Source: Peterkaempfera bronchialis (GTDB lineage: Bacteria; Actinomycetota; Actinomycetes; Streptomycetales; Streptomycetaceae). Taken from it: a stretch of 64,000 nt of DNA. Positions within the stretch are counted from its first letter, which is position 1. Every line of letters starts with the position of its first letter. The stretch is taken from positions 6,750,232 to 6,814,231 of the forward strand of contig NZ_CP031264.1 in NCBI RefSeq assembly GCF_003258605.2, written 5' to 3'. The notes under the pieces were generated by a model, which did no database searches, was not told where the DNA came from, and worked only from the letters and a program-made list of their open reading frames with translations. Positions 1 to 64,000 of the stretch are shown in pieces. Both the position numbers and the translations under genes were made by a program.

Positions 1-149
1 GCGCGCACGATGCCCGTGTCGTCGCAGTAGACCGGGTGGCCGCCCGGTCCGGTGGCGCTGGTCCGGTGGACCACGACGATGTCGTCCCCGGACGGGTCCT
101 CGCCCGGCCCCGCCTGCTGGAAGATCAACTCGTATCGCTCGGTGGTCAC
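1..149 (-). CDS. Partial hypothetical protein (C-terminus outside window)
   Basis: The reading frame starts at a GTG (149) behind a strong GGAGGAG ribosome site and runs off the left edge. The visible 49 residues begin VTTERYELIFQQAGPGEDP and contain a His-Arg-Thr segment and a PVYCDDTG segment. No family is recognised from this fragment. It diverges from the SRPBCC gene at 305, so the two share a short promoter region. Confidence 0.55.
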   Translation of the reverse strand, partial: MTTERYELIFQQAGPGEDPSGDDIVVVHRTSATGPGGHPVYCDDTGIVR

Positions 150-304
150 GGTGTCTCCTCCTTCTGGGGGCCCTCGGCGCAGGATGCGGACGAAGTTCTC
201 ATACCCCCATGATGCGACTGGAGCCGAGCTCTCCTCCGGGGGTGTCGCCCCGCCCGCGCGGGGTAGCCGAACCCCTGGTGACCAGGGAGGAAAGGACCGA
301 GACC

Positions 305-715
305 GTGAGCGAGTACAAGGCGTCCCGGGCCATGGCCGCACCACCCGGGCAGGTCTTCGACGAGGCGTCCGACCCGCGGACCATGGAGCGGTGGCTGCCG
401 CGCGAACTGCATATCGAGGCGCAGCGGCCACCGGCGGTGACCGTGAGCCACGGGCCGGATGCGGAACGGGAACGGGCGCTGCTGCGGGTCGAGCGCGACC
501 GGCTGCGGCTGGAGTGGGGCACCCGCGACAGCGGGCGCTACGCGGGGTGGTTGCAGGTCACCGGAGGTGCGTCCGGCACCAGCGAGGTGACCGTGCACCT
601 GGCGTTCTCCGACCCCGCCACGGCCCCGCCCGCCTGGCAGGTCGAGACCGAGCTCCGGCAGAGCCTGGACCGGCTGGCGGATCAGGTCCGGCTGCGGACG
701 CGGCACCCGGCGTAG
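305..715 (+). CDS. SRPBCC (START/polyketide-cyclase-like) family protein
   Basis: This is a 136-residue protein of the small SRPBCC hydrophobic-pocket fold. The N-terminus (VSEYKASRAMAAPPGQVFDEASD) has the usual beta-strand then Ala-Pro-x-x-Val-Phe signature, and a long C-terminal amphipathic helix (ELRQSLDRLADQVRLR) closes the pocket. The GTG at 305 is chosen because it sits about 11 bases after AGGGAGGAAAG; an ATG at 209 would add 32 residues of poor composition. It converges on the methyltransferase at 717 with one base between the stops. The ligand is unknown, and nothing links it directly to the spore-pigment cyclases further right. Confidence 0.75.
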   Translation: MSEYKASRAMAAPPGQVFDEASDPRTMERWLPRELHIEAQRPPAVTVSHGPDAERERALLRVERDRLRLEWGTRDSGRYAGWLQVTGGASGTSEVTVHLAFSDPATAPPAWQVETELRQSLDRLADQVRLRTRHPA

Positions 716-716
716 C

Positions 717-1544
717 TCACTGCTTGCGCCCCACGCCCGCGTAGACCCAGAACTCGCGGGGGTTGTCGGGGAGTTCGTCCTCCGCGTCCGGGCGCCACAG
801 CGGCACATGCACCAGACCCGGCTCCACCAGGTCGAAACCGTCGAAGAGGCGCGCTATCCCGTCGCGCGACCGGGCGGTGACCGGAGAGGTGGCCTTGGAG
901 CGGTAGAGCTTGCCGACGGCGGCGGCGGTGTCCGGCCGGTCCTCGTCGGTGGCGTGGGTGAGCGCCAGCCAACTGCCCGCCGGGAGCGCGTCGCGGTACG
1001 CCGCCACCAGGTCGCCGGGCCGCTCCTCCTCGGTGATGAAGTGCAGGATGGTGATCATCAGCACCGCCACCGGCTGCTCGAAGTCGATCACCTCGCGCAC
1101 CTTGGGGGAGGCCAGGATGTCGGCCGGCCGCCGGATGTCCCCGTTGACGATGGCCGCCCCGGGGTTGTCCGCCAGCAGGGAGGCGCTGTGCGCCACCGCC
1201 ACCGGGTCGTTGTCCACGTACACCACCCGGGCGTCCGGCGCGGCGGCCTGGGCCACCTCATGCACATTGCCCTGGGTGGGTATGCCCGACCCGAGGTCCA
1301 GGAACTGGCGCACCCCGGCGTCCACCAGGAACCGCACCGCCCGCCCCAGGAACGCCCGGTTGGCCCGGGCCAGCGACCGCACCTGAGGGTCGATGGCGGT
1401 GAACGCGGCCAGCGCCTCCCGGTCGATGGCGAAGTTGTGCTCCCCGCCCAGCATCGCGTCATAGATCCGCGCCACGCTGGCCTTGCCGGGGTCCACACCC
1501 TCCGGCAGCAGCTCCTGCTTGGTCACCGTATCTCCCATCGTCAC
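717..1544 (-). CDS. SAM-dependent methyltransferase, DUF574 (Methyltransf_19) type
   Basis: The 275-residue protein matches the actinobacterial DUF574 methyltransferase family. It has the N-terminal VDPGKASVARIYDAMLGGEHNF signature (residues about 17-38), the SAM-binding motif FLDLGSGIPTQGNVHEVAQ (about 81-99) and an acidic residue at the end of the next strand (VVYVDNDPVAV). ILHFITEEE is the usual fourth motif. Members are abundant in Streptomyces and mostly have no assigned substrate. A GTG at 1544 and an ATG at 1538 are both possible starts, and neither has a clear ribosome site. It diverges from the phosphatase gene at 1630. Confidence 0.85.
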   Translation of the reverse strand: MTMGDTVTKQELLPEGVDPGKASVARIYDAMLGGEHNFAIDREALAAFTAIDPQVRSLARANRAFLGRAVRFLVDAGVRQFLDLGSGIPTQGNVHEVAQAAAPDARVVYVDNDPVAVAHSASLLADNPGAAIVNGDIRRPADILASPKVREVIDFEQPVAVLMITILHFITEEERPGDLVAAYRDALPAGSWLALTHATDEDRPDTAAAVGKLYRSKATSPVTARSRDGIARLFDGFDLVEPGLVHVPLWRPDAEDELPDNPREFWVYAGVGRKQ

Positions 1545-1629
1545 CAGTGGATTGACGGTCTATCATAGGATTCCAGACCGATCGGTGCGGGGGGACGGAG
1601 CCGGGAGTCCGCGACAGCGCGGGGGCTCC

Positions 1630-3048
1630 GTGCCGCCCATATACCCGCCGCAGTACGGCCTGTCGAAAGGCACCGCTCTGCTCGCCGAACCGCCCGGCCC
1701 CTCGGAGCAGCACCGCACCGCGACCCCGAGCGAACCGCCTCCTCTGGTCCCCCCTGCCCGCGTGCCCCACCACCGCCTGGCACCCACGGCGGCGGCCGTG
1801 CTCGGTTCCGTACTCGACCTCCACCTCACCGGCGGCCACCTGGTCGGCGCGGTGGCCCCCGAGTTCTGCGACGCGGCCTCGGTCTACCTGCTGGAACGCT
1901 GGCTCGCCGAGGACGCCGCCCCTCCGACCCCCGACGCCCCCGCCATCGAGGCCCGCCGCCTCGCCGTCCGGGTCGGCGCCGACGCCTCCGAGGACTGGGG
2001 TGGCATCTTCCCGATAGACGAAGTGGTGGTCTTCCCCCGGGACACCCCGTACGCCCGCGCGCTGGCCGACGGACGCCCCCAACTCCTCGGCGGCGTGGAC
2101 CCGCACACCGCCGACCGGCTCACCCGGTCCGGCCGTGGCGACACCCGGATCGACGGGCTGCTGCGAACCGCCTCCTTCCTGGTCGTCCCGCTGCTGCTGC
2201 GCGGCACGGCGGTGGGGTTCCTGGTCTGCACCCGAGGCCCCGGCGCCCGCTCCTTCGACCGGGTGGACATCGCCGCCGCCGAGACCCTGGCCGCCCGCGC
2301 CGCCATATCGCTCGACAACGCCCGCCTGTACGAGCGCGAGCGGCGCACCGCCCTCGCCATCCGCAACAGCCTGCTCCCCGCAGCGGCCACCTCGGCGCCC
2401 GGCTGCCGGGTCGCCCACGCCTACCAGCCGGCCGGCTCGGCCGGCGTCGTCGGCGGCGACTGGTTCGACGTCATGATCCGCCCCTCCGGCCGGGTCGGAC
2501 TGATCGTCGGCGACGCCATGGGCCACGGGCCCGAGGCCGCCGTCGCCATGATCCAGCTCCGCACCGCAGTCCGTACCCTGGCGGCCCTGGACACCGCCCC
2601 GCAGGAACTGCTGCGCCACCTGGACGCGCTGGCCGCCGACACCCCCGGCGCCTCCTTCGCCACCTGCCTGTACGCGGAGTGGGACCCCGCCGCCGGCCTC
2701 TGCACCCTCATCGGCGCCGGACACCCGCCGCCCTTGGTCCGGGTGGGCGGCGGTCGCACCTCCGTCGTCTCGCTCAGCGCCGGACTGCCGCTCGGGCTGG
2801 GCTCCTGGGCGGCCGAGCCCACCGTGCTCCCGATACGGGAACCGACGCTGCTGCTGCTCTACACCGACGGCCTGGTGGAGAGCCGCCACGAGGACATCGA
2901 CATCGGCATCCTCCGCCTGGCCCACCACCTCAACGCGGCCCGTGGCACCCCGCAGGCGATCTGCGACACCCTGCTGCGCCTCACCGCCGACCGCGCCCCC
3001 GCCGACGACCGCACCCTCCTCCTGGCCGAACTCTCCCCGCCCACCTGA
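1630..3048 (+). CDS. GAF domain - PP2C/SpoIIE serine phosphatase
   Basis: About 472 residues. The first half is GAF-like (RVGADASEDWGGIFPIDEVVVF to the SLDNARLYERER helix). The second half is a PP2C/SpoIIE phosphatase with VVGGDWFDVM, VGDAMGHGPEAAVAMIQLR and LYTDGLVESR, which carry the metal-binding aspartates. Proteins of this architecture usually dephosphorylate anti-sigma-factor antagonists in Streptomyces stress and development signalling. No HATPase kinase domain is appended here. The frame is open upstream to 1483, but that part overlaps the divergent methyltransferase, so the GTG at 1630 is used; a GTG at 1585 is an alternative. No cognate anti-sigma factor lies nearby. Confidence 0.85.
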   Translation: MPPIYPPQYGLSKGTALLAEPPGPSEQHRTATPSEPPPLVPPARVPHHRLAPTAAAVLGSVLDLHLTGGHLVGAVAPEFCDAASVYLLERWLAEDAAPPTPDAPAIEARRLAVRVGADASEDWGGIFPIDEVVVFPRDTPYARALADGRPQLLGGVDPHTADRLTRSGRGDTRIDGLLRTASFLVVPLLLRGTAVGFLVCTRGPGARSFDRVDIAAAETLAARAAISLDNARLYERERRTALAIRNSLLPAAATSAPGCRVAHAYQPAGSAGVVGGDWFDVMIRPSGRVGLIVGDAMGHGPEAAVAMIQLRTAVRTLAALDTAPQELLRHLDALAADTPGASFATCLYAEWDPAAGLCTLIGAGHPPPLVRVGGGRTSVVSLSAGLPLGLGSWAAEPTVLPIREPTLLLLYTDGLVESRHEDIDIGILRLAHHLNAARGTPQAICDTLLRLTADRAPADDRTLLLAELSPPT

Positions 3049-3176
3049 CCACCGCGCCCCGGGCCGGACAAGCCGACGGACTTCAGAGGCGATGGGGCCG
3101 ACCGAATGCGCCCGGCCGCGCCCGGCCGCTCGGGTCGGCGGCTTGGAGGGGTGGCCGGGCTGGTCGGGTTGCCAGA

Positions 3177-3363
3177 CCGTGTGCGTGAACCGGTGGGCGG
3201 GACCGCCGAATTGGCCCTGCCCCCCGACTGCCCGACTGCCCGACTGCCCGCCCGGGCCGGGGTGGGTCGGCTCGGGTCTGGCGTGTCGGTGTATGGCGGA
3301 GCGCCGTCCCCTGCAAGGCCGTGTGCGTGAACCGGTGGGCGGGACCGCCGAGTTGGCCCTGCC
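3177..3363. repeat. Two-copy 45-bp direct repeat in a gene-free gap
   Basis: Positions 3177-3221 and 3319-3363 are identical except for one base (A/G at repeat position 34). Between them, around 3222-3249, an 8-bp unit CCCGACTG is repeated three times. The whole gap from 3049 to 3471 lacks a convincing gene. It lies between two convergent genes, the phosphatase and the FAD hydroxylase. Confidence 0.8.
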
Positions 3364-3471
3364 TGCCCCGACCGGTGGTTCGGCCGGCCCGGGGCCGGTC
3401 GGGTCGGGGCGTGACGGACCGCCGCTCTGGCCGCGCTGGCCCTGGGCGGCGGTCCGGGTGGTGTGGGCGGG

Positions 3472-5100
3472 TCAGTCCAGGCCGAGTACCGAACGCAGCG
3501 CCTCGCCCAGCACCCGCTCCGGATCGGCCGCAGCCGAAGGCGAACGCCAGGCCACAAAGCCGTCGGGCCGCACCAGTACCGCCCCGTCCGCCGCCGTGCC
3601 GTGCAGTTCCGCCCAGTCCGCGCCCGGCTCCGGCGCCAGATCGTGGTCGGGGCCGCCGCCCACCAGGTAGCGGTCCAGCGGCACCCCCGCCGCCGAGGCC
3701 GCCCGAGCCCCCGCCTCGTGCCACGCCTGCCCGGTCGGCCCGCTCAGCAGCACCATGGACCGCTCGTACAGGTCGAGCGTGGAGAGCCGCGTCCCGTACC
3801 GGAAGCACCACTGGTGCGGCGCCCGGGTGCCCGGCTCACCGCTCTGCCGGAACCGCTCGGGCAGCACCGGCTCCGCCGGGTCGGCACCCACCAGCGCGCC
3901 CGAGGGGTACCGGTAGCCCAGCACCACCCCCAGCACATTGCCCCGCCGCCCGGTGCCCGGCGTCACGTCGTACCCGGGGTGCTGGTGCTCCGCCGACCGC
4001 GCCGACGCCCGCGCACTGGTGGCCACCGCCACCGGACGCCGCTCCGCCTCATAGCTGTCCAGCAGCCCCGGCCCCGCCCAGCCGCCCAGCACGGCGGCCA
4101 GCTTCCACGCCAGGTTGTGCGCGTCCTGGATCCCCGTGTTGGAGCCGAAGGCCCCGGTCGGCGACATCTCGTGCGCCGAGTCCCCGGCCAGGAAGACCCG
4201 CCCCCAGCCGTACCGCTCGGCGACCCGCTCGGCGGCGTGCCAGGGCGCCCGGCCGGTGATCTCCACCTCCATGTCCGGGATGCCCGCCGCCGCCCTGATG
4301 TGGCGGATGCAGCGCTCGTCGGTGAAGTCGTCCAGGGTCTCGCCACGGTCCGGATGCCACGGCATGTGGAAGACCCAGTCCGCCTCGTTGTCCACCGGCA
4401 GCAGCGCCCCCTCGCCCTCCGGGTCCGTCAGGTAGCAGACGATGAACCGCCGGTCGCCGACCGCGTCCGCCATCCGCTTGGCCCGGAAGGTGACCGAGAC
4501 ATTGTGGAAGAGGTCGCCCGGCCCCTCCTGCCCGATGCCCAGCCGCTCCCGTACCGGGCTGCGCGGCCCGTCGGCGGCCACCAGGTAGTCGGCGCGCACC
4601 GTACGCAGCTCCCCGCTGCGCCGGTCCTGGACCACCGCCGTCACCCCGTCGGCGTCCTGCTCGAAGGAGAGCAGCTCGGTACCGAACCGGACGTCGCCGC
4701 CCAGGTCGCGGGCGCATCGCAGCAGCACCGGCTCCAGGTCGTTCTGGCTGCACAGGCACCAGCCGCTGGGGGAGAACCGGGCCAGCGCGCCACCCGGGTC
4801 GATCTCCTTGAAGAGCCACTCCTGCGGGCCGCCGGTGAGCGTCCCGACCTGGAGGATGCCGTGGTTCTCGGCCAGCACCGACGCGGCCTCCCGGATCAGC
4901 GGCTCGGCGCCCGCCGTACGGAACAGCTCCATGGTGCGCACATTGTTGCCCCGCCCGCGCGGATGCACCGAGGTGCCCGAGTGCCGCTCCACCACCAGGT
5001 GCCGCACCCCGAGCCGGCCCAGGAAGAGGGAGGTGGACAGCCCCACCAGGGAACCGCCCACGATCAGGACCGGCACCCGGTCGTCGATCTTCGGATTCAT
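3472..5100 (-). CDS. whiE-ORFVIII: FAD-dependent polyketide hydroxylase of the spore-pigment cluster
   Basis: A 542-residue class A flavoprotein monooxygenase that should hydroxylate the aromatic polyketide intermediate using NAD(P)H and O2. The Rossmann motif VLIVGGSLVGLSTSLFL is at residues 11-27 with the ribose-binding Glu at 38. The DG motif (AADGPRSPVR) is near 175 and the second FAD motif, GDSAHEMSPTGAFGSNTG, near 306. The C-terminal thioredoxin-like domain is typical of RdmE/PgaE relatives. ATGs at 5103 and 5100 follow GGAG; 5100 gives the better spacing. Divergent orientation from the PKS operon is the arrangement of whiE ORFVIII in Streptomyces, which supports the assignment. Confidence 0.88.
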   Translation of the reverse strand: MNPKIDDRVPVLIVGGSLVGLSTSLFLGRLGVRHLVVERHSGTSVHPRGRGNNVRTMELFRTAGAEPLIREAASVLAENHGILQVGTLTGGPQEWLFKEIDPGGALARFSPSGWCLCSQNDLEPVLLRCARDLGGDVRFGTELLSFEQDADGVTAVVQDRRSGELRTVRADYLVAADGPRSPVRERLGIGQEGPGDLFHNVSVTFRAKRMADAVGDRRFIVCYLTDPEGEGALLPVDNEADWVFHMPWHPDRGETLDDFTDERCIRHIRAAAGIPDMEVEITGRAPWHAAERVAERYGWGRVFLAGDSAHEMSPTGAFGSNTGIQDAHNLAWKLAAVLGGWAGPGLLDSYEAERRPVAVATSARASARSAEHQHPGYDVTPGTGRRGNVLGVVLGYRYPSGALVGADPAEPVLPERFRQSGEPGTRAPHQWCFRYGTRLSTLDLYERSMVLLSGPTGQAWHEAGARAASAAGVPLDRYLVGGGPDHDLAPEPGADWAELHGTAADGAVLVRPDGFVAWRSPSAAADPERVLGEALRSVLGLD

Positions 5101-5331
5101 CATCACTCCAGGGAGCGTGCGGGGGGCGTCCGGGACACCGCATCCGGACCCGGGACGCATCGCCGCCGTCGGCGACGCCTTGCTTCTCCATGCCCGTTTC
5201 CCGACGGTCGGTCACGGTGTTCGCCCATATGGCCGCCGGGCGTCGCCGCAACCAGGACACGGGGTGACCATCGAATCCGGGCCGGGCGACGACCCGGCCC
5301 CCTACCGGCTTCCTCGAAGGGAACGTGCATC
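5101..5331. promoter_or_regulatory. Divergent promoter region of the spore-pigment cluster
   Basis: These 231 bp separate the start codons of the hydroxylase (minus) and the SchA/CurD gene (plus) and must hold both promoters. In S. coelicolor the equivalent whiE region has developmentally timed promoters, one of them sigma-F dependent. I could not pick out a convincing -10/-35 pair for either strand by eye. The ribosome site AAGGGA of the plus-strand gene is at 5317-5322. Confidence 0.5.
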
Positions 5332-6468
5332 ATGACCGCCCTGTCCGAAACCCAGGAGTCCCCGCCGTCCGCCGACCGTGACACCACCCGCCTGCGGGTG
5401 GTCCTGCTCTGCGATGTCAACGATGGCCAGCAGCAGCGCTTCCTCGACGCCTACGAGCAGATCCGCCACCAGGTGGCCGACATCCCCGGCCACATCAGCG
5501 ACCAGCTCTGCCAGTCCATCGAGGAGCCCACCAAGTGGCTCATCACCAGCGAGTGGGACAGCGCCTCCCGCTTCCTCTCCTGGGTGGACAGCGCCGAGCA
5601 CCGCGAACTGGTCAAGCCGCTGCACGGCTGTGTCCGCGACACCCGCTCGCTGCGCTTCGCCATCGCCCGGGAGACCCCCGAGCAGCCCGCCGGCCGGTCC
5701 AGGGCCGCCGCCGCCCAGGGCCGTCCCGCCGCTGCGGGACCGCAGCCCGGCGGACTGGTGCGCCATGCCCTCACCTTCACCGTCAAGCCCGGCAGCGAGC
5801 AGGACGTCGCCGAGATCCTGGCCGGCTACCGCTCGCCGCGCGCCCGGGTCGACGAGAACACCCGGCTGCTCCGCACCTCGCTCTTCATGCACGGCAACCG
5901 CGTGGTGCGGGCGGTGGAGGTGGAGGGCGACCTCGCCGCCGCGCTCCGCCATGTCGCCCAGCAGCCCGAGGTACGCGCCGTCGAAGAGGCCGTCAACCCC
6001 TACCTGGAGGAGCCCCGCGACTTCGCCGACCCGGCCTCCGTCCGCTCCTTCTTCGCCCGCGCCGCGCTGCCCGCCGCCCACCACGCCGAGGCGCCCGCCG
6101 CCGCCCACGGCGAGCTGCGCCGCCGCGCGCTGCTCTACCCGGTGCGCCGGGGCTGCGCCCAGGTCGCCGCCAAGCTGCTGGCCGGGCATGACGACCAGGC
6201 CGTGCAGGACCCGGCGAACCCGCTGGTCCGCTCCACCGTCTTCCAGCGCGACGACGTGCTGGTGCGGATGGTCGACCTGCGCGCGGACCTCCCCGAGGAT
6301 CCGGCCGTCGCCGCCGGTGTCGGCCGGGGCCCGGCCGCAGCGGAACTCACCCACCTGCTGGAGCCCGGCGAGGACCTGCTGCTCTCCACGGCGGACGGCC
6401 TGAAGCGCTTCCTCGCCGACTACGACCTGGCGCTGGTCACCGACCGCAGCTCGGCCCAGGAGTCCTGA
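5332..6468 (+). CDS. whiE-ORFI: SchA/CurD-like spore-pigment protein with N-terminal ABM domain
   Basis: A 378-residue protein whose residues about 20-112 look like an antibiotic-biosynthesis-monooxygenase (ferredoxin-like) domain (RLRVVLLCDVNDGQQQRFLD to SLRFAIA). Two SchA/CurD-type repeats follow at about 140-235 (GLVRHALTFTVKPGSEQ) and 258-355 (LRRRALLYPVRRGCAQ). SchA/CurD domains are named from the S. halstedii and S. curacoi spore-pigment clusters, and the role is unproven. The ATG at 5332 follows AAGGGA; a longer open frame upstream is antisense to the hydroxylase and is not coding. It begins the operon that continues through the PKS genes. Confidence 0.88.
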   Translation: MTALSETQESPPSADRDTTRLRVVLLCDVNDGQQQRFLDAYEQIRHQVADIPGHISDQLCQSIEEPTKWLITSEWDSASRFLSWVDSAEHRELVKPLHGCVRDTRSLRFAIARETPEQPAGRSRAAAAQGRPAAAGPQPGGLVRHALTFTVKPGSEQDVAEILAGYRSPRARVDENTRLLRTSLFMHGNRVVRAVEVEGDLAAALRHVAQQPEVRAVEEAVNPYLEEPRDFADPASVRSFFARAALPAAHHAEAPAAAHGELRRRALLYPVRRGCAQVAAKLLAGHDDQAVQDPANPLVRSTVFQRDDVLVRMVDLRADLPEDPAVAAGVGRGPAAAELTHLLEPGEDLLLSTADGLKRFLADYDLALVTDRSSAQES

Positions 6469-6531
6469 CCGCGCAGCCGACGCACCCCGTACGACCGCCA
6501 CCTGACCGACCGCCACCTGGAGGCAACGCCC

Positions 6532-6966
6532 ATGACCACCACACCACCACGCATCGTGGACCTGCACGAGATCGAGCCCAACCGCCGGCGCGGCGGTGAC
6601 CTGCGCGCCATGCTGACCCCCACCACCGTCGGAGCGACCAGCGGGTTCATGGGCGTGGCGATCGTGCAGCCCGGCGAGCGCATCGGAGAGCACTACCACC
6701 CCTATTCCGAGGAGTTCGTCCATGTCGTCTGCGGCGCCCTCGAAGTGGACCTGGACGGCGTCGCCTACCCCCTCGCCCCCGACCAGGGGCTGATGATCCC
6801 CCGCAATATGCGGCACCGCTTCCGCAATGTCGGCCGGGTGGAGGCCCGGATGGTCTTCCACCTCGGCCCGCTGGCGCCGCGCCCCGAACTCGGGCATGTG
6901 GACACCGAGGAGACCGAAGCCGCCGGGGCCGGCGGCCCGGCCTCCGCCGTGGAGGCCCGAGCGTGA
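6532..6966 (+). CDS. whiE-ORFII: Cupin-fold spore-pigment protein
   Basis: A 144-residue single-domain cupin. The first cupin motif, [21 protein letters not shown], supplies His54, His56 and a Glu at 60 or 61. The second motif, ending NMRHRF, supplies His95. Together these are a likely metal site. Homologues are ORFII of whiE-type clusters, thought to assist cyclisation or later tailoring. The ribosome site is GGAGG just before the ATG. Its stop overlaps the KS-alpha start by 4 bases (GTGA), so translation is probably coupled. Confidence 0.88.
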
Positions 6967-8231
6967 CCCGGCGGGTTGCGGTCACCGGGCTGGGCGTCGT
7001 CGCTCCCGGGGGCGTGGGCGTGCCGGCGTTCTGGGACCTGCTCACCGCCGGGCGTACCGCGACCCGCGGTATCACGCTCTTCGACCCCGAGGGGTTCCGC
7101 TCCCGCATCGCCGCCGAGTGCGACTTCGACGCGGCGGCGTGCGGAGTGGACCGGCAGCGCGCCCGACGTGCCGACCGCTATGTGCAGTTCGCCCTGGCCG
7201 CCGCCGGTGAGGCGCTGCGCGACTCCGGGCTGGAGACCGCCCGCGAGGACCCGTGGCGGATCGGGGTCTCGCTGGGTACGGCGGTGGGCGGCACCACCCG
7301 GCTGGAGCACGACTATGTCGAGGTCTCCGGCTCCGGGCAGCGCTGGGGGGTGGACCACCTGCGGGCCGGACCCCATCTGCACCGGGCCTTCTCGCCCAGC
7401 GCACTCGCCTCCGAGGTGGCCGAGGACATGGGCGCCCACGGCCCGGTGCAGACCGTCTCCACCGGCTGCACCTCCGGCCTGGACGCCGTCGGCTACGCCT
7501 TCCACGCCATCGAGGAGGGAAAGGCCGATGTGATCCTGGCCGGTGCCTCCGACTCGCCGATCTCGCCGATCACGGTGGCCTGCTTCGACGCCATCAAGGC
7601 CACCTCCACCCGCAACGACGACCCGGCGCACGCCTCCCGGCCGTTCGACGCGGAGCGGGACGGCTTTGTGCTCGGCGAGGGAGCTGCGGTGCTGGTACTG
7701 GAGGAGCTGGAGCACGCCCGGCGGCGCGGCGCCCGCGTCCTCTGCGAGATCCGGGGCTTCGCCACCTTCGGCAACGCCTACCACATGACCGGGCTGACCC
7801 GGGAGGGCCTGGAGATGTCGCACGCCATCGACACCGCGCTGGCGGACGCCCGGATCGACCCGGGCGACATCGACTACGTCAACGCCCATGGCTCGGGCAC
7901 CCAGCAGAACGACCGCCATGAGACCGCCGCGGTCAAGCGGTCGCTGGGGGCGCACGCCTACGAGACCCCCATGAGCTCCATCAAGTCCATGGTGGGCCAC
8001 TCGCTGGGGGCGATCGGCGCGATCGAGCTGGCCGCCTGCACCCTGGCGCTGGCCCGGGGCGTCGTACCGCCCACCGCCAACTACGAGACCCCCGACCCCG
8101 AGTGCGACCTCGACTACGTGCCCCGTACGGCCCGCGAGGTGCCGCTGCGGACCGTGCTCTCGGTGGGCAGCGGGTTCGGCGGCTTCCAGTCGGCGGTGGT
8201 CCTGGACCGGGGCAATGGGAGGACAGCATGA
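6963..8231 (+). CDS. whiE-ORFIII: Type II PKS beta-ketoacyl synthase, KS-alpha
   Basis: The 422-residue ketosynthase makes the carbon chain of the spore pigment from malonyl-ACP. The catalytic Cys169 lies in [15 protein letters not shown]. The decarboxylation residues are His309 ([12 protein letters not shown]) and His346 ([15 protein letters not shown]), with Lys341 also present, so the active site is complete. The GTG start overlaps the cupin stop by 4 bases, and its own stop overlaps the KS-beta start by 4 bases, which favours equal production of the two heterodimer subunits. Confidence 0.96.
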
Positions 8232-9469
8232 GCAGCGAACGCCGCGCGGTGGTGACCGGCATCGGGGTGGTGGCCCCGAACGGCATCGGCGCCGACGCCT
8301 TCTGGAAGGCGACCCGGGAGGGCGTCGCGGTCCTGGACCGGGTCACCAGCGAGGGTTGCGAGGAACTGCCGCTGCGGGTGGCCGGCGAGGTACGCGGCTT
8401 CGACCCGCAGGAGGCGGTGGAGCCCCGGTTCGTCGTGCAGACCGACCGGTTCAGCCACTTCGCCATGGCCGCCGCCGACCTGGCGCTGGCCGACGCCGGA
8501 CTGGACACCCACGGCGGAGCGCCCTTCGACATCGGGGTGGTCACCGCAGCCGGCTCCGGCGGCGGTGAGTTCGGCCAGCGCGAGCTCCAGCAGCTGTGGG
8601 GCAAGGGACCCCGGTTCGTCGGCCCGTACCAGTCGATCGCCTGGTTCTACGCGGCCAGCACCGGTCAGATCTCCATCCGAGGCGGTTTCAAGGGGCCCTG
8701 CGGGGTGCTGGCCAATGACGAGGCCGGCGGCCTGGACGCCCTCGCGCACGCCCGCCGGGGCATCCGGCGCGGTGCGCGGGCGGTGGTGGTCGGCGCCGCC
8801 GAGGCTCCGCTGGCCCCGTACTCGGCCGTCTGCCAGCTCGGCTACGAGGAGCTGAGCCGGTCCGAGGACCCGGCCCGCGCCTACCTGCCGTTCACCGCCG
8901 ACGCCTGCGGGTTCGCCCCCGCCGAGGGCGGCGGGATGCTGGTGCTGGAGGAGGCGGCGGCGGCCCGCGAACGCGGCGCGACCGTCCGCGCCCTGGTCGC
9001 CGGGCACGCCGCCACCTTCACCGGGACCGACGGCTGGCAGCGGTCCCGCGACGGGCTGGCGCACGCCGTCCGGGCAGCCCTGGACGAGGCGGGCTGCGCG
9101 CCCGAGGAGGTCGACGTGGTCTTCGCCGACGCGCTCGGCGTCCCCGAGGCCGACCGCGCCGAGGCCCTGGCACTGGCCGATGTGCTCGGCCGGCGTGCCG
9201 CCCGCGTCCCGGTCACCGCGCCCAAGACCGGCATCGGCAGGGCGTACTGCGGCGGACCGGTGCTGGACGTGGCCGCCGCCGTACTGGCCATGGAGAGCGG
9301 GGTGGTGCCCCCCACGCCGAACGTCGTGGACATCTGCCACGACCTCGACCTGGTGACCCGCACCGCCCGTCCCGCCGAGCTGCGCACCGCCCTGGTGCTC
9401 AGCCGGGGACTGATGGGCTGCAACGCCGCACTCGTACTGCGTCGGGGCAGCGGCACCGACCGGCCGTGA
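8228..9469 (+). CDS. whiE-ORFIV: Type II PKS chain-length factor, KS-beta
   Basis: The 413-residue partner of KS-alpha controls chain length and carries no nucleophile. The segment aligned with the KS-alpha Cys motif reads [13 protein letters not shown], so position 165 is Glu. In most chain-length factors this position is a conserved Gln. The ATG at 8228 overlaps the KS-alpha stop (ATGA); the longer open frame upstream of it lies inside KS-alpha. The KGPCG segment before the motif is typical of chain-length factors. The heterodimer should act with the ACP encoded 55 bases downstream. Confidence 0.95.
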
Positions 9470-9524
9470 CCGGGGCGCCCGCGCCTCTGCCCAACGGCCG
9501 CCACCTGCGAAGGAGAACCCTCTG

Positions 9525-9782
9525 ATGAACGAAGCTCTGACCTTCGACGAACTGGCCTCGCTGATGAAGTCCTGCGCGGGTGTCGCCGTCGACCCCGGAG
9601 AGCTGGAGAGCCGGCCCACCGCGACCTTCGAGGAGTTCGGGCTGGACTCGCTCGGCCTGCTCGGGGTCGTCGCCGCGCTGGAGAACCGCCACGGCACGCC
9701 GATCGGGCCGGGCGCCGAGTCCTGCAAGACCCCGCACGAGTTCGTGGCCCTCGCCAACGACCGCCTCACCTCAGGAGTCTGA
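9525..9782 (+). CDS. whiE-ORFV: Type II PKS acyl carrier protein
   Basis: An 85-residue acyl carrier protein that holds the growing polyketide as a phosphopantetheine thioester. The attachment site is Ser42 in EEFGLDSLGLLGVV. An AAGGAG ribosome site lies before the ATG. The stop is 3 bases before the aromatase ATG, so it is read as part of the same operon. No phosphopantetheinyl transferase gene is nearby, so a chromosomal one must act on it. Confidence 0.95.
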   Translation: MNEALTFDELASLMKSCAGVAVDPGELESRPTATFEEFGLDSLGLLGVVAALENRHGTPIGPGAESCKTPHEFVALANDRLTSGV

Positions 9783-10280
<498 letters not shown>

Positions 10281-10307
10281 CGCACCGACCGCCCGGCCCC
10301 GGCCCCC

Positions 10308-10349
10308 GGGCCCGGCCGACGGCGGACCACTACGCCGTCGGCCGGGCCC
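10308..10349. terminator. Perfect 17-bp hairpin inside the spore-pigment operon
   Basis: The arms GGGCCCGGCCGACGGCG (10308-10324) and its exact complement (10333-10349) flank the 8-base loop GACCACTA. No U-tract follows. It lies between the aromatase stop and the cyclase start, so it may be a partial terminator, an mRNA-stabilising 3' end, or an attenuator that lowers cyclase expression. Confidence 0.75.
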
Positions 10350-10385
10350 GACCCGACACTCTCCGCTTCCGAGGAGGCACCCACC

Positions 10386-10718
10386 GTGTACCGATCTCTG
10401 ATCGTCGCCCGTATGAAGCCCGACGCCGCCCCCGACATCGCCGAGGTCTTCGCCGCCTCCGACCGTGGCCAACTGCCGCACCTGATCGGGGTGCGCGGCC
10501 GCAGCCTGTTCCAGTTCGGCGAGGTCTACCTGCACCTCATCGAGGCCGACCGGCCGCCGGGCCCCGAGGTGGCCAAGTACGCCGGCCACCCGGAGTTCCG
10601 GGACGTCAGCGAGCGGCTCCAGCCGTTCGTCTCCGCCTACGACCCGCTGACCTGGCAGGAACCCAAGGACGCCATGGCCCGCGAGTTCTACCGCTGGGAG
10701 CGTGACCGGACCGCGTGA
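10386..10718 (+). CDS. whiE-ORFVII: TcmI-family polyketide cyclase
   Basis: A 110-residue ferredoxin-like cyclase of the TcmI/WhiE-ORFVII family that closes later rings. Family features are MYRSLIVARMKPDAAPDIAEVFAASD at the N-terminus, the LFQFGEVYLHLIEA strand and the C-terminal DAMAREFYRWE segment. The GTG at 10386 follows GAGGAG with good spacing. It is the last plus-strand gene of the cluster and runs tail to tail into the O-methyltransferase gene 19 bases away. Confidence 0.92.
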   Translation: MYRSLIVARMKPDAAPDIAEVFAASDRGQLPHLIGVRGRSLFQFGEVYLHLIEADRPPGPEVAKYAGHPEFRDVSERLQPFVSAYDPLTWQEPKDAMAREFYRWERDRTA

Positions 10719-10737
10719 TCGGCCCCGCCGGCGACCC

Positions 10738-11769
10738 CTACTCGGGTACCACGCCGTCGAAGGCGTGCAGGTAGGGGTTGACCGGGCGGACGTCGCCGAC
10801 CTTCAGCCCGGCCTCCTCCATCAGCGCCACCAGGCTGTCCTGGGTGTGCTTGCGGCCTCCCACGTTCAGCAGGAGCAGCAGGTCCATGGCGGAGGTGAAC
10901 GGCATCGAGGCGGTCTCGTCCACCAGGTTCTCGATCACCAGCACCCGCGCGCCCGGCCGGGCGGCGGCGACCGCGTTGTGCAGGGTCGCGCGGGTGGAAC
11001 GGTCGTCCCACTCCAGGATGTTCTTGATGATGTAGAGGTCCGCCTGCACCGGGATCTCCCGGCGGCAGTCGCCCGGCACCAGGTCCACCCGCGAGGCCAG
11101 CGCGCCGCCGTCGCGCAGCCGGGGGTCGGCGTGGGCGATCACGTCGGGCAGGTCCAGCAGGGCGCCGCGCAGGTCCGGGTTGCGCTCCAGCAGGCCCGCC
11201 AGCACATGGCCCTGGCCACCGCCGATGTCGGCGACCACGGAGACGCCCCGCAGGTCCAGCAGCTCCGCGATGTCCTGGGCGGACTGCCGGCTGGAGTGGG
11301 TCATCGCCCGGTTGAAGACCTCCGCCGACTCGGGCGCGTCCTCGTGCAGGTAGCTGAAGAAGTCCTTGCCGTGCAGTTCGCCGAAGACATGGCCGCCGCT
11401 GCGCACCGCCTCGTCCAGCCGGGGCCATGCCTCCCAGGTCCACGGCTCGGTGGTCCAGAGCGACACATAGCGCATCGAGCGCGGGGTGTCCTCGCGCAGC
11501 ATCCGCGACATCTCGGTGTGGACGAACCGCCCCTCGCCGTCCTCGGCGAAGACGCCCTGGCAGGTCAGCGCGCGCAGCAGGCGGCGCAGCGCCTGCGGGT
11601 CGGCGTCCACGGCGGCGGCCAGCTCGCCGGCCGTGGTGGGCGTGTCGCCGAGCGCGTCGGGGACGCCGAGGCGGACGGCGGCGCGGACGGCCGCCGCCGA
11701 GGCGGCGCTGAAGGCCAGTTCGCGCAGTCGCATGGCTGCGGACGGGGTGGCGGTCGCCGGGCTGTCCAT
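10738..11769 (-). CDS. SAM-dependent O-methyltransferase, TcmN/DmpM type
   Basis: A 343-residue small-molecule O-methyltransferase. Residues about 12-100 form the winged-helix dimerisation domain (LAFSAASAAAVRAAVRLGVPDAL). The SAM motif VVADIGGGQGHVLAGLLERNP is at about 178-198, and the later motif IIKNILEWDD has the usual position of the catalytic-base region. The ATG at 11769 follows AAGGGG. It sits directly beside the last spore-pigment cyclase in convergent orientation. The S. coelicolor whiE set has no such gene as far as I know, so a tailoring methylation of the pigment is a reasonable inference, not a proven role. Confidence 0.85.
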   Translation of the reverse strand: MDSPATATPSAAMRLRELAFSAASAAAVRAAVRLGVPDALGDTPTTAGELAAAVDADPQALRRLLRALTCQGVFAEDGEGRFVHTEMSRMLREDTPRSMRYVSLWTTEPWTWEAWPRLDEAVRSGGHVFGELHGKDFFSYLHEDAPESAEVFNRAMTHSSRQSAQDIAELLDLRGVSVVADIGGGQGHVLAGLLERNPDLRGALLDLPDVIAHADPRLRDGGALASRVDLVPGDCRREIPVQADLYIIKNILEWDDRSTRATLHNAVAAARPGARVLVIENLVDETASMPFTSAMDLLLLLNVGGRKHTQDSLVALMEEAGLKVGDVRPVNPYLHAFDGVVPE

Positions 11770-11789
11770 GGGGGACCCCTTTTCTACGT

Positions 11790-11857
11790 GGGAGGAGGTG
11801 CCTGCTGGGAGGAGCTGCCTGTCGGGAGGAGGCGTCCGCTGGCAGGAGGCACCTGCT
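11790..11857. repeat. Four 17-bp tandem repeats in the methyltransferase leader
   Basis: Units at 11790, 11807, 11824 and 11841 fit GGGAGGAGGYGCCTGCT with one to four changes each, and a fifth decayed copy may follow at 11858. The array begins 20 bases upstream of the minus-strand methyltransferase start. In its mRNA each unit would read CACCTCCTCCC-like, complementary to Shine-Dalgarno sequences. No gene is seen in most of the 11770-12304 gap. Confidence 0.75.
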
Positions 11858-12048
11858 GGTGGAAGGTTTCTGCGCTGGTGGAGGCGGCGAGCGGATGCGC
11901 CGCCTTCCACGGTCGCCGACGCGGGCGGGCGCGGCCGAGTGGCGCGGCCGGGCCCCGGTGGGGACGACCCGAATGGCCGTCGCCCCGGCGGCGCACCCCC
12001 GGCAGGCCCGTCTCTCCACTGCCGCCTGACAGGGGAGAAGGCCCCATG

Positions 12049-12094
12049 GCGGATGGCCCCGCCGCCCGGTCTCCGGTGCGGCGGGGCCATCCGC
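12049..12094. other. Perfect 17-bp inverted repeat in a gene-free gap
   Basis: The arms GCGGATGGCCCCGCCGC (12049-12065) and exact complement (12078-12094) flank a 12-base loop. It lies in the 535-base gap between the O-methyltransferase start and the 3' end of the PPOX gene. It may terminate a transcript from the right, or mark an unrecognised element. An open frame of about 98 codons crosses it from an ATG at 12046 to 12336 and contains VLGELCAAFVPALRQ, but no family is recognised and it is not called as a gene. Confidence 0.6.
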
Positions 12095-12304
12095 GCGGGC
12101 GGCTACCGGGCGCGGTTGACGGCGGCCGGGACGGCCCGGACCGAGGCGGTCAGCAGGGAAGTGCCCCGGCGCGCGCCCCCGTGCTTGGCGAGCTGTGCGC
12201 CGCGTTCGTCCCCGCGCTGCGGCAGGGGTCGGCCGGCCTGGCCCGGGACGTCGGCCGCACCCTGCACACCGAACCGGAGCGGACCCCGGCCCGGTGCCGC
12301 GCGG

Positions 12305-12736
12305 TCAGGACGCCCGCCAGCCCAGCCAGCGGGTGACCTCGACCGCGATCACCGCACCCGCCGGGGGCCGCTCCCGGTACTGCGGGTACTTGGCGCAGAG
12401 CAGCGCCACGGCCCGTGCCCGCAGCACCGGATCGCCGTCCGCCGGGACCACCCGGGCCCGCCCCCGGGCCTGCGCCCACCAGAGCAGCGCCCAGTCCTCC
12501 TGGTAGCCGCCGTCGGCCAGCAGGCAGACGGCGGGGTTGGCGGCGATGTCGGCGAGCCTGCGCAGCCGGGTGGACCGCTTGGGCTTGTGGTCGACGGCCG
12601 TGACCACGGTGTCCCCGTCCACCGCGAAGACCACCGGCACCAGATGCGGGCGGCCCTCCGCGTCGGCGGTGGCCAGCCGGGCGATCCGGCAGGCCGCGAA
12701 GCAGACCCGCGCGCGGGGCGGCTCCAGGCTCGGCAT
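12305..12736 (-). CDS. PPOX-class F420-dependent oxidoreductase (TIGR03668-like)
   Basis: A 143-residue split beta-barrel flavin/F420-binding protein. The pattern FAACRIARLATADAEGRPHLVPVVFAVDGD is the N-terminal signature of the family, followed by KRSTRLRRLADIAANPAVCLL, where KPKR and the Arg-rich turn contact cofactor phosphate. The C-terminal VEVTRWLGWRAS matches the family ending. The substrate is unknown. It is probably co-transcribed with the luciferase-like F420 enzyme that ends 17 bases upstream, so both may use the same reduced cofactor pool. Confidence 0.85.
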   Translation of the reverse strand: MPSLEPPRARVCFAACRIARLATADAEGRPHLVPVVFAVDGDTVVTAVDHKPKRSTRLRRLADIAANPAVCLLADGGYQEDWALLWWAQARGRARVVPADGDPVLRARAVALLCAKYPQYRERPPAGAVIAVEVTRWLGWRAS

Positions 12737-12753
12737 CGGACGCCGCCCGGACC

Positions 12754-13581
12754 TCAGCGGAAGCGGGCGGCGGTCTCCGCCAGCCCGTCCAGGTCCTCCA
12801 GGGTCTCCTTCTCGGGCCGGGTCGGCAGATAGAGCAGCACCCGCTCGACCCCCAGCTCCCGATACCCCTCCAGGTCCTCCGGCCGCTCCTGCTGCGCCGC
12901 GTACACGGTGACCGGCACCGGGCGCCCGGCCGTCTCGCGCAGCCGCTCCAGCTGCGGGCCGAGCTCCTGCGGCGACCCGCTGTTGGCCAGCCAGGCGTCG
13001 CCGTACTCGGCGATCCGGGCGAAGGCGGCCGCTCCGCCGCCGACGTAGATCGGCGGATGCGGGCGCTGCACCGGCTTGGGCCAGCTGAAGACCGGGTCGA
13101 AGTCCACGAACTCCCCGTGGAACTCCGCCTCGTCCCGCGTCCACAGCTCGCGGATCGCCCGTACCCGCTCGTCGGCCAGCCGACCCCGGGTGCGCGGGTC
13201 CGTCCCGTGGTCCCGCATCTCCTCGCGGTTCCAGCCGATCCCGATGCCGAACACCGCCCGCCCGCCCGACACCACGTCCAGCGAGGCCACCTCCTTGGCC
13301 GTGGTGATCGGGTCGCGCTGGACCACCAGCGCGATCCCGGTGCCCAGCAGCAGCCGCTCGGTGACGGCGGCGGCTGCGGCGAGCGCCACAAAGGGGTCCA
13401 GCGTCCGGTAGTACATCCGAGGCAGCTCGCCGCCGCCCGGGTAGGGGGACTCCCGGCGCACCGGGATGTGGGTGTGCTCGGCGATGAAGAGCGAGTCGAA
13501 CCCCCGCTCCTCCACCGCCCGGCCCAGCGCGGTCGGGGCGATGCCCTCGTCGGTGATGAAGGTCGAGATCCCGAACTTCAC
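12754..13581 (-). CDS. LLM-class F420-dependent oxidoreductase
   Basis: A 275-residue luciferase-like TIM-barrel oxidoreductase of the TIGR03619-type F420 group. Diagnostic segments are MKFGISTFITDEGIAP, AVEERGFDSLFIAEHTHIP (residues about 22-40), GTGIALVVQRDPITTAKEVASLDVVSGGR (about 100-128) and the GIGIGWNREEM cofactor segment. The ATG at 13581 follows GAAGGAG. It heads a two-gene unit with the PPOX protein. The physiological substrate cannot be told from sequence. Confidence 0.88.
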   Translation of the reverse strand: MKFGISTFITDEGIAPTALGRAVEERGFDSLFIAEHTHIPVRRESPYPGGGELPRMYYRTLDPFVALAAAAAVTERLLLGTGIALVVQRDPITTAKEVASLDVVSGGRAVFGIGIGWNREEMRDHGTDPRTRGRLADERVRAIRELWTRDEAEFHGEFVDFDPVFSWPKPVQRPHPPIYVGGGAAAFARIAEYGDAWLANSGSPQELGPQLERLRETAGRPVPVTVYAAQQERPEDLEGYRELGVERVLLYLPTRPEKETLEDLDGLAETAARFR

Positions 13582-13696
13582 GGCGGCTCCTTCGATGGTC
13601 GGTCACCGGCTGCTCCCTGCACCCTGCCGCCTACCCCGCGCCGCGCCACCCGATCCCGGAGCGGGCGCCGGCCGGGCCCGCGGATACCGTGGACCG

Positions 13697-14227
13697 GTGC
13701 GTACCGTGGAGCTGACCTGCGACCCTGCCTTCGACGAGGCGGTGCGCGCGGTGTGGGACCGGCTGGCCGAGGCAGGGCTGCCCGGCCTGAGCCTCAACAC
13801 CCATCCCACGCACCGCCCGCACCTCACCCTGGCGGCGGCCGGCAGCTTTCCGCCGGGCGCGCAGGAGCGGATCGACGCGCTGCTGGCCGCACCGGCGCTG
13901 CCGCTCCAGGTACGGCTCTCCGGGCTGCTCTCCTTCAGCGCCCGCAGCCGCCGCCGGGTGCTGTCCTGGGGCGTCGTCCCCACGGCCGAGCTGCTGGCGC
14001 TGCACGGCGCGGTCTGGCGGGAGCTGGCGGACGCCGAGGAGCCGCACCCCTTCTACCTGCCGGGACGCTGGATGCCCCACCTGGGCCTGACCCGGCGGAT
14101 GGAGCCCGACCAGCTGATCACCGCCCTGGAGGTGCTGGGCAGGCTGCCCGACCTGCCCGGCGTACTGGACGCCGGGCGCAGCTACGACACCGAGACCCGG
14201 CAGACCGTCCCGCTCGGCGCGGGTTGA
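13697..14227 (+). CDS. 2'-5' RNA ligase-like 2H phosphoesterase
   Basis: A 176-residue protein with the two His-x-Thr/Leu-type motifs of the 2H phosphoesterase superfamily, THRPHLTLAAAG near residue 36 and WMPHLGLTRRME near 125. These form a symmetrical active site for 2'-5' or cyclic phosphodiester bonds. The GTG at 13697 is used because the frame upstream is antisense to the divergent oxidoreductase; the ribosome site is weak. RNA-ligase or cyclic-phosphodiesterase activity is inferred from family only. Confidence 0.78.
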   Translation: MRTVELTCDPAFDEAVRAVWDRLAEAGLPGLSLNTHPTHRPHLTLAAAGSFPPGAQERIDALLAAPALPLQVRLSGLLSFSARSRRRVLSWGVVPTAELLALHGAVWRELADAEEPHPFYLPGRWMPHLGLTRRMEPDQLITALEVLGRLPDLPGVLDAGRSYDTETRQTVPLGAG

Positions 14228-14357
14228 GCCCTCCCGCCGGGCGAGGGCTGAACCCTCCTCGGCCGACTCCGCATCCCCGGTGGCTGCGCGGGTACGCCGT
14301 GGGTATGCGGGCGGGCGCGGGAGAGGCCCGCCGCCGACTGCGGAGGCGGAGGCTGCC

Positions 14358-15911
14358 ATGACGGTTCACCCGCACTCCTCCGGCTCGGCTCCCTCCGGAC
14401 CGGTACCCTCCGGCGGTGTCCGCCTCGGGCGGGCGGACGGACGCTGGGTGCTCGGCGCTGCGGTCATCGGGTCGGGGATGACCCTGCTCGACTCCACCGT
14501 GGTCAATGTGGCGCTGCCCACGCTCGGCGCCGACCTGCACGCCTCCCTCGCGGGGCTCCAGTGGACCGTCAACGGCTACACCCTGACCCTGGCCGCGCTG
14601 ATCCTGCTCGGCGGGTCGCTGGGGGACCGCTTCGGCCGCCGCCGGATCTTCGTCGTCGGCACCGTCTGGTTCGCGGTCGCCTCGCTGCTCTGCGGGCTGG
14701 CACCGGGCATCGGCCTGCTGATCGCCGCCCGGGCACTTCAGGGCGCCGGGGGAGCGCTGCTCACCCCCGGCTCGCTCGCCCTCATCCAGGCGTCCTTCGC
14801 CCAGCGCGACCGGGCCCGGGCGATCGGCGTCTGGTCCGGGCTGGGCGGTATCGCGGGCGCGCTGGGGCCGCTGCTCGGCGGCTGGCTGGTGGACGCGGTG
14901 AACTGGCGCTGGGTCTTCTTCATCAATGTCCCGCTGGCCGCCGTGGTGGTGGCGATCGGGGTGACGCATGTCCCGGAGAGCCGGGACGAGACCGCGACCG
15001 GCGGCTTCGACTGGCTGGGCGCGCTCTGCGCCGCGACCGGTCTCGCGGGGGTCACCTATGCGCTGATCGGGGCGGCCGAGCCCGGGGCCGACCCGGCGGT
15101 GATCGCGGTCACGGGTGCGGTCGGCGCCGCCGCGCTGGCCGCCTTTGTGCTGGTCGAGCTGCGCAGCCGGCACCCCATGCTGCCGGGGTCGGTCTTCGCC
15201 GAGCGGCAGTTCACCGCCGCCAATGCGGTCACCTTCGCGGTCTATGCGGCGCTCGGCGGGGTCTTCTTCTTCCTGGTGCTGGACCTTCAGATCCAGGCCG
15301 GTTTCTCCGCGCTCAAGGCCGGTTCCTCGCTGCTGCCGATCACGGTGATCATGCTGGCCCTCTCGGAGCGGGCCGGACGGCTCGCGGAGCGGATCGGGCC
15401 CAGGATTCCGATGACGGTCGGTCCGGCGGTCTGCGCGGCGGGACTGCTGCTGATGACCCGGATCGGCACCTCCGCCGGCTATCTGTCCGATGTGCTGCCT
15501 GCGGTCGCCCTCTTCGGCCTGGGGCTGGCCACGACCGTGGCGCCGCTCACCGCGACCGTGCTGGGTTCGGTGGCGCAGCGGCACGCCGGGATCGCCTCGG
15601 GGGTCAACAACGCGGTGGCGCGGGCCGCCGGGCTGATCGCGGTGGCGGCCCTGCCGCTGGTGGCGGGGCTCTCCGGCCGCCACTACCACGATCCGGTGGC
15701 CTTCGGCCGGGCGTTCCACTCCGCGCTGCTGGTCTGCGCCGGTCTGCTGGTCGCGGGCGCGGTGCTGGCCTGGTGCACCATCCGGTCGGATGTGCTGCGG
15801 GAGGGTCCCGAGGGGGCTGGCGGCGAGGGTCCGGTACCGCCGCCGCCGGGTCGGCGGCACTGCGCGGTCGGCGCTCCTCCGCTTGAGCCGCCCGCCGACC
15901 GGTCGCGCTGA
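14358..15911 (+). CDS. MFS transporter, DHA2 (14-TM) drug exporter family
   Basis: A 517-residue integral membrane protein. Motif C-like and A-like segments are present: MTLLDSTVVNVALPTLGADLH in TM1, GGSLGDRFGRRRIFVVG in the first cytoplasmic loop and GPLLGGWLVDAVNWRWVFFINVP in TM5. About 14 hydrophobic segments fit the DHA2/EmrB group of proton-driven multidrug exporters. The last 35 residues are a Pro/Gly-rich tail. The ATG at 14358 follows GGAGG. No regulator is next to it. It converges on the GH16 gene across a strong hairpin. Confidence 0.9.
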   Translation: MTVHPHSSGSAPSGPVPSGGVRLGRADGRWVLGAAVIGSGMTLLDSTVVNVALPTLGADLHASLAGLQWTVNGYTLTLAALILLGGSLGDRFGRRRIFVVGTVWFAVASLLCGLAPGIGLLIAARALQGAGGALLTPGSLALIQASFAQRDRARAIGVWSGLGGIAGALGPLLGGWLVDAVNWRWVFFINVPLAAVVVAIGVTHVPESRDETATGGFDWLGALCAATGLAGVTYALIGAAEPGADPAVIAVTGAVGAAALAAFVLVELRSRHPMLPGSVFAERQFTAANAVTFAVYAALGGVFFFLVLDLQIQAGFSALKAGSSLLPITVIMLALSERAGRLAERIGPRIPMTVGPAVCAAGLLLMTRIGTSAGYLSDVLPAVALFGLGLATTVAPLTATVLGSVAQRHAGIASGVNNAVARAAGLIAVAALPLVAGLSGRHYHDPVAFGRAFHSALLVCAGLLVAGAVLAWCTIRSDVLREGPEGAGGEGPVPPPPGRRHCAVGAPPLEPPADRSR

Positions 15912-15935
15912 CCGGCAGCAGGCCGGTGGTGGTGA

Positions 15936-15976
15936 CCGGTCGCGGCACGCTCGGCGGTTGGGCGTGCCGCGACCGG
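15936..15976. terminator. Bidirectional terminator hairpin between MFS and GH16 genes
   Basis: The perfect 15-bp arms CCGGTCGCGGCACGC (15936-15950) and complement (15962-15976) have an 11-base loop and lie between two convergent genes. A short run of GGTCAGC(C/T)-type tandem units follows at about 15982-16017. Confidence 0.85.
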
Positions 15977-16008
15977 GGTCTGGGTCAGCCGGTCAGCTGG
16001 TCAGCTGG

Positions 16009-17295
16009 TCAGCCGGTGGGGACGGTCCACTTCTGGTTGGCGCCGCCGGTGCAGGTCCAGATCTGGAGCGGGGTGCTGTTGGCGGAGGTGTTGCCGGTGA
16101 CGTCGAGGCACTTGTTGGCCTGCGGGTTCACCAGGTCACGGCCGAAGGAGTAGACCCAGCGCTGGGCTCCGCTGCCGTTGCAGTCGTACAGCTGCACCCT
16201 GGCGCCGTCGGCGGTGGAGCCGGAGGCCACGTCCAGGCACTTGCCGAGCGCCCGGACCGAGCCGTCGGCGGCCATGGTCCACTGCTGCGCCGTGGTGCCG
16301 TTGCAGTCGTAGAGCTGGACCTGGGTGCCATTGGCGTTGCTGGCGGCGGCGACGTCCACGCACTTGCCGGCCAGGCCCTTGATCGCACCGGTGGGCGTAC
16401 CGCCGCCACCGTTGTTGCCGCTGTCCCAGGCGTAGGCGCGGACGTAGTCGACGGTCATCTGCTGGGGGAAGCTGGTGCTGCCGTCGGGCGAGCCGGGCCA
16501 GGAGCCGCCGACCGCCAGGTTGAGGATGAGGAAGAACTGGTGGTCGAAGACCCAGCGGTTGCCGCCGGCGTCGGCGGGGGTGCGGGTCTCGTAGACCTGG
16601 CCGTCGATGGCGAAGCTGATCGAGCCGGGCGCCCAGTCCACCGAGTAGGTGTGGAAGTCATCGGCCAGCGCGCGACCGCCGGGCAGGGTGTAGCCGCCGG
16701 TGAGCGGGTTGCCGCCGGAGTAGCCGGGGCCGTGGAGGGAGCCGTGCACGGTGCCGGGCTCGCTGCCGATGTTCTCCATGACGTCGATCTCGCCGTTGTT
16801 GGGCCAGCCGACGCTGCCGATGTCATTGCCCATCATCCAGAAGGCCGGCCAGATGCCCTTGCCCCGGGGGATCTTGATCCGGGCCTCGAAGCGCCCATAC
16901 GCCTGGGTGAAGGTGCTCGCGGTGTTCAGCCGCGCGGAGGTGTACTGACAGGAGCCGTACCAGCAGTTGTAGCCGCCGGGGTTCTCCTTGCGGGCGGTGA
17001 TCACCAGATGGCCCTGGCCGTCCAGGGCGGCATTGGCGGCGCCGGCCGTGTAGTACTGGAGCTCGTTGTTGCCGTTGCCGCTGCCGCCGGTCTCGTTCCG
17101 CCACTTGGCCTGGTTGGGGGCGCTGCCCGCAGGGCCGTCGAACTCGTCCGACCAGGTCAGCCCGCCGACGGCGGCTGCGGCGGGGGAGGCTCCCGGGCCG
17201 AGGGCGCCGGCGGCGATGCCGAAGGCCGCGATGACGGCCAGGAGCAGCAGCATCAGGGGGTGGCGCCGGGGTCGTCTCCGGACGGTCTGTTCCAT
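16009..17295 (-). CDS. Secreted GH16 beta-glucanase with ricin-type lectin domain
   Basis: A 428-residue exported enzyme that should cleave beta-1,3- or mixed-linkage glucans. A signal peptide spans about residues 1-42 (RRRPRR, then a hydrophobic run, then ASPAAAA). The GH16 domain (about 43-290) carries the catalytic EIDVMENIG motif with Glu169, Asp171 and Glu174. A Gly-rich linker at about 292-300 leads to a ricin B-type CBM13 with three repeats ending in QQW/QRW/QKW. The ATG at 17295 follows GGAGGAG. The architecture is common in Streptomyces laminarinases. Confidence 0.93.
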   Translation of the reverse strand: MEQTVRRRPRRHPLMLLLLAVIAAFGIAAGALGPGASPAAAAVGGLTWSDEFDGPAGSAPNQAKWRNETGGSGNGNNELQYYTAGAANAALDGQGHLVITARKENPGGYNCWYGSCQYTSARLNTASTFTQAYGRFEARIKIPRGKGIWPAFWMMGNDIGSVGWPNNGEIDVMENIGSEPGTVHGSLHGPGYSGGNPLTGGYTLPGGRALADDFHTYSVDWAPGSISFAIDGQVYETRTPADAGGNRWVFDHQFFLILNLAVGGSWPGSPDGSTSFPQQMTVDYVRAYAWDSGNNGGGGTPTGAIKGLAGKCVDVAAASNANGTQVQLYDCNGTTAQQWTMAADGSVRALGKCLDVASGSTADGARVQLYDCNGSGAQRWVYSFGRDLVNPQANKCLDVTGNTSANSTPLQIWTCTGGANQKWTVPTG

Positions 17296-17600
17296 GTCTC
17301 CTCCTGGCCGGTGAATGCGATTGTCGAGTACCTGACAGGCAAATAGTTCGCCTCTTAGTTCGCGCCGTGATTCAACTCCCGGTCTGTGGTGGCGTCAAGC
17401 CTCTGGTCTGTACCAGTGCGACGTTCTCCGGACATGGTCGATCGCATCACATAACGGATCGTGGGATTCCGGTCATTGTCGGCCATTCCGGCGCGTCGCG
17501 GGCGCTGCCCACCGACCTGATGCCTGACTGTCCCTCATGCCGGACGAGCGGAGAGACCGGCGTCCGATGTCCGGTAACCACGCCCCGAGGAGTGACCGCC
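17296..17600. promoter_or_regulatory. Divergent regulatory gap between GH16 and subtilisin-inhibitor genes
   Basis: These 305 bp hold the promoters of two secreted-protein genes. The clearest feature is a direct repeat TAGTTCGC at 17344-17351 and 17356-17363, spaced by 12 bp (about one helical turn), upstream of the glucanase. No CebR-type box is present. No gene is seen in the gap. Confidence 0.4.
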
Positions 17601-18014
17601 ATGCGCAACCGCCTGCGTACCACGCTCATCACCGCCGCCGGCCTGCTGGCCGCCACCACCGGACTGGCCTCCGCCGCCCCGGCCGGGCTCTACCCGCCGA
17701 GCGCCCTGGTGCTCACGCTCAGCCCCGGCGGCGGAACCGACCCTGACGCCTCCGTCGCCCGGGCGGTGACCCTCAGCTGCGCCCCGACCCCGTCCGGTAC
17801 CCACCCCGCCCCGGAGCAGGCATGTGCCCTGCTCGCCCGGAGCGGCGGCTCCTTCGCCGCACTCCGCGGCAGGCAGCGCCGCTGCCCGGCCACCGCCGAC
17901 CCGGTGACGGTCACGGCCGAGGGCGTGTGGCGCGGCAGGCAGGTCTCCTACCGGGGGTCGTTCGCCAACCGCTGCGTACTGCTCGCCGCCCGTGGCCCGG
18001 TCTTCGACTTCTGA
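17601..18014 (+). CDS. ssi: Subtilisin inhibitor (SSI/SIL) homologue
   Basis: A 137-residue precursor of a secreted serine-protease inhibitor. A signal peptide runs to about residue 28, and the mature start GLYPPSALVLTLSPGGG matches the SSI family. All four disulphide cysteines are kept (Cys60, 75, 95, 125), as are the CAPTPSGTHP and VSYRGSFANRC blocks. By alignment of CPATADPV with the SSI reactive loop CPMVYDPV, P1 is Ala97 instead of the Met of SSI. The ATG follows GAGGAG; an open frame of 78 codons lies upstream but is not needed. SSI-type inhibitors control extracellular subtilisin-like proteases during development. Confidence 0.93.
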   Translation: MRNRLRTTLITAAGLLAATTGLASAAPAGLYPPSALVLTLSPGGGTDPDASVARAVTLSCAPTPSGTHPAPEQACALLARSGGSFAALRGRQRRCPATADPVTVTAEGVWRGRQVSYRGSFANRCVLLAARGPVFDF

Positions 18015-18148
18015 CCGCCCCCGCTGCGCCGCCTCCGCTGCGCCGCCCCCGCCGTGTCGCCTCCGTGCCGTCGTGGCAGGCGCCGGAGCGGCGGAGGCAT
18101 GCTGGAAAGGTCCAGACGTTCCGCTCCCGATCCCCGAGGGAGGCCGCG

Positions 18149-18292
18149 ATGTCCCAGCCGGAGCCACCCGTCGACGCGCCGGAGGCCGCCGCCGACGAGA
18201 CGGGCGAACCGCTCGTCGAGGACACCACATCGGAGCAGACCGCCCACGCCCAGGACCACTCCCAGGCCGAGGGCGACGATTTCGAGGAGTGA
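18149..18292 (+). CDS. Small acidic hypothetical protein (47 aa)
   Basis: A 47-residue protein begins at an ATG after the strong site GAGGGAGG (18136-18143). It is very acidic and free of aromatic residues except one Phe: MSQPEPPVDAPEAAADETGE, then TTSEQTAHAQDHSQAEGDDFEE. It is probably disordered. No family is recognised. It lies 43 bases upstream of the carbonic anhydrase gene on the same strand and could be co-transcribed with it. Confidence 0.5.
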   Translation: MSQPEPPVDAPEAAADETGEPLVEDTTSEQTAHAQDHSQAEGDDFEE

Positions 18293-18334
18293 TCACTGCG
18301 GGCGTCCGGCCCCCGGGACGCGTATTCTGCCGTC

Positions 18335-19027
18335 ATGGCGAATCCTCGAACATCCGTGCCTGACGAAGCGTTCGGGCTGCTGCTGGCCGGTAATCAGCGC
18401 TTCGTCTCGGGCGTGCCCGAGCACCCCAACCAGGACGCCGAGCGCCGCGCGGCACTCGCTCCCGTCCAACATCCCTTCGCCGTCCTCTTCGGCTGCTCCG
18501 ACTCCCGGCTGGCCGCCGAGATCATCTTCGACCGAGGGCTCGGAGACCTCTTTGTGGTACGGACCGCCGGCCATGTGCTCGGCCCCGAGGTGCTCGGCAG
18601 CATCGAGTACGGGGTGAGCATGCTCGAGTGCCGTCTGGTCGTGGTGCTCGGCCATGACTCCTGCGGCGCCGTGGCGGCGGCTCGCTCCGCGCTGGTCGAC
18701 GGGCTGCCCCGGTCGGCGGGCTATGTACGCGATGTGGTGGAACGGGTCACCCCGAGCGTGCTGGCCGCCCGCGCCGCCGGAATCGACCACCCCGACGAGA
18801 TCGTGGACGAGCACATCCGCCAGACGGTGGACCTGCTGCTCGACCGCTCCCGGGTGCTGGCCGACGAGGTCGCCGAGGGCCGGGCGGCCGTGGTGGGCCT
18901 GTCCTATCGGCTGGCCGACGGCAGCGCCCGGCTGGTCTCCGCCCGGGGCCTGGAAGCCGCCGAAGCACTCCAGGCCACCGAAGGGCTCGCCGCCGCCCGG
19001 GCCCCCTTCGACGCCGGAGCGGTCTGA
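18335..19027 (+). CDS. Beta-class carbonic anhydrase
   Basis: A 230-residue beta-carbonic anhydrase that interconverts CO2 and bicarbonate. The zinc ligands and catalytic dyad are all visible: Cys54, Asp56 and Arg58 in GCSDSRLAAE, and His107 and Cys110 in VVLGHDSCGAV. The helix before them (FGLLLAGNQRFVSG) is typical of the bacterial SulP-independent group. No transporter is fused. It is probably cytoplasmic, as there is no signal peptide. It is followed by the IHF-like gene on the same strand. Confidence 0.95.
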   Translation: MANPRTSVPDEAFGLLLAGNQRFVSGVPEHPNQDAERRAALAPVQHPFAVLFGCSDSRLAAEIIFDRGLGDLFVVRTAGHVLGPEVLGSIEYGVSMLECRLVVVLGHDSCGAVAAARSALVDGLPRSAGYVRDVVERVTPSVLAARAAGIDHPDEIVDEHIRQTVDLLLDRSRVLADEVAEGRAAVVGLSYRLADGSARLVSARGLEAAEALQATEGLAAARAPFDAGAV

Positions 19028-19117
19028 CCCCACACCGCCGCCTCCTCGCCGTCCGTACCCCCTCTGCGCCGCACAGCGGACGCGTAGCATGGAGGGCGGA
19101 CGACGAGGAGGCGACGT

Positions 19118-19456
19118 ATGACTCGACGCAACTCCTGGGAGACCGGCACCTCCGGCGGCGCGGCCGTGCACCCGCACATCCGCGCCGAACTGCTCAGTGA
19201 GGTGTCCACCGACGGTGTGATCGGGCTGACCCGGGTGCTCCGCGCCGCAGGCCGAGGCGACCAGGATGCCGCGCAGATGCCGGTCGCCGCGCTGCTGCGG
19301 GCACTGCCCGGCATGGGTTCGCTCACCGCCCACGAACTGCTGCGGAGCGCCCACATCCGCGAGGACCAGCAGGTCCGCGACCTGGACGCCTACCAGTGGG
19401 GGCCGCTGTTGCAGATCATGAGCCGACTGTCCCGGGCCCCGTACGGCATCCGCTGA
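19118..19456 (+). CDS. Actinobacterial IHF (mIHF/sIHF)-like helix-turn protein
   Basis: A 112-residue protein whose C-terminal half resembles the actinobacterial integration host factor. The segment MPVAALLRALPGMGSLTAHELLRSAHIREDQQVRDLDAYQ (residues about 54-93) parallels the KVSALLESLPGVGKVRA... helix-two-turn-helix of the canonical protein. The N-terminal region is unlike the canonical sIHF, so it is a paralogue and not the housekeeping copy. A GGAGG site precedes the ATG. The last 41 bases overlap the 3' end of the convergent glycosyltransferase gene. Confidence 0.72.
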   Translation: MTRRNSWETGTSGGAAVHPHIRAELLSEVSTDGVIGLTRVLRAAGRGDQDAAQMPVAALLRALPGMGSLTAHELLRSAHIREDQQVRDLDAYQWGPLLQIMSRLSRAPYGIR

Positions 19457-20543
19457 ACCGCCCCTGCGTGGCTTCCGCCACCAGCTCGGCCGTATCGCCG
19501 GCGAAGAGCGACCGCCCCGCCGCGATGCTCCGCTCCCTTCCCTCCCCGGCCGTCGCCGCGTCCAGCGCCGCGACCAGCTCCCATGGGTCGCGGGCGTACG
19601 CGGCGACCCCGATCTCGCCCATCCGGCGGACCCCCGCCAGGCCATGCCCGGGAATCGGCCGGTAGCCGACCACCGGCAGCCCCGCCGCCAGCGCCTGCAC
19701 CGCCGTCTGGCCGGCCGCGTTGTCCACCAGCGCCCCGCAGGCTCCCATCAGCCCGGGCAGATCAGCGACCCAGCCGCACGCCATCACCCCGGGCCGGCGG
19801 TCCAGCCGTGCCCGCAGCCGGTCGTTGCGACCGCAGAGCACCACCGGCAGATACCCCGCCCGGCTCAGCATCCCGGCCGTTCCCAGCAGCCCCGAGCCTG
19901 TCCCCCACGCCCCGGCGGAGAGCAGCACCGCCGGCCGCCCGCCGCCGACCCCGGCCAGCACCTGCCACCAGCGCGCAGCGCCCGGCGCGGGGGAGCGGAA
20001 CTCCGGCGGCACCACCGGCCCGGGCGCCGCAGCCGGCCGCCCGGTGGCGCGCAGCACCTCCGCCGCCGCCTCCGGACAGACGCAGAGGTGGACGTCATTG
20101 CCCCGGTGCAGCCACTGCCGGTGGACGGCGAAGTCGGTGACCACCACCACGCCGGGGACCCGCAGCCTGCCCTCTGCGCGTAGCCGACCGGTCAGCTGGG
20201 CGGCGAGGTGGAAGACCGGCACCACCGCGTCCGGCCGCTCCTCCCGGACCAGCGCCAGCAGCCGCTCGGCCGCCAGCCCGGCCAGCGGCGCACTGCCGGG
20301 CCGAGGGCCCTGGCCGGGCCGGAAGAACGCCGCGTACACCGCCGCATAGGCGCACGGCAGCCGCCGGACGGCCGCCCGGTAGCCGGCCTGCACGGCGGCG
20401 CCCAGCCCCCCGGGCAGCAGGTCCAGGACATCCGCCCGGACCACCCGGTGGCCGCCCCCGGCCAGGCGGCGGCCCAGCTCCGCCGCGACCGCGTCATGGC
20501 CGGCGCCCATGCGGGCGCTGAGAATCAGGAACCGCTGCGCCAC
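19416..20543 (-). CDS. MGDG-synthase-like (GT28) glycosyltransferase
   Basis: A 375-residue glycosyltransferase. The N-terminal half has the MGDG-synthase/UgtP start FLILSARMGAGHDAVAAELGRRL with the GAGH lipid-acceptor motif. The C-terminal half has the MurG-like donor site (LVDNAAGQTAVQALAAGLPVVGY). It likely transfers a sugar from a nucleotide donor to diacylglycerol or a related lipid. It diverges from an SDR and a polysaccharide deacetylase, which suggests an envelope-lipid or polymer role. Its 3' end overlaps the IHF-like gene tail to tail by 41 bp. Confidence 0.85.
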   Translation of the reverse strand: MAQRFLILSARMGAGHDAVAAELGRRLAGGGHRVVRADVLDLLPGGLGAAVQAGYRAAVRRLPCAYAAVYAAFFRPGQGPRPGSAPLAGLAAERLLALVREERPDAVVPVFHLAAQLTGRLRAEGRLRVPGVVVVTDFAVHRQWLHRGNDVHLCVCPEAAAEVLRATGRPAAAPGPVVPPEFRSPAPGAARWWQVLAGVGGGRPAVLLSAGAWGTGSGLLGTAGMLSRAGYLPVVLCGRNDRLRARLDRRPGVMACGWVADLPGLMGACGALVDNAAGQTAVQALAAGLPVVGYRPIPGHGLAGVRRMGEIGVAAYARDPWELVAALDAATAGEGRERSIAAGRSLFAGDTAELVAEATQGRFSGCRTGPGTVGS

Positions 20544-20744
20544 GGAATCGCACCCTCCTCTGCGGACTCCTCTGCGGACCTCGCCGCGCGGGCCCGACCG
20601 GGCAGCGGCGGCCCCGCACTCTGCTCACCCTAGGCGACTGATTCGACACCGAGGGTGAAGAATCCGCCCGCCTCCCGGGTTTATCCCGCCCCGCTGCGGA
20701 TACCCGCAGGGTTCTCGGCACACAGCCCACCCAAGGAGCCCGCC

Positions 20745-21665
20745 GTGGGGGCCGTACACCCGCCCTGGACCCGTCCACCCGTCGACCCCGGCCCGCCCGG
20801 GCCCGGCGCCACCCTGCCGCGCACCGGCCCCGCCGACGCCGCCCGGCCCGCCGACCGAGGCCGCCCCGCCGAACCAGCCCGCCCCGCCGGTGCCCGGCCC
20901 GCCGACGCCGGGCCGAGCACCGCCCCGGTGGCCCTGATCACCGGGGCCTCCTCCGGCATCGGCGCCGCCGTCGCGGCCCGGCTGGCGGCGGCCGGCGGCT
21001 GGCGGCTGCTGCTCTCCGGACGCGACCCGCTGCGGCTCGGCCGGGTCGCCGCCGAGACCCACGGCGTGCCCCTCCCGGCCGACCTGGCCGCCCCCGGCGG
21101 CTGCGCCCGCCTGGCCGAGCAGGCGCAGCAGGCCGTCGGCCGGGTCGACCTGCTGGTGGCCGGGGCCGGTATCGGCTGGGCCGGGCCGTTCACCGGTATG
21201 CCGGTCGCCGCGATCCACCAGGTGGTCACCGTGGACCTGGCCGCCGTCCTCCACCTGGTGCGGCTGGTGCTGCCCCAGATGGTGCGGCGCGGCAGCGGAC
21301 ACGTGGTGCTGATCGGGTCCATCGCCGGGGCCGTGGCGGTGCGCGAGGAGGCGGTGTACTCCGCCGCCAAGGCCGCCGTGGGAGCCTTCGCCGACTCCCT
21401 GCGCTATGAACTCGCCGGAACCGGCGTCCGGGTGACCCTGGTGGTGCCCGGTGTGGTCGACACCCCCTTCTTCACCCGCAGGGGTGCCCCCTACCGGCGT
21501 TCCCGCCCCCGGCCGATCCCGCCCGCGCAGGTCGCCGACGCGGTCTGGGACGCGGTGCGGCACGGCCGCGACGAGGTGTTCGTCCCCGGCTGGCTGCGCC
21601 TGCCCGCGCGGCTGCGCGGCGCCGCCCCCGGCCTGTACCGCCGCCTGGCCGCCCGGTTCGGCTGA
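20745..21665 (+). CDS. Short-chain dehydrogenase/reductase with Pro/Ala-rich leader
   Basis: A 306-residue SDR. The NAD(P) motif TGASSGIG is at about residues 66-73. The YxxxK dyad is in [23 protein letters not shown] and the preceding catalytic Ser in VLIGSIAG. The first 60 residues are an unusual low-complexity stretch rich in Pro, Ala and Arg ([19 protein letters not shown]). The GTG at 20745 follows AAGGAG with 7-base spacing, so this leader is probably translated. The polysaccharide deacetylase begins 5 bases after its stop. The substrate is unknown. Confidence 0.85.
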
Positions 21666-21670
21666 CCCCG

Positions 21671-22435
21671 ATGGCAGCGCGCGCACGGACACCGCTGCTG
21701 CTGGCCACCGCCCTGCCGGTGCTGGCGGCGGCCGGTCACCTCGGACCGGCCGGAAGCTGGCTGCCGCCCGTACGCCGCACGCTGCTCCCGGCCCTGGCCG
21801 GGCTCGGCCGCCCCGACCATGTGGCGCTCACCTTCGACGACGGCCCGGACCCCCGCTCCACCCCGCACATCCTGGCCGCCCTGGACCGGCTGGGGCTGCG
21901 GGCCACCTTCTTCGTCCTCGGCGAGGCCGTACGCGCCCACCCCGCGCTCTGCGCCTCGATCGCCCGGCAGGGCCACGAGCTCGCGCTGCACGGCTGGACG
22001 CACACCCGGCCCTGGCTGCCCGCCCCGCTGCGGGACCGCCGCGAGCTCGCCCGCGCCGCCGAGGCCGTCCGGGAGGCGGCCGGAGCGGAGTGCCGCTGGT
22101 ACCGGCCGCCCTACGGGGTCCTCACCGGCGGCCGGTGGGCCGCCGCCCGGCACGCGGGGCTGCGGCCGGTCCTCTGGTCGGCGTGGGGCCGCGACTGGAC
22201 CGCCGACGCCACCCCGGCGTCCGTACTGGCGACCGTCGCCCGCGACCTGCGCGGCGGCGGGACCGTACTGCTCCACGACTCCGACCGGACCTCGGCGCCG
22301 GGCTCCTGGCGGACCACCCTGGAGGCCCTGCCGCTGCTCGCCGCGTTCTGCCGGCGGCGCGGCTGGCAGCCGGGGCCGCTCGCCGAGCACGGGACCGGGG
22401 GCATCGGTACGGCGGAGGGCGCACCGGGCGTTTGA
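21671..22435 (+). CDS. Polysaccharide deacetylase (NodB/CE4) family, membrane-anchored or secreted
   Basis: A 254-residue CE4 enzyme that should remove N- or O-acetyl groups from a cell-wall or extracellular sugar polymer. The N-terminus ([17 protein letters not shown]) is a signal or membrane anchor. The catalytic motifs are complete: [10 protein letters not shown] (Asp56, Asp57), HGWTH (His107, His111), YRPPYG (Arg145), GRDW (Asp175) and LLHDSD (His202). It lies 5 bases downstream of the SDR gene and is likely co-translated. Another Streptomyces CE4 role is chitin-oligomer or peptidoglycan deacetylation; the sequence does not decide. Confidence 0.92.
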
Positions 22436-22530
22436 CGCCGTGTGCGTCGGGAACCCATTGCCCGTTCCCCGCCCTCGGGCGGATGCGTACGCGGGGCGGC
22501 GGGCCCTGCCGGTCGGAGGGCAGGGCACCG

Positions 22531-24243
22531 ATGGCGGTGGTGGAGACGACTCCCGGACGGCCACCGGACGACCGGCCCGGTCCGCATGTCCGCCAGGGCT
22601 CCACCGTCATGCGGTGGCTGACCACCACCGACCACAAGGTGATCGGCAACCTCTACCTGACCACTGCCTTCGGGTTCTTCCTGGTGGCCGGTGTGATGGC
22701 GATGGTGATGCGGGCCGAACTGGCCCGACCGGGCCTCCAGGTGGTCACCCATCAGCAGTACAACGAGCTGTTCACCATCCATGGCACGATCATGCTGCTG
22801 CTCTTCGCCACCCCCACCTTCACCGGCTTCGCCAACGCCGTGATGCCGCTCCAGATCGGCGCCCCGGATGTGGCCTTCCCCCGGCTGAACGCCTTCACCT
22901 ACTGGGTCTTCCTCTTCGGCGGGCTGATGGTGCTGAGCGGCTTCTTCACCCCGCAGGGCGCGGCGGCCTTCGGCTGGTTCGCCTACGCCCCGCTCAACGG
23001 CCCGGTCCACTCCCCGGGGATCGGCGCCGACCTCTGGGTGATGGGCCTGGTGGTGGCGGGGCTCAGCACCATCCTGGGCTCGGTCAACTTCATCACCACC
23101 GTCACCTGCCTGCGCGCACCCGGCATGACCCTCTTCCGGATGCCGATCTTCACCTGGAATGTGCTCTTCACCTCGATCCTGGCGCTCTTCGCCTTCCCGG
23201 TGCTCACGGCGGCGCTGCTGGTGCTGGAGGCGGACCGCAAGTTCGGCGCCCATGTCTTCGACGCGGCCAACGGCGGGGCCATCCTCTGGCAGCACCTCTT
23301 CTGGTTCTTCGGCCATCCGGAGGTGTACATCATCGCGCTGCCGTTCTTCGGCATCATCACCGAGATCCTGCCGGTCTTCAGCCGCAAGCCCGTCTTCGGC
23401 TACTACGGGCTGATCGGCGCCACCATCGCCATCACCGGGCTGTCGGCGGTGGTCTGGGCGCACCATATGTTCGTCACCGGGCAGGTGCTGCTGCCGTTCT
23501 TCTCCTTCACCTCCTTCCTGATCGCCGTCCCTACGGGGGTGAAGTTCTTCAACTGGGTCGGCACCATGTGGCGGGGGTCGCTCTCCTTCGAGACGCCGAT
23601 GCTCTGGGCGGTCGGCTTCCTGGTCACCTTCCTCTTCGGCGGGCTCACCGGGGTGCTGCTGGCCTCGCCGCCGATCGACTTCCATGTCTCGGACTCGTAC
23701 TTCGTGGTCGCCCACTTCCACTACGTGGTCTTCGGCACGGTCGTCTTCGCCACCTTCGCCGGTTTCTACTTCTGGTGGCCCAAGTTCACCGGGCGGATGC
23801 TGGACGAGCGGCTGGGGAAGATCCACTTCTGGCTGCTCTTCGTCGGGTTCCAGACCACCTTCCTGGTACAGCACTGGCTGGGCGCCGACGGCATGCCCCG
23901 CCGGTACGCCGACTACCTGCCGAGCGACGGCTTCACCACCCTCAACACCATCTCCTCGGCCGGAGCGTTCCTGCTCGGGCTCTCCACCCTGCCGTTCCTC
24001 TACAACGTCTGGCGGACCGCCCGCTACGGCCGCAAGGTGACCAGCGACGACCCCTGGGGCTACGGCCGCTCCCTGGAGTGGGCCACCTCCTGCCCGCCGC
24101 CGCGCCACAACTTCCATGCGCTGCCCCGCATCCGCAGCGAGTCCCCGGCCTTCGACCTGCACCACCCGGAGATCCAGGTCGGCGCCGCCCACCCCGAGCA
24201 GGGCCACCGCACCACCCCCGCCACCGGGAGGCTGGAGCCATGA
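22531..24243 (+). CDS. ctaD: Cytochrome c oxidase subunit I (aa3 type)
   Basis: A 570-residue, 12-TM haem-copper oxidase subunit that reduces O2 and pumps protons. Key segments are the low-spin haem His region ([15 protein letters not shown]), the CuB/Tyr motif [20 protein letters not shown], the CuB pair WAHHMFVTG and the haem ligands [10 protein letters not shown]. The ATG at 22531 follows GGAGGG; the frame is open far upstream but overlaps the deacetylase gene. The stop overlaps the ctaF start by ATGA. Subunits II and III and the bcc genes are absent, so this looks like a second ctaD copy outside the main respiratory operon. Confidence 0.95.
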
Positions 24244-24629
24244 GAGGGGAGGCGCTGCTCTTCACCGGGGTCTCCGCGTTCTTCGCGGTCACCGCCGGGT
24301 CCTACGGCTGGTTCTCCCATGAGCCGGCCGGCACGGCGGCGCTGATCGTCTCCTTTCTGATGTCCGGCCTGGTCGCCTTCTTCCTCTGGGTGCAGTACCA
24401 GCGGCGCGGGCGGCGCCCCCAGGACCGGACCGACGCCGAGGTGGCCGAGACCGCCGGGCCACTGGACTTCTTCCCGCCGCGCAGCTCCTACCCGGTGCTC
24501 TGCGCGGTCGGCGCTACCCTGCTGGCCCTCGGCGTGGTCTTCGGCCTCTGGCTCTTCCTGATCGGCCTCGGGACGACCGCCGCCGGGGTGGCCGGCTTTG
24601 TCTTCCAGTTCAACGGCCGGACCGCCTGA
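24240..24629 (+). CDS. ctaF: Cytochrome c oxidase subunit IV (actinobacterial)
   Basis: A 129-residue four-helix-type actinobacterial oxidase subunit: TM1 [24 protein letters not shown]2 [21 protein letters not shown], then the conserved [27 protein letters not shown] block leading to TM3 and TM4. It assembles with subunit I. The start overlaps the ctaD stop by 4 bases, so the pair is translationally coupled. Confidence 0.9.
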
Positions 24630-24656
24630 CGACCCGCCACCCTCGACCCGGACCTT

Positions 24657-24744
24657 CCTCGACCCCGCGCGGCCCCGCTCGACCGTGCCCCCGTCCGGCC
24701 CCGCCCCCCCTCGACGCCGACCCCACCTCGACCCCGCGCGGCCC
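24657..24744. repeat. Short direct repeats in the gap after ctaF
   Basis: A 19-bp unit, CCTCGACCCCGCGCGGCCC, occurs at 24657-24675 and 24726-24744. Related CTCGAC-x-CC copies lie between and before them. The gap 24630-24787 otherwise holds only the start region of the M55 gene (GGGGAGG ribosome site at 24773-24779). Confidence 0.7.
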
Positions 24745-24787
24745 GCTCCCGCATGATGAGACCCATCCGCAGCGGGGAGGCGCAGGC

Positions 24788-25624
24788 ATGCAGGTGTACA
24801 TCAGTGCCGACATGGAGGGCGTGACCGGGCTGGTCGACGCCGAGGACGTGCAGCTCGGCGGCCGGGACTACGCACACGGCCGGGCGATGATGACCGAGGA
24901 CGTCAACGCCGCCGTACGCGGCGCACTGGGCGCCGGCGCCACCCGGGTCCTGGTCAATGACGCGCACAGCACCATGCGCAACCTGCTCGTCGACCAGATC
25001 CACCCCGAGGCCGTGCTGGTACGCGGCAAGCCCAAGCGGATGGGCATGCTGGAGGGCCTGGACGGCGGCTCCGAGGCGGTGCTCTGCGTCGGCTACCACT
25101 CCCGGGCCGGCGCCCTGGGCGTCCTCAGCCACAGCTATATGGGCCATGAGATCGAGGACATGTGGCTGGACGACCGCCCCGTCGGCGAGATCGGCTTCGC
25201 CCACGCCACCGCCGCCGCACTCGGCGTACCGGTGGTGATGCTCTCCGGCGACGACGCGGCCTGCGACGAGATGACCGCCTGGGACGGCACGGTCGCCACC
25301 GTCGCGGTCAAGTACGCCCGGGACCGCTTCGCCGCCCGGCTGCGCCCCGCCGCCGAGGCCCGCAGGGCGATCGAGGAGGCCGCCGCCGAGGGTGTCCGCC
25401 GCGCCGCCGCCCGGCCCCGGCCGACCGGCGCCGACGGGCCGGTGACGCTGGCCGTGCGCTGGCAGAACGCCTCGGTCGCCGCAGAGCTGGAGGGCATCCC
25501 CGGGGTCACCCTGCGCGACTCGCGTACCGTCCTGGTCACCGGGCCCGCCCCGCAGCTCTTCCGCCTCTTCGGCGTCTTCATGCGGGTCGCGGCGTCGCTG
25601 ACCGGCCAGCACCCGTACTGCTGA
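24788..25624 (+). CDS. M55 family D-aminopeptidase (DppA-like)
   Basis: A 278-residue zinc peptidase of the DppA family, which releases D-amino acids from short peptides such as D-Ala-D-Ala. The family start ISADMEGVTGLV carries the SxDxEG motif with Asp8 and Glu10. His60 (VNDAHSTM), His104 (VGYHSRAG) and the SYMGHEIEDMWLD segment are the other metal or active-site parts. The ATG follows GGGGAGG. It is a free-standing gene without the dipeptide ABC transporter of Bacillus dpp, so the role may be recycling of wall peptides. Confidence 0.9.
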   Translation: MQVYISADMEGVTGLVDAEDVQLGGRDYAHGRAMMTEDVNAAVRGALGAGATRVLVNDAHSTMRNLLVDQIHPEAVLVRGKPKRMGMLEGLDGGSEAVLCVGYHSRAGALGVLSHSYMGHEIEDMWLDDRPVGEIGFAHATAAALGVPVVMLSGDDAACDEMTAWDGTVATVAVKYARDRFAARLRPAAEARRAIEEAAAEGVRRAAARPRPTGADGPVTLAVRWQNASVAAELEGIPGVTLRDSRTVLVTGPAPQLFRLFGVFMRVAASLTGQHPYC

Positions 25625-25646
25625 CCCTGTGGCCCCGGAGCGGAGC

Positions 25647-26153
25647 TCAGGCGGGCGGAGCGTCCGGCAGCGCCTCGTCGGCGAGCAGCTCCAGCACAGG
25701 GATCGCCGCGTACAGCACCTCGCACTGCTCCGGGCTGAGCCGGGCCGCCCGCCGGGAGAGCACGGCGGACCGCTCCCGGCGCAGCCTGGCGATCATCTCC
25801 CGGCCGACCGGGGTGACGGTCATCAGCCAGGACCGGCCGTCCAGCGGATCGGGCTCCTTGCCGACCAGCCCGCCCGCCGTCAGCGGAGCCAGGGTGCGCA
25901 CCATGGACGGCGCGCTGACGCCCTCCCGCCCGGCCAGCTCACCGAGCCGCAGCGGGCCGTGCTGCTCGATCCTGGCCAGCGCGGAGAGCTGAGCGGACGT
26001 CAGGTCCCGGCCCCCGGCCGCCTGGGTCAGCTGCCGGTTGAGCCGGGAGATCGCCAGTCGCAACCGGGTGAGCTCCGCCGGGTCGAAGACGCCCTGTGGC
26101 GGCTGCGGCGGGTGCTCGACCGTCGTTGTCTGCACGGCTCTCGGCTCGGTCAT
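25647..26153 (-). CDS. MarR-family transcriptional regulator
   Basis: A 168-residue winged-helix regulator. The recognition-helix region is LRLGELAGREGVSAPSMVRTLAPLTAGGLV, followed by the wing PDPLDGRSWLMTVTPVGREM. Dimerisation helices flank it. It is encoded 22 bases downstream of the MFS gene on the same strand, so exporter and regulator form one unit. The palindrome upstream of the MFS start (27904-27925) is the obvious autoregulatory operator, probably released by a drug-like ligand. Confidence 0.92.
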   Translation of the reverse strand: MTEPRAVQTTTVEHPPQPPQGVFDPAELTRLRLAISRLNRQLTQAAGGRDLTSAQLSALARIEQHGPLRLGELAGREGVSAPSMVRTLAPLTAGGLVGKEPDPLDGRSWLMTVTPVGREMIARLRRERSAVLSRRAARLSPEQCEVLYAAIPVLELLADEALPDAPPA

Positions 26154-26175
26154 GGGCGGCGGGCTCTCCTCGGTG

Positions 26176-27885
26176 TCAGCGGACGCCCGCCGAGGCGGAG
26201 TCCGGCTGGTCCACCGTATCGGCCAGCCCCCCGGTCCTGCGCCCGCCCCGCAGCAGCGAAGCGGCGGCGGCCACCAGGGACATGGCGATGGCCAGCCAGA
26301 AGACCACCACCAGCCCGTCGTGGAACGGCCCCGAGATGAGGTGCGGGAAGAACTCCCGCCCGGTCAGGGTGTGCGCGTTGGCCGCCGGCAGCTGCCCCAG
26401 CACCTCCGGGCCGAGCAGTTGGCGGATCGGGTTGTAGCCGAGGAACGCCGCGAAGAGCGTGCCCACCGGGGGGATGCCCGCGATGGTGTGCGCGGCGGAC
26501 GCGGGCACGCCCTGGGCGGTCAGCCCGCTGCTCAGCGCGCCCGGCAGCGAACCGGACAGACCGGCCACCATCAGCGAGAAGAAGACACCGATGGAGAGCA
26601 CCATGCCGGCGTTCTGGAAGGTGGCCCGCATGCCGGACGCGGCGCCCCGGGCCTCGGCGGGCACCGAGGACATGATCAGCGAGGTGTTGGGGGCGGCGAA
26701 CAGCCCGCCGCCCAGCCCGTTGAGGAAGACCAGCAGGGCGAAGGCGGGGTAGCCGAAGTCGGTGGGCAGCATCAGCAGCCCGGCGAACGACGCGGCCATC
26801 ACCACCAGCCCGCCGGCCGCGAAGAGCCGCGCCCCGAAGCGGTCCGACAGATGCCCGGCGAGCGGCCCGGCGGCCAGGAAGCCGACCGTCAGCGGGACCA
26901 GGTAGATGCCCGCCCAGAGCGGGGTGTCGGCGTAGTCGTAGCCGTGCAGCGGCAGCCAGATGCCCTGCAACCAGATGATCAGCATGAACTGGAGCCCGCC
27001 CCGGGCCACCGAGCCGATCAGCGTCGCGGCGTTGCCGCCGGCGAAGACCAGGTCGCGGAAGAGCGCGAGCGGGAACATCGGCTCCGCCACCCGGGTCTCG
27101 ATTAGGCAGAACAGCAGCAGCATGGCGACCCCGCCGACCAGACCGGCCAGCACCCACGGGTTGGTCCAGCCCATGGTGTGCCCGCCGTACGGCTGGATGC
27201 CATAGGTGATCCCCGCCAGCAGCGCGGTGAGGCCCACCGCGAAGGTGACATTGCCCCACCAGTCGATCCGCGCGGGTCGGCGCAGACCGGTGTCACGCAG
27301 CGACCGGTACGCCCACACCGTGCCCACCACGCCGATGGGCACGTTCACCCAGAAGATGGAGCGCCAGTTCCACTCGGCGAGTACGCCGCCGAGCACCAGC
27401 CCGATGAACGACCCGGCGATGCCCGCCACGATGTTCACCCCGAGCGCCATACCGCGCCGGGACAGCGGGAACGCGTCGGTGATGATCGCCGCCGAGTTGG
27501 CCATCAGCATCGAACCGCCGACCGCCTGGGCGACCCGCCAGCCGATCAGCCAGAGCGCACCGGCCCCGCCCCGGAAGGGGTCGAGCGAGAGCGCCACCGA
27601 GGTCACGGTGAAGACCAGGAACCCCGCGTTGTAGATCCGCACCCGGCCATAGATGTCGCCCAGCCGGCCGAGCGTCACCACCAGCACCGCCGTGACCAGC
27701 ATGTAGCCCATCAGCATCCAGAGCAGATAGCTGACATTGCCGGGCAGCAGCGGGTCGAGTCCGATCCCGTTGAAGATCGCCGGCAGCGAGATCAGCACGA
27801 TCGAGCTGTTGATCGTGGCGATCAGCGTTCCCAGCGTGGTGTTGGACAGGGCCACCCATCCGTATCGCTCGCCCTCGGCCGTCAT
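26176..27885 (-). CDS. MFS exporter, EmrB/QacA (DHA2) family
   Basis: A 569-residue 14-TM transporter: TM1 NTTLGTLIATINSSIVLISLP, loop motif A-like LGRLGDIYGRVRIYNAGF, and TM5 motif C-like GSFIGLVLGGVLAEWNWRSIFWVNVPIG. It is likely a proton-driven multidrug exporter. The ATG at 27885 follows GAGGGGG. A MarR gene is downstream in the same operon, and a near-perfect 22-bp palindrome lies 19 bases upstream of the start, inside the expected promoter or leader, so repression by MarR is strongly suggested. Confidence 0.93.
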   Translation of the reverse strand: MTAEGERYGWVALSNTTLGTLIATINSSIVLISLPAIFNGIGLDPLLPGNVSYLLWMLMGYMLVTAVLVVTLGRLGDIYGRVRIYNAGFLVFTVTSVALSLDPFRGGAGALWLIGWRVAQAVGGSMLMANSAAIITDAFPLSRRGMALGVNIVAGIAGSFIGLVLGGVLAEWNWRSIFWVNVPIGVVGTVWAYRSLRDTGLRRPARIDWWGNVTFAVGLTALLAGITYGIQPYGGHTMGWTNPWVLAGLVGGVAMLLLFCLIETRVAEPMFPLALFRDLVFAGGNAATLIGSVARGGLQFMLIIWLQGIWLPLHGYDYADTPLWAGIYLVPLTVGFLAAGPLAGHLSDRFGARLFAAGGLVVMAASFAGLLMLPTDFGYPAFALLVFLNGLGGGLFAAPNTSLIMSSVPAEARGAASGMRATFQNAGMVLSIGVFFSLMVAGLSGSLPGALSSGLTAQGVPASAAHTIAGIPPVGTLFAAFLGYNPIRQLLGPEVLGQLPAANAHTLTGREFFPHLISGPFHDGLVVVFWLAIAMSLVAAAASLLRGGRRTGGLADTVDQPDSASAGVR

Positions 27886-27903
27886 CGGCCCGCCCCCTCA
27901 GGT

Positions 27904-27925
27904 CGTTAGCTGATATCAACTAACG
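27904..27925. promoter_or_regulatory. MarR-type operator palindrome
   Basis: The 22-bp inverted repeat has outer half-sites CGTTAG/CTAACG around a TGATATCA core and only one asymmetric pair between the halves. It lies 19 bases upstream of the MFS start codon. Size and AT-rich core are typical of MarR dimer sites, and the regulator is encoded in the same operon. Confidence 0.85.
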
Positions 27926-28035
27926 ATAAGCCCTGCGGGATGCGGCCCGCATCCTGCACCTGAATCCCGCCGTACCGATATCCGCAGGCCCCGAGCGGGT
28001 ACCGATCTCAGCCGACGGGCGGGCCGGACAGGGGT

Positions 28036-28923
28036 GTGACAGGCGTGGTCTATGTGTACAGCCTGATCGCGGCGTGCCTGCTGGGCCTCGGCTTCGTCCT
28101 CCAGCAGCACGCCGCCGAACGGGCGCCGCTGCGGGACCTGCTCAGCTTCCGGCTGCTGCTCGACCTGGTGAAGGTGCCGCTCTGGCTCTGGGGCATCGGC
28201 TGCATGGTGCTGGGCCAGGTCTTCAGCGTGCTCGCCCTCGCCAGGGGCGACCTCTCCCGGGTGGAGCCGCTGCTGGCCACCAATCTGATCTTCGCCATGG
28301 CGCTGGCCCGCTGGCGCGGCGGGCAGCGCCTGGGGTTCTCCGGCTGGGCGGGGGTGGCGCTGCTCAGCGGCGGTGTGGCGGCCTTCATCGTGGCGGGCGC
28401 CCCGGAGGGCGGTTCGGCCGAGGTGAGCGCCCTGCGGCACTGGCTGGTGGTCGGCCTGGTGGTGGGGGCGGCGCTGCTGCTGGTCGCGGTCGCCCGGCAT
28501 CTGCGCCTGGTCGAGGAGCCGCCGCTGCTGGCTGCGGCGGCCGGCCTGCTGTACGGGTTGCAGGACGCGCTGACCCGCACCTCCAGCCGGATCGCGGGCG
28601 ACTCAGGGCTCGCCGCACTGCTGGTCACCTGGCAGCCGTACACCATCGTGGCGCTCGCAGTGACCGGGCTGCTGCTGGTGCAGAGCGCGTTCGAGGCGGG
28701 TGAGCTGCGGATGTCGCTGCCCGCACTCACCGCCGCCGAGCCGCTGGCCGGGATCGCCTGCGGCATCGGCTTCCTCGGGGACCGGCTGCGGGTCACCCCT
28801 GCGGCCCTGGCCTGGCAGGTGGCCGGGCTTGCCGCCGTCGTCACCGGCGTCTTCGTACTGGGACGGCATCCGGCGCTGCCCACGTCCCGGGGTGGGGGGC
28901 GGCAGCCGGCGGCGGAGGGCTGA
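28036..28923 (+). CDS. DMT-superfamily (EamA-like) membrane transporter
   Basis: A 295-residue protein with about nine hydrophobic helices (for example VYSLIAACLLGLGFVLQQHAA, VALLSGGVAAFIVAGA and LVVGLVVGAALLLVAVARHL). The duplicated DMT pattern is seen in LARGDLSRVEPLLATNLIFAMAL and LTAAEPLAGIACGIGFLGDRL. The substrate is unknown; actinobacterial relatives are often annotated as magnesium- or metabolite-type DMT proteins. The GTG at 28036 is the first reasonable start, with GGACAGGGG before it. A Gly/Arg-rich tail ends the protein. Confidence 0.82.
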   Translation: MTGVVYVYSLIAACLLGLGFVLQQHAAERAPLRDLLSFRLLLDLVKVPLWLWGIGCMVLGQVFSVLALARGDLSRVEPLLATNLIFAMALARWRGGQRLGFSGWAGVALLSGGVAAFIVAGAPEGGSAEVSALRHWLVVGLVVGAALLLVAVARHLRLVEEPPLLAAAAGLLYGLQDALTRTSSRIAGDSGLAALLVTWQPYTIVALAVTGLLLVQSAFEAGELRMSLPALTAAEPLAGIACGIGFLGDRLRVTPAALAWQVAGLAAVVTGVFVLGRHPALPTSRGGGRQPAAEG

Positions 28924-28979
28924 CCGGGCCGGGGCGCCGATCGCCTGGTCCGGGCGAGCCGGGTGGACCGGCACATGGC

Positions 28980-29011
28980 AGGGGCCCGGAGGCGGATGCC
29001 TCCGGGCCCCT
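28980..29011. terminator. Terminator hairpin between DMT transporter and HRF-rich gene
   Basis: A perfect 14-bp stem with arm AGGGGCCCGGAGGC and a GGAT tetraloop lies 13 bases beyond the stop of the minus-strand gene and 57 bases beyond the plus-strand stop. It probably serves both convergent genes. Confidence 0.88.
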
Positions 29012-29024
29012 GGTCGGCAAATCG

Positions 29025-29369
29025 TCAGAAGACGACCACAACGTTGTTGCCGAACCCGCCGAAGCCGAAGCCGGAGAAGCCACCGAAGCGGTGGTTCTCG
29101 AAGTGGCGGTGCTCGAAACGACGCTTCTCGAAGCGGTGCTCCTCGAAGTGGCGGAACTCGCGGTGGCGGCCCTCGCGGCCGAACTCGTGGCCGAACTCGT
29201 GGTGGCGGCCGCCCTCGTGCCGGCCGCCGAAGTCCTCGCGGTCACCGCCACCACCACGGTAGGTGCTGGCGGACTGAGGGCTGGCGGACGCGGTGGTGGC
29301 GAGCGGGACCACGGACGACGCCGCAGCCAGGGTCACGATGGCGGCAGCCCGCGCGATGCGCTTGGACAC
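29025..29369 (-). CDS. Secreted His/Arg/Phe-rich repetitive protein
   Basis: A 114-residue protein with a clear signal peptide (VSKRIARAAAIVTLAAASSVVPLATTASA). The mature part has no usual domain. It starts with GGGGDREDFGGRHEGGRHHEF, continues with 5-6-residue units alternating basic and aromatic residues (HREFRHFEEHRFEKRRF, then EHRHFENHRF), and ends GGFSGFGFGGFGNNVVVVF. The GTG at 29369 is preferred to one at 29378 because GAGG is then correctly spaced. Possible roles include metal binding, wall association or membrane activity; none is shown. A strong hairpin ends the transcript. Confidence 0.75.
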   Translation of the reverse strand: MSKRIARAAAIVTLAAASSVVPLATTASASPQSASTYRGGGGDREDFGGRHEGGRHHEFGHEFGREGRHREFRHFEEHRFEKRRFEHRHFENHRFGGFSGFGFGGFGNNVVVVF

Positions 29370-29789
29370 TTTAGTCACCTCATGTGTTGATCGGATTACC
29401 CCCCGACAGCTATGACGCTAGGCCGGGCCCTCGCCGGCCCGCATCCGCAGACCGCCGTCCGGGTACCGTGCGGGGGAGTCCGACTGGACGATTCGGACGA
29501 CGCCTCAGACTCCGTCCACCGCCGGGCTGAAAGGCCCCTGGGGCCCTGCTCGGACTGACGGCGCCCTCGTACGAGTGAATCCCCCATGGGGCCCATCCGG
29601 GTAGCCCGGGAAGGGTCCGGAGGCGGCAGACGGGGCCTGAGGGAGCGTGGGGTGGCCGCCGCGAGACCGGGCGAAGCGGGCTCGATGTCACCCGTGCGGC
29701 CCGGTGATTCGTACTCTTGTGCGGGCTGACAGTGCCGATCCGGCGGAGCGTCACCTGCCTGGCGCTGGAGGCGGGGGGTCCTCTTGGTG
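29370..29789. other. 420-bp gap without a recognised gene
   Basis: This gap holds the promoter and leader of the His/Arg/Phe-rich gene near 29370-29440 and the 3' flank of the DPBB-like gene near 29789. It contains an AGGCCCCTGGGGCCCT near-palindrome around 29540. No coding frame with a credible start and composition was found on either strand. Confidence 0.4.
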
Positions 29790-30470
29790 TCAGCCCACGC
29801 GCTCGATGCGTGCGTTGCGGATCAGGAACTTGCCGGGTTCGCGAACCTGTTCGAACGCGGCGTTGTTGAGGAGCACACAGCTGCCGGAGACCGAGGTGAC
29901 CTCGACCGTGGTCGACGCACCGTTGTCCAGGTTGGTGACCTTCAGCCTGGTGCCCGCCGGGAACTGGTTGCTGGAGGCGGCCGGTGCACCGCCCTCGCCG
30001 GAGAGCGTCACCGTGGACCCCGGGCAGACCACCTCCCCGGCGGCCTGCCCCACACCCACACCCGTACCCGCACCCGTACCAGCCGCCGGCTGCGCCGCCT
30101 GACCGCCCTGCGCCGCCTGACCGTCCTGCGCCGCCTGACTGCCCTGCATCCCCGGCGCCGGCTGACCGCCCATCGGCGACCGGGCCGTCACCACGGCGGT
30201 GCAGCCGGCCACCTGGCGCCGCTGCTGGATCTGGTCGACCACCGCCTGCCGGTTGGCGATCCGGGCCTCCGAAAGGGCGTCCGGATCCGCCCGCTGCCCG
30301 GCGATGAAGTCCAGGTTGTTCCGCAGCACGGTGTCCAGCCCATCGCAGTTCTCCGCCGCCTGGCTGCTGCCGGTGGCCATCGCCACCCCGCCCGCGACCA
30401 GGCCCGCCGCGCCCACCAGCAGCGCGATCCTGCCCGTGCGCCCCACCTGGATCTTCCTCGTTCCCGCCAT
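29790..30470 (-). CDS. Exported protein with C-terminal RlpA-like (DPBB) fold
   Basis: A 226-residue envelope protein. A membrane or signal segment is at residues about 13-38 (GRIALLVGAAGLVAGGVAMA). A helical region with two Cys follows (CDGLDTVLRNNLDFIAGQ... to VAGC), then a Gln/Ala/Gly linker of repeated (A/G)QAAQ(D/G)G units. The last 75 residues resemble a double-psi beta-barrel (FPAGTRLKVTNLDNGASTTVEVTSVSGSCVLLNNAAFEQV). The lytic Asp of true RlpA is not evident, so it may bind and not cleave glycan. It diverges from the TIGR04222 gene by 182 bases. Confidence 0.7.
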   Translation of the reverse strand: MAGTRKIQVGRTGRIALLVGAAGLVAGGVAMATGSSQAAENCDGLDTVLRNNLDFIAGQRADPDALSEARIANRQAVVDQIQQRRQVAGCTAVVTARSPMGGQPAPGMQGSQAAQDGQAAQGGQAAQPAAGTGAGTGVGVGQAAGEVVCPGSTVTLSGEGGAPAASSNQFPAGTRLKVTNLDNGASTTVEVTSVSGSCVLLNNAAFEQVREPGKFLIRNARIERVG

Positions 30471-30652
30471 GCGATACTCCGGTTCGATCGGCCCCACCCG
30501 GATCGGTCCACGCCTCCAGGAACGCCGTGCGACCCGATCCGGTTCACCCCGTCCCGACAGCCGGCGCGGACGCGGGGGAACCGGATCCGCAGCCCCGCAC
30601 GTGATGTGCGGCGAAGGGTTCCGCAGCCCGTACACCGTCGATCGGAGCAGCC

Positions 30653-31522
30653 ATGAACGACCCCTGGGGGCTCAGCGGCCCGCAGTTCCTCGGTCTGTAC
30701 GCGGCCGGCTTCGCGGTCGCCCTGCTGCTGGCCTTCGCGGTCCGCGCCATGGTCAAGGCAGGCGGCGTCGCGGACGCGGCCGGGTCGCCCCCCGATGTGT
30801 ACACCCTGGCCTGGCTGGCCGGCGGCGTCCGGCAGGTCGTGGACACCGCGATCTTCGCCCTCGTCCAGGGCGGCCATCTGCGCACCGGCCGCAGCGGGGA
30901 ACTGACGGTCTGCGGCTCCATCCCCGCCGAGCCGGTGCAGTGGGCCGTACTGCGGGCCGCCGGGACGCGGCAGAGCATCCGCCGGGTCCCGCTGCACAGG
31001 GCGGCCCGGGTCACCCCGGAGGTCCAAGGGGTGCGGGAAGCCGCCGAGCGGCACGGACTGCTGCTCCGCCGGGGGCGCCGCGCCGTCGGGCGGCTGGGCG
31101 CACTGCCGATGGCCCTGCTGGTCGGCGTCGGCATCGCCCGGCTGGTCAACGGGGTCCGGCTGGGCCGCCCGGTCGGCCTGCTGGCGCTCTTTCTGCTGCT
31201 GTCGGTGGTCGTGACGGTGCTGCTCGCGCTGCTGCCGCCACGGCGCACCACTGCGGGTAAGCGGATGCTGGGGAGTGCGGTGAAGTCCCGCGGTCAGGCG
31301 GTCCAGTCGGTCGGCTGGGGTTCCGGCGGCGGTTCCGCAGTACCGGCGTCCGTGCTCGGGGTCGCGGTGCTGGGCGCCGCCGGGGTCACCGACCCGACGC
31401 TGCGCACCGCTCTCTTCGGGGCCACCTCGTCCTCGGGTTCGTCCTCTTCTTCCTCCTCCTGTTCTTCGAGCAGTTGCGGATCCTCCTCCAGCTGCGGCGG
31501 TGGCGGGGGGTGCGGCGGTTGA
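30653..31522 (+). CDS. TIGR04222-type membrane protein with spaced-cysteine C-terminal tail
   Basis: A 289-residue protein. One TM helix (residues about 10-33) is followed by a soluble winged-type region ([39 protein letters not shown]) and two adjacent TM helices (about 150-168 and 173-194), the plan of TIGR04222 proteins. The tail from 259 is almost only Ser and Gly and carries Cys270, Cys275, Cys281 and Cys287 at 5-6-residue spacing, ending GGGGGCGG. The DUF692 gene begins inside its last codons. The tail looks like a modification substrate for that enzyme. This inference rests on spacing and gene coupling, not on known chemistry. Confidence 0.85.
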
Positions 31523-32337
31523 TTCCCCGGCTGGGATTCGGCATCGGCTGGCGGCCGGAGATCGACCTCACCGTGGAGGGGCTGCCGGGGGTGGACTTCG
31601 TCGAGGCCATCGCCGAGGGGATCGATCCGGGTCGGCTCCCCGAGTCGCTCCGGGTGCTGCGCGCCCGGGGTACGTCGGTGGTCCCGCACGGCGTCTCGCT
31701 CGGCCTGGGCGGCGCGGAGCGGCCCGACCCGGCGCAGCTGTCCCATCTCGCGGCCTGCGCCGAGGCGTTGGACGCGCCACTGGTGAGCGAGCATGTGGCC
31801 TTCACCCGGGCGGGCGGTCTGGAGAGCGGCCATCTGCTGCCGGTGCCGCGTACCCGGGAGGCCCTGGAGGTGCTGGTCGAGAACGTCAGAGTCGCCCAGG
31901 ACCGGCTTCCGGTGCCGCTGGCGCTGGAGAACATCGCGCCGCTCTTCGGCTGGCCGCAGGATGAGTTGACGGAGGGGCAGTTCCTCTCCGAACTGGCAGC
32001 GCGGACCGGGGCGCTGCTGCTGGTCGATGTGGCGAACCTGCACACCGCCCGGGTCAACCTGGGGGTCGATCCGGTGGCGGTGCTGGACGAGCTGCCGCTG
32101 GAGCGGCTGGCGTATGTGCATGTCGCGGGCGGAGTGGAGCGCGGCGGCGTCTGGCACGACACCCATACCCACCCGGTGGCCGCGCCCGTCCTGGAGGTGC
32201 TGGCGGAGCTGGCCCGCCGCACCGACCCGCCCGGCGTACTGCTGGAGCGGGACGGCGACTATCCGCGCGACGACGAGCTGGCGGCCGAACTCGCCGTCAT
32301 CCGGCGGACCGTGGAGGAGACCCGCCGTGCCCGCTGA
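31510..32337 (+). CDS. DUF692 family enzyme (MNIO, multinuclear non-haem iron oxidase)
   Basis: A 275-residue TIM-barrel protein of the family that includes MbnB and other RiPP-modifying iron enzymes acting on Cys or neighbouring residues. The metal-ligand motifs are all present: [10 protein letters not shown] (His), SEHVAFT (Glu-His), [12 protein letters not shown] (Glu-Asn), [14 protein letters not shown] (Asp, Asn, His), AYVHVAGG (His), WHDTHTHPV (His, Asp, His) and LLERDGDYP (Glu). The GTG at 31510 or a TTG at 31519 may start it; both overlap the end of the TIGR04222 gene. It overlaps the partner gene by 11 bases. Its natural substrate is unknown, and the Cys tail next door is the best candidate. 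Confidence 0.9.
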
Positions 32338-32775
32338 CCGGTCCCGGCCCGCTGACCAGCCCGAGCCCGCCGACCGCCCCGAGCCCGCCGACCGCCCCGA
32401 GCCCGGCGGCGGGCGGGAGGCGCTGGCCCGGCAGCAGGCCGGGCTGCTGGCCGCCCTGGTGGCCGGGGGTGAACCGCCGCCCGGCTTCGACCCCGAGCGC
32501 CTGCGGGTGCAGACCCGCACGCTGCTGGAGAAGCGGCGCCGGGCGGTGGCGGCCCACCTCCCCGACCTGGCCGAGGCGCTGGGGAGGACCTGCCCCGGCT
32601 GTTCGCCGGGTACGCGGCCGACCGGCCCCGTCCGCCCGGCGGTGCCCATGCCGACGCGGCGGCCTTCGCCGCCCACCTCCGCGACCGGCGCCTGCTGCCG
32701 CCGGGCGTGCTGCCGGGCCGGTTCGGCGGACTGCTGCGGCGGCTGCGCGGGGGCCGAGTACGGCAGCACCCTTGA
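32327..32775 (+). pseudogene. MNIO partner-type protein, frame broken by one base
   Basis: Frame one begins at the GTG at 32327 and reads a PADRPE repeat leader, then LARQQAGLLAALVAGGEPPPGFDPERLRVQTRTLLEKRRRAVAAHLPDLAEALG. At about 32581-32586 the sense switches to the -1 frame. That frame continues DLPRLFAGYAADRPRPPGG, then AAAFAAHLRDRRLLPPGVL, and stops at 32775. Joined, the product would be about 149 residues and resembles the partner protein that often accompanies DUF692. The junction is CTG GGG AGG, so either one G is missing (mutation or sequencing error) or a -1 slip on GGG restores the frame. Staying in frame one gives a foreign C-terminus that runs into the protease gene. Confidence 0.7.
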
Positions 32776-32807
32776 CACCTGGAGCATGCTCACGACAACT
32801 TGTGGGG

Positions 32808-33674
32808 ATGTCGAAACCCCATGGCACCCTCATGAAGAGATCCTTCGTCGGTGCGTCCGCAGCCGTGCTGCTCACCGGGGCCACCGCCCTGGCCGGCGCG
32901 TCACCCGCCCAGGCCCAGAGCCGACCCGCCCCCGCCGCCGCCACGGTCAGCTACGCCGGGACCGTGGCCCTCAGCAACTGCTCCGGATCCCTGGTGCGGA
33001 TGCCCAACTCCACCGCCCAGGACCACGCCCTCATCCTCTCCAACGGCCACTGCCTGACGACCGGGATGCCCGCCCCCGGCAAGGTCGTCGTCAACCAGTC
33101 CTCCACCCGCACCTTCACCCTGCTGGACTCCTCCGCCAGAAACCTCGGCACGCTCCGCGCCACCAAGGTCGCCTACGCGACCATGACGGACACCGATGTG
33201 TCGCTGTACGAGCTGAACACCAGCTACGCCGCCATCCGCAGCCAGTACGGCATCGACCCGCTGACGGTCTCCCCGGACCACCCGGTCCAGGGCACCGCCA
33301 TCAAGGTCGTCTCCGGCTACTGGAAGCGGACCTACTCCTGCTCCATCGACGGTTTCGTCCATGAGCTGCACGAGGGCGGCTGGACCTGGAAGGACTCGGT
33401 CCGCTACACCTCCGCCTGCGACACCATCGGCGGCACCTCCGGCTCCCCGGTGATCGACACCGCCACCGGACTGCTGGTCGCGGTGAACAACACCGGCAAT
33501 GAGGACGGAGCGCGCTGCACCGTCGACAACCCGTGCGAGGTCGACGAGAACGGCCAGGTGACGGTCCGCCAGGGCATCAACTACGCCGAGCAGACCTACC
33601 TCCTCACCTCGTGCTTCGCCCCCGGCAACAAGCTCGACCTCACCCTCCCCGGCTGCCGTCTGCCCCGACCGTAG
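32808..33674 (+). CDS. Secreted trypsin-like serine protease
   Basis: A 288-residue exported S1 protease. The signal peptide ends near residue 36 (ATALAGASPAQA). The triad is His81 (ILSNGHCLTTG), Asp130 (TDTDVSLYEL) and Ser213 (GGTSGSPVID). Cys pairs and the C-terminal SCFAPGNKLDLTLPGCRLPRP stay with the domain, and there is no obvious propeptide. An ATG at 32808 after TGTGGGG or one at 32832 could start it. Relatives in Streptomyces are glutamyl or trypsin-like endopeptidases. It lies downstream of, but probably independent of, the MNIO genes, since a 32-base gap follows a frame-broken gene. Confidence 0.9.
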   Translation: MSKPHGTLMKRSFVGASAAVLLTGATALAGASPAQAQSRPAPAAATVSYAGTVALSNCSGSLVRMPNSTAQDHALILSNGHCLTTGMPAPGKVVVNQSSTRTFTLLDSSARNLGTLRATKVAYATMTDTDVSLYELNTSYAAIRSQYGIDPLTVSPDHPVQGTAIKVVSGYWKRTYSCSIDGFVHELHEGGWTWKDSVRYTSACDTIGGTSGSPVIDTATGLLVAVNNTGNEDGARCTVDNPCEVDENGQVTVRQGINYAEQTYLLTSCFAPGNKLDLTLPGCRLPRP

Positions 33675-33698
33675 GACCGCCGCACCCGCACCACCACC

Positions 33699-33735
33699 GC
33701 GCCCGCCGGCCGCCCACCCCGTGGCCGGCGGGCGC
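33699..33735. terminator. Bidirectional terminator hairpin between protease and galM
   Basis: The perfect 13-bp arms GCGCCCGCCGGCC (33699-33711) and complement (33723-33735) have an 11-base loop and lie between convergent genes. Confidence 0.85.
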
Positions 33736-33739
33736 TCCC

Positions 33740-34816
33740 TCAACCGGAGGCCGACAGACTGAAGCGGTACTCGGTACGGCTGCGCAGCACACCCCCCGGC
33801 CGCAGCACCGTGCTGGGGTACTCCGGGCGGTTGGGCGAGTCCGGCAGATGCTGCGTCTCCAGGCAGACGGCGCCGTACCGCTCATGGCGGCGGCCCGCAG
33901 CATCCCTCAGCGAGCCGTCCAGCAGGTTGCCCGTGTACACCTGGAGGCCCGGCTCGGTGGTCCAGACCTCCATCGCCCGTCCGCTCACCGGATCCTCCAA
34001 CCGGGCGGCGCGGCGCGGCCCCGCACCGCCCTCCGGCGGACGGAGCACCCAGCAGTGGTCATAGCCGCCCGCCGCCCGCAGCTGCGGATCGGGCGCGTGC
34101 AGGCGCTCGCCGATGGCATGCGGGGTGGTGAAGTCGAAGGGCGTACCGGCCGTCGCCGCGAGCGGGCCGTACGGGATGCCCGCCCCGGTCACCGGGAGGT
34201 ACCGGTCGGCGTCCAGCAGCAGCACCTGGTCGGCCACGGTCGGACCACCCGAAAGGTTGAAGTAGGCATGGCTGGTCAGATTGACCACGGTGGGCCGGTC
34301 GGCGGTGGCCCGGTAGTCCAGCGCCAGCGTCCCTCGGGCGTCCAGGCGGTAGGTGACCGAAACCTCCAGCGCCCCCGGGAAGCCCATGTCGCCGTCCGGG
34401 CTGCGCAGCGTCAGCCGCACCGCCGCCGCGCCGTCGTCCGGCACCGGCGCCGCCGTCCAGACCCGCCGGTCGAAGCCCTCGGGGCCGCCGTGCAGGGCAT
34501 GCCCCCGGTCGTTCACCGGCACCCGGTGCTCCCGGCCGTCCAGGGTGAAGCGGCCCTCGGCGATCCGGTTGGCATAGCGGCCCACCAGCGCCCCCAGATA
34601 GGGGCTCGGGCCGGCGTAGTCGTCGACACCGGGCAGCGAGAGGACCACCGACCGGGTCCCGCCCCACCGGTCCGGCACCTCCAGGGCGTGCAGGACGCCG
34701 CCATAGGTGAGCACCTCGGCGCGCACTCCGGAGCCGGAGTCCAGATGCCAGCGCTCCACCGGAGTGCCGTCCGGAGCGGTGCCGAAGGGGGAGCTGCGCA
34801 GCACGGGTCGGGGCAT
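33740..34816 (-). CDS. galM: Aldose 1-epimerase (galactose mutarotase)
   Basis: A 358-residue mutarotase that interconverts alpha and beta anomers of free sugars. Family segments are TYGGVLHALEVPDRWG, GRYANRIAEGRFTLDG, the substrate His in GHALHGGPEGFDRRVW, the NLTSHAYFNLSG motif and the catalytic Glu in AVCLETQHLPDSPNRP near residue 320. The ATG at 34816 follows GAGG. It is the last gene of the sugar operon, 36 bases after lacI, and would act on the sugar released by the GH2 enzyme and imported by the ABC system. Confidence 0.95.
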   Translation of the reverse strand: MPRPVLRSSPFGTAPDGTPVERWHLDSGSGVRAEVLTYGGVLHALEVPDRWGGTRSVVLSLPGVDDYAGPSPYLGALVGRYANRIAEGRFTLDGREHRVPVNDRGHALHGGPEGFDRRVWTAAPVPDDGAAAVRLTLRSPDGDMGFPGALEVSVTYRLDARGTLALDYRATADRPTVVNLTSHAYFNLSGGPTVADQVLLLDADRYLPVTGAGIPYGPLAATAGTPFDFTTPHAIGERLHAPDPQLRAAGGYDHCWVLRPPEGGAGPRRAARLEDPVSGRAMEVWTTEPGLQVYTGNLLDGSLRDAAGRRHERYGAVCLETQHLPDSPNRPEYPSTVLRPGGVLRSRTEYRFSLSASG

Positions 34817-34852
34817 GGAGGTCCTCGGGGAAGGGGGTGGCGGGCGGCCGGA

Positions 34853-35869
34853 TCAGCGACGGCGGCCCAGGGTGGATTCGCGTACCACCAGGTCGTGCCC
34901 GGGCCGGACCCGGCGCGGCTCGGCGGTGGGCGCACCCGCCAGCCGCTGGACCACGCAGTCGACCGCCTGGCGGGCGATGGCCTGCTTGTCGGGCGAGACC
35001 GTGGTCAGGGTGGTCGCGCCGTAGCGGCTCTCCTCGATGTCGTCGAACCCGACCACCGCGATGTCCTCCGGCACCCGCAGTCCGCGCTCGGTCAGCACCC
35101 GCATCGCACCGATGGCCTGGAGGTCGTTGTACGCGAAGACGGCGTCCGGCCGGGAGTCGCGGTCCAGCAGGTCGGCCATGGCCTGGGCGCCGTCCGCGCG
35201 GCCGTACCCGGCGGCGGTGGCCACCAGCGAACCGTCATGCGGCAGCCCGGCCGCCGACAGCTCCTCCCGCCACCCCTGGAGGCGCAGATGGGCGGGCTGC
35301 CGGGCGCTCTCCCGCCGCGCCCCGAGGAAGGCGATCCGCTGCCGCCCCATCCCGGCCAGGTGCCGCACCGCACTGCGGGCCGCCGCCACGTTGTCGATCG
35401 CGATGTGGTCGTACGGCGCGTCGTACTCGCGCTCGCCCAGCAGCACCAGCGGTGCGGTGTCGGTGCGGCCGAGCAGGTCCTCGGTCTCCAGCTCGATGGG
35501 GGAGAGGATCAGCCCGTCGATGACCTGGGCGCGGAACCCCTGGCAGACCAGCATCTCCTTCTCCCGCACCCCGGCGGTGTGGTCCAGCAGCACGGTGTAG
35601 TCATGGCGCGCCGCGGCGTCGATGACCGCGCCGGCCAGCTCGGCGAAGTACGGGTTGCCCAGCTCGGGGACGGCCAGCGCGATGATGCCGGTGCGGCCCT
35701 TGCGCAGATGGCGCGCGGTCAGGTTGGGGCGGTAGCCGAGCTCGTCGATCGCCTGCTGCACCCGGGCGCGCATCGCCGGGGTGACATGCGGGTAGTCGTT
35801 CACGACATTGGAGACGGTCTTGATGGACACTCCCGCTCGCAGCGCGACGTCCTTGAGGCTGACGCCCAC
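34853..35869 (-). CDS. LacI-family repressor of the sugar regulon
   Basis: A 338-residue LacI/GalR regulator. The DNA-binding helix-turn-helix is VSLKDVALRAGVSIKTVSNVVND (residues 3-25), then the hinge HVTPAMRARVQQAIDELGYRPNLTARHLRKGRT. A periplasmic-binding-like sensor domain follows. The GTG at 35869 follows GGAGGAG. It is encoded between the ABC permease and galM. Its likely sites are the AACGTT-centred boxes upstream of the binding-protein gene and the GH2 gene, with a sugar as inducer. Confidence 0.93.
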   Translation of the reverse strand: MGVSLKDVALRAGVSIKTVSNVVNDYPHVTPAMRARVQQAIDELGYRPNLTARHLRKGRTGIIALAVPELGNPYFAELAGAVIDAAARHDYTVLLDHTAGVREKEMLVCQGFRAQVIDGLILSPIELETEDLLGRTDTAPLVLLGEREYDAPYDHIAIDNVAAARSAVRHLAGMGRQRIAFLGARRESARQPAHLRLQGWREELSAAGLPHDGSLVATAAGYGRADGAQAMADLLDRDSRPDAVFAYNDLQAIGAMRVLTERGLRVPEDIAVVGFDDIEESRYGATTLTTVSPDKQAIARQAVDCVVQRLAGAPTAEPRRVRPGHDLVVRESTLGRRR

Positions 35870-35936
35870 GGCGTTCCTCTCCTCCGGGTCGGGCCGGCGC
35901 CGCGCACTCCCGGGGAGCCCGCGGCACCGGCGTCTG

Positions 35937-36983
35937 TCATGTGGTGCGGCGTGCCCGCGCCAGGTACCGCTGGGCCACGACCACCACGATAAGGAAGCCG
36001 CCGCTGACCACGGACTGGTAGGAGGAGTTGAGCGAGCCGATCTGGTTGATCAGGTTCTGGATCACCGCCAGCAGCAGTACCCCCCACAGGGTGCCGCTCA
36101 CCGAACCGGCGCCGCCCACCAGCAGCGTCCCGCCGATGACCACCGCGGCGATGGCGTCCAGCTCCATGCCCACCCCGACGATGGTCACCCCGGACGACAG
36201 CCGGGCGGCGTTCAGCGCCCCGGCGAACCCCGCCAGCAGCCCGCTCAGCACATACACCAGCACCCGGGTCCGGGCCACCGGCAGGCCCATCAGGGTCGCC
36301 GCGTCCGCGCTGCCGCCCACCGCGAAGAGCGATTGGCCGAACGAGGTGCGCTGGAGCACCAGCCCGCCCGCGCCGAAGAGCACCAGCGCGATCGGCACCG
36401 GATGGCCGAAGCCGCCCACCGTCCCCTGGCCCAGCTCGGCGAAGGCCGAACCGCGCGGCACCAGATAGGTGGTGGCGCCCTCATGGGTGAGGCTCAGCAG
36501 CAGGCCCCGGGCGCAGAGCAGGGTGGCCAGGGTGACGATGAACGGCGCCATCCCGGCCCGGGCGATCAGCAGCCCGTTCACCGCGCCGATCGCCCCGCAG
36601 ACCACCAGCGGCAGCAGCAGCGCGGGCACCACCCCGTACTGCGACGCCCAGGCCGCCAGCACTCCGCCGAGGGCGAAGACCGACCCCACCGAGAGGTCGA
36701 TGCCGCCGGTGATGATCACCAGCGTCATGCCCAGGGCGACGACGGCGAGGAAGGACGCCTGCACGGTGATGTTGTGGGCGTTGTCCAGCGAGGCGAAGGA
36801 CGGGAAGACAAAGGAGGAGACCAGGACGACCGCCAGCAGCACCGCGAAGACGCCCTGCCGCTGGACCAGCGAGGCGATCCGCTGCCGGTCCGGCGTACGG
36901 GCCGGACCGGGCGGCGCGGGGACGGGAGGCACCGCAGGATCGGCGGGGGCCGGGGCCGGCCCGAGTGCGGAGAGGGGCTTCAT
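35937..36983 (-). CDS. Sugar ABC transporter permease, YjfF type
   Basis: A 348-residue permease of the ribose/galactofuranose (RbsC-like) class with about nine TM helices. The family segments GMTLVIITGGIDLSVGSVFALGGVLAAW and VIGGTLLVGGAGSVSGTLWGVLLLAVIQNLIN are present. The first 35 residues are a Pro/Ala-rich cytoplasmic extension. Its start overlaps the stop of the other permease by 4 bases, and together they form the membrane channel for the imported sugar. Confidence 0.93.
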   Translation of the reverse strand: MKPLSALGPAPAPADPAVPPVPAPPGPARTPDRQRIASLVQRQGVFAVLLAVVLVSSFVFPSFASLDNAHNITVQASFLAVVALGMTLVIITGGIDLSVGSVFALGGVLAAWASQYGVVPALLLPLVVCGAIGAVNGLLIARAGMAPFIVTLATLLCARGLLLSLTHEGATTYLVPRGSAFAELGQGTVGGFGHPVPIALVLFGAGGLVLQRTSFGQSLFAVGGSADAATLMGLPVARTRVLVYVLSGLLAGFAGALNAARLSSGVTIVGVGMELDAIAAVVIGGTLLVGGAGSVSGTLWGVLLLAVIQNLINQIGSLNSSYQSVVSGGFLIVVVVAQRYLARARRTT

Positions 36984-37948
36984 CGGGATCGACGCTCCCG
37001 GGCGACATAGACGGCGACGAGGATGATGACCGCCTGGGCCATCTGGGCGGTGGAGTCCGGCAGGTCGTGCTTGACCAGGGTGGCGCGCAGCAGCTGCATC
37101 AGCAGGGCGCCGAAGACGGTGCCCAGCACCCGGACCGAGCCGCCGGTCAGCGGCGTACCGCCGACCACCACGGCGGTGATGGCGGAGAGCTCCATCAGAT
37201 TGCCCAGCGCCGAGGGGTCACTGGCCGTCAGCCGGGCGGTGGCCAGCACCCCCGACAGCGCCGCCAGCACCCCGCAGAGCACATAGACACCGATCAGCAC
37301 CCGCCGGACCGGCAGCCCGGCCAGCCCGGCCGCCGCCCGGTTGCCGCCCACCGCGACCAGCTGCCGGCCGAAGGTGGTGCGGTGCACGATCCCGGCCACC
37401 AGCAGCGCCAGCACCCCGGCGACCAGCACCACCACCGGGACGGACAGCACATCGCCGCTGCCCAGCGCCAGCAGGTCGGGGTTGGCGATCTGCTTGAGCT
37501 GCCCGTCCGCGACCACCAGCGCCAGCCCCCGGCCGCCGACGAAGAGCGCCAGCGTGGCCACGATCGGCTGGAGGCCCACCACCGCCACCAGGACGCCGTT
37601 GACCAGGCCCACCGCGACCCCGGCCAGCAGCGCCACCAGCAGCGCCGGCACCAGCCCGTACCCCAGGTAGAGCGGCAGCAGCGCCGCCGCCAGCGCCATG
37701 GTGGAACCCACCGACAGGTCCACGCCCTCGGTGCCGATCACCAGCGCCATGCCGAGCGCCACGATCACAACCGGGGCCACCTGCACCAGCTGGGTGCGCA
37801 GATTGGCGGTGGTGAGGAAGTGGTCGGTGAAGACGGCGTTGAAGACCAGCAGCACCGCCACCGCCGCATAGACCCCGTACCTCTGGAACCAGGCCGGGGC
37901 GGCGAGCCGGACCGGGCCCCGCCCCAGACCCAGCGACAACTGGCTCAT
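36980..37948 (-). CDS. Sugar ABC transporter permease, YtfT type
   Basis: A 322-residue RbsC-like permease paired with the YjfF-type one. It contains GMALVIGTEGVDLSVGSTMALAAALLPLYLG and VVGGTPLTGGSVRVLGTVFGALLMQLLRATL. Two unequal permeases plus a double-NBD ATPase and a lipoprotein is the E. coli YtfQRT-YjfF arrangement, which transports galactofuranose; substrate identity here is only inferred. It has 4-base overlaps with both neighbours. Confidence 0.93.
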   Translation of the reverse strand: MSQLSLGLGRGPVRLAAPAWFQRYGVYAAVAVLLVFNAVFTDHFLTTANLRTQLVQVAPVVIVALGMALVIGTEGVDLSVGSTMALAAALLPLYLGYGLVPALLVALLAGVAVGLVNGVLVAVVGLQPIVATLALFVGGRGLALVVADGQLKQIANPDLLALGSGDVLSVPVVVLVAGVLALLVAGIVHRTTFGRQLVAVGGNRAAAGLAGLPVRRVLIGVYVLCGVLAALSGVLATARLTASDPSALGNLMELSAITAVVVGGTPLTGGSVRVLGTVFGALLMQLLRATLVKHDLPDSTAQMAQAVIILVAVYVARERRSR

Positions 37949-39603
37949 CCCTGTGCCTCCTCGGCCGTGTCCGGACCAGGCGCCGGGGCGGTCGGGGCAT
38001 CAGGTGCGGCCGGGGCGTCCGGGGCGGCCGGGGCGGTCGGCGCGTCGGAGGCCAGTACCTCCAGCAGCTCCGCCTCGGCCACCCGGTCACCGGTCAGCTC
38101 CCCGGCCACGGCGCCGCCGCGCAGCACCACCAGCCGGTCCGCCCCCTCCACCAGCTCCTCGATGTCGGAGGAGATCAGCAGCACCGCCAACCCCTCCTGG
38201 GCAAGCTCGTCCACCAGCGCCTGCACCTCCGCCTTGGCACCCACATCGATCCCCCGGGTGGGCTCGTCCAGCAGCAGCACCTTGGGCTCCAGACAGAGCC
38301 AGCGCGCCAGCAGCACCTTCTGCTGGTTGCCGCCGGAGAGCTCGCCGACCTTCTGCTCGGGGCTGGACGCCTTGATCCGCAGCCGCTTCATAAAGACCTC
38401 GACGATGCGGTCCTGCCGACTGCGGGAGACCACCCCCGCCCGGGACAGCCTCGGCATCGCCGCCAGCACGATGTTCTCCCGCACCGACAGCCCGGGGATC
38501 ACCCCCTCCGCCTTGCGGTCCTCCGGCAGCAGGCTGACCCCGGCCCGGATCGCGGCGGCCGGGGAGAGACGGCGCAGCCGGCGCCCCGCCACCGTCACCG
38601 TGCCCGCGTCCAGCGGCAGCGCACCGGCCAGCGCCTTGGCGGTCTCGCTGCGCCCGGAACCGAGCAGCCCGCCCAGGCCCAGCACCTCACCGGGGCGGAG
38701 TTCCAGGCCCACGTCGTCCAGCACATGGCGTCGGCTCAGACCGGTGGCGGTGAGCACCGGTTCGCGGGTCGCCCGGTGGCCGTCGCCGAAGCCGGTGACG
38801 CCATGCCGGCGCACCTCGGAGACCTCCCGCCCGAGCATCATCGAGACCAGCCGCATCCGGTCCAGGCCGGCGAGGTCGCCGGTGTGCACCAGCCGCCCGT
38901 CGCGCAGCACCGTGACCCGGTCGCAGATCCGGTACAGCTCGTCCATCCGGTGACTGACGTACAGCACCGCGATATGGCGGCTGTGCAGGTCCTCGATGAC
39001 CCGGAAGAGCGTCTCCACCTCGCGCGGCTCCAGTGCGGAGGTGGGTTCGTCCATCACCACCACCCGGGCCTGTACGGAGACCGCGCGGGCGAGCGCCACC
39101 ATCTGCTGGGTGCCGACGCCCAGGCTGTTCAGCGGGCGGCGGACGTCCACGGTGACGCCGAACCCGGCGAGCAGCTCGGCCGCCTCCCGGTACATCCGGG
39201 GGAAGTCGATCAGGCGGAGGCGGTTCCTGGGCTCGCGGCCCAGGAAGATGTTCCGCGCCACGCTCATCAGCGGGACGAGGTTGACCTCCTGGTAGATGGT
39301 CGACACACCCGCCTGCTGGGCCTCGTACGGCCGGGCGAAGGAGACCGGACGGCCGCCCAGCCGCAGTTCGCCGCTGTCCGGGCGGTGCACTCCGGTGAGC
39401 ACCTTGATCAGGGTGGACTTGCCGGCGCCGTTCTCGCCGACCAGGGCGTGGATCTCGCCGCGGCGGAGCGTCAGGGAGACGTCGTCGAGCGCCACCACGC
39501 CGGGGAAGCGCTTGCCGACGCCGATCGCCTCCAGCACCGCCGGGGCCGCGGAGCCGTCCGCGTCCGGGGGCGGTGCGGCGGCTGCCGCTTCTGGGGGTGC
39601 CAT
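37945..39603 (-). CDS. Sugar ABC transporter ATP-binding protein, two NBDs (YtfR type)
   Basis: A 552-residue duplicated ATPase. NBD1 has Walker A GENGAGKS (about 56-63) and Walker B VVVMDEPTSALE. NBD2 has a degenerate P-loop region GLGGLLGSGRSETAKALAG, signature LSGGNQQKVLLARWL and Walker B VLLLDEPTRGID, as usual in RbsA/MglA/YtfR proteins. The last 30 residues are a PTAPAAPDAPA low-complexity tail. Its start is 113 bases after the binding-protein gene across a strong hairpin, and its stop overlaps the next permease. Confidence 0.94.
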   Translation of the reverse strand: MAPPEAAAAAPPPDADGSAAPAVLEAIGVGKRFPGVVALDDVSLTLRRGEIHALVGENGAGKSTLIKVLTGVHRPDSGELRLGGRPVSFARPYEAQQAGVSTIYQEVNLVPLMSVARNIFLGREPRNRLRLIDFPRMYREAAELLAGFGVTVDVRRPLNSLGVGTQQMVALARAVSVQARVVVMDEPTSALEPREVETLFRVIEDLHSRHIAVLYVSHRMDELYRICDRVTVLRDGRLVHTGDLAGLDRMRLVSMMLGREVSEVRRHGVTGFGDGHRATREPVLTATGLSRRHVLDDVGLELRPGEVLGLGGLLGSGRSETAKALAGALPLDAGTVTVAGRRLRRLSPAAAIRAGVSLLPEDRKAEGVIPGLSVRENIVLAAMPRLSRAGVVSRSRQDRIVEVFMKRLRIKASSPEQKVGELSGGNQQKVLLARWLCLEPKVLLLDEPTRGIDVGAKAEVQALVDELAQEGLAVLLISSDIEELVEGADRLVVLRGGAVAGELTGDRVAEAELLEVLASDAPTAPAAPDAPAAPDAPTAPAPGPDTAEEAQG

Positions 39604-39659
39604 GGGGTACGGCCTTCCGTGGTTCGGTGAGGTGATCCGGTGTGAGGGTCACGGGACGG

Positions 39660-39709
39660 CGCCCCGGGCCGCCCGGCGCGGAGCGCGGTGCGGTGGACGG
39701 CCCGGGGCG
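39660..39709. terminator. Intercistronic hairpin after the sugar-binding lipoprotein gene
   Basis: The perfect 12-bp arms CGCCCCGGGCCG (39660-39671) and complement (39698-39709) lie directly after the binding-protein stop. Such hairpins commonly stabilise the upstream message so that binding protein is made in excess of the membrane parts. Partial termination is the alternative. Confidence 0.78.
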
Positions 39710-39716
39710 GCACCGG

Positions 39717-40805
39717 TCAGTACGCGCCGGAGAGCGAGTCCTTGGCGTTGGACGCGTCATAGGCGCGGTCGGAGATGATCACGTTCTCCGGGATGGCCTC
39801 GCCGGCGAAGAACTTCTGCGCGGTGGCGAAGGCCAGCGGGCCGAACCGGGGGTTGGACTCGATGACGCCGTTGTACTGGCCGTCGGCCAGCGCCTGCACC
39901 GCGTTGCGGGTGCCGTCGATGGAGATGACCTTGACGTCCTTGCCGGGCTTCTTCCCGGCCCCCTTGAGGGCGGTCACCGCGCCCAGGCCCATCTCGTCGT
40001 TCTCCGCGTACACGGCGGTGATGTCCGGCTTGGACTGGATCAGCTGCTCCATCACCTGCTGGCCCTTGTCGCGGGCGAACTCGCCGGTCTGCTGGGCCAC
40101 GATCTCCAGCTCCGGCGCCTTCGCCTTGATCTGGTCCACAAAGCCCTTGGTGCGGTCGGTGGTGACATTGTTGCCGGAGGAGCCGAGCAGGATCGCGACC
40201 TTGCCCTTGCCGCCGGTCACCTCGATCATCGCGTCCGCCGCGCGCTTGCCCTGCTCCACGAAGTCCGAGCCGAGGAAGGCCACATAGTCCTTGCAGGCGG
40301 TGGCGTTGAGCTTGCGGTCGACGGTGATCACCGGAACGTGCTTGGCGGCGGCGGCCTGAAGAGCGGGCTCCAGTCCGTCCGAGTTCAGCGGCGCCACGAT
40401 CAGCAGCTGGGCGCCCTGGGCCAGCATGTCCTGGATGTCGCTGATCTGCTTGGAGAGCTGCGACTGGGCGTTGGTGGTGAGCAGCTTCTTCACGCCGAGC
40501 TTCGCCGCCTCGTCCTTGATGGACTGGGTCTCGGCGATCCGGAACGGGTTGGCCTCCTTCTCGGACTGCGAGAAGCCGACGACCGCGTCCTTCAGGTCGA
40601 GCTCGGCGGCGCCATAGGACTGGAGGGTGCAGCCGTCGGCGGCGGACTCGGCGGCGGTCGGCGACTGCACCACCTGCGCGCCCTGGGTGGAGTCGGCGTC
40701 GGCGGTGCCGCTGCTCTCCTGCTTGGCGCAGCCGGCGGCGGTCAGGGCCGCGGCGGCGGTGAGGCAGAGGGCGGCCAGGATGCGTGGTCTGCGGGAGGTG
40801 GTCAT
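39717..40805 (-). CDS. Sugar-binding lipoprotein of the ABC importer (YtfQ type)
   Basis: A 362-residue solute-binding protein. The lipobox LTAAGC places the lipid-linked Cys at residue 26. The domain has DAVVGFSQSEKEANPFRIAETQSIKDEA, LIVAPLNSDGLEPALQAAAAKHVPVITVDRK and ITAVYAENDEMGLGAVTALKGAG, typical of the ribose/galactofuranose group. The ATG at 40805 follows GAGGAG; a start 14 codons upstream is less likely. Two AACGTT operators lie 53-110 bases upstream of the start. Confidence 0.94.
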   Translation of the reverse strand: MTTSRRPRILAALCLTAAAALTAAGCAKQESSGTADADSTQGAQVVQSPTAAESAADGCTLQSYGAAELDLKDAVVGFSQSEKEANPFRIAETQSIKDEAAKLGVKKLLTTNAQSQLSKQISDIQDMLAQGAQLLIVAPLNSDGLEPALQAAAAKHVPVITVDRKLNATACKDYVAFLGSDFVEQGKRAADAMIEVTGGKGKVAILLGSSGNNVTTDRTKGFVDQIKAKAPELEIVAQQTGEFARDKGQQVMEQLIQSKPDITAVYAENDEMGLGAVTALKGAGKKPGKDVKVISIDGTRNAVQALADGQYNGVIESNPRFGPLAFATAQKFFAGEAIPENVIISDRAYDASNAKDSLSGAY

Positions 40806-40857
40806 GTGCGGCGCTCCTCGGGAGGGTGGGTGAGGGTGCTCTGCCATACGAGGGGTT

Positions 40858-40870
40858 TACAACGTTATAC
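40858..40870. promoter_or_regulatory. LacI-type operator 1 (ABC importer)
   Basis: TACAACGTTATAC, centred on AACGTT, lies 53 bases upstream of the binding-protein start. It is nearly palindromic and is the reverse complement of the GH2 operator except at its outer bases. Confidence 0.72.
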
Positions 40871-40902
40871 AGAGGGCTCAACTAGCCTGGCAATAGCGGG
40901 AA

Positions 40903-40915
40903 TGCAACGTTGTGA
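40903..40915. promoter_or_regulatory. LacI-type operator 2 (ABC importer)
   Basis: TGCAACGTTGTGA has the same AACGTT core 45 bases from operator 1, a spacing near four helical turns that would allow looping or cooperative binding. Confidence 0.65.
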
Positions 40916-40937
40916 AGCGCATGCGGGGCCCGCCGGA

Positions 40938-40973
40938 GCGGGAGGCCCCCGGGGCGTACCGGGAGCCTCCCGC
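40938..40973. terminator. Terminator hairpin after the GH2 gene
   Basis: The 9-bp arms GCGGGAGGC (40938-40946) and complement (40965-40973) lie 5 bases beyond the GH2 stop on its strand. They separate it from the ABC operon, which therefore needs its own promoter. Confidence 0.65.
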
Positions 40974-40978
40974 CACCG

Positions 40979-43900
40979 TCACCGCCCGGAGGGCGCCGCC
41001 GGTTCACGGGCCGCCAGCGAGGCCACCTCGGCCGCGCTCAGCGCCCGGTCGTAGGCGTGCACATCGGAGACCGCCCCGGTCCAGTAGTCGACCGCGCTGC
41101 CGTGGTACCTGCCCCGGCCGATCAGCAGGTGCCCGGAGGACACCTCCGCGTTGCACGCCCGGGTGGTACCCGCCTCGGCGCCGTCCACATAGACCCGCAG
41201 CGCGCCGTCCCGGTGGCTGTAGCTGCCGGCCAGGTGGTACCAGCGGCCGGTCTGGGGCTCGCCGATGGACCCGGCCAGCGCGCGGGCGCCGGCGAAGCTG
41301 AAGGCGAACCGCTTGTCGGCCTGGGAGTACTGGAGGTAGAAGGCGCTGTCGGCGTCGCCGTCCACCGAGACCGCGGTGCTGAAGTGCCCCTTGTCGTCCA
41401 GCCGCACCCAGGCGGCCACCGAGTAGTCGCCCTGCTCGGTGTCCAGCACGGGCGCTCCGGTGTCCACATAGCCGGTCTTCCCGTCCAGCAGCAGCGCTCC
41501 GCCGTTGGGGCCGGAGGTCCAGCCCGCTCCGCCGTGCAGGGTCCCGTCGTGGCGGCCCGCCAGATCGGGGGCCACGGTGCCGGACTGCTGGTGCAGCGGC
41601 CACCAGCCCACCCCGGCCGCACCTGGGGTGCCCGGCCGCACGGTGGTCCCGCCCGCCGCCGCGCCCGCCGCGATGACCTGCCGGTTGACCTCCCGTACCG
41701 GGCCCGGCGCCACCTTGACCACCTTGCGGTCGTAGGTCAGCAGGCCGTTGATCTCGCCCTCGACATCGGCGATCTGGGTGTAGACCGAGCCGGAGAGGCC
41801 GCAGGAGGCGCCCTGGATCAGCTTCCTGGTGTTGGCGACATACGCCTGGGTCAGCTCCTCCGAGTTGGGCACGTCGCCGTAGTTCTGGCCGCCCGGGACA
41901 TTGGCGATATGCCCGGGGACGGTCAGCGAGTAGCCGCCGTGCTCACCGTCCACCGCCGCCCGGGTGGCGTCCGGCGCGGGTCCGGCCGGCCCGTGGTAGT
42001 CGTGGTGGTCGATCAGGTCGCCACGGCCGGAGTCGCCCTTGGAGAGGCAGCAGTTGACCCCGGAGTGGGCGTCCACCAGACGGGAGGGGTCCTGCTTCTT
42101 GACCGCGTCCACCAGGTCACCGGTGGCGGCCTTGCTCCACTCGCCCCAGCCCTCGTTCATCATCGTCCAGATGACGATCGACGGGCTGCTGAGGTGCTGG
42201 TCGACGATGGTGTGCACCTGGTCGATGAAGACCCGGTCGGTCTCCGGCGTGGACGGCGCCCCCGGGGCCCGGCTCGGCATGTCCTGCCAGACCATCAGGC
42301 CGAGCCGGTCCGCCCAGTAGTACCAGCGCGCGGGCTCCACCTTGATGTGCTTGCGGACCGCGTTGAACCCGAGGTTCTTGTGCTGCACCAGGTCGGACTT
42401 GAGGGCCGCGTCGGTCGGCGCGGTGTAGAGGCCGTCCGGCCAGAACCCCTGGTCCAGGGTGGCGAGCACAAAGGTGGGCTTGCCGTTGAGCCGGACCTTG
42501 TTGACCCCGCCCACCTGGGCCACCGCGATCGACCGCATCCCGGCGTACGAGCCGACCGTGTCCTTGGCGCGGCCGTCGGCCAGGGTGACCTGGAGGTCGT
42601 ACAGATACGGGTCGTCCGGGCTCCACAGGCGGGGCTTGCCGATCGGCACCCGCAGCGCCGCCCCGGCGGTCCCGCTGACCGAGCCGACGGCCTTGCGGCC
42701 CGCGTAGACGGTGGCGGTGACCTTGGCCTTGGGGCTGGTCCCGGCGGCGGGGCGCACGGTGACCGAGAGCGAGCTGTCCGCCAGGTTCGGCGTGAGCACC
42801 AGCGAGTCGATGCTCGCCTCCGGCACCGGCTCCATCCAGACGGTCTGCCAGATCCCCGAGGTGGGGGTGTACCAGATGCCGCTGGGGTCGGAGGACTGCT
42901 TGCCCACCGCGTAGCTGTTGCCGTCCGTGGTGTCCTTCACTCTGACCAGCAGCGTCTGCGACCCGCGCTTGGTGACCGCCGCCGTGATGTCGGCGGTGAA
43001 CGCCTCATAGCCGCCGGTGTGGTGGGCGACCTGCCTGCCGTTGACGTAGACCCATGCCTCGTAGTCCACCGCGCCGAAGTTGAGGTGCAGCCGGTTGCCC
43101 GAGCCCACCTGCCAGCCGCTCGGCACGGTGAAGGTGCGCTGGTAGAGCGACCAGTCGTGGTGCTCGGCGACCCCCGACAGGGCCGACTCCATCGGGTACG
43201 GCACCAGGATCTTTCCGCTCAGCCTGCCGGAGGGCAGTGCGGCGCCCTGCTCGGTGGCCTGGAACTGCCAGGTCCCGTTGAGGTTCTGCCACTGCTGGCG
43301 GGTGAGCTGCGGCCGGGGGTACTCGGGCAGGGCGTTGGAGGGTGACACCTCCTTGGCCCACTTGGTGGCGAAGTACCAGGTGGAGTCGTTCTGCGCGACG
43401 ATCGAGAACGGGCCGAGCGCGCCGCGCGCGGTGGTGATGCCGCCCCGGCCGTCATAGCTGATCCGCACCTCGGCGTTGAGCGGGATCGGGGTGTCGGAGT
43501 CGCCGGGGGTGATCACCAGCCGGGAGGTGTTCCGGGGGTCCTTGGCCACCCGAGCCGACCAGAGGGTGCCGCCTGCGAGCACGGCCAGATGGCTCGCCGC
43601 GCCGGCCGGGAGGGATGACACGGCGGAGGGCAGCGTCACCGTGGCGGTCCGGCCGGTGCGGTCGACGGCGCCCTTGGCGTCGGCGGGCGCGAAGCCGGCC
43701 GGCAGGTGCAGCGCCGAGTCGGGCACCGGACGGCGGTCGAAGCCGGGCCCGGACCACTCGGTGTGCAGGTAGGCCCCGCCGTTGCCCTGGTTGTAGTCGA
43801 CCGCCAGGTCATGCAGGCCGGCCGTCAGGGTGATCGGCTGGGAGGTGGTCTGCACATCCCAGTCCGTCGTCCAGTGGTCGATCACGCTCGACCCGTCGAG

Positions 43901-44284
43901 GGACATCCGGAAGCCGTTGTCGCCCTTGATGTAGAAGGTGTAGACGCCGTTCGCGGGCACCTCCAGCCGCCCGGTCCAGCGCACCGCGACATTCTCCGTG
44001 GTGCCGGTGTAGGCGCGCAGCGCGGGCAGCAGGTCGTCGACATGGAGCGAGGAGTCGATCCGGGTGCCGGTGTAGGTGGCGAAGTCCAGTGCTGTGCCGT
44101 TGGAGCTCCGGTAGTAGTCGCCGCGCAGACCCGGATCGGCGGAGGCGGAACTGGTAGCAGAACCGGCGGCGGCGGCCGGAGCGGCACTCACCGAGGCCGG
44201 CGCGAGCAGCGCCGCCCCCAGCAGCAGCGGTAGCAGTACGGCCAGCCGATGGAGGAGGGGTATGCGGAATCTGCCAGGGCTCAT
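40979..44284 (-). CDS. Large secreted GH2 glycoside hydrolase with PA14 and LamG domains
   Basis: A 1,101-residue exported enzyme. The signal peptide runs to about residue 37. A PA14 sugar-binding domain follows (DPGLRGDYYRSSNG to YLHTEWSGPG, about 45-190), then the GH2 jelly-roll, Ig-like and TIM-barrel domains. The acid/base is Glu711 in WTMMNEGWGEW and the nucleophile Glu842 (or 844) in TQIADVEGEINGLLTYD. A C-terminal LamG/concanavalin domain (about 895-1090, GWWPLHQQSG to YDRALSAAEVASL) ends it. The ATG at 44284 follows GGAAGG. An AACGTT operator lies 61 bases upstream. It probably releases galactose- or arabinose-type sugars outside the cell; the exact bond is unknown. Confidence 0.9.
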   Translation of the reverse strand: MSPGRFRIPLLHRLAVLLPLLLGAALLAPASVSAAPAAAAGSATSSASADPGLRGDYYRSSNGTALDFATYTGTRIDSSLHVDDLLPALRAYTGTTENVAVRWTGRLEVPANGVYTFYIKGDNGFRMSLDGSSVIDHWTTDWDVQTTSQPITLTAGLHDLAVDYNQGNGGAYLHTEWSGPGFDRRPVPDSALHLPAGFAPADAKGAVDRTGRTATVTLPSAVSSLPAGAASHLAVLAGGTLWSARVAKDPRNTSRLVITPGDSDTPIPLNAEVRISYDGRGGITTARGALGPFSIVAQNDSTWYFATKWAKEVSPSNALPEYPRPQLTRQQWQNLNGTWQFQATEQGAALPSGRLSGKILVPYPMESALSGVAEHHDWSLYQRTFTVPSGWQVGSGNRLHLNFGAVDYEAWVYVNGRQVAHHTGGYEAFTADITAAVTKRGSQTLLVRVKDTTDGNSYAVGKQSSDPSGIWYTPTSGIWQTVWMEPVPEASIDSLVLTPNLADSSLSVTVRPAAGTSPKAKVTATVYAGRKAVGSVSGTAGAALRVPIGKPRLWSPDDPYLYDLQVTLADGRAKDTVGSYAGMRSIAVAQVGGVNKVRLNGKPTFVLATLDQGFWPDGLYTAPTDAALKSDLVQHKNLGFNAVRKHIKVEPARWYYWADRLGLMVWQDMPSRAPGAPSTPETDRVFIDQVHTIVDQHLSSPSIVIWTMMNEGWGEWSKAATGDLVDAVKKQDPSRLVDAHSGVNCCLSKGDSGRGDLIDHHDYHGPAGPAPDATRAAVDGEHGGYSLTVPGHIANVPGGQNYGDVPNSEELTQAYVANTRKLIQGASCGLSGSVYTQIADVEGEINGLLTYDRKVVKVAPGPVREVNRQVIAAGAAAGGTTVRPGTPGAAGVGWWPLHQQSGTVAPDLAGRHDGTLHGGAGWTSGPNGGALLLDGKTGYVDTGAPVLDTEQGDYSVAAWVRLDDKGHFSTAVSVDGDADSAFYLQYSQADKRFAFSFAGARALAGSIGEPQTGRWYHLAGSYSHRDGALRVYVDGAEAGTTRACNAEVSSGHLLIGRGRYHGSAVDYWTGAVSDVHAYDRALSAAEVASLAAREPAAPSGR

Positions 44285-44788
44285 CACGTGCACCTTCCGT
44301 GGAGGGGAGGGGATCGCCGGCACCTCGGGCATCGGTACTCTCGCGTATAACGTTGGAAATGCCGATGCGAAGAGCATGAAAGCAGGGTGCGGACGCCGCG
44401 TCCAGACCCCTGCGGGGACTCGTTCCCGTCGGGTGACGCCGCACCCCCAGTGCTGATGGACAGTCAAAATGCCTGCTGGCCTGGGGTGAGATCTCGTTTG
44501 CCGAGCGGCCGGGAGGTGAGCCTCGCTGCATCGGGCGGCCTTTCGATCGGCCGTGCAGGTACCAGGTCTGGACACCGAGGTGGGTCCGTGCTGTCATTTG
44601 GTGGGACAGCATTTCTAACGTTGAAGACAGTTGGTGCCGACCGGCCGCATCGCCCGTGCGCAGCGGCGGGGCGGAAGGGTCGCGCGCGATTGCGCCGCCG
44701 CGTGCGCCGGTGACGCCGGGTCAGCTGTTGCGTACCGTGGCAGGCGTTCACCCGCCGTCCGGTCGCAGGCAACAGTTGGAGGGGCACC
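44285..44788. other. Divergent 504-bp regulatory gap, GH2 / LysM-M23
   Basis: No gene is seen. Besides the LacI-type sites, an inverted repeat of ten bases, CAGCTGTTGC (44722-44731) and GCAACAGTTG (44769-44778, one G-U pair), brackets the leader of the peptidase gene. It ends directly at its GGAGGGG ribosome site, so it could influence translation. Confidence 0.45.
44345..44358. promoter_or_regulatory. LacI-type operator (GH2 gene)
   Basis: GTATAACGTTGGAA lies 61 bases upstream of the GH2 start. Its complement TTCCAACGTTATAC matches operator 1 of the ABC operon at 11 of 13 shared positions. A further AACGTT at 44617-44622, next to a small TGCTGTC/GACAGCA hairpin (44589-44611), may be a second site. 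Confidence 0.72.
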
Positions 44789-45928
44789 ATGGCACGGGAG
44801 GCACGCCACCGCCGTCCGCACACCACCAGCACCACAAACCGCCTCGTCCTCGCCGCCGGGGTGACCGGCGCGGGGCTGGGCGTACCGGTCGCCGTGGCCG
44901 GGGCGGGCGGGGCAGCCGCCGCCACGCCCCACCTCGCGGACCGGAGTCTCGACCTGTCCGCCGACACCCTGGACGCCTCCGTCCAGACCGTCGCCCTCAC
45001 CGGGGCGGTGGAGTTGGCGGCCGCTTCCGCGAAGTCCGCCGCACCGACCGTGCATGTGGTGGCCCCCGGGGAGACCCTCTCCGGCATAGCCGCCGGCCGC
45101 CGCACCCCGGGTGGCTGGCGCAGCGTCTATCTGGAGAACCAAGAGCTGATCGGCAGTGACCCCGACCGCATCATCCCCGGCCAGCGCCTGCATCTCGATC
45201 CGCCGGCACCGGCACCGGCAGCCCGTCCGGCCGCCCGCAGCACCGGCCATGTCGTACGCAGCGGCGAGACCCTGACGTCGATAGCCCAGGACGAGGGCGT
45301 GGACGGCGGCTGGCACAGCGTCTATGTGGAGAACCGGCAGCTGATCGGCGACGACCCGGACCGGATCCTCCCCGGCCAGCACCTCACCCTCCCCGCGCCC
45401 GCCACCGCCCACCCGCCGAAGGCCACCCCGCCCGCGGCGCCCAAGCCCCCGGCCCACAGGCCCGCGGCCCACAAGCCCGCCGCGCCCAAGCCGCCGGCCC
45501 ACAAGCCCGCCGCACACCCCGCCGCCCGGGCCATCCTCCCCGTGCACGGCTACACCCTCACCGCCGGATACCACGCCGCAGGCAGCCACTGGACCCACCG
45601 GCACACCGGCCAGGACTTCGCCGTCCCCACCGGAACGCCCGTCGTCGCCGTACTGACCGGCACCGTCGTCTCCGCCGGCTGGGGCGGCGCCTACGGCAAC
45701 GAGGTGGTCCTCCGGCACCGCGACGGCACCTACACCGTCTACGCGCACCTCTCCTCGATCGCCGTCCACTCCGGGCAGAGCGTCACCGCCGGCGCGCGGC
45801 TCGGCCGATCCGGCGCCACCGGCAATGTCACCGGCCCCCATCTGCACTTCGAGGTGCGCAACGCCCCCGGTTACGGCTCCGACATCGACCCGGTCGCCTG
45901 GCTGAGCCGCTATGGCCTGCACCTGTGA
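44789..45928 (+). CDS. Secreted double-LysM, M23 peptidoglycan endopeptidase
   Basis: A 379-residue cell-wall hydrolase. The signal region is residues about 18-50. Two LysM domains are at about 89-137 (HVVAPGETLSGIAAGRRTPGGWRSVYLEN) and 151-199 (HVVRSGETLTSIAQDEGVDGGWHSVYVEN). A Pro-Ala-Lys-His linker with AAHKPAAPKPPAHKP units follows. The M23 domain (about 250-375) has metal ligands in HRHTGQDFAVPTGTPV and PHLHFEVRNAPG. It should cut peptide cross-links of peptidoglycan. GGAGGGG precedes the ATG and is adjacent to an inverted repeat. Confidence 0.93.
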   Translation: MAREARHRRPHTTSTTNRLVLAAGVTGAGLGVPVAVAGAGGAAAATPHLADRSLDLSADTLDASVQTVALTGAVELAAASAKSAAPTVHVVAPGETLSGIAAGRRTPGGWRSVYLENQELIGSDPDRIIPGQRLHLDPPAPAPAARPAARSTGHVVRSGETLTSIAQDEGVDGGWHSVYVENRQLIGDDPDRILPGQHLTLPAPATAHPPKATPPAAPKPPAHRPAAHKPAAPKPPAHKPAAHPAARAILPVHGYTLTAGYHAAGSHWTHRHTGQDFAVPTGTPVVAVLTGTVVSAGWGGAYGNEVVLRHRDGTYTVYAHLSSIAVHSGQSVTAGARLGRSGATGNVTGPHLHFEVRNAPGYGSDIDPVAWLSRYGLHL

Positions 45929-46001
45929 GCCCGTCGGCACCGCCGCCCGGGTAACCCGTTCGGCCGTCCACCCGGGGCCTGCCCCGCTCGTTGGTCCGCG
46001 T

Positions 46002-46310
46002 ATGAACCACCCCAGCAGCGGAGCCTCCCGACCCGACACCGGCACGGTCCACCTGCGCGCCGACGACACCCTGATGATCCCGGTGGCGGCCGACCGGTGG
46101 GGGGAGCTGCTGCTGGCACTGGCCGACGCGGCGGTGCCGACCGTACCCGGCGACACCGGGGCGATGCGGGCGGTGGCCAAGCTGGACGAGCAGGCGTACA
46201 CGGCGGTGCTGCGCTGGATCCGCAGCGCCAACCACGCGCATCACACCCGGCACGCCCAGCACGCCCAGCACGCCCGCCAGGCCGACCCGGCCGAGCGCCC
46301 CGACCGCTGA
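46002..46310 (+). CDS. Hypothetical protein with His-rich C-terminus
   Basis: A 102-residue frame with an ATG at 46002. The central part (TVHLRADDTLMIPVAADRWGELLLALADAAVP) looks foldable. The end is a repeat of Ala-Gln-His (NHAHHTRHAQHAQHARQADP). No ribosome site is obvious and no family is recognised. Codon usage is compatible with coding, so it is listed with low confidence. Confidence 0.45.
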   Translation: MNHPSSGASRPDTGTVHLRADDTLMIPVAADRWGELLLALADAAVPTVPGDTGAMRAVAKLDEQAYTAVLRWIRSANHAHHTRHAQHAQHARQADPAERPDR

Positions 46311-46382
46311 CCGCCCCCCTCGATCCGACCCGGCCCGGCCCACGGAACACCGTGCGGCCGGGCTCTGCTGTGCCCGCTCGTA

Positions 46383-46396
46383 CGGGAGCGCTCCCA
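46383..46396. promoter_or_regulatory. CebR-type operator 1 (GH6 cellulase)
   Basis: CGGGAGCGCTCCCA differs at one position from the CebR consensus TGGGAGCGCTCCCA. It lies about 210 bases upstream of the cellulase start. CebR is the cellobiose-responsive repressor that represses cellulase genes in Streptomyces. Confidence 0.8.
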
Positions 46397-46552
46397 CGCG
46401 TTGGGGCCGCCACACCCCTTTCGTTCGAGAAGTTAACGCACCGGGGTCTCTTGACGCCTCGTTAGCCCACTGGCTTCATATGGAACGACATCGAACGGGT
46501 CGTCGATCTCCAGAAAACAGAGACCTCTTCGGCGCAGGCCCGACCTTCGATA

Positions 46553-46566
46553 TGGAAGCGCTCCCA
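46553..46566. promoter_or_regulatory. CebR-type operator 2 (GH6 cellulase)
   Basis: TGGAAGCGCTCCCA, 13 of 14 matches to the CebR consensus, lies 37 bases upstream of the cellulase GTG, so it would sit in the leader or over the promoter start. Confidence 0.82.
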
Positions 46567-46603
46567 CAGCCTCCCGTCCACCCACCCCGAGGAGAGACCG
46601 CTC

Positions 46604-47812
46604 GTGCGCAGCACCCGCATCGCCAGAGGACTCACGGCCGCCGCCGCAGCGGCCGCCCTGTGCGCCTCCGCGACGGCCACCGCCACCGCCGCCACCTCCC
46701 GACCGGCCACCGACCGGTCGCTGCCGTCCGGCAGCCACTTCTACGTCGACCTCGACAGCAAGGCGGCGCACCAGGCCGTCACCGACCTGAAGGCCCATGA
46801 CCTGGTCGGCGCGGCGGCGATGAGCAAGCTCGCGTCCTGGCCGATCGCGCAGTGGTTCAACGGCACCGCCAAGCCCGCCGACACCACCGCGGCCATGAAG
46901 CGGCTTCAGCAGAAGGCCGCCCTTCAGCACCAGACCCCGGTGACGGTCGCCTACAACGTCCCCGGACGCGACTGCTCCCAGTACTCCGCCGGCGGCGCGG
47001 CCACCTCCCAGGAGTACGCCGCCTGGGTGGACGCCCTCGCCAAGGGCATCGGCAGCAACCGGACCGTGGTGGTGCTGGAGCCCGACGGCCTGGCCCTCAG
47101 CCCCACGTACTGCGGCGGCACCGCCCAGCAGCAGTCCGACCGGCTGGCCGAGATCCGCGCGGCCGCGCAGCGGCTGGAGAAGGAGTCCGGCCCGGTCGTG
47201 TACCTGGACGCCGGGCACAGCGGCTGGCAGAGCACCGGCACCCAGGCGCAGCTGCTGATCGACGGCGGCATCGCGCACGCCCGGGGCTTCTTCGTCAATG
47301 TCTCCAACTACCAGACCGACGCCGACTCGATCCGCTACGGCACCCAGATCGCCAAGTGCGTCTGGTACCTCGGGCACACCGCCGGCGCCACGGCGGACGA
47401 CTGCGCCAACCAGTACTGGCCGGCCGCCGACGCAGACGCCTGGTACGCCTCCCACGTCCCCGCCAAGGCGGAGCTGCCGCACTTCGTGGTCGACAGCAGC
47501 CGCAACGGCAAGGGCGCCTGGGACGCGCCGGCCGGCACGTACTCCGACGCCGAGACCTGGTGCAACCCGCCCGGCCGCGGCCTGGGCACCCGGCCGACCG
47601 CCGACACCCGCAACGCGCTGCTGGACGCCTACCTGTGGATCAAGGTCCCCGGTGAGTCCGACGGCAGCTGCACCCGTGGCACCGCCGGTCCGGTCGACCC
47701 CGAGTACGGCATCGTCGACCCGGTCGCGGGCGGCTGGTGGCCCGCCCAGGTGCACGGGCTGGCAGCCAACGCCTCCCCGGCGCTGACCTTCAACCCTCAC
47801 CTGATCGGCTGA
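46604..47812 (+). CDS. Secreted GH6 cellulase (endoglucanase/cellobiohydrolase)
   Basis: A 402-residue exported glycosidase acting on beta-1,4-glucan with inversion. A signal peptide spans about residues 1-33. Both GH6 signatures are present: VAYNVPGRDCSQYSAGGA with Asp123, and VVLEPDGLA with catalytic Asp161. The later Asp/Trp/Cys blocks (VDSSRNGKG, WCNPPGRGLG, IKVPGESDG) also fit. No CBM is attached, so it is a catalytic domain only. The GTG at 46604 follows GAGGAGA. Two CebR boxes upstream predict induction by cellobiose. Confidence 0.95.
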   Translation: MRSTRIARGLTAAAAAAALCASATATATAATSRPATDRSLPSGSHFYVDLDSKAAHQAVTDLKAHDLVGAAAMSKLASWPIAQWFNGTAKPADTTAAMKRLQQKAALQHQTPVTVAYNVPGRDCSQYSAGGAATSQEYAAWVDALAKGIGSNRTVVVLEPDGLALSPTYCGGTAQQQSDRLAEIRAAAQRLEKESGPVVYLDAGHSGWQSTGTQAQLLIDGGIAHARGFFVNVSNYQTDADSIRYGTQIAKCVWYLGHTAGATADDCANQYWPAADADAWYASHVPAKAELPHFVVDSSRNGKGAWDAPAGTYSDAETWCNPPGRGLGTRPTADTRNALLDAYLWIKVPGESDGSCTRGTAGPVDPEYGIVDPVAGGWWPAQVHGLAANASPALTFNPHLIG

Positions 47813-47824
47813 TACCCGCGCGCG

Positions 47825-47846
47825 CCCCGGCCTGCGAAGGCCGGGG
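47825..47846. terminator. Terminator hairpin after the GH6 gene
   Basis: The 9-bp stem CCCCGGCCT/AGGCCGGGG with a GCGA tetraloop lies 12 bases after the cellulase stop. Confidence 0.85.
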
Positions 47847-47926
47847 CACGCGTGTAACCGTGAACGGGCAAGGGAGCCTCGTCCTGGGTGCCACCCGGAG
47901 AGCCCCTACCAGGAGGTGCGTGCGAG

Positions 47927-48469
47927 ATGTCCTTCCCCCTCCCCACCCGTTTCGCCGCCGTGTCGGCGGCAGCCCTGCTCGGACTCACCGGCGTGGTCGC
48001 GGGCGCGGCCCCCGCCCAGGCCCGGACCCAGCCCGACCCCGCGCGGTCCCGGACCGCGTCGGCCGTGCCGGCGGCCTGTACGGTGGCCGGCCTCCGCCTC
48101 TCCATGGGCAGCCAGGACGTCGGAGCGGGCCAGCTGTACTGGCCGATCCGCTTCACCAACACCGGCTCCCACAGCTGCTCGCTGCGCGGCTACCCCGGCG
48201 TCACCGTGCTGAACGCCAAGCACGGCCGGATCGGGACGCCCGCCACCCACAGCGGCCGGTCGTACGACACGGTCACGGTGCGGCCCGGCCGCACGGTCAC
48301 GGCGATCGTCCACACCACCAACGGCCCGCTCGGCGGCCCCTGCCGCGCCACCGGCTCCTACCTGCGTGTCTACCCGCCGGGGTCCCTCCGCGCGCTGACC
48401 GTCCCGGCCAAGTTCAGGGTGTGCTCCAACACCTTCGACATCTCCCCGGTGATGGTGCCCCGGTCCTAG
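47927..48469 (+). CDS. Secreted DUF4232 protein
   Basis: A 180-residue exported protein. The signal peptide ends near AAPAQA (residue about 33). The DUF4232 domain has the order AACTVAGLRLSMGSQDVGAGQLYWPIRFTNTGSHSCSLRGYPGVTVLN, with four Cys in the usual positions (ACTV, SCSL, GPCR, VCSN). The ATG at 47927 follows AGGAGG. The function of the family is unknown, though an immunoglobulin-like beta fold is expected. Confidence 0.88.
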   Translation: MSFPLPTRFAAVSAAALLGLTGVVAGAAPAQARTQPDPARSRTASAVPAACTVAGLRLSMGSQDVGAGQLYWPIRFTNTGSHSCSLRGYPGVTVLNAKHGRIGTPATHSGRSYDTVTVRPGRTVTAIVHTTNGPLGGPCRATGSYLRVYPPGSLRALTVPAKFRVCSNTFDISPVMVPRS

Positions 48470-48478
48470 GCCGCGGCT

Positions 48479-48592
48479 GACCATTCGCGCCTTGCGCTGC
48501 ACCGCACCGGAGGCCGTGCGCTTTACCGGCGCGAATGGTCGGACACCGCCTAGGCTGGACGTCGTCGGCACCGCGTGCGCGGTGCCGACGAC
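48479..48592. promoter_or_regulatory. Two inverted repeats before a methyltransferase gene
   Basis: The first is a 13-bp perfect repeat, GACCATTCGCGCC at 48479-48491 and its complement at 48528-48540, with a 36-base gap. The second is a perfect 14-bp hairpin, GTCGTCGGCACCGC at 48561-48574 and complement at 48579-48592, with loop GTGC. The first could terminate the DUF4232 transcript; the second ends 31 bases before the next ATG and may be an operator or leader structure. Confidence 0.65.
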
Positions 48593-48623
48593 ATGTCCGC
48601 CGGGGCGGAGAGGCAGGGGGGCC

Positions 48624-49301
48624 ATGGGCGACGGGATCGACTCCGGCTATGCGGCGCTGCGGCGCGACCGCGCGGGCCAGGCAGCGGCATTCGACGCGCT
48701 GGGCGCCCGCTATGACGAGGCGTTTCCGCACAAGGAGGGCCAGCTCGCGGCGGGGGAGTGGCTGGCCGCTTCGCTGCCGCCCGGGTCCAGGGTGCTGGAC
48801 CTGGGCTGCGGCACCGGAGTGCCGACCGCCCGCAGGCTCGTCGACGCCGGGCTGCGGGTGGTCGGCATCGACCTCTCCCCGGGCATGGTCGAGCGGGCGC
48901 GGGCCAATGTCCCCGAGGCGGACTTCCACCAGGCGGACATCGCGGACCTGCGCCCGGGCGGCCCGGTCGACCTGGGCCGCTTCGACGCCGCCACGGCCTT
49001 CTTCTCCCTGCTGATGCTGCCCCGCGCGGAGATCCCGTTCGCCCTGGCCGCGATCCGCGGACTGCTGCGCGAGCGGGGGCTGTTCGCCCTCGCGATGGTC
49101 GAGGCGGACGCCGACGACATGCCCGTCCCGTTCCTCGGGCAGACCATCCGGGTGTCGGGCCACCCCAGGGCCGAGCTGCGCCGGATCGTGGCGGAGGCCG
49201 GCTTTGAGATCGTGCGGGAGACCGCCACCGGCTACGCCCCGGAGGCCGCCGACGTGCCTCCGGAGGTGCAGCTCCTGCTGCACTGCCGACGCGTCGGCTG
49301 A
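48624..49301 (+). CDS. Class I SAM-dependent methyltransferase
   Basis: A 225-residue methyltransferase with motif I VLDLGCGTGVPTARRLVDAG at residues about 55-74, acidic motif II VVGIDLSPGMVERARANVPEA, and FDAATAFFSLLMLPRAEIP as the post-II region. It resembles the small UbiE/Tam-like group. There is no neighbour that would define the substrate. The ATG at 48624 has only a G-rich stretch (GGCAGGGGGG) before it. Confidence 0.85.
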   Translation: MGDGIDSGYAALRRDRAGQAAAFDALGARYDEAFPHKEGQLAAGEWLAASLPPGSRVLDLGCGTGVPTARRLVDAGLRVVGIDLSPGMVERARANVPEADFHQADIADLRPGGPVDLGRFDAATAFFSLLMLPRAEIPFALAAIRGLLRERGLFALAMVEADADDMPVPFLGQTIRVSGHPRAELRRIVAEAGFEIVRETATGYAPEAADVPPEVQLLLHCRRVG

Positions 49302-49333
49302 CCCCGCGCGGGCTCCGCCGCCTCCACCCGGCT

Positions 49334-49381
49334 GCCGAGCCGACCGCCGAGCCGACCGCCGACCCGACCGCCGCCCCGACC
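49334..49381. repeat. Four 12-bp tandem repeats between convergent genes
   Basis: Units GCCGAGCCGACC (twice), GCCGACCCGACC and GCCGCCCCGACC run head to tail from 49334 to 49381, between the methyltransferase stop (49301) and the 3' end of the minus-strand gene at 49395. Confidence 0.8.
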
Positions 49382-49394
49382 GTCAGTCGGACCG

Positions 49395-49676
49395 TCAGCC
49401 GGACTGCCCCACGGTCGCCCCGCCGCCGGCCTGCACGGCGCGCACCGCCTGCTGGTGGATGGCGCGTCCGGTGGCCTCGTCTGCGGCCGGGACCGGGCTG
49501 CCCTGCAAGGTGTACCAGTCGCTGGCGCCGGTGTACTGCACGGTGACCCGGGCCTCGTTGTCGGCCCACATGGTGTGCACGGTCAGGTCGCCGGTGATGG
49601 GGCCGACCTCGGCGGTCATCGCCCCGCCGGCTCCGGCGATGATGCCCTGAGTGGTCCAGGTGGCCCAGGTGTCCAC
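49395..49676 (-). CDS. Small hypothetical protein (93 aa)
   Basis: A 93-residue protein starting at a GTG (49676) after GGAGG: VDTWATWTTQGIIAGAGGAM, then EVGPITGDLTVHTMWADNEARVTVQYTGASDWYTLQGSPVPAADE. The alternating strand pattern suggests a small beta-fold domain. No named family is recognised. It may be translated from the promoter region shared with the ArsR-type gene, which diverges 174 bases away. Confidence 0.65.
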   Translation of the reverse strand: MDTWATWTTQGIIAGAGGAMTAEVGPITGDLTVHTMWADNEARVTVQYTGASDWYTLQGSPVPAADEATGRAIHQQAVRAVQAGGGATVGQSG

Positions 49677-49814
49677 GGTGCCTCCGGTTGGGGTGCGGCG
49701 GGTCGGGGGTGTTCTCCAGTCTCCTCGCGGAAGGCGCCTCCGCGCACCTGGGCGTCCCCCCGTACGGCCCCGCCGTCTCCGTCGTCCCGATGGCAGCCGA
49801 CAGCTCGGTTCTCC

Positions 49815-49832
49815 TTGACAAAAAAAGTTGTC
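49815..49832. promoter_or_regulatory. TTGACA element and ArsR-type operator
   Basis: TTGACA at 49815-49820 overlaps the inverted repeat GACAA-N6-TTGTC (49817-49832). The regulator ATG is only 30 bases after TTGACA and has no ribosome site, which suggests a leaderless message with autoregulation. No good -10 box is seen. Confidence 0.55.
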
Positions 49833-49849
49833 GGTGGGACCTTGGTCGC

Positions 49850-50512
49850 ATGCTCGATGTGACCGTGATCGACGATCCGGCCGCCGCAGAGGCGTCGCTG
49901 GACCCGGTGCGGGCCCGCCTGCTGGCGGCCCTCGCCGAACCGGCCTCGGCCAGCACCCTGGCCGCCCGGTCCGGCCTGTCCCGGCAGAAGGCCAACTACC
50001 ACCTCAGGGCCCTGGAGCGGCACGGGCTGGTGGAACTGGTCGAGGAGCGCCGCAAGGGGAACTGCACCGAGCGGATACTCCGGGCGACCGCCGCCTCCTA
50101 TGTGATCTCCCCGACCGCGCTTCCCGCCGTGGCCCCCGACCCCGACCGCGCGCCCGACAAGCTGTCCGCCCGGTGGCTGCTCGCGCTCGCCGCCCGGCTG
50201 GTGCAGGAGGTCGGCACCCTGATCGCCGGGGCGACCGCCGCCCGGCAGCCGCTGGCGACGTTCGCGGCGGACAGCGAGATCCGGTTCGGCTCGGCCGCCG
50301 ACCGGGCCGCCTTCGCCGAGGAGCTCAATGGAGCGGTCACCGCCCTGATCGCCAAGTACCACGACGAGAGGGCGGAGGGCGGCCGGCCGCACCGCCTCGT
50401 CCTCGCCCTGCACCCGAGCGTCACCCGCCACTCGGAGCAGCACCACTCGGAGCAGTACCACCCTGAGCAGCACCACCCGGAGCAGACCTCCGGGCAGACC
50501 AAGGAGACCTAG
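49850..50512 (+). CDS. ArsR/winged-helix regulator with His-rich repeat tail
   Basis: A 220-residue regulator. The winged helix lies at about residues 15-85 (DPVRARLLAALAEPASASTLAARSGLSRQKANYHLRALERHGLVELVEER). The middle is a helical region of unknown role. The C-terminus carries four 5-residue units, (R/H/Y)H(S/P)EQ, encoded by 15-base tandem repeats at 50426-50485. The stop is 2 bases before the SRPBCC gene, so the two are one unit, a common ArsR-SRPBCC pairing. The His-rich tail could bind metal, but repeat slippage is a simpler explanation. Confidence 0.85.
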   Translation: MLDVTVIDDPAAAEASLDPVRARLLAALAEPASASTLAARSGLSRQKANYHLRALERHGLVELVEERRKGNCTERILRATAASYVISPTALPAVAPDPDRAPDKLSARWLLALAARLVQEVGTLIAGATAARQPLATFAADSEIRFGSAADRAAFAEELNGAVTALIAKYHDERAEGGRPHRLVLALHPSVTRHSEQHHSEQYHPEQHHPEQTSGQTKET

Positions 50513-50514
50513 AG

Positions 50515-51237
50515 ATGTCCGAAGAGTTCGAGATCGTTCGCGAGGCCGAGCTGCGGGCCACCCCCGAGGAGGTCTGGGACGCCTTCACCTCCGGCACCGG
50601 GGGATGGCTCTGGCCGATGGAGTACGAGCCCCGCGAGGGCGGCGCCGCCCCCGGCGGCGGCACCGTCACCGTCTGGGAGCCGCCGCACCGCTTCACGGCC
50701 CGTATGGAGGGCGAGGACGGCTGGTTCAACCAGCTGGAGTACGTCATCGAGGGCCGCGACGGCGGCCTGACCTCCTACCGCTATGTCCACAGCGGCGTCT
50801 TCACTGACGACTGGGACAACCAGTACGACGGAGCCTCCCGGCACACCGACTTCTACCTCCACACCCTCGCCCAGTACCTGCGCTACTTCAGCCGCCGCCC
50901 GGTCGCCTACGCCGCCGCCCAGGGGCCCGCCGCCTCCTCCGCGAGCGACGCCTTCACCGTGCTGCGGCACGCGCTGGGGCTGGACGAGGCGTCCCAGGGT
51001 GACTCCGTCCAACTCGCGCTGCCCGGCATCGAGCCGCTGGACGCGGTGGTGGACTACCTCGACCCGTACTTCATCGGCCTGCGCACCGACGACGCGCTGT
51101 ACCGCTTCTTCGGCCGCAACGCCTTCGGCGCCCCGGTCGGCATCGCCCTCCACCTCTTCGGCGAGAAGGCCGACCGGGACGAGGCCGAGCACGCCTGGCA
51201 GTCCTGGCTGGACGGGGTCTTCGCACAGCACCCGTGA
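50515..51237 (+). CDS. SRPBCC (AHSA1-like) protein
   Basis: A 240-residue protein. The first 130 residues have the AHSA1/START-like fold (FEIVREAELRATPEEVWDAFTSGTGGWLWPMEYEPREGG). The second part (about 140-240) seems a second, more divergent domain (VVDYLDPYFIGLRTDDALYRFFGRNAFGAPVGIALHLFG). The ATG follows the ArsR stop directly, with an AAGGAG site inside the regulator's last codons. It is regulated by its upstream partner; the ligand is unknown. Confidence 0.85.
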   Translation: MSEEFEIVREAELRATPEEVWDAFTSGTGGWLWPMEYEPREGGAAPGGGTVTVWEPPHRFTARMEGEDGWFNQLEYVIEGRDGGLTSYRYVHSGVFTDDWDNQYDGASRHTDFYLHTLAQYLRYFSRRPVAYAAAQGPAASSASDAFTVLRHALGLDEASQGDSVQLALPGIEPLDAVVDYLDPYFIGLRTDDALYRFFGRNAFGAPVGIALHLFGEKADRDEAEHAWQSWLDGVFAQHP

Positions 51238-51304
51238 CCATGGCCCCGATGCGACGGTGTGCACGCCGACCCGGCCGCTCCGTCCCTGCCCGGCGCGTCG
51301 TGGC

Positions 51305-51736
51305 ATGCTCGACCCCGTGACCCCCGAGGACCTCGCCCACCTGCGCCGGGCACGCGACCTCATGGACCGCGAGTACGCGCGCCCGCTGGATGTGCCCGCA
51401 CTCGCGCGTACCGCACTGATGTCGCCCGCCCACTTCTCCCGCCAGTTCCGCACCGCCTATGGAGAGACCCCGTACAACTACCTGATGACGCGTCGGATCG
51501 AGCGGGCCAAGGCCCTGCTGCGCCGGGGAGACCTCAGTGTCACCGAGGTCTGCATGGCGGTCGGCTGTACCTCGCTCGGCTCCTTCAGCTCACGCTTCAC
51601 CGAACTCGTCGGCGAGACCCCCAGCGCCTACCGGGCACGCGACCACCGGGCCGGAGCCGCCGTGCCCGCCTGCTACGCCAAGGTCGTCACCCGACCGAGC
51701 AGATTTCGAGAAGCACCGGTCGCACCGCCCACGTAG
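51305..51736 (+). CDS. AraC-family regulator (DNA-binding domain only)
   Basis: A 143-residue regulator made of two helix-turn-helices with little else. The first is LDVPALARTALMSPAHFSRQFRTAYGETPYNYL; the second is SVTEVCMAVGCTSLGSFSSRFTELVGETPSAYR. The ATG at 51305 or a GTG at 51317 may start it. It precedes a VOC-family gene by 10 bases on the same strand, a frequent actinobacterial pair in which the regulator controls the glyoxalase-like protein. Confidence 0.88.
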   Translation: MLDPVTPEDLAHLRRARDLMDREYARPLDVPALARTALMSPAHFSRQFRTAYGETPYNYLMTRRIERAKALLRRGDLSVTEVCMAVGCTSLGSFSSRFTELVGETPSAYRARDHRAGAAVPACYAKVVTRPSRFREAPVAPPT

Positions 51737-51746
51737 CGTTCAGGAC

Positions 51747-52154
51747 ATGGACCTCAAGCTCTCCCACACGTTCATCCAAGTTCACGACCAGGACGAGGCG
51801 CTGGCCTTCTACCGCGACATCCTCGGGCTCCAACTGCGCACCGATGTGGAGTTCGACGGCTACCGGTGGCTGTCCGTCGGCCCGCCGTCCCAGCCCGGGG
51901 TGGAGATCGTCCTGGAGTCGGTCGGCATGGGCCGACCCGCCGACGAGAAGACCTTCCGTGAGCTGCTGGCCAAGGGCTCGCTCAGCGGCGTGATCTTCGT
52001 CACCGGCGACTGCGACGCCACCTTCGAGAAGTTGCGCGCCTCCGGCGCCGAGGTGCTCCAGGAGCCGATCGACCAGCCTTACGGGGTGCGCGACTGCGCC
52101 TTCCGCGACCCCTCCGGCAACCAGCTGCGCTTCTCCGAGGTCCGTACCTCCTGA
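51747..52154 (+). CDS. VOC/glyoxalase-superfamily protein
   Basis: A 135-residue protein of two beta-alpha-beta-beta-beta units: LKLSHTFIQVHDQDEALAFYRDILGLQLRTDVEFDGYRWLSVGP and SGVIFVTGDCDATFEKLRASGAEVLQEPIDQPYGVRDCAFRDPSGNQLRFSEV. Candidate metal ligands are His7 and Glu131. It is paired with the AraC gene. Dioxygenase-type, glyoxalase or antibiotic-binding roles are all possible. Confidence 0.88.
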   Translation: MDLKLSHTFIQVHDQDEALAFYRDILGLQLRTDVEFDGYRWLSVGPPSQPGVEIVLESVGMGRPADEKTFRELLAKGSLSGVIFVTGDCDATFEKLRASGAEVLQEPIDQPYGVRDCAFRDPSGNQLRFSEVRTS

Positions 52155-52279
52155 CCCTGCCGCTGTGCCGGGCTGCTGCCGGGCGGTGCGGGCCGTCGGT
52201 TTCCCGCGCCGCCCGGTGCTCCACCCTGCCGTCCACGCCTCGGTGATCCACTTCCGCGGCCCGGCTCTAGGGTACGGGT

Positions 52280-53059
52280 ATGAGTGCTCAGGCATACCTC
52301 TCCGAACTCTTCTCGCTCGATGGCCGGGTCGCCGTGGTCACCGGCGGCAGCTCCGGCATCGGCCGGGCCATCGCAGGGGCCCTCGCGCAGGCGGGGGCGA
52401 GCGTGGTGGTCGTGGCCCGCAGGGAGGCGGAGTTGGCCGCCACGGTCGACGAGCTGACCGCCGCCGGCTGCCGGGCGGCCTGGGTCAGCGCCGACCTGGG
52501 CACCCGCGACGGTGTGCGCGCGGCGGCCGAGGCGGCGACCGAGGCGTTCGGGGAGCCCGACATCCTGGTGAACTCCGCCGGGATCAACCTGCGGCCGCCG
52601 ATGGGCGAGTTGGGCGACGAGGTGTGGGACACCACGATGGCGGTGAACCTGGAGGCGCCCTTCCTGCTGGGGCAGCGGTTCGGTCCCGGCATGGCCGAGC
52701 GGGGCTTCGGGCGGATCATCCACATCACCTCCCAGCAGGCGCATCGGGCGTTCGTCCAGAGCGGCGCCTACGGGGTGTCCAAGGGGGCACTGGAGTCCCT
52801 GGCCCGTTCACAGGCCGAGGCATGGTCGCCGTACGGCGTCACCTGCAACACGCTGGTGCCGGGCTTTGTGATGACGCCGCTCAATGTGCGGCTCTCCTCC
52901 GACCCGGAGAAGGTGGCGGCGCTGGCCGCACGCACGCTGATCGGGCGCAATGGGCTGGCCGAGGACTTCGCGGGCGCGGCGGTGTTCCTGGCCAGCCGCG
53001 CCTCCGGCTACGTCACCGGACAGGCCGTCTTTGTCGACGGCGGGCTCTCCGTGCACTGA
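52280..53059 (+). CDS. SDR oxidoreductase (gluconate 5-dehydrogenase-like)
   Basis: A 259-residue classical SDR. TGGSSGIGRAIAGALAQAGA (residues about 21-40) binds NAD(P), NSAGINLRPP follows, the catalytic Ser is in IIHITSQQ, and Tyr/Lys are in GAYGVSKGALESLARS. The C-terminus has the family ending SGYVTGQAVFVDGGLSVH. TAGGGT at 52268-52273 lies 6 bases before the ATG and there is no ribosome site, so the message may be leaderless. The substrate is unknown; gluconate or polyol dehydrogenation fits the family. Confidence 0.9.
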   Translation: MSAQAYLSELFSLDGRVAVVTGGSSGIGRAIAGALAQAGASVVVVARREAELAATVDELTAAGCRAAWVSADLGTRDGVRAAAEAATEAFGEPDILVNSAGINLRPPMGELGDEVWDTTMAVNLEAPFLLGQRFGPGMAERGFGRIIHITSQQAHRAFVQSGAYGVSKGALESLARSQAEAWSPYGVTCNTLVPGFVMTPLNVRLSSDPEKVAALAARTLIGRNGLAEDFAGAAVFLASRASGYVTGQAVFVDGGLSVH

Positions 53060-53299
53060 GCCTGCCGTTGTCCAGTGCCGCAGGAGTCGTGCAGCTCCAC
53101 CGTGCGTTTTCCGAGGGTGGGCACGCCTGGTTCTCTCCACGAGTCCGGACAGCAGATGTACGGCACTCCGGGAGGCATCCCGTCCCTGGCAGGCGTGGCT
53201 GTAGGGCCCGGCCCCGTGGGTGAGGGCGGGGCCCGGGCCGGTGGCTTGATCGGTCGGCGGGTCTTGATCGCTGCCGAGCCTGCTGATTGGGTGGCCGGC

Positions 53300-53860
53300 A
53301 TGACTGAGCTCGGACCCGTCGCCTGGCCACCTGCCCCGATCAGGACCGAGAGGCTCGTGCTCCGTGAGCCCGAGGCCCGGGACCGTGCGGCGTTCATCGA
53401 GCTGCTGGCGTCGCCAGAGGTGCACACCTACCTCGGCGGCCCCCGCGCGCGTGACGAGCTTGAGCGCGAGATGCCCGAGGCGCCCGGGCGGTGGCCCGGG
53501 AGTTTCGTCGTTGATCTCGACGGGGCGATGATCGGCCAGATCCTGCTCAGGAGGGCAACGGAGCACCGTCGCCCGGCTGCCGCGGGGAAGGCCGATCTCG
53601 GCTACCTCTTCCTGCCGCGAGCGTGGGGACTCGGGTACGCCGCCGAGGCGTGCACGGCGGCACTCGACTGGTTCGACGGCGTCCTTCCCGGCGAGCCGGT
53701 GGTGCTCACCACCCAGACCGCCAACGTCGGCTCGATGCGCCTCGCGGCAAAGCTGGGGTTCACCGAGGTGGAGCGGTTCCATGCCTGGGACGCCGAGCAG
53801 TGGCTCGGCCTGCGGTCCCCGGTCACGCCCTCCGACCGCCAGAGCAGCCAGAACGGCTGA
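53300..53860 (+). CDS. GNAT acetyltransferase (Acetyltransf_3)
   Basis: A 186-residue N-acetyltransferase of the RimJ/RimL type. RTERLVLREPEARDRAAFIELLASPEV is the start, LGYLFLPRAWGLGYAAEACTAALDW carries the acetyl-CoA loop (Arg/Gln-x-x-Gly-x-Gly/Ala type), and ANVGSMRLAAKLGFTEVERFHAWD the last motif. The ATG at 53300 is used; the frame is open 75 codons upstream without a good site. The 53060-53299 gap shows no other gene, but a near-palindrome of GGGCCCGG type lies near 53205-53240. Confidence 0.88.
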   Translation: MTELGPVAWPPAPIRTERLVLREPEARDRAAFIELLASPEVHTYLGGPRARDELEREMPEAPGRWPGSFVVDLDGAMIGQILLRRATEHRRPAAAGKADLGYLFLPRAWGLGYAAEACTAALDWFDGVLPGEPVVLTTQTANVGSMRLAAKLGFTEVERFHAWDAEQWLGLRSPVTPSDRQSSQNG

Positions 53861-53958
53861 GACGAGATCCCCGCCCGCCCACCGTGGACGACCACCACAG
53901 GCCGAGCGCGTCCCAGGGTGCGTTTCGCTGTTATCTTCGGGGGCCGGAGGTGGTGCCC

Positions 53959-56271
53959 GTGTCCGAGTGGTTCGACGCGGTCGATGCGCTGCTGGCCCGC
54001 GTGGAGGCCGGAGGAGACCTGCCGCCGCCGGAGGAGCGGGAACGGCTGCGCAAGGCCGCACGGCTGACCCAGGGGGACGTGGCCCAGGCCCTCCAGGTGC
54101 GGCGGGAGACCGTGGTGGCCTGGGAGTCGGGCCGTACCGAGCCCCGGCAGCCCAAGCGGGGAGCCTACGCCCGCCTGCTGGAGGGCCTGGCCGCCCGCTT
54201 CCCCGCCCCGGTACGGCCCTCCGGGCCTTCCGCAGCTGCCCCTGCGACGTCCGCCCCTGTGGACCCGCCCGTTGCCGGTCCTGCCGCCGACGGCCCCGAC
54301 CTGGACGCCTCCGGGGTACCGGTGACCGCGCCGCCGGAGCCGTGCGTGCGATGCGGCAGGCCGAGCCCGTACCGTTCCGGTGGCCGTCCCCGGCACCTGG
54401 GCGACTTCTGCGCCCCCGCCGCGCCCGCGGCCACCCCTGCGTCCAACCCTGAGCCCCCGTCAGCACCAGCGGCAGCACCCACCCCCGTGCCTGCGCCCAC
54501 TCCCGCGCCAGCGCCAGCGCCCACCCCCACCGTCGCCCCCGCGCCCACTCCGCCCCCCGCCCCCGGCCGGACCCGGGCGGTCGCCGCCCCCACCCCCGCA
54601 GGGGACACCCCGACCCGGGCCGGGGAGCGCTTCCCCAACGGTCCGCTGGCCGTACTGGACGGCGACGGCACCGCCCACCTCGCCGACGGCCGCACCCTGC
54701 CCTGCCCGGCCGGCACCGTCCCCGCCCTCGCCGACTGGGCCCTCACCACGGCGGGGATCGGCGCCGCCCGGCTGCACCGCTCCGGCAAGGACGGCGACCC
54801 GCTCGTCGTCCTCACCGCCGCCGCCGCCCAACGGCTCGGCCTACCCCCCGAACTCCAGGACCGCCGCACCCTGCGCCTCCCCGAGAACCACCGGGTGGTC
54901 AAGCAGTTGGCGACGGCGGAGTGGAAGCTGACCCGGCGCGGATTCGGCCCCTGGGCCCGCATCTACCGCCCGGCCAGCGACGGACGGCGCCACTGCGTAC
55001 AGTTCGCCGTGCTGCCCTGGGACGCCCTCGACCCCCGCGCCTGGGGCGACGCAGGCAGCTTCCCCGCAGCCGAACTGGCCCGGGTCCTCGGCGCCTACGC
55101 CGCCCGTGTCCTGACCCCGCGCGGCTCCACCGCCGTCACCGGCCTGGAACTCATGACCGCGCTGCGCCCACCCACCCGCGCGGTCCGGGACGAGGCCACC
55201 GGTGCCTGGACGTCCGGGCCGGTACCCGGCTCCCTGACCGCCCCGGTGGACCCGGCGCCGCCGGAGGCCCCCGCCGAGCACCCCGCCGCAGTCGGCCGCG
55301 CGGTCGGCGATGTGCTCGACGAGGAGGCCTACGAGTGGCACCGCGACCCGGCGCTGCTCACCGAGGAGGAGCGGTCCCGCCCCTTCGCGGTCGGCCTGGA
55401 CGTCAACACCGCCTTCCTCGCCGCCGCCAACCGGCTGACCGTCGGCCTCGGCGCACCCCGCCGGGTCACCGCGCCCGCCTTCGACCGCAAGACGCCCGGC
55501 TGCTGGCTGGTCGACCTCTCCGGCGTCCCCACCGACCCCCGCCTCCCGTCCCCGTTCACCCCCACCGGCGAACCCCCCACCGGCCCGGGCTGGTACGCCA
55601 CCCCCACCGTCGCCTACGCCGTGGAACTCGGCGCCCGGGTGCAGCCCGTCGAGGCATGGATCCGGCAGGAGTCCGCCCCCTACCTGGACCCCTGGCACGC
55701 CCGGCTGCGCGACGCCTACCTTGCCACCATGGCCGACCTCGGCGTCACCAAGGACCTCGGGGAGGCCGCCTACCTGGACGCCATGGACCGCCACAAGCAG
55801 GCCGACCCGGCGATGGCCGCCGTCCTGTCCGCGATCAAAGCGACCGTCAAGGGCGGTATCGGCAAGCTGCGCGAACGCCCCCAGGGCGCGGGCTACCGGC
55901 CCGGGGAGCGCTGGCCGGCCCTGGAACGCCCCACCTGGCGCCCCGACATCCGCGCCGCCGTCATCGCCACCGCCCGGGTGAACATGCACCGCAAGATGGC
56001 CAGGACCGCAGCCGCCGCCGACCTCTACCCGCTCGCGGTACTCTCCGACTGCGCCGTCTACCCCAGCTCCGGCCCCACCCTCCACCACCTCCTCCCGCAC
56101 ACCCCCGACGGCAGCCCCGCCCCCGGCACCTTCCGCCTCGGCGTCAGCCCCGGAATGGTCAAGCACGAGGGCACCCAGACCATGGCCTGGGCACTCGACC
56201 TGCTGGAGCAGGGTTACAACCCCGCCCGCCACATCAAGGGCGGCGACGCCGTCCTGGACGAAGGAGAGTGA
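53959..56271 (+). CDS. tap: Telomere-associated protein Tap
   Basis: A 770-residue DNA-binding protein that recruits the terminal protein to the 3' overhangs of linear Streptomyces replicons. The XRE-type helix-turn-helix is at about 28-62 (ARLTQGDVAQALQVRRETVVAWESGRTEPRQ). A CVRCGRP...GDFC zinc-ribbon-like segment follows, then a Pro-Ala linker with APTPAPAP units. The long Tap core (about 230-770) includes GLDVNTAFLAAANRL and KATVKGGIGKLRERPQG. The GTG at 53959 is preferred, 8 bases after GGAGG; GTGs at 53950 and 53953 are too near. Known Tap proteins are about 740 residues. It is followed immediately by tpg. Confidence 0.93.
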   Translation: MSEWFDAVDALLARVEAGGDLPPPEERERLRKAARLTQGDVAQALQVRRETVVAWESGRTEPRQPKRGAYARLLEGLAARFPAPVRPSGPSAAAPATSAPVDPPVAGPAADGPDLDASGVPVTAPPEPCVRCGRPSPYRSGGRPRHLGDFCAPAAPAATPASNPEPPSAPAAAPTPVPAPTPAPAPAPTPTVAPAPTPPPAPGRTRAVAAPTPAGDTPTRAGERFPNGPLAVLDGDGTAHLADGRTLPCPAGTVPALADWALTTAGIGAARLHRSGKDGDPLVVLTAAAAQRLGLPPELQDRRTLRLPENHRVVKQLATAEWKLTRRGFGPWARIYRPASDGRRHCVQFAVLPWDALDPRAWGDAGSFPAAELARVLGAYAARVLTPRGSTAVTGLELMTALRPPTRAVRDEATGAWTSGPVPGSLTAPVDPAPPEAPAEHPAAVGRAVGDVLDEEAYEWHRDPALLTEEERSRPFAVGLDVNTAFLAAANRLTVGLGAPRRVTAPAFDRKTPGCWLVDLSGVPTDPRLPSPFTPTGEPPTGPGWYATPTVAYAVELGARVQPVEAWIRQESAPYLDPWHARLRDAYLATMADLGVTKDLGEAAYLDAMDRHKQADPAMAAVLSAIKATVKGGIGKLRERPQGAGYRPGERWPALERPTWRPDIRAAVIATARVNMHRKMARTAAAADLYPLAVLSDCAVYPSSGPTLHHLLPHTPDGSPAPGTFRLGVSPGMVKHEGTQTMAWALDLLEQGYNPARHIKGGDAVLDEGE

Positions 56272-56274
56272 CCC

Positions 56275-56817
56275 GTGGGGGAGATCGACCAGGGCATGGA
56301 ACGCGCCCTGTACACCAAGCCGATCCCGCGCTCCGACGCCGCCCGCCTCCGCTTCCTGCTCCGCCAGGAGAAGGGCTCCACCCGCGCCCTGGCCGTCCGC
56401 CTCGGCGTCTCCCAACGCGCCGTCCAGCACTGGCTCAAGGGCGACCGGCACCCCCGACCGGACGCCGGAGCCCGGATCGAGGCGGAGGTGCGCCGCAGCT
56501 GGCAGCCCCGCGTCCGCCGACGGCTGCGCAGGCAGGCCGAGGCCGCCGGCATGGTGATCCACGCCCGCGCCCAGTTCGGCTTCACCGCCGCCCCCGGCTC
56601 CACCGACGACCCCCGGCTGCGCCTGATCACCCAGCACATCCCGGCCGACACCGCCGCCGCCCTGTTCGCCGCCCGGGACGCCGGCGCCCCCGAGGCCCGG
56701 CAGGCCGGCATCATCGCCGAGGGCCTCCAGGAGGCGTACTTCAAGGACGGCGGCCGCCGCGCCCCCGGGCTGCTGGTCGAATTCACCGGCATCGACTTCA
56801 TCGACTTCGGCATCTGA
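56275..56817 (+). CDS. tpg: Telomere terminal protein Tpg
   Basis: A 180-residue protein that primes end-patching and is covalently joined to the 5' ends of linear Streptomyces DNA. The N-terminus ERALYTKPIPRSDAARLRFLLRQEKGSTRALAVRLGVSQRAVQHWLKG (about 10-56) contains the helix-turn-helix typical of Tpg. RRQAEAAGMVIHARAQFGFTAAPGSTDDPRLRLIT holds the region of the DNA-linking Thr (candidates Thr104 or Thr110). The C-terminus is acidic and aromatic (FTGIDFIDFGI). The GTG is 3 bases after the tap stop, with AAGGAGA at 56261-56267. Length and order match known tap-tpg operons. Confidence 0.94.
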   Translation: MGEIDQGMERALYTKPIPRSDAARLRFLLRQEKGSTRALAVRLGVSQRAVQHWLKGDRHPRPDAGARIEAEVRRSWQPRVRRRLRRQAEAAGMVIHARAQFGFTAAPGSTDDPRLRLITQHIPADTAAALFAARDAGAPEARQAGIIAEGLQEAYFKDGGRRAPGLLVEFTGIDFIDFGI

Positions 56818-57128
56818 CCAGTCCCCGGCCGGCGGCAGCACTCGCGGTCTTGTGACCGAGCGCTTCATTTGGCCAGTGAGCGCCGCTGGACACCGGAAGG
56901 TCGTTCTCTGTCGCCGCCTGTGCCTGTTGTCGCGTGGCGGGCGGAGCCATGTGCGGGCCGCCTCGGCGTAGGGCTCAAGGTAGGTGAGACGGAATGGGGA
57001 GGGGTCGGGAAGAGTGTCCCCCTCGATGCGCCCGCGGAGGGTGCCCTGGTCGGCAGGAGTCCGCTGGGGCGGACGCCCCCTTGCCGCTGCGGCCTGAAGA
57101 ACCCGGCGAACGCAATCCGGTCACAGCA
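56818..57128. other. 311-bp gap after tpg, no supported gene
   Basis: A short open frame of 87 codons from a TTG at 56869 has no ribosome site and poor composition. Small inverted repeats such as GTCCGC-TGGG-GCGGAC (about 57059-57074) are present, but nothing like the dense palindromes of Streptomyces telomeres. Confidence 0.4.
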
Positions 57129-57638
57129 CTAGCCGGCGTAGGGGTTGCCACCGAGCCAGGTGGTGCCGTCGATCAGTTCGCGCACCGCGTCCAAGTGACC
57201 GCTGTGGCAGGCGACTTCGGTGAGCACGTGGATCAGGATGTGCCGCACGTCAGGCAGCCGCCAGGTCGGCCAGATCTCCACGGGCCAGGCAGCGGGCTCC
57301 TGTTCGGGCGCGGCGGCGGCGAGCACGGCGTCCGCGCGCGCGATGGCCGCCCGGTAGTCGGCGAAGACCTCCTCGGCGCTTATCCCCTCGGGTACGTACC
57401 AGTGCGCCTCCGCGCCCGCCGTGAGCTGTCCGGCCACATCCGGCTCGCCCGCGATCACCCCGGGGAACCAGAAGCGTTCGACATCCAGGGTGAGGTGGCG
57501 CAGCAAGGCCAGGCAGCTCCAGCCGCTGGGCAGCACCGGCCGCCGCAGATCCTCCTCCGAGAGTCCTTCGAGGATGCCGACGATGTGCTCGCGCTGGCGG
57601 TCAAGGGCGCCCTTGAGGGCGTCGAGTTCGGCGTTCAC
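57129..57638 (-). CDS. DinB-family protein (DUF664-like)
   Basis: A 169-residue four-helix DinB/YfiT-type protein. It has EHIVGILEGLSEEDLRRPVLPSGWSCLALLRHLTLDVERFW with the first metal His, then DVRHILIHVLTEVACHSGHLDAVRELIDGTTW with the other His ligands. Members often bind thiol cofactors such as mycothiol. The GTG at 57638 overlaps the stop of the SRPBCC gene by 4 bases, so the two are coupled. Confidence 0.88.
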   Translation of the reverse strand: MNAELDALKGALDRQREHIVGILEGLSEEDLRRPVLPSGWSCLALLRHLTLDVERFWFPGVIAGEPDVAGQLTAGAEAHWYVPEGISAEEVFADYRAAIARADAVLAAAAPEQEPAAWPVEIWPTWRLPDVRHILIHVLTEVACHSGHLDAVRELIDGTTWLGGNPYAG

Positions 57639-58132
57639 CGGGCGGCACACAGTTCGGCGAGGCGTTCCAGGGTCCTGTCCATCTGCGTCTGCCACCAGGC
57701 ACGCCCGCTGTCCACTTCCGTGCGCCTGTTCTCCGGCATGCGCGAACCGTCGAAGATCTCGGTCACCACCGTCGCCCCGGCCCCGTCCGGGAGCAGGTCG
57801 AAGATCCACCGGTGGCCCCACGCGGCCCCGGGCACGGTGGCGTCCGGATGCCCACGACCGGGCCTCGGCTCCCAGCCGATGCGGCGGTCCGGCTCGTACT
57901 CGACGATGTGGTTGTCCATCTCGTAGTCGCCGTAGCGCTCGTAGTACATCCGCATCACAAAGACGTCCCCGACGCCCGAGACCACGGCATCGGAGACGCC
58001 GGCGCGCAGCATCCCCGAGCCGTCGAGGTCCGGGTGCCGTCCGGGGTCGGCCAGGATCCGGAAGATGTCCCCCGCCGGTGCCCCGATGCGCCGGGACACC
58101 ATCACCAACGGCTCGCCTGTCGTACTCGTCAT
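57635..58132 (-). CDS. SRPBCC-family protein
   Basis: A 165-residue START-like protein: LVMVSRRIGAPAGDIFRILADPGRHPDLDGSGMLR at the start, FVMRMYYERYGDYEMDNHIVEYEPDRRIGWEPRPG in the middle and a C-terminal helix TQMDRTLERLAELCAA. Such proteins are often annotated as polyketide cyclase or dehydrase without proof. The ATG at 58132 follows GGAGGGG. It forms a two-gene operon with the DinB gene. Confidence 0.87.
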   Translation of the reverse strand: MTSTTGEPLVMVSRRIGAPAGDIFRILADPGRHPDLDGSGMLRAGVSDAVVSGVGDVFVMRMYYERYGDYEMDNHIVEYEPDRRIGWEPRPGRGHPDATVPGAAWGHRWIFDLLPDGAGATVVTEIFDGSRMPENRRTEVDSGRAWWQTQMDRTLERLAELCAAR

Positions 58133-58565
58133 ACCCGCCCCTCCGTCAACCGCAGAGCATGAACCTGACTTCCGCCTGGACGCTACAACAGGGGTACGAC
58201 AACGCCTGGCCGAGCAGCCGGGCCGAGCATGTACGAGCCTTGCCGCCGGCACCACATGCCGTCGGGTGGCGCGGCGATCCTCCCGCAGGACTCGCGCCGG
58301 CGTGCGGCCCACCTCCGCCGCCGGTCGACAGCGGCTTTCGGCCGCGTATGGGAAGGGGGTGGCGCTGGTGGTGTGCGCGGCCAGAGTTTTGACGGGGACT
58401 TGACAGGAAAGAGGGGGGCTCCCATCCTCGTGGGAGCGCTCCCAGATGCTTGCCTCGATGCTCGCGGTCGTGGAGGCGCGGAGCGTCCGAACGGCGGGTC
58501 CCGCGCTGATGGCGCTCCCGAGCCCTCGACTTCCGCGCCGTACCCGCTCGAAGGAGAGCATGCCC
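58133..58565. promoter_or_regulatory. Regulatory gap upstream of the GH44 cellulase
   Basis: This 433-bp gap between divergent genes contains the CebR box at 58431-58444 and the AAGGAGA ribosome site at 58551-58557. TTGACA lies at 58400-58405, about 26 bases before the operator, and is a possible -35 element. No gene is seen. Confidence 0.5.
58431..58444. promoter_or_regulatory. CebR operator, perfect consensus (GH44 cellulase)
   Basis: TGGGAGCGCTCCCA matches the CebR palindrome exactly, 121 bases upstream of the cellulase start. Confidence 0.92.
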
Positions 58566-60572
58566 ATGCAGCGCAGACCCGCCCTCCTGGTCGCCCTCCT
58601 GGCCTCGGCCCTGGTCAGCGGCGGCCTGGCCGTCGGCCCACCGGCCGCCGCCGCAGGCCGGGCCGCCGCGGCCGGCGGAGGTCCGACGCTCAGCGTCGAT
58701 CCGGCCGCCGCCCGGCACCCCATCAGCCGCGACATCTACGGTATGAACTTCGCCGACGCCGCCCTGGAGAAGGAGCTCAAGCTCCCGGTGGACCGCTGGG
58801 GAGGCAACGCCACCACCCGGTACAACTACCTCACCGACACCAGCAACCGCGCCAGCGACTGGTACTTCGAGAACATCCCCGAGAACGTCGCGGACCCCGG
58901 CGCCCTGCCGGACGGCTCCACCGCCGACCAGTTCGTCGAGAAGGACCGCGCCGCGGGCACCAGCACGATCATGACCGTGCCGCTGATCGGCTGGGTCCCC
59001 AAGCCGGCCCGTGAGAAGCTCTGCGGCTTCAGCATCGCCAAGTACGGCCCGCAGCAGTCCATCGACCCGTGGGACGAGGACTGCGGCAACGGCATCGCGC
59101 CCGACGGCAGCTTCATCACCGGCAACGACCCGACCGACACCAGCATCCCGGCGGGCGCCGACTTCGTCGCCGGCTGGGTCAAGTACCTCGGTGACAGATA
59201 CGGGGACGCGGCGCACGGCGGCGTGAAGTTCTACAACCTCGACAACGAGCCGGACATCTGGCACGAGACCCACCGCGACGTCCACCCCAAGGGCGCGACC
59301 TACGACGAGATGAAGGCGACCACCTATGCGGTGGCCTCCGCGATCAAGGCCACCGACCCGGCCGCCAAGACCCTCGGCCCGGCCGGCTGGGGCTGGAACT
59401 CGGTCACCCTCTCCGGCGCCGACCAGCAGACCTGCAACACCCAGGGCGGCAGCTGCTGGGCCAACCCGCCGGACCGGGCGGCGCACGGCGGCGTCGACTT
59501 CGGCGCCTGGTACCTCCAGCAGATGGCCGCGTACGAGAAGGCCCACGGCACCCGCATCCTCGACTACTACGACAACCACTGGTACCCGCAGGGCAACGGC
59601 ATCTTCGGCGAGAACGACGACGAGGCCACCCAGGCCCTGCGGCTGCGCTCGACCCGGGGGCTCTGGGACCCGACGTACACCGACGAGAGCTGGATCGGCC
59701 AGACGGTCAAGGCGATCCCCCGGATGAAGGCGCTGACCGAGGCGAACTACCCGGGCACCAAGACCGCGATCACCGAGTACAACTGGGGCGCGCTGGACAA
59801 GGTCGACGGCGGTATCGCGCAGGCCGACATCCTCGGCATCTTCGGCCGCGAGGGGCTGGACCTGGCCACCCTGTGGGGGCCGCCGGCCAACGACGACCCG
59901 GGCGCCTACGCCTTCCGGATGTACCTCAACTACGACGGCGCCGGCTCCGCCTTCGGCGACACCTCCGTCCGGGCCGCCAGCACCGACCAGGACCAGGTCG
60001 CCGTCTACGCCGCCGAGCGCAGCAGCGACCGGAACCTGACCGTGATGGTGATCAACAAGAGCCCCGGTGCGGTCACCGCTCCGCTCTCCGTCGCCGGTCT
60101 GGTCGGCAGCAGCAGGGCGCAGGTCTACCAGTACGGGCAGGCCGACACCAAGGCCGTCAAGCACCTGGCGGACCAGACGCTCACCGACGGCGCCGCCACC
60201 CTGAGCCTCCCGGGCTACTCGATCACCGAGCTGGTCCTGCCGCCGGCGGGCCGCAGCTGCACGGTCACGTACACCCGGCAGAGCGTGTGGCTGGGCGGGT
60301 TCACCGCGGCCGTGGACATCCGCAACACCGGTGACACCGCGCTGGACCACTGGACGGTGAAGTGGAACTACCCGGGGGACCAGCAGGTGACCAACGCCTG
60401 GAACGCCAAGGTCACCCAGAACGGCAAGTCCGTGACCGCGAGCGACATGGACTACAACGCCAGGATCGGCGTGGGCGGCAGTACCTCCTTCGGCTTCCAG
60501 GGCACCTGGACGTCCAATGACAGCCCACCGACCGCCTTCACCCTCAACGGAACCCCCTGCGCCGTCGGCTGA
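58566..60572 (+). CDS. Secreted GH44 endoglucanase with CBM2
   Basis: A 668-residue exported enzyme. The signal peptide ends near residue 35. The GH44 domain (about 40-545) has the acid/base Glu228 in YNLDNEPDIWHETHRD and the nucleophile Glu404 in TAITEYNWGAL. A short linker then leads to a family 2 carbohydrate-binding module (about 565-668) with CTVTYTRQSVWLGGFTAAVDIRNTGD at the start and C-terminal Cys in NGTPCAVG. ATGs at 58560 and 58566 are possible; the second has better spacing from AGGAG. The perfect CebR box predicts cellobiose induction together with the GH6 gene. Confidence 0.94.
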   Translation: MQRRPALLVALLASALVSGGLAVGPPAAAAGRAAAAGGGPTLSVDPAAARHPISRDIYGMNFADAALEKELKLPVDRWGGNATTRYNYLTDTSNRASDWYFENIPENVADPGALPDGSTADQFVEKDRAAGTSTIMTVPLIGWVPKPAREKLCGFSIAKYGPQQSIDPWDEDCGNGIAPDGSFITGNDPTDTSIPAGADFVAGWVKYLGDRYGDAAHGGVKFYNLDNEPDIWHETHRDVHPKGATYDEMKATTYAVASAIKATDPAAKTLGPAGWGWNSVTLSGADQQTCNTQGGSCWANPPDRAAHGGVDFGAWYLQQMAAYEKAHGTRILDYYDNHWYPQGNGIFGENDDEATQALRLRSTRGLWDPTYTDESWIGQTVKAIPRMKALTEANYPGTKTAITEYNWGALDKVDGGIAQADILGIFGREGLDLATLWGPPANDDPGAYAFRMYLNYDGAGSAFGDTSVRAASTDQDQVAVYAAERSSDRNLTVMVINKSPGAVTAPLSVAGLVGSSRAQVYQYGQADTKAVKHLADQTLTDGAATLSLPGYSITELVLPPAGRSCTVTYTRQSVWLGGFTAAVDIRNTGDTALDHWTVKWNYPGDQQVTNAWNAKVTQNGKSVTASDMDYNARIGVGGSTSFGFQGTWTSNDSPPTAFTLNGTPCAVG

Positions 60573-60620
60573 CGCCGACACCACCGCCGCCGGGCCGGTC
60601 CTCGCCGTAGCGCGAGGGCC

Positions 60621-60710
60621 GGCCCGGCGCCGTTCGGCCCGGCGCCGTTCGGCCCGGCGCCGTTCGGCCCGGCGCCGTTCGGCCCGGCGCCGTTCGGCCC
60701 GTCACCGTTC
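60621..60710. repeat. 15-bp tandem repeat array between convergent genes
   Basis: Five exact copies of GGCCCGGCGCCGTTC occupy 60621-60695. A variant copy (GGCCCGTCACCGTTC) runs to 60710, and a decayed one reaches the Lrp stop at 60717. Each unit contains the CGGCGCCG palindrome, so transcripts could form multiple hairpins and act as a terminator for both genes. Confidence 0.88.
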
Positions 60711-60716
60711 GGCGCG

Positions 60717-61733
60717 TCACCGGAGGCGCAGGGTCGCGGCGGCCTTGTAGGTGCGCAGCACCGGCGCGGTCTCGATCCGGGCGATTGCGTCCAAGGCCAC
60801 CTCGTGGATCAGGTAGCGGTGCAGTTCCTCCGCGTCCCGGCAGAGCGCGTGCGCGACCAGGTTCGTCGGGCCGGTCGTGGCCGCGACCAGGGCCAGCTCC
60901 CGGTGCCCGGCCAGTTCGGTGGCGACCGCGTCCAGGTGTGCGGGCGCGACCTGCATCCACAGCAGCGCCGACACGGTCACGCCCAGCGCCGACGGTTCGA
61001 TGTCCACGTCGAGGAAGATCGCGCCGCACGCCCGCAGTCCGGCGAGCCTGCGGGCCACCGTGGAGGCGGTCGAACCGGTCGCGGCGGCAAGCTCCGCATA
61101 GCTGAGCCGGGCGTTGTCGCGCAGTGCGTCCAGCAGCAGGCGGTCGGCGCCGGTGAGCAGGTACGGCGGACCGTCCGGCTGGGATTTCGTCGCCCCGCTG
61201 TTCGGGCCCGGCTCCGGGCCGGTGGCGCTCTGGGCACGCAGCCGGGCCCGCTGGGCGGCGTCGAGGGTCTCGACGCGTCCGCGCCAGGCGGTGGGCCCGC
61301 CGAGGTAGGTGTGCAGGAGGTAATGCGCCGACACCGCCGTGATCCCGGCGGTGCGCTGGATGTCGCGCAGCAGCAGCGCATGCGCGTCGGGGCCGGTGGG
61401 CGCGGTGTGGATGATCGCGACGATCTCCGTGCCGCCGGAGGTCAGCCGCACCCATGAGGTGTCGGGGCGGCGTGCGAGTGCGACCGCGATGTCATGCGCG
61501 GCGCGCGTCGCGGCGGTCAGCCGTACGAACCACTGGTGGGTCCCGGAGCTGCGCGGCGTCGGCAGCGCGACCACGCGAAGGCCCGCCTCCGCGTAGAGGC
61601 GGCGATAGCGGCGCACCACGGTCTGGGTGGAGCAGCCGAGGATGTCGGCGACGAGCGTGAACGGCGCCCGCCCGTCGACTTGCAGGGCATGGATCAGGCC
61701 GCGGTCCAGGTCGTCCAGTACGAGCACATCCAC
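60717..61733 (-). CDS. Lrp/AsnC-family regulator with two HTH domains
   Basis: A 338-residue duplicated Lrp-type regulator. The first HTH is LDRGLIHALQVDGRAPFTLVADILGCSTQTVVRRYRRL (residues about 9-46), and the second is DRLLLDALRDNARLSYAELAAATGSTASTVARRLAGLRACG. Each is followed by a RAM-like ligand-binding region (TEIVAIIHTAPTGPDAHALLLRDIQ and LALVAATTGPTNLVAHALCRDAEELHRYL). This double form is common in actinobacteria. The GTG at 61733 is chosen from the start of similarity. It diverges from the MFS gene by 177 bases and probably controls it. Confidence 0.9.
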   Translation of the reverse strand: MDVLVLDDLDRGLIHALQVDGRAPFTLVADILGCSTQTVVRRYRRLYAEAGLRVVALPTPRSSGTHQWFVRLTAATRAAHDIAVALARRPDTSWVRLTSGGTEIVAIIHTAPTGPDAHALLLRDIQRTAGITAVSAHYLLHTYLGGPTAWRGRVETLDAAQRARLRAQSATGPEPGPNSGATKSQPDGPPYLLTGADRLLLDALRDNARLSYAELAAATGSTASTVARRLAGLRACGAIFLDVDIEPSALGVTVSALLWMQVAPAHLDAVATELAGHRELALVAATTGPTNLVAHALCRDAEELHRYLIHEVALDAIARIETAPVLRTYKAAATLRLR

Positions 61734-61910
61734 CAAAGTAACCGACCTGGATGGAAGTAATCGCCGAATCCCGTCTCGGTGATGGCACCGGATGCCCGAT
61801 GGCCGGGACGGTGGTGAGCGGCACCGCCACCGGTCGCGGGCCGCCCGCCCGGCGGGCCGCATTCCGAGCACCGCACACACCACGAGCACGGCACACCCAG
61901 GGGGAGACGC

Positions 61911-63386
61911 ATGTCCCAGAGCACCGGCCACGGCACGCCGATCGATACCGACCCGCATCCGGACCAGGGCGGGGCCGCGCCGGCGTCCGCGTACCGGTGG
62001 CGGTGGCCCGCGTTGGCGGCGGTGCTGATCGCCGAGGCGATGAACCTGCTGGACGCCACGATCGTCCAGGTCGCGGGCCCGGTCATCCACACCGACCTGG
62101 GCGGCGCGGACACCGCCATCCCGTGGTTCAGCGCCGCCTACACCCTCGCGTTCGCGCTAGGGCTGCTGACCGGCGCCAGGCTCGGCGACATCGCGGGCCG
62201 CCGCCGCGTCTTCCGTATCGGCGTCGTCGCATTCGCCGTCACCTCGCTGGCGTGCGCGCTCGCGCCGACCGCCGGGGTGCTGATCGGGCTGCGCGCGGTG
62301 CAGGGTGCCGCGGCGGCGCTGATCATCCCGCAGACGTTCGGCCTGATCCGGGCGATGTTCGACGGCGATGAGCTGCCCAAGGCGCTGGGGACGATCGGCC
62401 CGGTCATGGGCCTGTCGGCGGTGCTGGGTCCGGCGCTCGGCGGGGTGCTGACCCATGCCGACCTGTTCGGTTCGTCGTGGCGCGTCTGCTTCCTGGTCAA
62501 TCTCCCGCTCGCCGCCGCCGTCCTGGTCGTCGCGCGGCGGCTGCGCGAGGACCGCGCACCGGTACGGCCGGGCCTGGACCCGGTGGGCACGGCCCTGGCG
62601 ATGGCAGGCACCGCGCTGGTGGTCTGCCCGCTGGCCACCGGCACGCCTGGACCGGCCGGTCGGGTGGTGGCGTGCGCGGGTGCGGCCCTCCTGGCGCTGT
62701 TCGTCGCCCACCAGCGCCGTACCGCGCGCCATGGCCGGGCCCCGCTGGTCGAACCGGCGCTGCTGCGGGGCCGCGCGTTCCCCGCCGCGCTGGCCGTCTC
62801 CACACTGTTCTTCGCCGTCATGAACGGCGTCATGATCACCGTGGTGCTGCACCTGGAACTGGGCCTGCACCGCGGCCCGCTCAGCGCGGGCCTGACCCTG
62901 CTGCCCTGGTCCGCCGGACTGGCCGCCGGGTCGTGGGCCGCAGGCGCGTACCTGGTGCCGAGGTACGGGACCCGCGTGATGCACGCCGGGATCGCCGCCC
63001 TCGCGGTCGGGCTCGCCGCCGCGATCCTCGCCTACCGGTCCGCCGCGCCCGGCGCGTACCCGGCGGCGCTCCCGTTCGCGCTCGCCGTCGCGGGGCTGGG
63101 CACCGGCCTGTTCACGCCGCCCTTCTTCACCACCGCGCTCAGCGGCGTCGGCCCGCAGGAGACCGGCTCGGCGGCCGGGCTCCTCAACGCCGTCCAGCAA
63201 CTCGGCGGCACACTCGGCGTCGCGGTGATCGGCGGCGTCTACCTCGCCCACGGCGGCACCCCGCGCGGCGCCGTACAGGCCGCGCTCGGCACGGCCGGGG
63301 CCGTTCTGGCGGCCACCGCGCTCGCCGCCGTCGTGATGACCGGGCGGCGCCGCCAAGGGCCCGGCCCCGAGACCTCGCACCGCTGA
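61911..63386 (+). CDS. MFS exporter, DHA2 family
   Basis: A 491-residue transporter with about 14 TM helices: TM1 [25 protein letters not shown], loop [17 protein letters not shown] and TM5 [35 protein letters not shown]. It is a probable proton-coupled drug or metabolite exporter. The ATG at 61911 follows GGGGGAG. Its substrate may be the ligand sensed by the divergent Lrp regulator, the usual logic of such pairs. Confidence 0.92.
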
Positions 63387-63576
63387 ACGGACCACTGCCT
63401 CCCGCCATCCGGACGGGTTCCCAGTGGCACCCGTAAGCTGCGCCGCCCAGACGCATCCGCCGGGCCGGGACCACCGGCCAGGTCCCGGACTCCCACCGTG
63501 GCCGGCAATGGGTGCCCGCCGGCCCCGCGCCCAGGCGGCCGGACATACGCGGCCCCGGCCCGGGTCGGATGAGCCC

Positions 63577-63726
63577 GTGCACGATCACGGCCAGCCGGTA
63601 GGCCGCGTTGACCAGGGCGATCAGCGAGACCAGCGAGACCAGCGCGGCGGTCCGGTCGTCGTCGTGGTGCTCGCGCACCTGGGCCCAGGTCTCGTCGAAC
63701 ACGCTCTGGTGGGCGTCGGCAAGCAC
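63577..63726 (-). pseudogene. Fragment of an AhpD/carboxymuconolactone-decarboxylase-like gene
   Basis: About 50 residues (VLADAHQSVFDETWAQVREHHDDDRTAALVSLVSLIALVNAAYRLAVIVH) match the C-terminal helical part of AhpD-like proteins, where a ...ALVSLIALINAYNRL... helix is typical. The catalytic CxxC half is missing upstream, and no in-frame stop follows for over 350 bases, so both ends appear lost. It lies directly after a MerR gene, a frequent partner of this family. Confidence 0.55.
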
Positions 63727-63778
63727 TGGCGCAGCCTGCTCGGCCGCCCTCCTGGCCGACCACCCATGCACGTCACCG

Positions 63779-64000
63779 TCAGTCGCCTTCGGACGCACGC
63801 CGGGCGAGCCTCTCACGCAGGCCGGCCAGCCGGGCGATCTCGGCGTCGAGGGCGGCGAGCCTGCGGCCGACGATCCCCGAGGTGGGGGCGCCGGGTTCCA
63901 CGGAGCCGCATCGCGGCGGAGGCTCCTGGGCGAGCAGATGGAGACGGTCGGCGCAGCTGCGCAGGTCCTCGATGGTGAGCCCGAGGGCCAGCAGGTCGCG
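63779..64000 (-). CDS. MerR-family regulator, C-terminal part
   Basis: The visible 73 residues run from the window edge to a TGA at 63779. RDLLALGLTIEDLRSCADRLHLL is the end of the MerR dimerisation region, and VGRRLAALDAEIARLAGLRERLARR the C-terminal coiled-coil helix. The DNA-binding start lies outside the window. It is followed by the AhpD-like fragment on the same strand. Confidence 0.75.
   Translation of the reverse strand, partial: RDLLALGLTIEDLRSCADRLHLLAQEPPPRCGSVEPGAPTSGIVGRRLAALDAEIARLAGLRERLARRASEGD

Follow-up and report, generated by a model that had tools for sequence, protein, structure and literature searches.

A TIGR04222–MNIO–partner locus in Peterkaempfera bronchialis with a spaced-cysteine membrane-protein tail as candidate substrate

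The window, a 64,000-nucleotide stretch of the Peterkaempfera bronchialis genome, contains a locus that we assign to a family of TIGR04222–MNIO–partner systems in which a cytosolic MNIO (DUF692) enzyme and its partner protein would oxidise Cys residues in the tail of a membrane-anchored TIGR04222 protein, a reading to which we give a probability of roughly 0.6. The tail is viewed as the substrate because operons of this type recur across phyla, Cys is found in every MNIO-linked Ser/Gly-rich tail of the class survey, the Cys residues are regularly spaced and the iron ligands of the enzyme are intact. Counted against this view are Cys-less neighbours of the enzyme in Streptomyces, Cys tails without an MNIO, a Cys–MNIO correlation that is not significant after correction for kinship, and a frameshift in the partner gene of the window. 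The original prediction that the tail is the MNIO substrate thus remains the best reading of the locus, although strict coupling between tail Cys and MNIO fails. Gene content and order, iron ligands, and the spacing and conservation of the Cys residues are established by the data below; the papers found report no measured modification of any TIGR04222 protein.

Architecture of the window locus

The match of the first open reading frame to the NCBIfam TIGR04222 profile covers residues 15–244 (E 9.9e-37, 126.8 bits; the threshold for membership is a score above 43 bits). Cys residues are located at positions 87, 270, 275, 281 and 287, the last four all lying inside a disordered Ser/Gly/Cys tail (residues 259–289), and the final 31 residues of the protein comprise 18 Ser, 9 Gly and 4 Cys. 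Profile score and tail composition bear out the prediction of a TIGR04222-type protein with a Ser/Gly tail containing these four Cys residues. The AF2 model has a pLDDT of 85, with values below 50 in the tail. Hydropathy and the model predict transmembrane helices at about residues 9–36, 151–169 and 175–193, with the folded domain sitting between helices 1 and 2, and describe a multi-helix protein with a disordered Ser/Gly-rich C-terminus. A Foldseek search with the model returned no significant match. The TIGR04222 protein at locus L225 (3434–4888) weakly matches the DUF2207 C-terminal domain (Pfam, E 6e-5); TIGR04222 may, as this similarity suggests, be a branch of a larger DUF2207 membrane-protein family.

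The second gene encodes the MNIO (PF05114 match with E 2.5e-76 and 256.8 bits, the threshold being above 25 bits). The iron-coordinating positions of VcMbnB are H55, H91, E135, D165, N168, H194, D209, H211 and E238 (PMC8888699). All nine are filled in the window enzyme in alignments to MbnB and 3bww, the first, at the H55 position, solely through the 3bww alignment, and the expectation that the metal-ligand motifs of the DUF692 enzyme are intact is therefore confirmed. The end of the membrane-protein gene overlaps the start of the enzyme gene, as predicted. Translation of the MNIO more likely begins at the TTG at 31519, which is favoured by the four-base TTGA overlap that it creates and by its agreement with the N-termini of relatives; the earlier in-frame TTG at 31474, from which the frame is also open, is the less likely start.

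The third gene resembles those of PME-type 2 partners in lying 3′ of the MNIO gene and in lacking a DUF2063 Pfam match. It had been described as a partner-type gene reached through an 11-base overlap; the overlap of its GTG at 32327 with the end of the MNIO gene stands, but the conserved partner core of 87 positions is divided between two frames, the switch occurring within a short run of G near 32585. As core positions 1–58 and 55–87 match in different frames, the gene is frameshifted in the assembly, and we reject it as a normal gene with one frame open over its core. The second frame stops at 32775, where the original prediction also ended the locus. Further 3′ on the same strand is a gene for a secreted trypsin-like serine protease (32808–33674, +), recognized by eye from GTSGSPV and NGHC motifs. 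At 29025–29378 (−) lies a gene for a small secreted protein whose body is rich in His, Gly, Arg and Phe and which may bind metal.

Table 1. Features of the window locus and locus groups used for comparison
Feature	Position or loci	Strand	Evidence
TIGR04222 membrane protein, 289 aa	30653..31522	+	NCBIfam TIGR04222, AF2 model, Cys positions
Coding part of Ser/Gly/Cys tail, putative modification substrate	31427..31519	+	Composition, Cys positions, spacing test
MNIO (DUF692, PF05114)	31519..32337	+	PF05114, alignments to MbnB and 3bww
5′ part of PME-type-2-like partner gene, core positions 1–58	32327..32588	+	Partner HMM, E 3e-20
3′ part of partner gene, core positions 55–87	32575..32775	+	Partner HMM, E 4e-5
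Streptomyces fusion loci	L106 6153–7586; similar: L108, L109, L116–L118, L120, L121, L125, L127, L184, L187		
GRDP-fused TIGR04222 loci	L250–L252, L254–L257, L259–L261, L265, L285, L286, L311–L314, L316, L325		

The same genome contains a second TIGR04222–MNIO–partner locus (L005 4637–6002, − strand; G000:C1:5262899–5264971), in which the gene order is MNIO, partner, TIGR04222. Its partner is intact, and its tail is longer, with seven Cys in the last 60 residues and CGSSSS-type repeats. Only the MNIO-first locus type occurs in the remaining two genomes of the genus. A plasmid search with the window locus gave no match. The frameshift could be an assembly error, the intact partner of the second locus could help out, or the window copy could be losing function. 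The last option, in which the system operates as described but the window copy is inactive and its broken partner reflects early decay, is consistent with the split core, the intact second locus and the locus type of the two other genomes. We hold it to be a serious possibility, though on the doubtful side of even, as the TIGR04222 and MNIO frames and all the ligands are intact and the break falls at a short run of G, a kind of site prone to sequencing error.

The partner HMM matches a protein at nearly all MNIO–TIGR04222 loci in Actinomycetes, and unbroken copies of the partner gene are present at loci besides the second one of this genome. The AF2 model of the intact partner homologue from the second locus is all-helical (mean pLDDT 89), and the best PDB chains in VIA-align are TglHI chain A (Z 6.5) and MbnC (Z 5.9), followed by a chain at 4.3; for a helical model Z scores of 6.5 and 5.9 are middling. 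This result supports, rather than proves, a relationship of the predicted partner fold to TglI and MbnC, which together with NGO1945 are the folds expected of a PME-type 2 partner. In our reading chain A of 8hci is TglI, since chain D is the DUF692 enzyme. A sequence-profile search with the partner against solved structures yielded chance matches only.

Cysteine tails and MNIO genes across genomes

The spacing of the tail Cys residues was analysed in 40 MNIO-linked Actinomycetes tails. Gaps of 4–7 residues account for 67% of Cys–Cys gaps in these tails compared with 27% in shuffles (each tail was shuffled, with 500 shuffles, among which the largest share of such gaps was 38%), while Cys pairs within 2 residues, which make up 21% in shuffles, are absent. 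The gaps in the window tail (5, 6 and 6) are at the mode of the distribution. In an alignment of 62 Cys-tail homologues, a set selected for having Cys, the columns of Cys275 and Cys287 are more than 90% conserved. The spaced-Cys tail is thus well beyond chance. It should be noted that codons for Ser, Gly and Cys differ by a single mutation, and Cys can therefore arise easily in Ser/Gly tails.

The class survey covered 257 Actinomycetes genomes and identified 95 TIGR04222 proteins in 71 of them; as the best 10 candidates per genome were scored, the absence of TIGR04222 from a genome is not firm. A genome-contig scan used the Cys-containing CGGGGGCG pattern, and its loci were excluded from the co-occurrence statistics. 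Within the survey all 39 Ser/Gly-rich tails near an MNIO contain at least three Cys, and none in MNIO-less genomes does once L166 is set aside. That locus was rejected as a Cys tail without an MNIO because it is a misframed open reading frame, and L156 (G352) was rejected as an exception because its contig ends inside the MNIO gene. A Cys tail is present in 36 of the 51 genomes with an MNIO and in 2 of the 20 without (Fisher p 3.5e-6), the latter two being L166 and L156; co-occurrence counts vary with the HMM cut-offs and with the size of the flanks (1.5–4 kb). Correction for kinship on a tree leaves 2–3 concordant and 0–1 discordant independent pairs, and the Cys–MNIO correlation is then not significant. 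The gene order TIGR04222–MNIO–partner recurs across Actinomycetes, and such operons were also found in Armatimonadota, Planctomycetota and Cyanobacteria, several of the genomes from outside the class being MAGs. The rule that a Cys tail is present if, and only if, there is an MNIO was rejected; it is true for Ser/Gly-rich tails in the Actinomycetes survey but is broken outside the class.

Exceptions of two kinds bear on this coupling. At most of the surveyed Streptomyces loci an MNIO–partner fusion, in which the enzyme motifs are intact, precedes a TIGR04222 protein devoid of a Ser/Gly tail or Cys. Fourteen Cys-less TIGR04222 proteins occur at these fusion loci of a Streptomyces clade, and three of the fourteen form a tandem with a copy that has a Cys tail (L112, L114 and L123). 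Because these three loci carry both copies, the Cys-tail copy may have been lost from other Streptomyces loci. The fusion is a single protein of 430–560 aa that adjoins a Cys-less TIGR04222 protein or none; at L106 a DUF4142 protein is encoded between it and TIGR04222.

The second kind comprises Cys tails without an MNIO. Outside the class there are TIGR04222 proteins of about 460–540 aa in which a GRDP-like domain forms the N-terminal part and the Cys/Gly tail is rich in CGGC. An MNIO is adjacent to none of the 19 GRDP-fused proteins compared with 17 of the 22 stand-alone Cys-tail TIGR04222 proteins. None of the 11 Armatimonadota genomes with the GRDP-fused form displayed an MNIO match when searched whole. 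Cys tails in genomes lacking an MNIO are also present in Limnofasciculus and Allokutzneria isolates. At L234 (3716–5918), from the Armatimonadota genome G530, which has no MNIO, a Cys-tail TIGR04222 gene is followed directly by a radical SAM/SPASM gene. Ranked by bits, the first NCBIfam match of the radical SAM/SPASM product is the thio(seleno)oxazole maturase SbtM, at 133 bits against a cut-off of 350, with other radical SAM families scoring close behind, and an SbtM-like maturase at this locus is only hinted at. For the Planctomycetota and Cyanobacteria loci that have a Cys tail but lack an MNIO, no radical SAM gene was found within flanks of 1.5 kb.

With Cys-less neighbours in Streptomyces and Cys tails in MNIO-less GRDP-fused proteins, the expectation that tail Cys and DUF692 would be lost together does not hold in general. 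An intact DUF692 enzyme beside a Cys-less neighbour, the arrangement originally named as speaking against the proposal, occurs at these Streptomyces loci at least. Both kinds of exception are consistent with a tail that functions without modification, for instance by coordinating metal through its thiols or by making protein contacts, while the MNIO has a different residue or protein as its target: Cys/Gly tails persist in the 19 GRDP-fused proteins (11 of them in MNIO-free genomes) and in the Limnofasciculus and Allokutzneria isolates, and Streptomyces has kept MNIO–partner fusions without a Cys tail. We consider an unmodified tail unlikely, as stand-alone Cys-tail proteins are regularly found in an operon with MNIO and partner in four phyla, and the 39 MNIO-linked Ser/Gly tails all contain Cys. 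It is conceivable, at long odds, that the Cys/Gly tails of TIGR04222 proteins form a general type of metal-binding brush, anchored to the membrane on its cytosolic side, which different classes of enzyme can mature. MNIO and partner would then mature most stand-alone forms and the radical SAM/SPASM enzyme the MNIO-less form at L234, with the GRDP-fused tails being used unmodified or with an unknown enzyme.

Membrane topology and proposed mechanism

The membrane orientation of the TIGR04222 protein was assessed from its charge distribution. Of 81 three-helix homologues, 79 carry more positive charge on the side that comprises the folded domain and the residues after helix 3 than on the opposite side, and the remaining two are tied. 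According to the positive-inside rule the positively charged side of a membrane protein is cytosolic, and the charge bias therefore points to an N-terminus outside the cell and a tail in the cytosol. A cytosolic tail would be on the side of the membrane where the MNIO and its partner are expected. The tail was previously placed in the periplasm (Antoine et al. 2025, PMC12452194), and in a reading that follows this proposal the weakly hydrophobic residues 227–247 of the window protein would form a fourth membrane helix and the tail would be modified before export. Consistent with translocation are the published topology (PMC12452194) and a fourth hydrophobic stretch above threshold, present in 24 of the 77 Cys-tail homologues that have two to four helices. 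The remaining 53, however, have only three hydrophobic stretches, the 20 residues after helix 3 carry a strong positive charge (mean of 5.3 Lys/Arg), and the fourth hydrophobic segment is a helix of 13 residues in the AF2 model. A translocated tail thus appears rather improbable.

In the mechanism that we favour, oxidation of a cytosolic tail, the TIGR04222 membrane protein would serve as the precursor, with its folded part remaining in the membrane and, as the charge bias suggests, both the main domain and the C-terminus on the cytosolic side. A cytosolic MNIO–partner complex would bind the precursor and oxidise Cys residues in the flexible Ser/Gly tail. The chemistry would most likely be of the thiooxazole type, generating heterocycles as in bufferins; this suggestion is made because the bufferin maturase model gives the enzyme its highest score, although one below the cut-off. 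Instead of a released peptide, the pathway would yield a tail that stays at the inner membrane face and would bind metal there.

Comparison with known MNIO systems

If the tail is modified, the reach of MNIO chemistry would go beyond small released peptides and include integral membrane proteins with modified tails, and cells would gain a metal-binding surface fixed to the membrane. The TIGR04222 proteins worth testing are the stand-alone ones with an MNIO and partner 3′ of them, and there are two natural control groups, the GRDP-fused Cys tails without an MNIO and the Streptomyces MNIO–partner fusions without Cys tails. The proposal that the tail is an MNIO substrate is already published: Antoine et al. 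(2025) described TIGR04222 proteins with Ser/Gly/Cys tails, linked them to MNIOs and PME-type 2 partners, and proposed subsets of them as MNIO substrates (PMC12452194). In that study more than a quarter of TIGR04222 proteins lack C-proximal Cys, a third of the genomes lack an MNIO, and partners are present in at least 10% of TIGR04222 clusters. The present analysis adds the frameshift, the spacing statistics, the widespread occurrence of the partner, operons in several phyla, a division of TIGR04222 proteins into stand-alone and GRDP-fused forms, and an argument from charge for placing the tail in the cytosol.

The window locus resembles the published TIGR04222–MNIO–PME type 2 clusters (PMC12452194) in gene content, bias towards Actinomycetota, Ser/Gly/Cys tail and proposed substrate. 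It differs in that the window partner is frameshifted and in that the charge bias favours a cytosolic tail as opposed to a periplasmic one; moreover, the partner, matched at nearly all MNIO–TIGR04222 loci of Actinomycetes, is commoner than the published figure. With respect to the bufferins (BufA–BufB–BufC), BufB is the best MNIO equivalog for the window enzyme, although the score of 180.5 bits is below the cut-off of 310. The window precursor is a multi-helix membrane protein without a Sec signal peptide, DUF2282 or Buf_6/12Cys, and the locus lacks a DUF2063 partner. The MNIO shares its iron ligands with the methanobactin (MbnA–MbnB–MbnC) and 3-thiaglutamate (TglH–TglI) systems, and the predicted partner fold may resemble MbnC and TglHI chain A. 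The enzyme, however, scores 38.7 bits against MbnB, far under the cut-off of 325, and the substrates in both systems are short peptides, unlike the membrane protein of the window.

Work on other MNIO pathways has shown that C-terminal motifs can be modified in proteins larger than 30 kDa and that lipidated products can be bound to the membrane (PMC12636315). Retention at the membrane, originally put forward as a difference from methanobactin- or bufferin-like free products, thus has a precedent. The DAG-RiPPs (PMC12636315) are similar to the system proposed here in that the MNIO product is at the membrane and a C-terminal motif is modified on a larger protein. They differ in being anchored through an N-terminal lipid after export, and in having substrates from the ChrH or oxazolin families.

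Follow-up and report, generated by a model that had tools for sequence, protein, structure and literature searches.

The tap and tpg genes of this Peterkaempfera bronchialis DNA most probably form the chromosome's working end-patching operon, located subterminally on the right arm, as is usual, and we put the probability of this reading at roughly 0.85. It rests directly on the identity of the two genes, their intactness, their copy number and their map position, and is also supported by the loss of synteny at the pair and by an inverted repeat of the contig ends. The system itself is familiar and its location unremarkable, and its mixed history is of mild interest.

The operon, the whiE-type cluster and their chromosomal positions

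The window, by which we mean the whole 64-kb stretch of DNA analysed, spans positions 6,750,232–6,814,231 of a single contig of 7,090,212 bases (7.09 Mb). Its features are listed below in window coordinates; G002 is a second species of the genus and L122 is Streptomyces sp. WAC05374.

3472–11769, no single strand: whiE-type cluster, type II polyketide, predicted spore pigment (gene calls, family matches and ketosynthase (KS) counterparts)
3472–52157, no strand: conserved arm, collinear with gaps with 352040–320450 of G002 contig C111 (blastn and tblastn)
52157–53945, no strand: interval of 1.8 kb just upstream of tap in which collinearity with G002 stops
52280–53059, plus strand: short-chain dehydrogenase (SDR) gene, with an 84% identical gene directly before tap in L122
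53959–56271, plus strand: tap, 770 aa, GTG start at 53959, stop codon ending at 56271
54043–54153, plus strand: helix-turn-helix (HTH) domain of Tap, residues 29–65 (Pfam HTH_3, 26.8 bits, cut-off 23)
54199–54630, plus strand: Pro/Ala-rich variable linker of Tap, about residues 81–224, of low identity
56275–56817, plus strand: tpg, terminal protein, 180 aa
56359–56466, plus strand: HTH domain of Tpg, residues 29–64 (Pfam HTH_3, 26.0 bits, cut-off 23)
56602–56604, plus strand: codon of Thr110 in the GSTDDP motif of Tpg (homologue alignment and position)

An earlier note on this DNA described tap and tpg as intact with an HTH in each, and the family models agree. Tap matches NCBIfam NF047542 (telomere_Tap) at 1061 bits over residues 4–761 (cut-off 600), Tpg matches NF047541 (telomere_Tpg) at 220 bits (cut-off 90), and both HTH_3 domains exceed the Pfam gathering score. 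The linker of Tap is delimited by low identity to eight other Taps. The tap gene lies directly upstream of tpg on the plus strand with 3 nt between them, the third-position GC of tpg is 0.967, and promoter and terminator scans of 53000–57500 returned nothing. Alignment together with the published description places Thr110 and Asp111 of Tpg as a Thr followed by an acidic residue, as a deoxynucleotidylation site requires. Thr110 is probably the counterpart of Thr114, the deoxynucleotidylated residue of S. lividans Tpg, which is described as flanked by Ser113 and Asp115 (PMC3572947); the alignment was of homologues other than the S. lividans chromosomal Tpg.

The note had also proposed placing the window on the full chromosome and counting tap-tpg copies. 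Two whole-genome searches find one full-length Tap and one HTH-only match, so that 53959–56817 is the sole full pair in the genome, accompanied elsewhere by a lone second Tpg. On the contig, dnaA is at 3,501,436 of 7,090,212, the midpoint of the chromosome, and tap-tpg is at 6,804,190–6,807,048, 283 kb short of the right end as assembled. The whiE-type KS is at 6,757,194, and both it and tap-tpg lie on about the outer tenth of an arm of normal length.

The assembled right end (7,077,971–7,090,212, 12.2 kb) is an inverted copy of the left-hand segment 75,161–87,411, with 12,255 aligned columns, 0 mismatches and 17 gap positions; comparison of the outer 60 kb of each end gave no terminal repeats, and the inverted copy appeared once the left side was extended. 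Relative to the end of a homologous linear plasmid of Kitasatospora sp. NBC_00039, the left end begins about 390 bp further in, and it matches the end region of that plasmid at 74.5% over 600 bases. These likenesses of the left end to a linear-plasmid end and of the right end to the left fit the linear replicon that had been predicted from tap-tpg. On the simplest interpretation, there is a terminal inverted repeat of about 87 kb and the assembly contains only its left copy complete, the outer 75 kb or so probably being absent from the assembled right end, although the inverted repeat may instead be 12 kb and no longer. Because the right end stops 12.2 kb inside the inverted copy, the right telomere would lie near 7,165,372 and the true distance from tap-tpg to the end would be about 358 kb, a distance that we infer, as the right telomere itself is unseen. 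The pair then stands at about 90% of a 3.6-Mb arm (92% without the end correction), and two of the suggestions made in the note, namely that the pair has moved inward and that the arm is short, are wrong or superfluous.

The cluster at 3472–11769 has the order divergent FAD hydroxylase, ORF I-like, cupin-like, KS-alpha, CLF, ACP, cyclase, cyclase and O-methyltransferase. It appears to follow the whiE order of ORF I, ORF II, KS, CLF, ACP and two cyclases with a divergent hydroxylase, from which several of the labels are taken. Four of the nine proteins have NCBIfam matches (hydroxylase, KS, CLF and, weakly, methyltransferase), PRK07314 for the KS alone reaching its cut-off and the other three falling below theirs; the remaining five, all small ORFs, have no NCBIfam match. 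The first cyclase scores about 228 bits against the solved polyketide cyclases 3tvr, 3tl1 and 2kf2, presumably the WhiE cyclase of S. coelicolor. G002, G024 and G017 share this gene order, with the methyltransferase absent in G017, and KS counterparts 77–95% identical occur in 23 of 36 other genomes and in 9 of 14 further genomes. The cluster thus appears to be whiE-type, with spore pigment as its predicted product. The distance from cluster to tap is 42.2–43.2 kb, in agreement with the figure of about 43 kb given previously.

The same note held this proximity to be odd, taking whiE as chromosomal core, a premise that does not transfer. In all five Streptomycetaceae genomes with KS and dnaA on one contig, the whiE KS lies at 8% (G013), 33% (G033), 61% (G019), 68% (G011) and 91% (G000, the genome holding the window) of the arm. 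Two genomes of another family and of unknown topology were left out of this series (G038, with dnaA at base 553 and KS at 1.23 Mb, and G045, with dnaA at 5.95 Mb and KS at 0.30 Mb). The S. venezuelae spore-pigment cluster is given at 7.40–7.48 Mb, where the last cluster listed ends at 8.21 Mb (PMC8788739). For S. albus J1074 the absence of both whiE and tpg has been reported (PMC3937824). Fourteen relatives have both a Tap above the cut-off and a KS with 77% identity or more; the two share a contig in five of them, with gaps of 74 kb (G024), 114 kb (G017), 0.99 Mb (G027), 3.1 Mb (G013) and 7.3 Mb (G011), and are on separate contigs in the other nine, G002 included.

Tap exceeds the cut-off in 21 of 61 genomes; dnaA was searched in nine of these 21, and four have the two on one contig (G000, G011, G013 and G030, the contig start being taken as the chromosome end in G030). 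Tap is at 84–98% of the arm in all four, 59–659 kb from the contig end, the distances in the three genomes other than our own being 59, 437 and 659 kb. A terminal position is not a law, since in G017 a 2.67-Mb contig extends at least 914 kb to either side of Tap, and the Tap of Streptomyces sp. 150FB is about 2.96 Mb inside a 9.63-Mb scaffold. It is whiE, not tap-tpg, that is variable in position, and here whiE is far out. On the map of the whole chromosome the puzzle of their proximity therefore mostly dissolves, and the local oddity vanishes.

Disagreement between the Tap and Tpg trees

The two proteins of the pair have different nearest relatives. The window Tpg is 81% identical to the Tpg of G002, the next best of 104 sequences being 64%, and in a tree of 103 sequences the two are sisters with support of 96/90 (90/84, and not starred, in a 43-sequence set). 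They fall within a group of nine (100/99) that also holds four named plasmid sequences and the genome's own lone tpg. The Tpg of G001, the third species of the genus, falls elsewhere, and both the Tap and the Tpg of G001 pair with those of G033. The window Tap is 62% identical to that of G002 and 55–69% identical to seven other Taps, and a tree of 99 Taps puts those of the three species in three places. A clade of the window and G002 Taps is rejected (p-AU 0.0027, 40 sequences), as is a grouping of the window Tpg with those of L090 and L091, the loci of the nearest Taps (p-AU 0.00015, 43 sequences). Tap sequences without the C-terminal part and Tpg matches shorter than 150 residues were left out of the trees.

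Because the two trees disagree, part of the pair was probably exchanged, and exchange of one half of the operon is likely from these sequence comparisons. We give about even odds to a history in which exchange within the variable arm brought in the whole pair, or Tap alone, from another linear replicon and left a hybrid, working operon; such a history adds to the best explanation and is not opposed to it. In its favour, besides the rejected clades, are a Tpg lineage common to G002 and linear plasmids, the joint pairing of G001 Tap and Tpg with those of G033, and the position of the G002 pair on a different contig from that species' whiE region. On the other side, the grouping of the window Tap with those of L090 and L091 is weak (83/39), and the test barely rejects an alternative in which the window Tap groups with G002, G035 and two Kitasatospora plasmids (p-AU 0.041). 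The G002 Tap has a long branch, the clades tested were named after the trees had been seen and most sequences were gathered by Tap similarity, none of the ten flanking proteins is plasmid-like, and the 64-kb window has no tRNA that could have served as an integration site. The suggestion that an integrated pair came from a plasmid has evidence on both sides: the Tpg belongs to a plasmid-rich clade and the trees conflict, but the flanking proteins show no plasmid character.

More tentatively, the operon may be a partner-swapped one, with a Tpg inherited within the genus and a Tap from another lineage serving a non-archetypal telomere. If so, Tap-Tpg specificity would be loose enough for exchange of one half, which would counter the view that telomere, Tap and Tpg have to move together. 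Exchange has a precedent in a forest-soil Streptomyces population, for which replacement of a telomere by a plasmid is proposed and in which one Tpg set has a pseudogene Tap (PMC7205883). The Type I and II Tap-Tpg sets described there resemble the present case in differing between close relatives and in the presence of non-archetypal telomeres, with telomere switching and plasmid exchange proposed. Here, in contrast, species of one genus are compared and the two genes of one operon give different trees. Within this genus the position of the telomere system, its Tap and, between two of the three species, its Tpg differ, which provides a practical case for testing how close the match between telomere, Tap and Tpg has to be.

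Telomere type, end patching and the lone second tpg

Matches to the telomere-proximal sequence come from Kitasatospora NBC_00039, G035 and G027. No resemblance was found between the NBC_00039 end and the ends of SLP2 and pSA3239, which begin CCCGCGGAGCGGG, and the telomere here is, by this comparison, probably not of the SLP2 type. The telomere-proximal 640 bp occur in 3 of the 61 genomes, our own included. Among the 18 genomes represented in the Tpg tree, they are found in two of the three in the window's Tpg clade and in one of the 15 outside it, an association that proves nothing (p about 0.06, or about 0.23 without our own genome). Kitasatospora NBC_00039 also fits this link, and was itself found by the same sequence. 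Compared with the archetypal tap-tpg of S. coelicolor and S. lividans, the present pair is alike in gene order, sizes, family models, HTH in both proteins, a Thr in the priming region and a subterminal place on a chromosome that is probably linear, and differs in having a telomere-proximal sequence of the NBC_00039 kind.

By analogy with published work on relatives, end patching here would proceed as follows. Replication from the mid-chromosomal oriC to both ends would leave 3' single-stranded overhangs, the folded overhang would be bound by Tap, which would recruit Tpg, and Tap would add the first nucleotides to Tpg, probably at Thr110. The gap would then be filled by DNA polymerase, Tpg staying covalently on the 5' end. 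In the descriptions given in PMC4513846 and PMC3572947, Tap binds the folded 3' overhang, primes synthesis on Thr or Ser in Tpg and lengthens the product to 13 nt, leaving a polymerase to complete the strand. The single tap-tpg copy would serve both ends in trans; since SLP2 requires the chromosomal tap in trans (PMC3572947), service of several ends by one tap is established in a relative. On this scheme whiE would be near the pair solely because in this lineage it lies far out on the conserved arm and tap-tpg occupies the inner edge of the variable terminal region.

It is possible that the ends are patched by other, undescribed proteins, as no Tap exceeds the cut-off in 16 of the 37 genomes of the family (40 of 61 overall) and many genomes without Tap and Tpg are reported (PMC8743542). 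That the telomere is probably not of the SLP2 type also counts against the main explanation.

The second Tpg is encoded at 34,481–35,029 from the left end and is 55% identical to the window Tpg; the whole-genome searches give no Tap match near it. It is 93% identical to a Tpg on an S. coelicoflavus plasmid and 80% identical to that of the SLP2 right arm, with which it groups in the Tpg tree and which, by its position, is tpgSLP2.38. The gene ends head-on against a gene of 370 aa, as does its SLP2 counterpart against a gene of equal length. Its priming position is occupied by Ser, and its third-position GC is 0.765, compared with 0.967 for the window tpg. Since tpgSLP2.38, with its atypical codon usage, did not support linear plasmid replication and is described as a pseudogene (PMC3572947), the lone second tpg, which resembles it in identity, solitude, Ser and low third-position GC, is probably a pseudogene as well. 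The Ser alone is not decisive, since pFRL1.6, another lone tpg with Ser, was functional (PMC3572947). The second tpg differs from tpgSLP2.38 in setting: the latter is in a 15.4-kb arm common to SLP2 and the S. lividans chromosome ends, whereas the former is 34 kb from the end, inside the inferred repeat of about 87 kb, and may thus have a copy at both ends.

Synteny and genes around the pair

Collinearity with contig C111 of G002, which carries the whiE region of that species, includes the conserved arm and the 120 kb that precede it, and is lost just upstream of tap. One further collinear marker (84% protein identity) is found just outside the window at the equivalent of 64904–65308, about 8 kb past tpg, so that a segment of about 12.7 kb around tap-tpg corresponds in position to about 16 kb of different genes in G002. 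Beyond the marker there are scattered matches to G002, and the 283 kb distal to the pair have no collinear run with C111 (to 467,116) or with C200, the contig that carries tap-tpg in G002. The assembly of G001, in about 800 contigs, gives no placement of the pair. Here the pair thus lies on the inner border of the variable region, in agreement with the decay toward chromosome ends reported in PMC8627663, in a place that is not common to the genus. A fixed position in close relatives had been raised as a sign that the location is ordinary; it is ordinary in kind, but the place itself is not fixed, as G002 shows.

In another possible history, tap-tpg originally lay closer to the telomere and has since been displaced inward as the terminal region grew or was exchanged. 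This would suit both the 283 kb past the pair without a collinear run in the G002 contigs compared and the fast turnover of terminal regions described in PMC7205883, but we consider it unlikely, as 283–358 kb is within the range of the other genomes. Integration here of a plasmid-borne tap-tpg as a unit is the least probable history: G002 lacks the pair at the collinear place, the far-side marker near 64.9 kb is still collinear and 413 plasmid records carry Tap homologues (186 of these with coverage of 80% or more of the protein), but there is no partition, transfer or replication gene among the ten flanking proteins, far-side collinearity depends on that one marker, and the spot is not core.

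Nine of the ten flanking proteins have Pfam matches (AraC, glyoxalase, SDR, GNAT, mycothiol transferase, cyclase-like, GH44, Lrp and MFS). A conserved block from whiE to tap was considered and rejected, as the intervening genes are not common to G024 or G017, in which whiE and tap share a contig and are ordered and oriented as in the window. Between the two, G024 has two scattered matches in swapped order, 65% to the gene at 12305–12736 and 42% to a transporter, and G017 has two matches alone, at 36–37%. A conserved tap-tpg neighbourhood was likewise rejected. Proteins encoded at 44–66.5 kb, without tap and tpg, gave two matches (at least 45% identity and 60% coverage) among 107 loci around other Taps, many of them short-flanked: the SDR beside tap in L122 (84%) and the mycothiol transferase in L161 (47%).

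Chromosome ends

The stretch 75161–87411 of the chromosomal contig (G000:C1; loci L076/L077) and the stretch 7077971–7090212 (L008) form an inverted repeat with 0 mismatches, and the latter copy extends to the right contig end. This probably represents a terminal inverted repeat, some 87 kb long, that was collapsed in the assembly. Among the sequences searched, matches to the telomere-proximal sequence (L005:1–640) are limited to the Kitasatospora NBC_00039 plasmid and the genomes G035 and G027. Within this sequence a roughly 36-nt motif (GTTGACGATGTG..CGC) is repeated.

Towards the left end there is a further tpg:

G000:C1:34481–35029 (L006:14481–15029), lone tpg, SLP2.38 type

This gene adjoins Mu-like transposase and AAA genes, and closer to the contig end are SLP2-like DUF3732 and ABC-3C genes.

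Order of tap and tpg

The tpg gene lies directly downstream of tap in 94 of the 105 Tap loci, is in an overlapping long frame in 5 and was not found in another 5. The sole upstream case among the 105 is G024 (L176, G024:C14:80001–100000), in which the only Tpg found precedes Tap. On the NBC_00039 plasmid just a C-terminal part of Tap, annotated as hypothetical, was found ahead of Tpg (L025:30116–31132).

Repeats around tap-tpg

Two repeats are present in the window:

53421–53448 and 61288–61315, 28-nt inverted repeat, 89% complementary
60605–60724, 15-bp tandem repeat (CGGCCCGGCGCCGTT), about 6–8 units

The arms of the inverted repeat bracket 7.8 kb containing tap-tpg, an arrangement that could allow inversion or could be due to chance. 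The tandem repeat has a GH44 gene on one side and an Lrp-type regulator on the other.

A possible peptide cluster

By eye, the region G000:C1:7034783–7041439 (L010) holds a short ORF ending in VNV repeats, neighboured by nucleotidyltransferase-like, TldD-like and ABC transporter genes, and this may be a peptide-product cluster.
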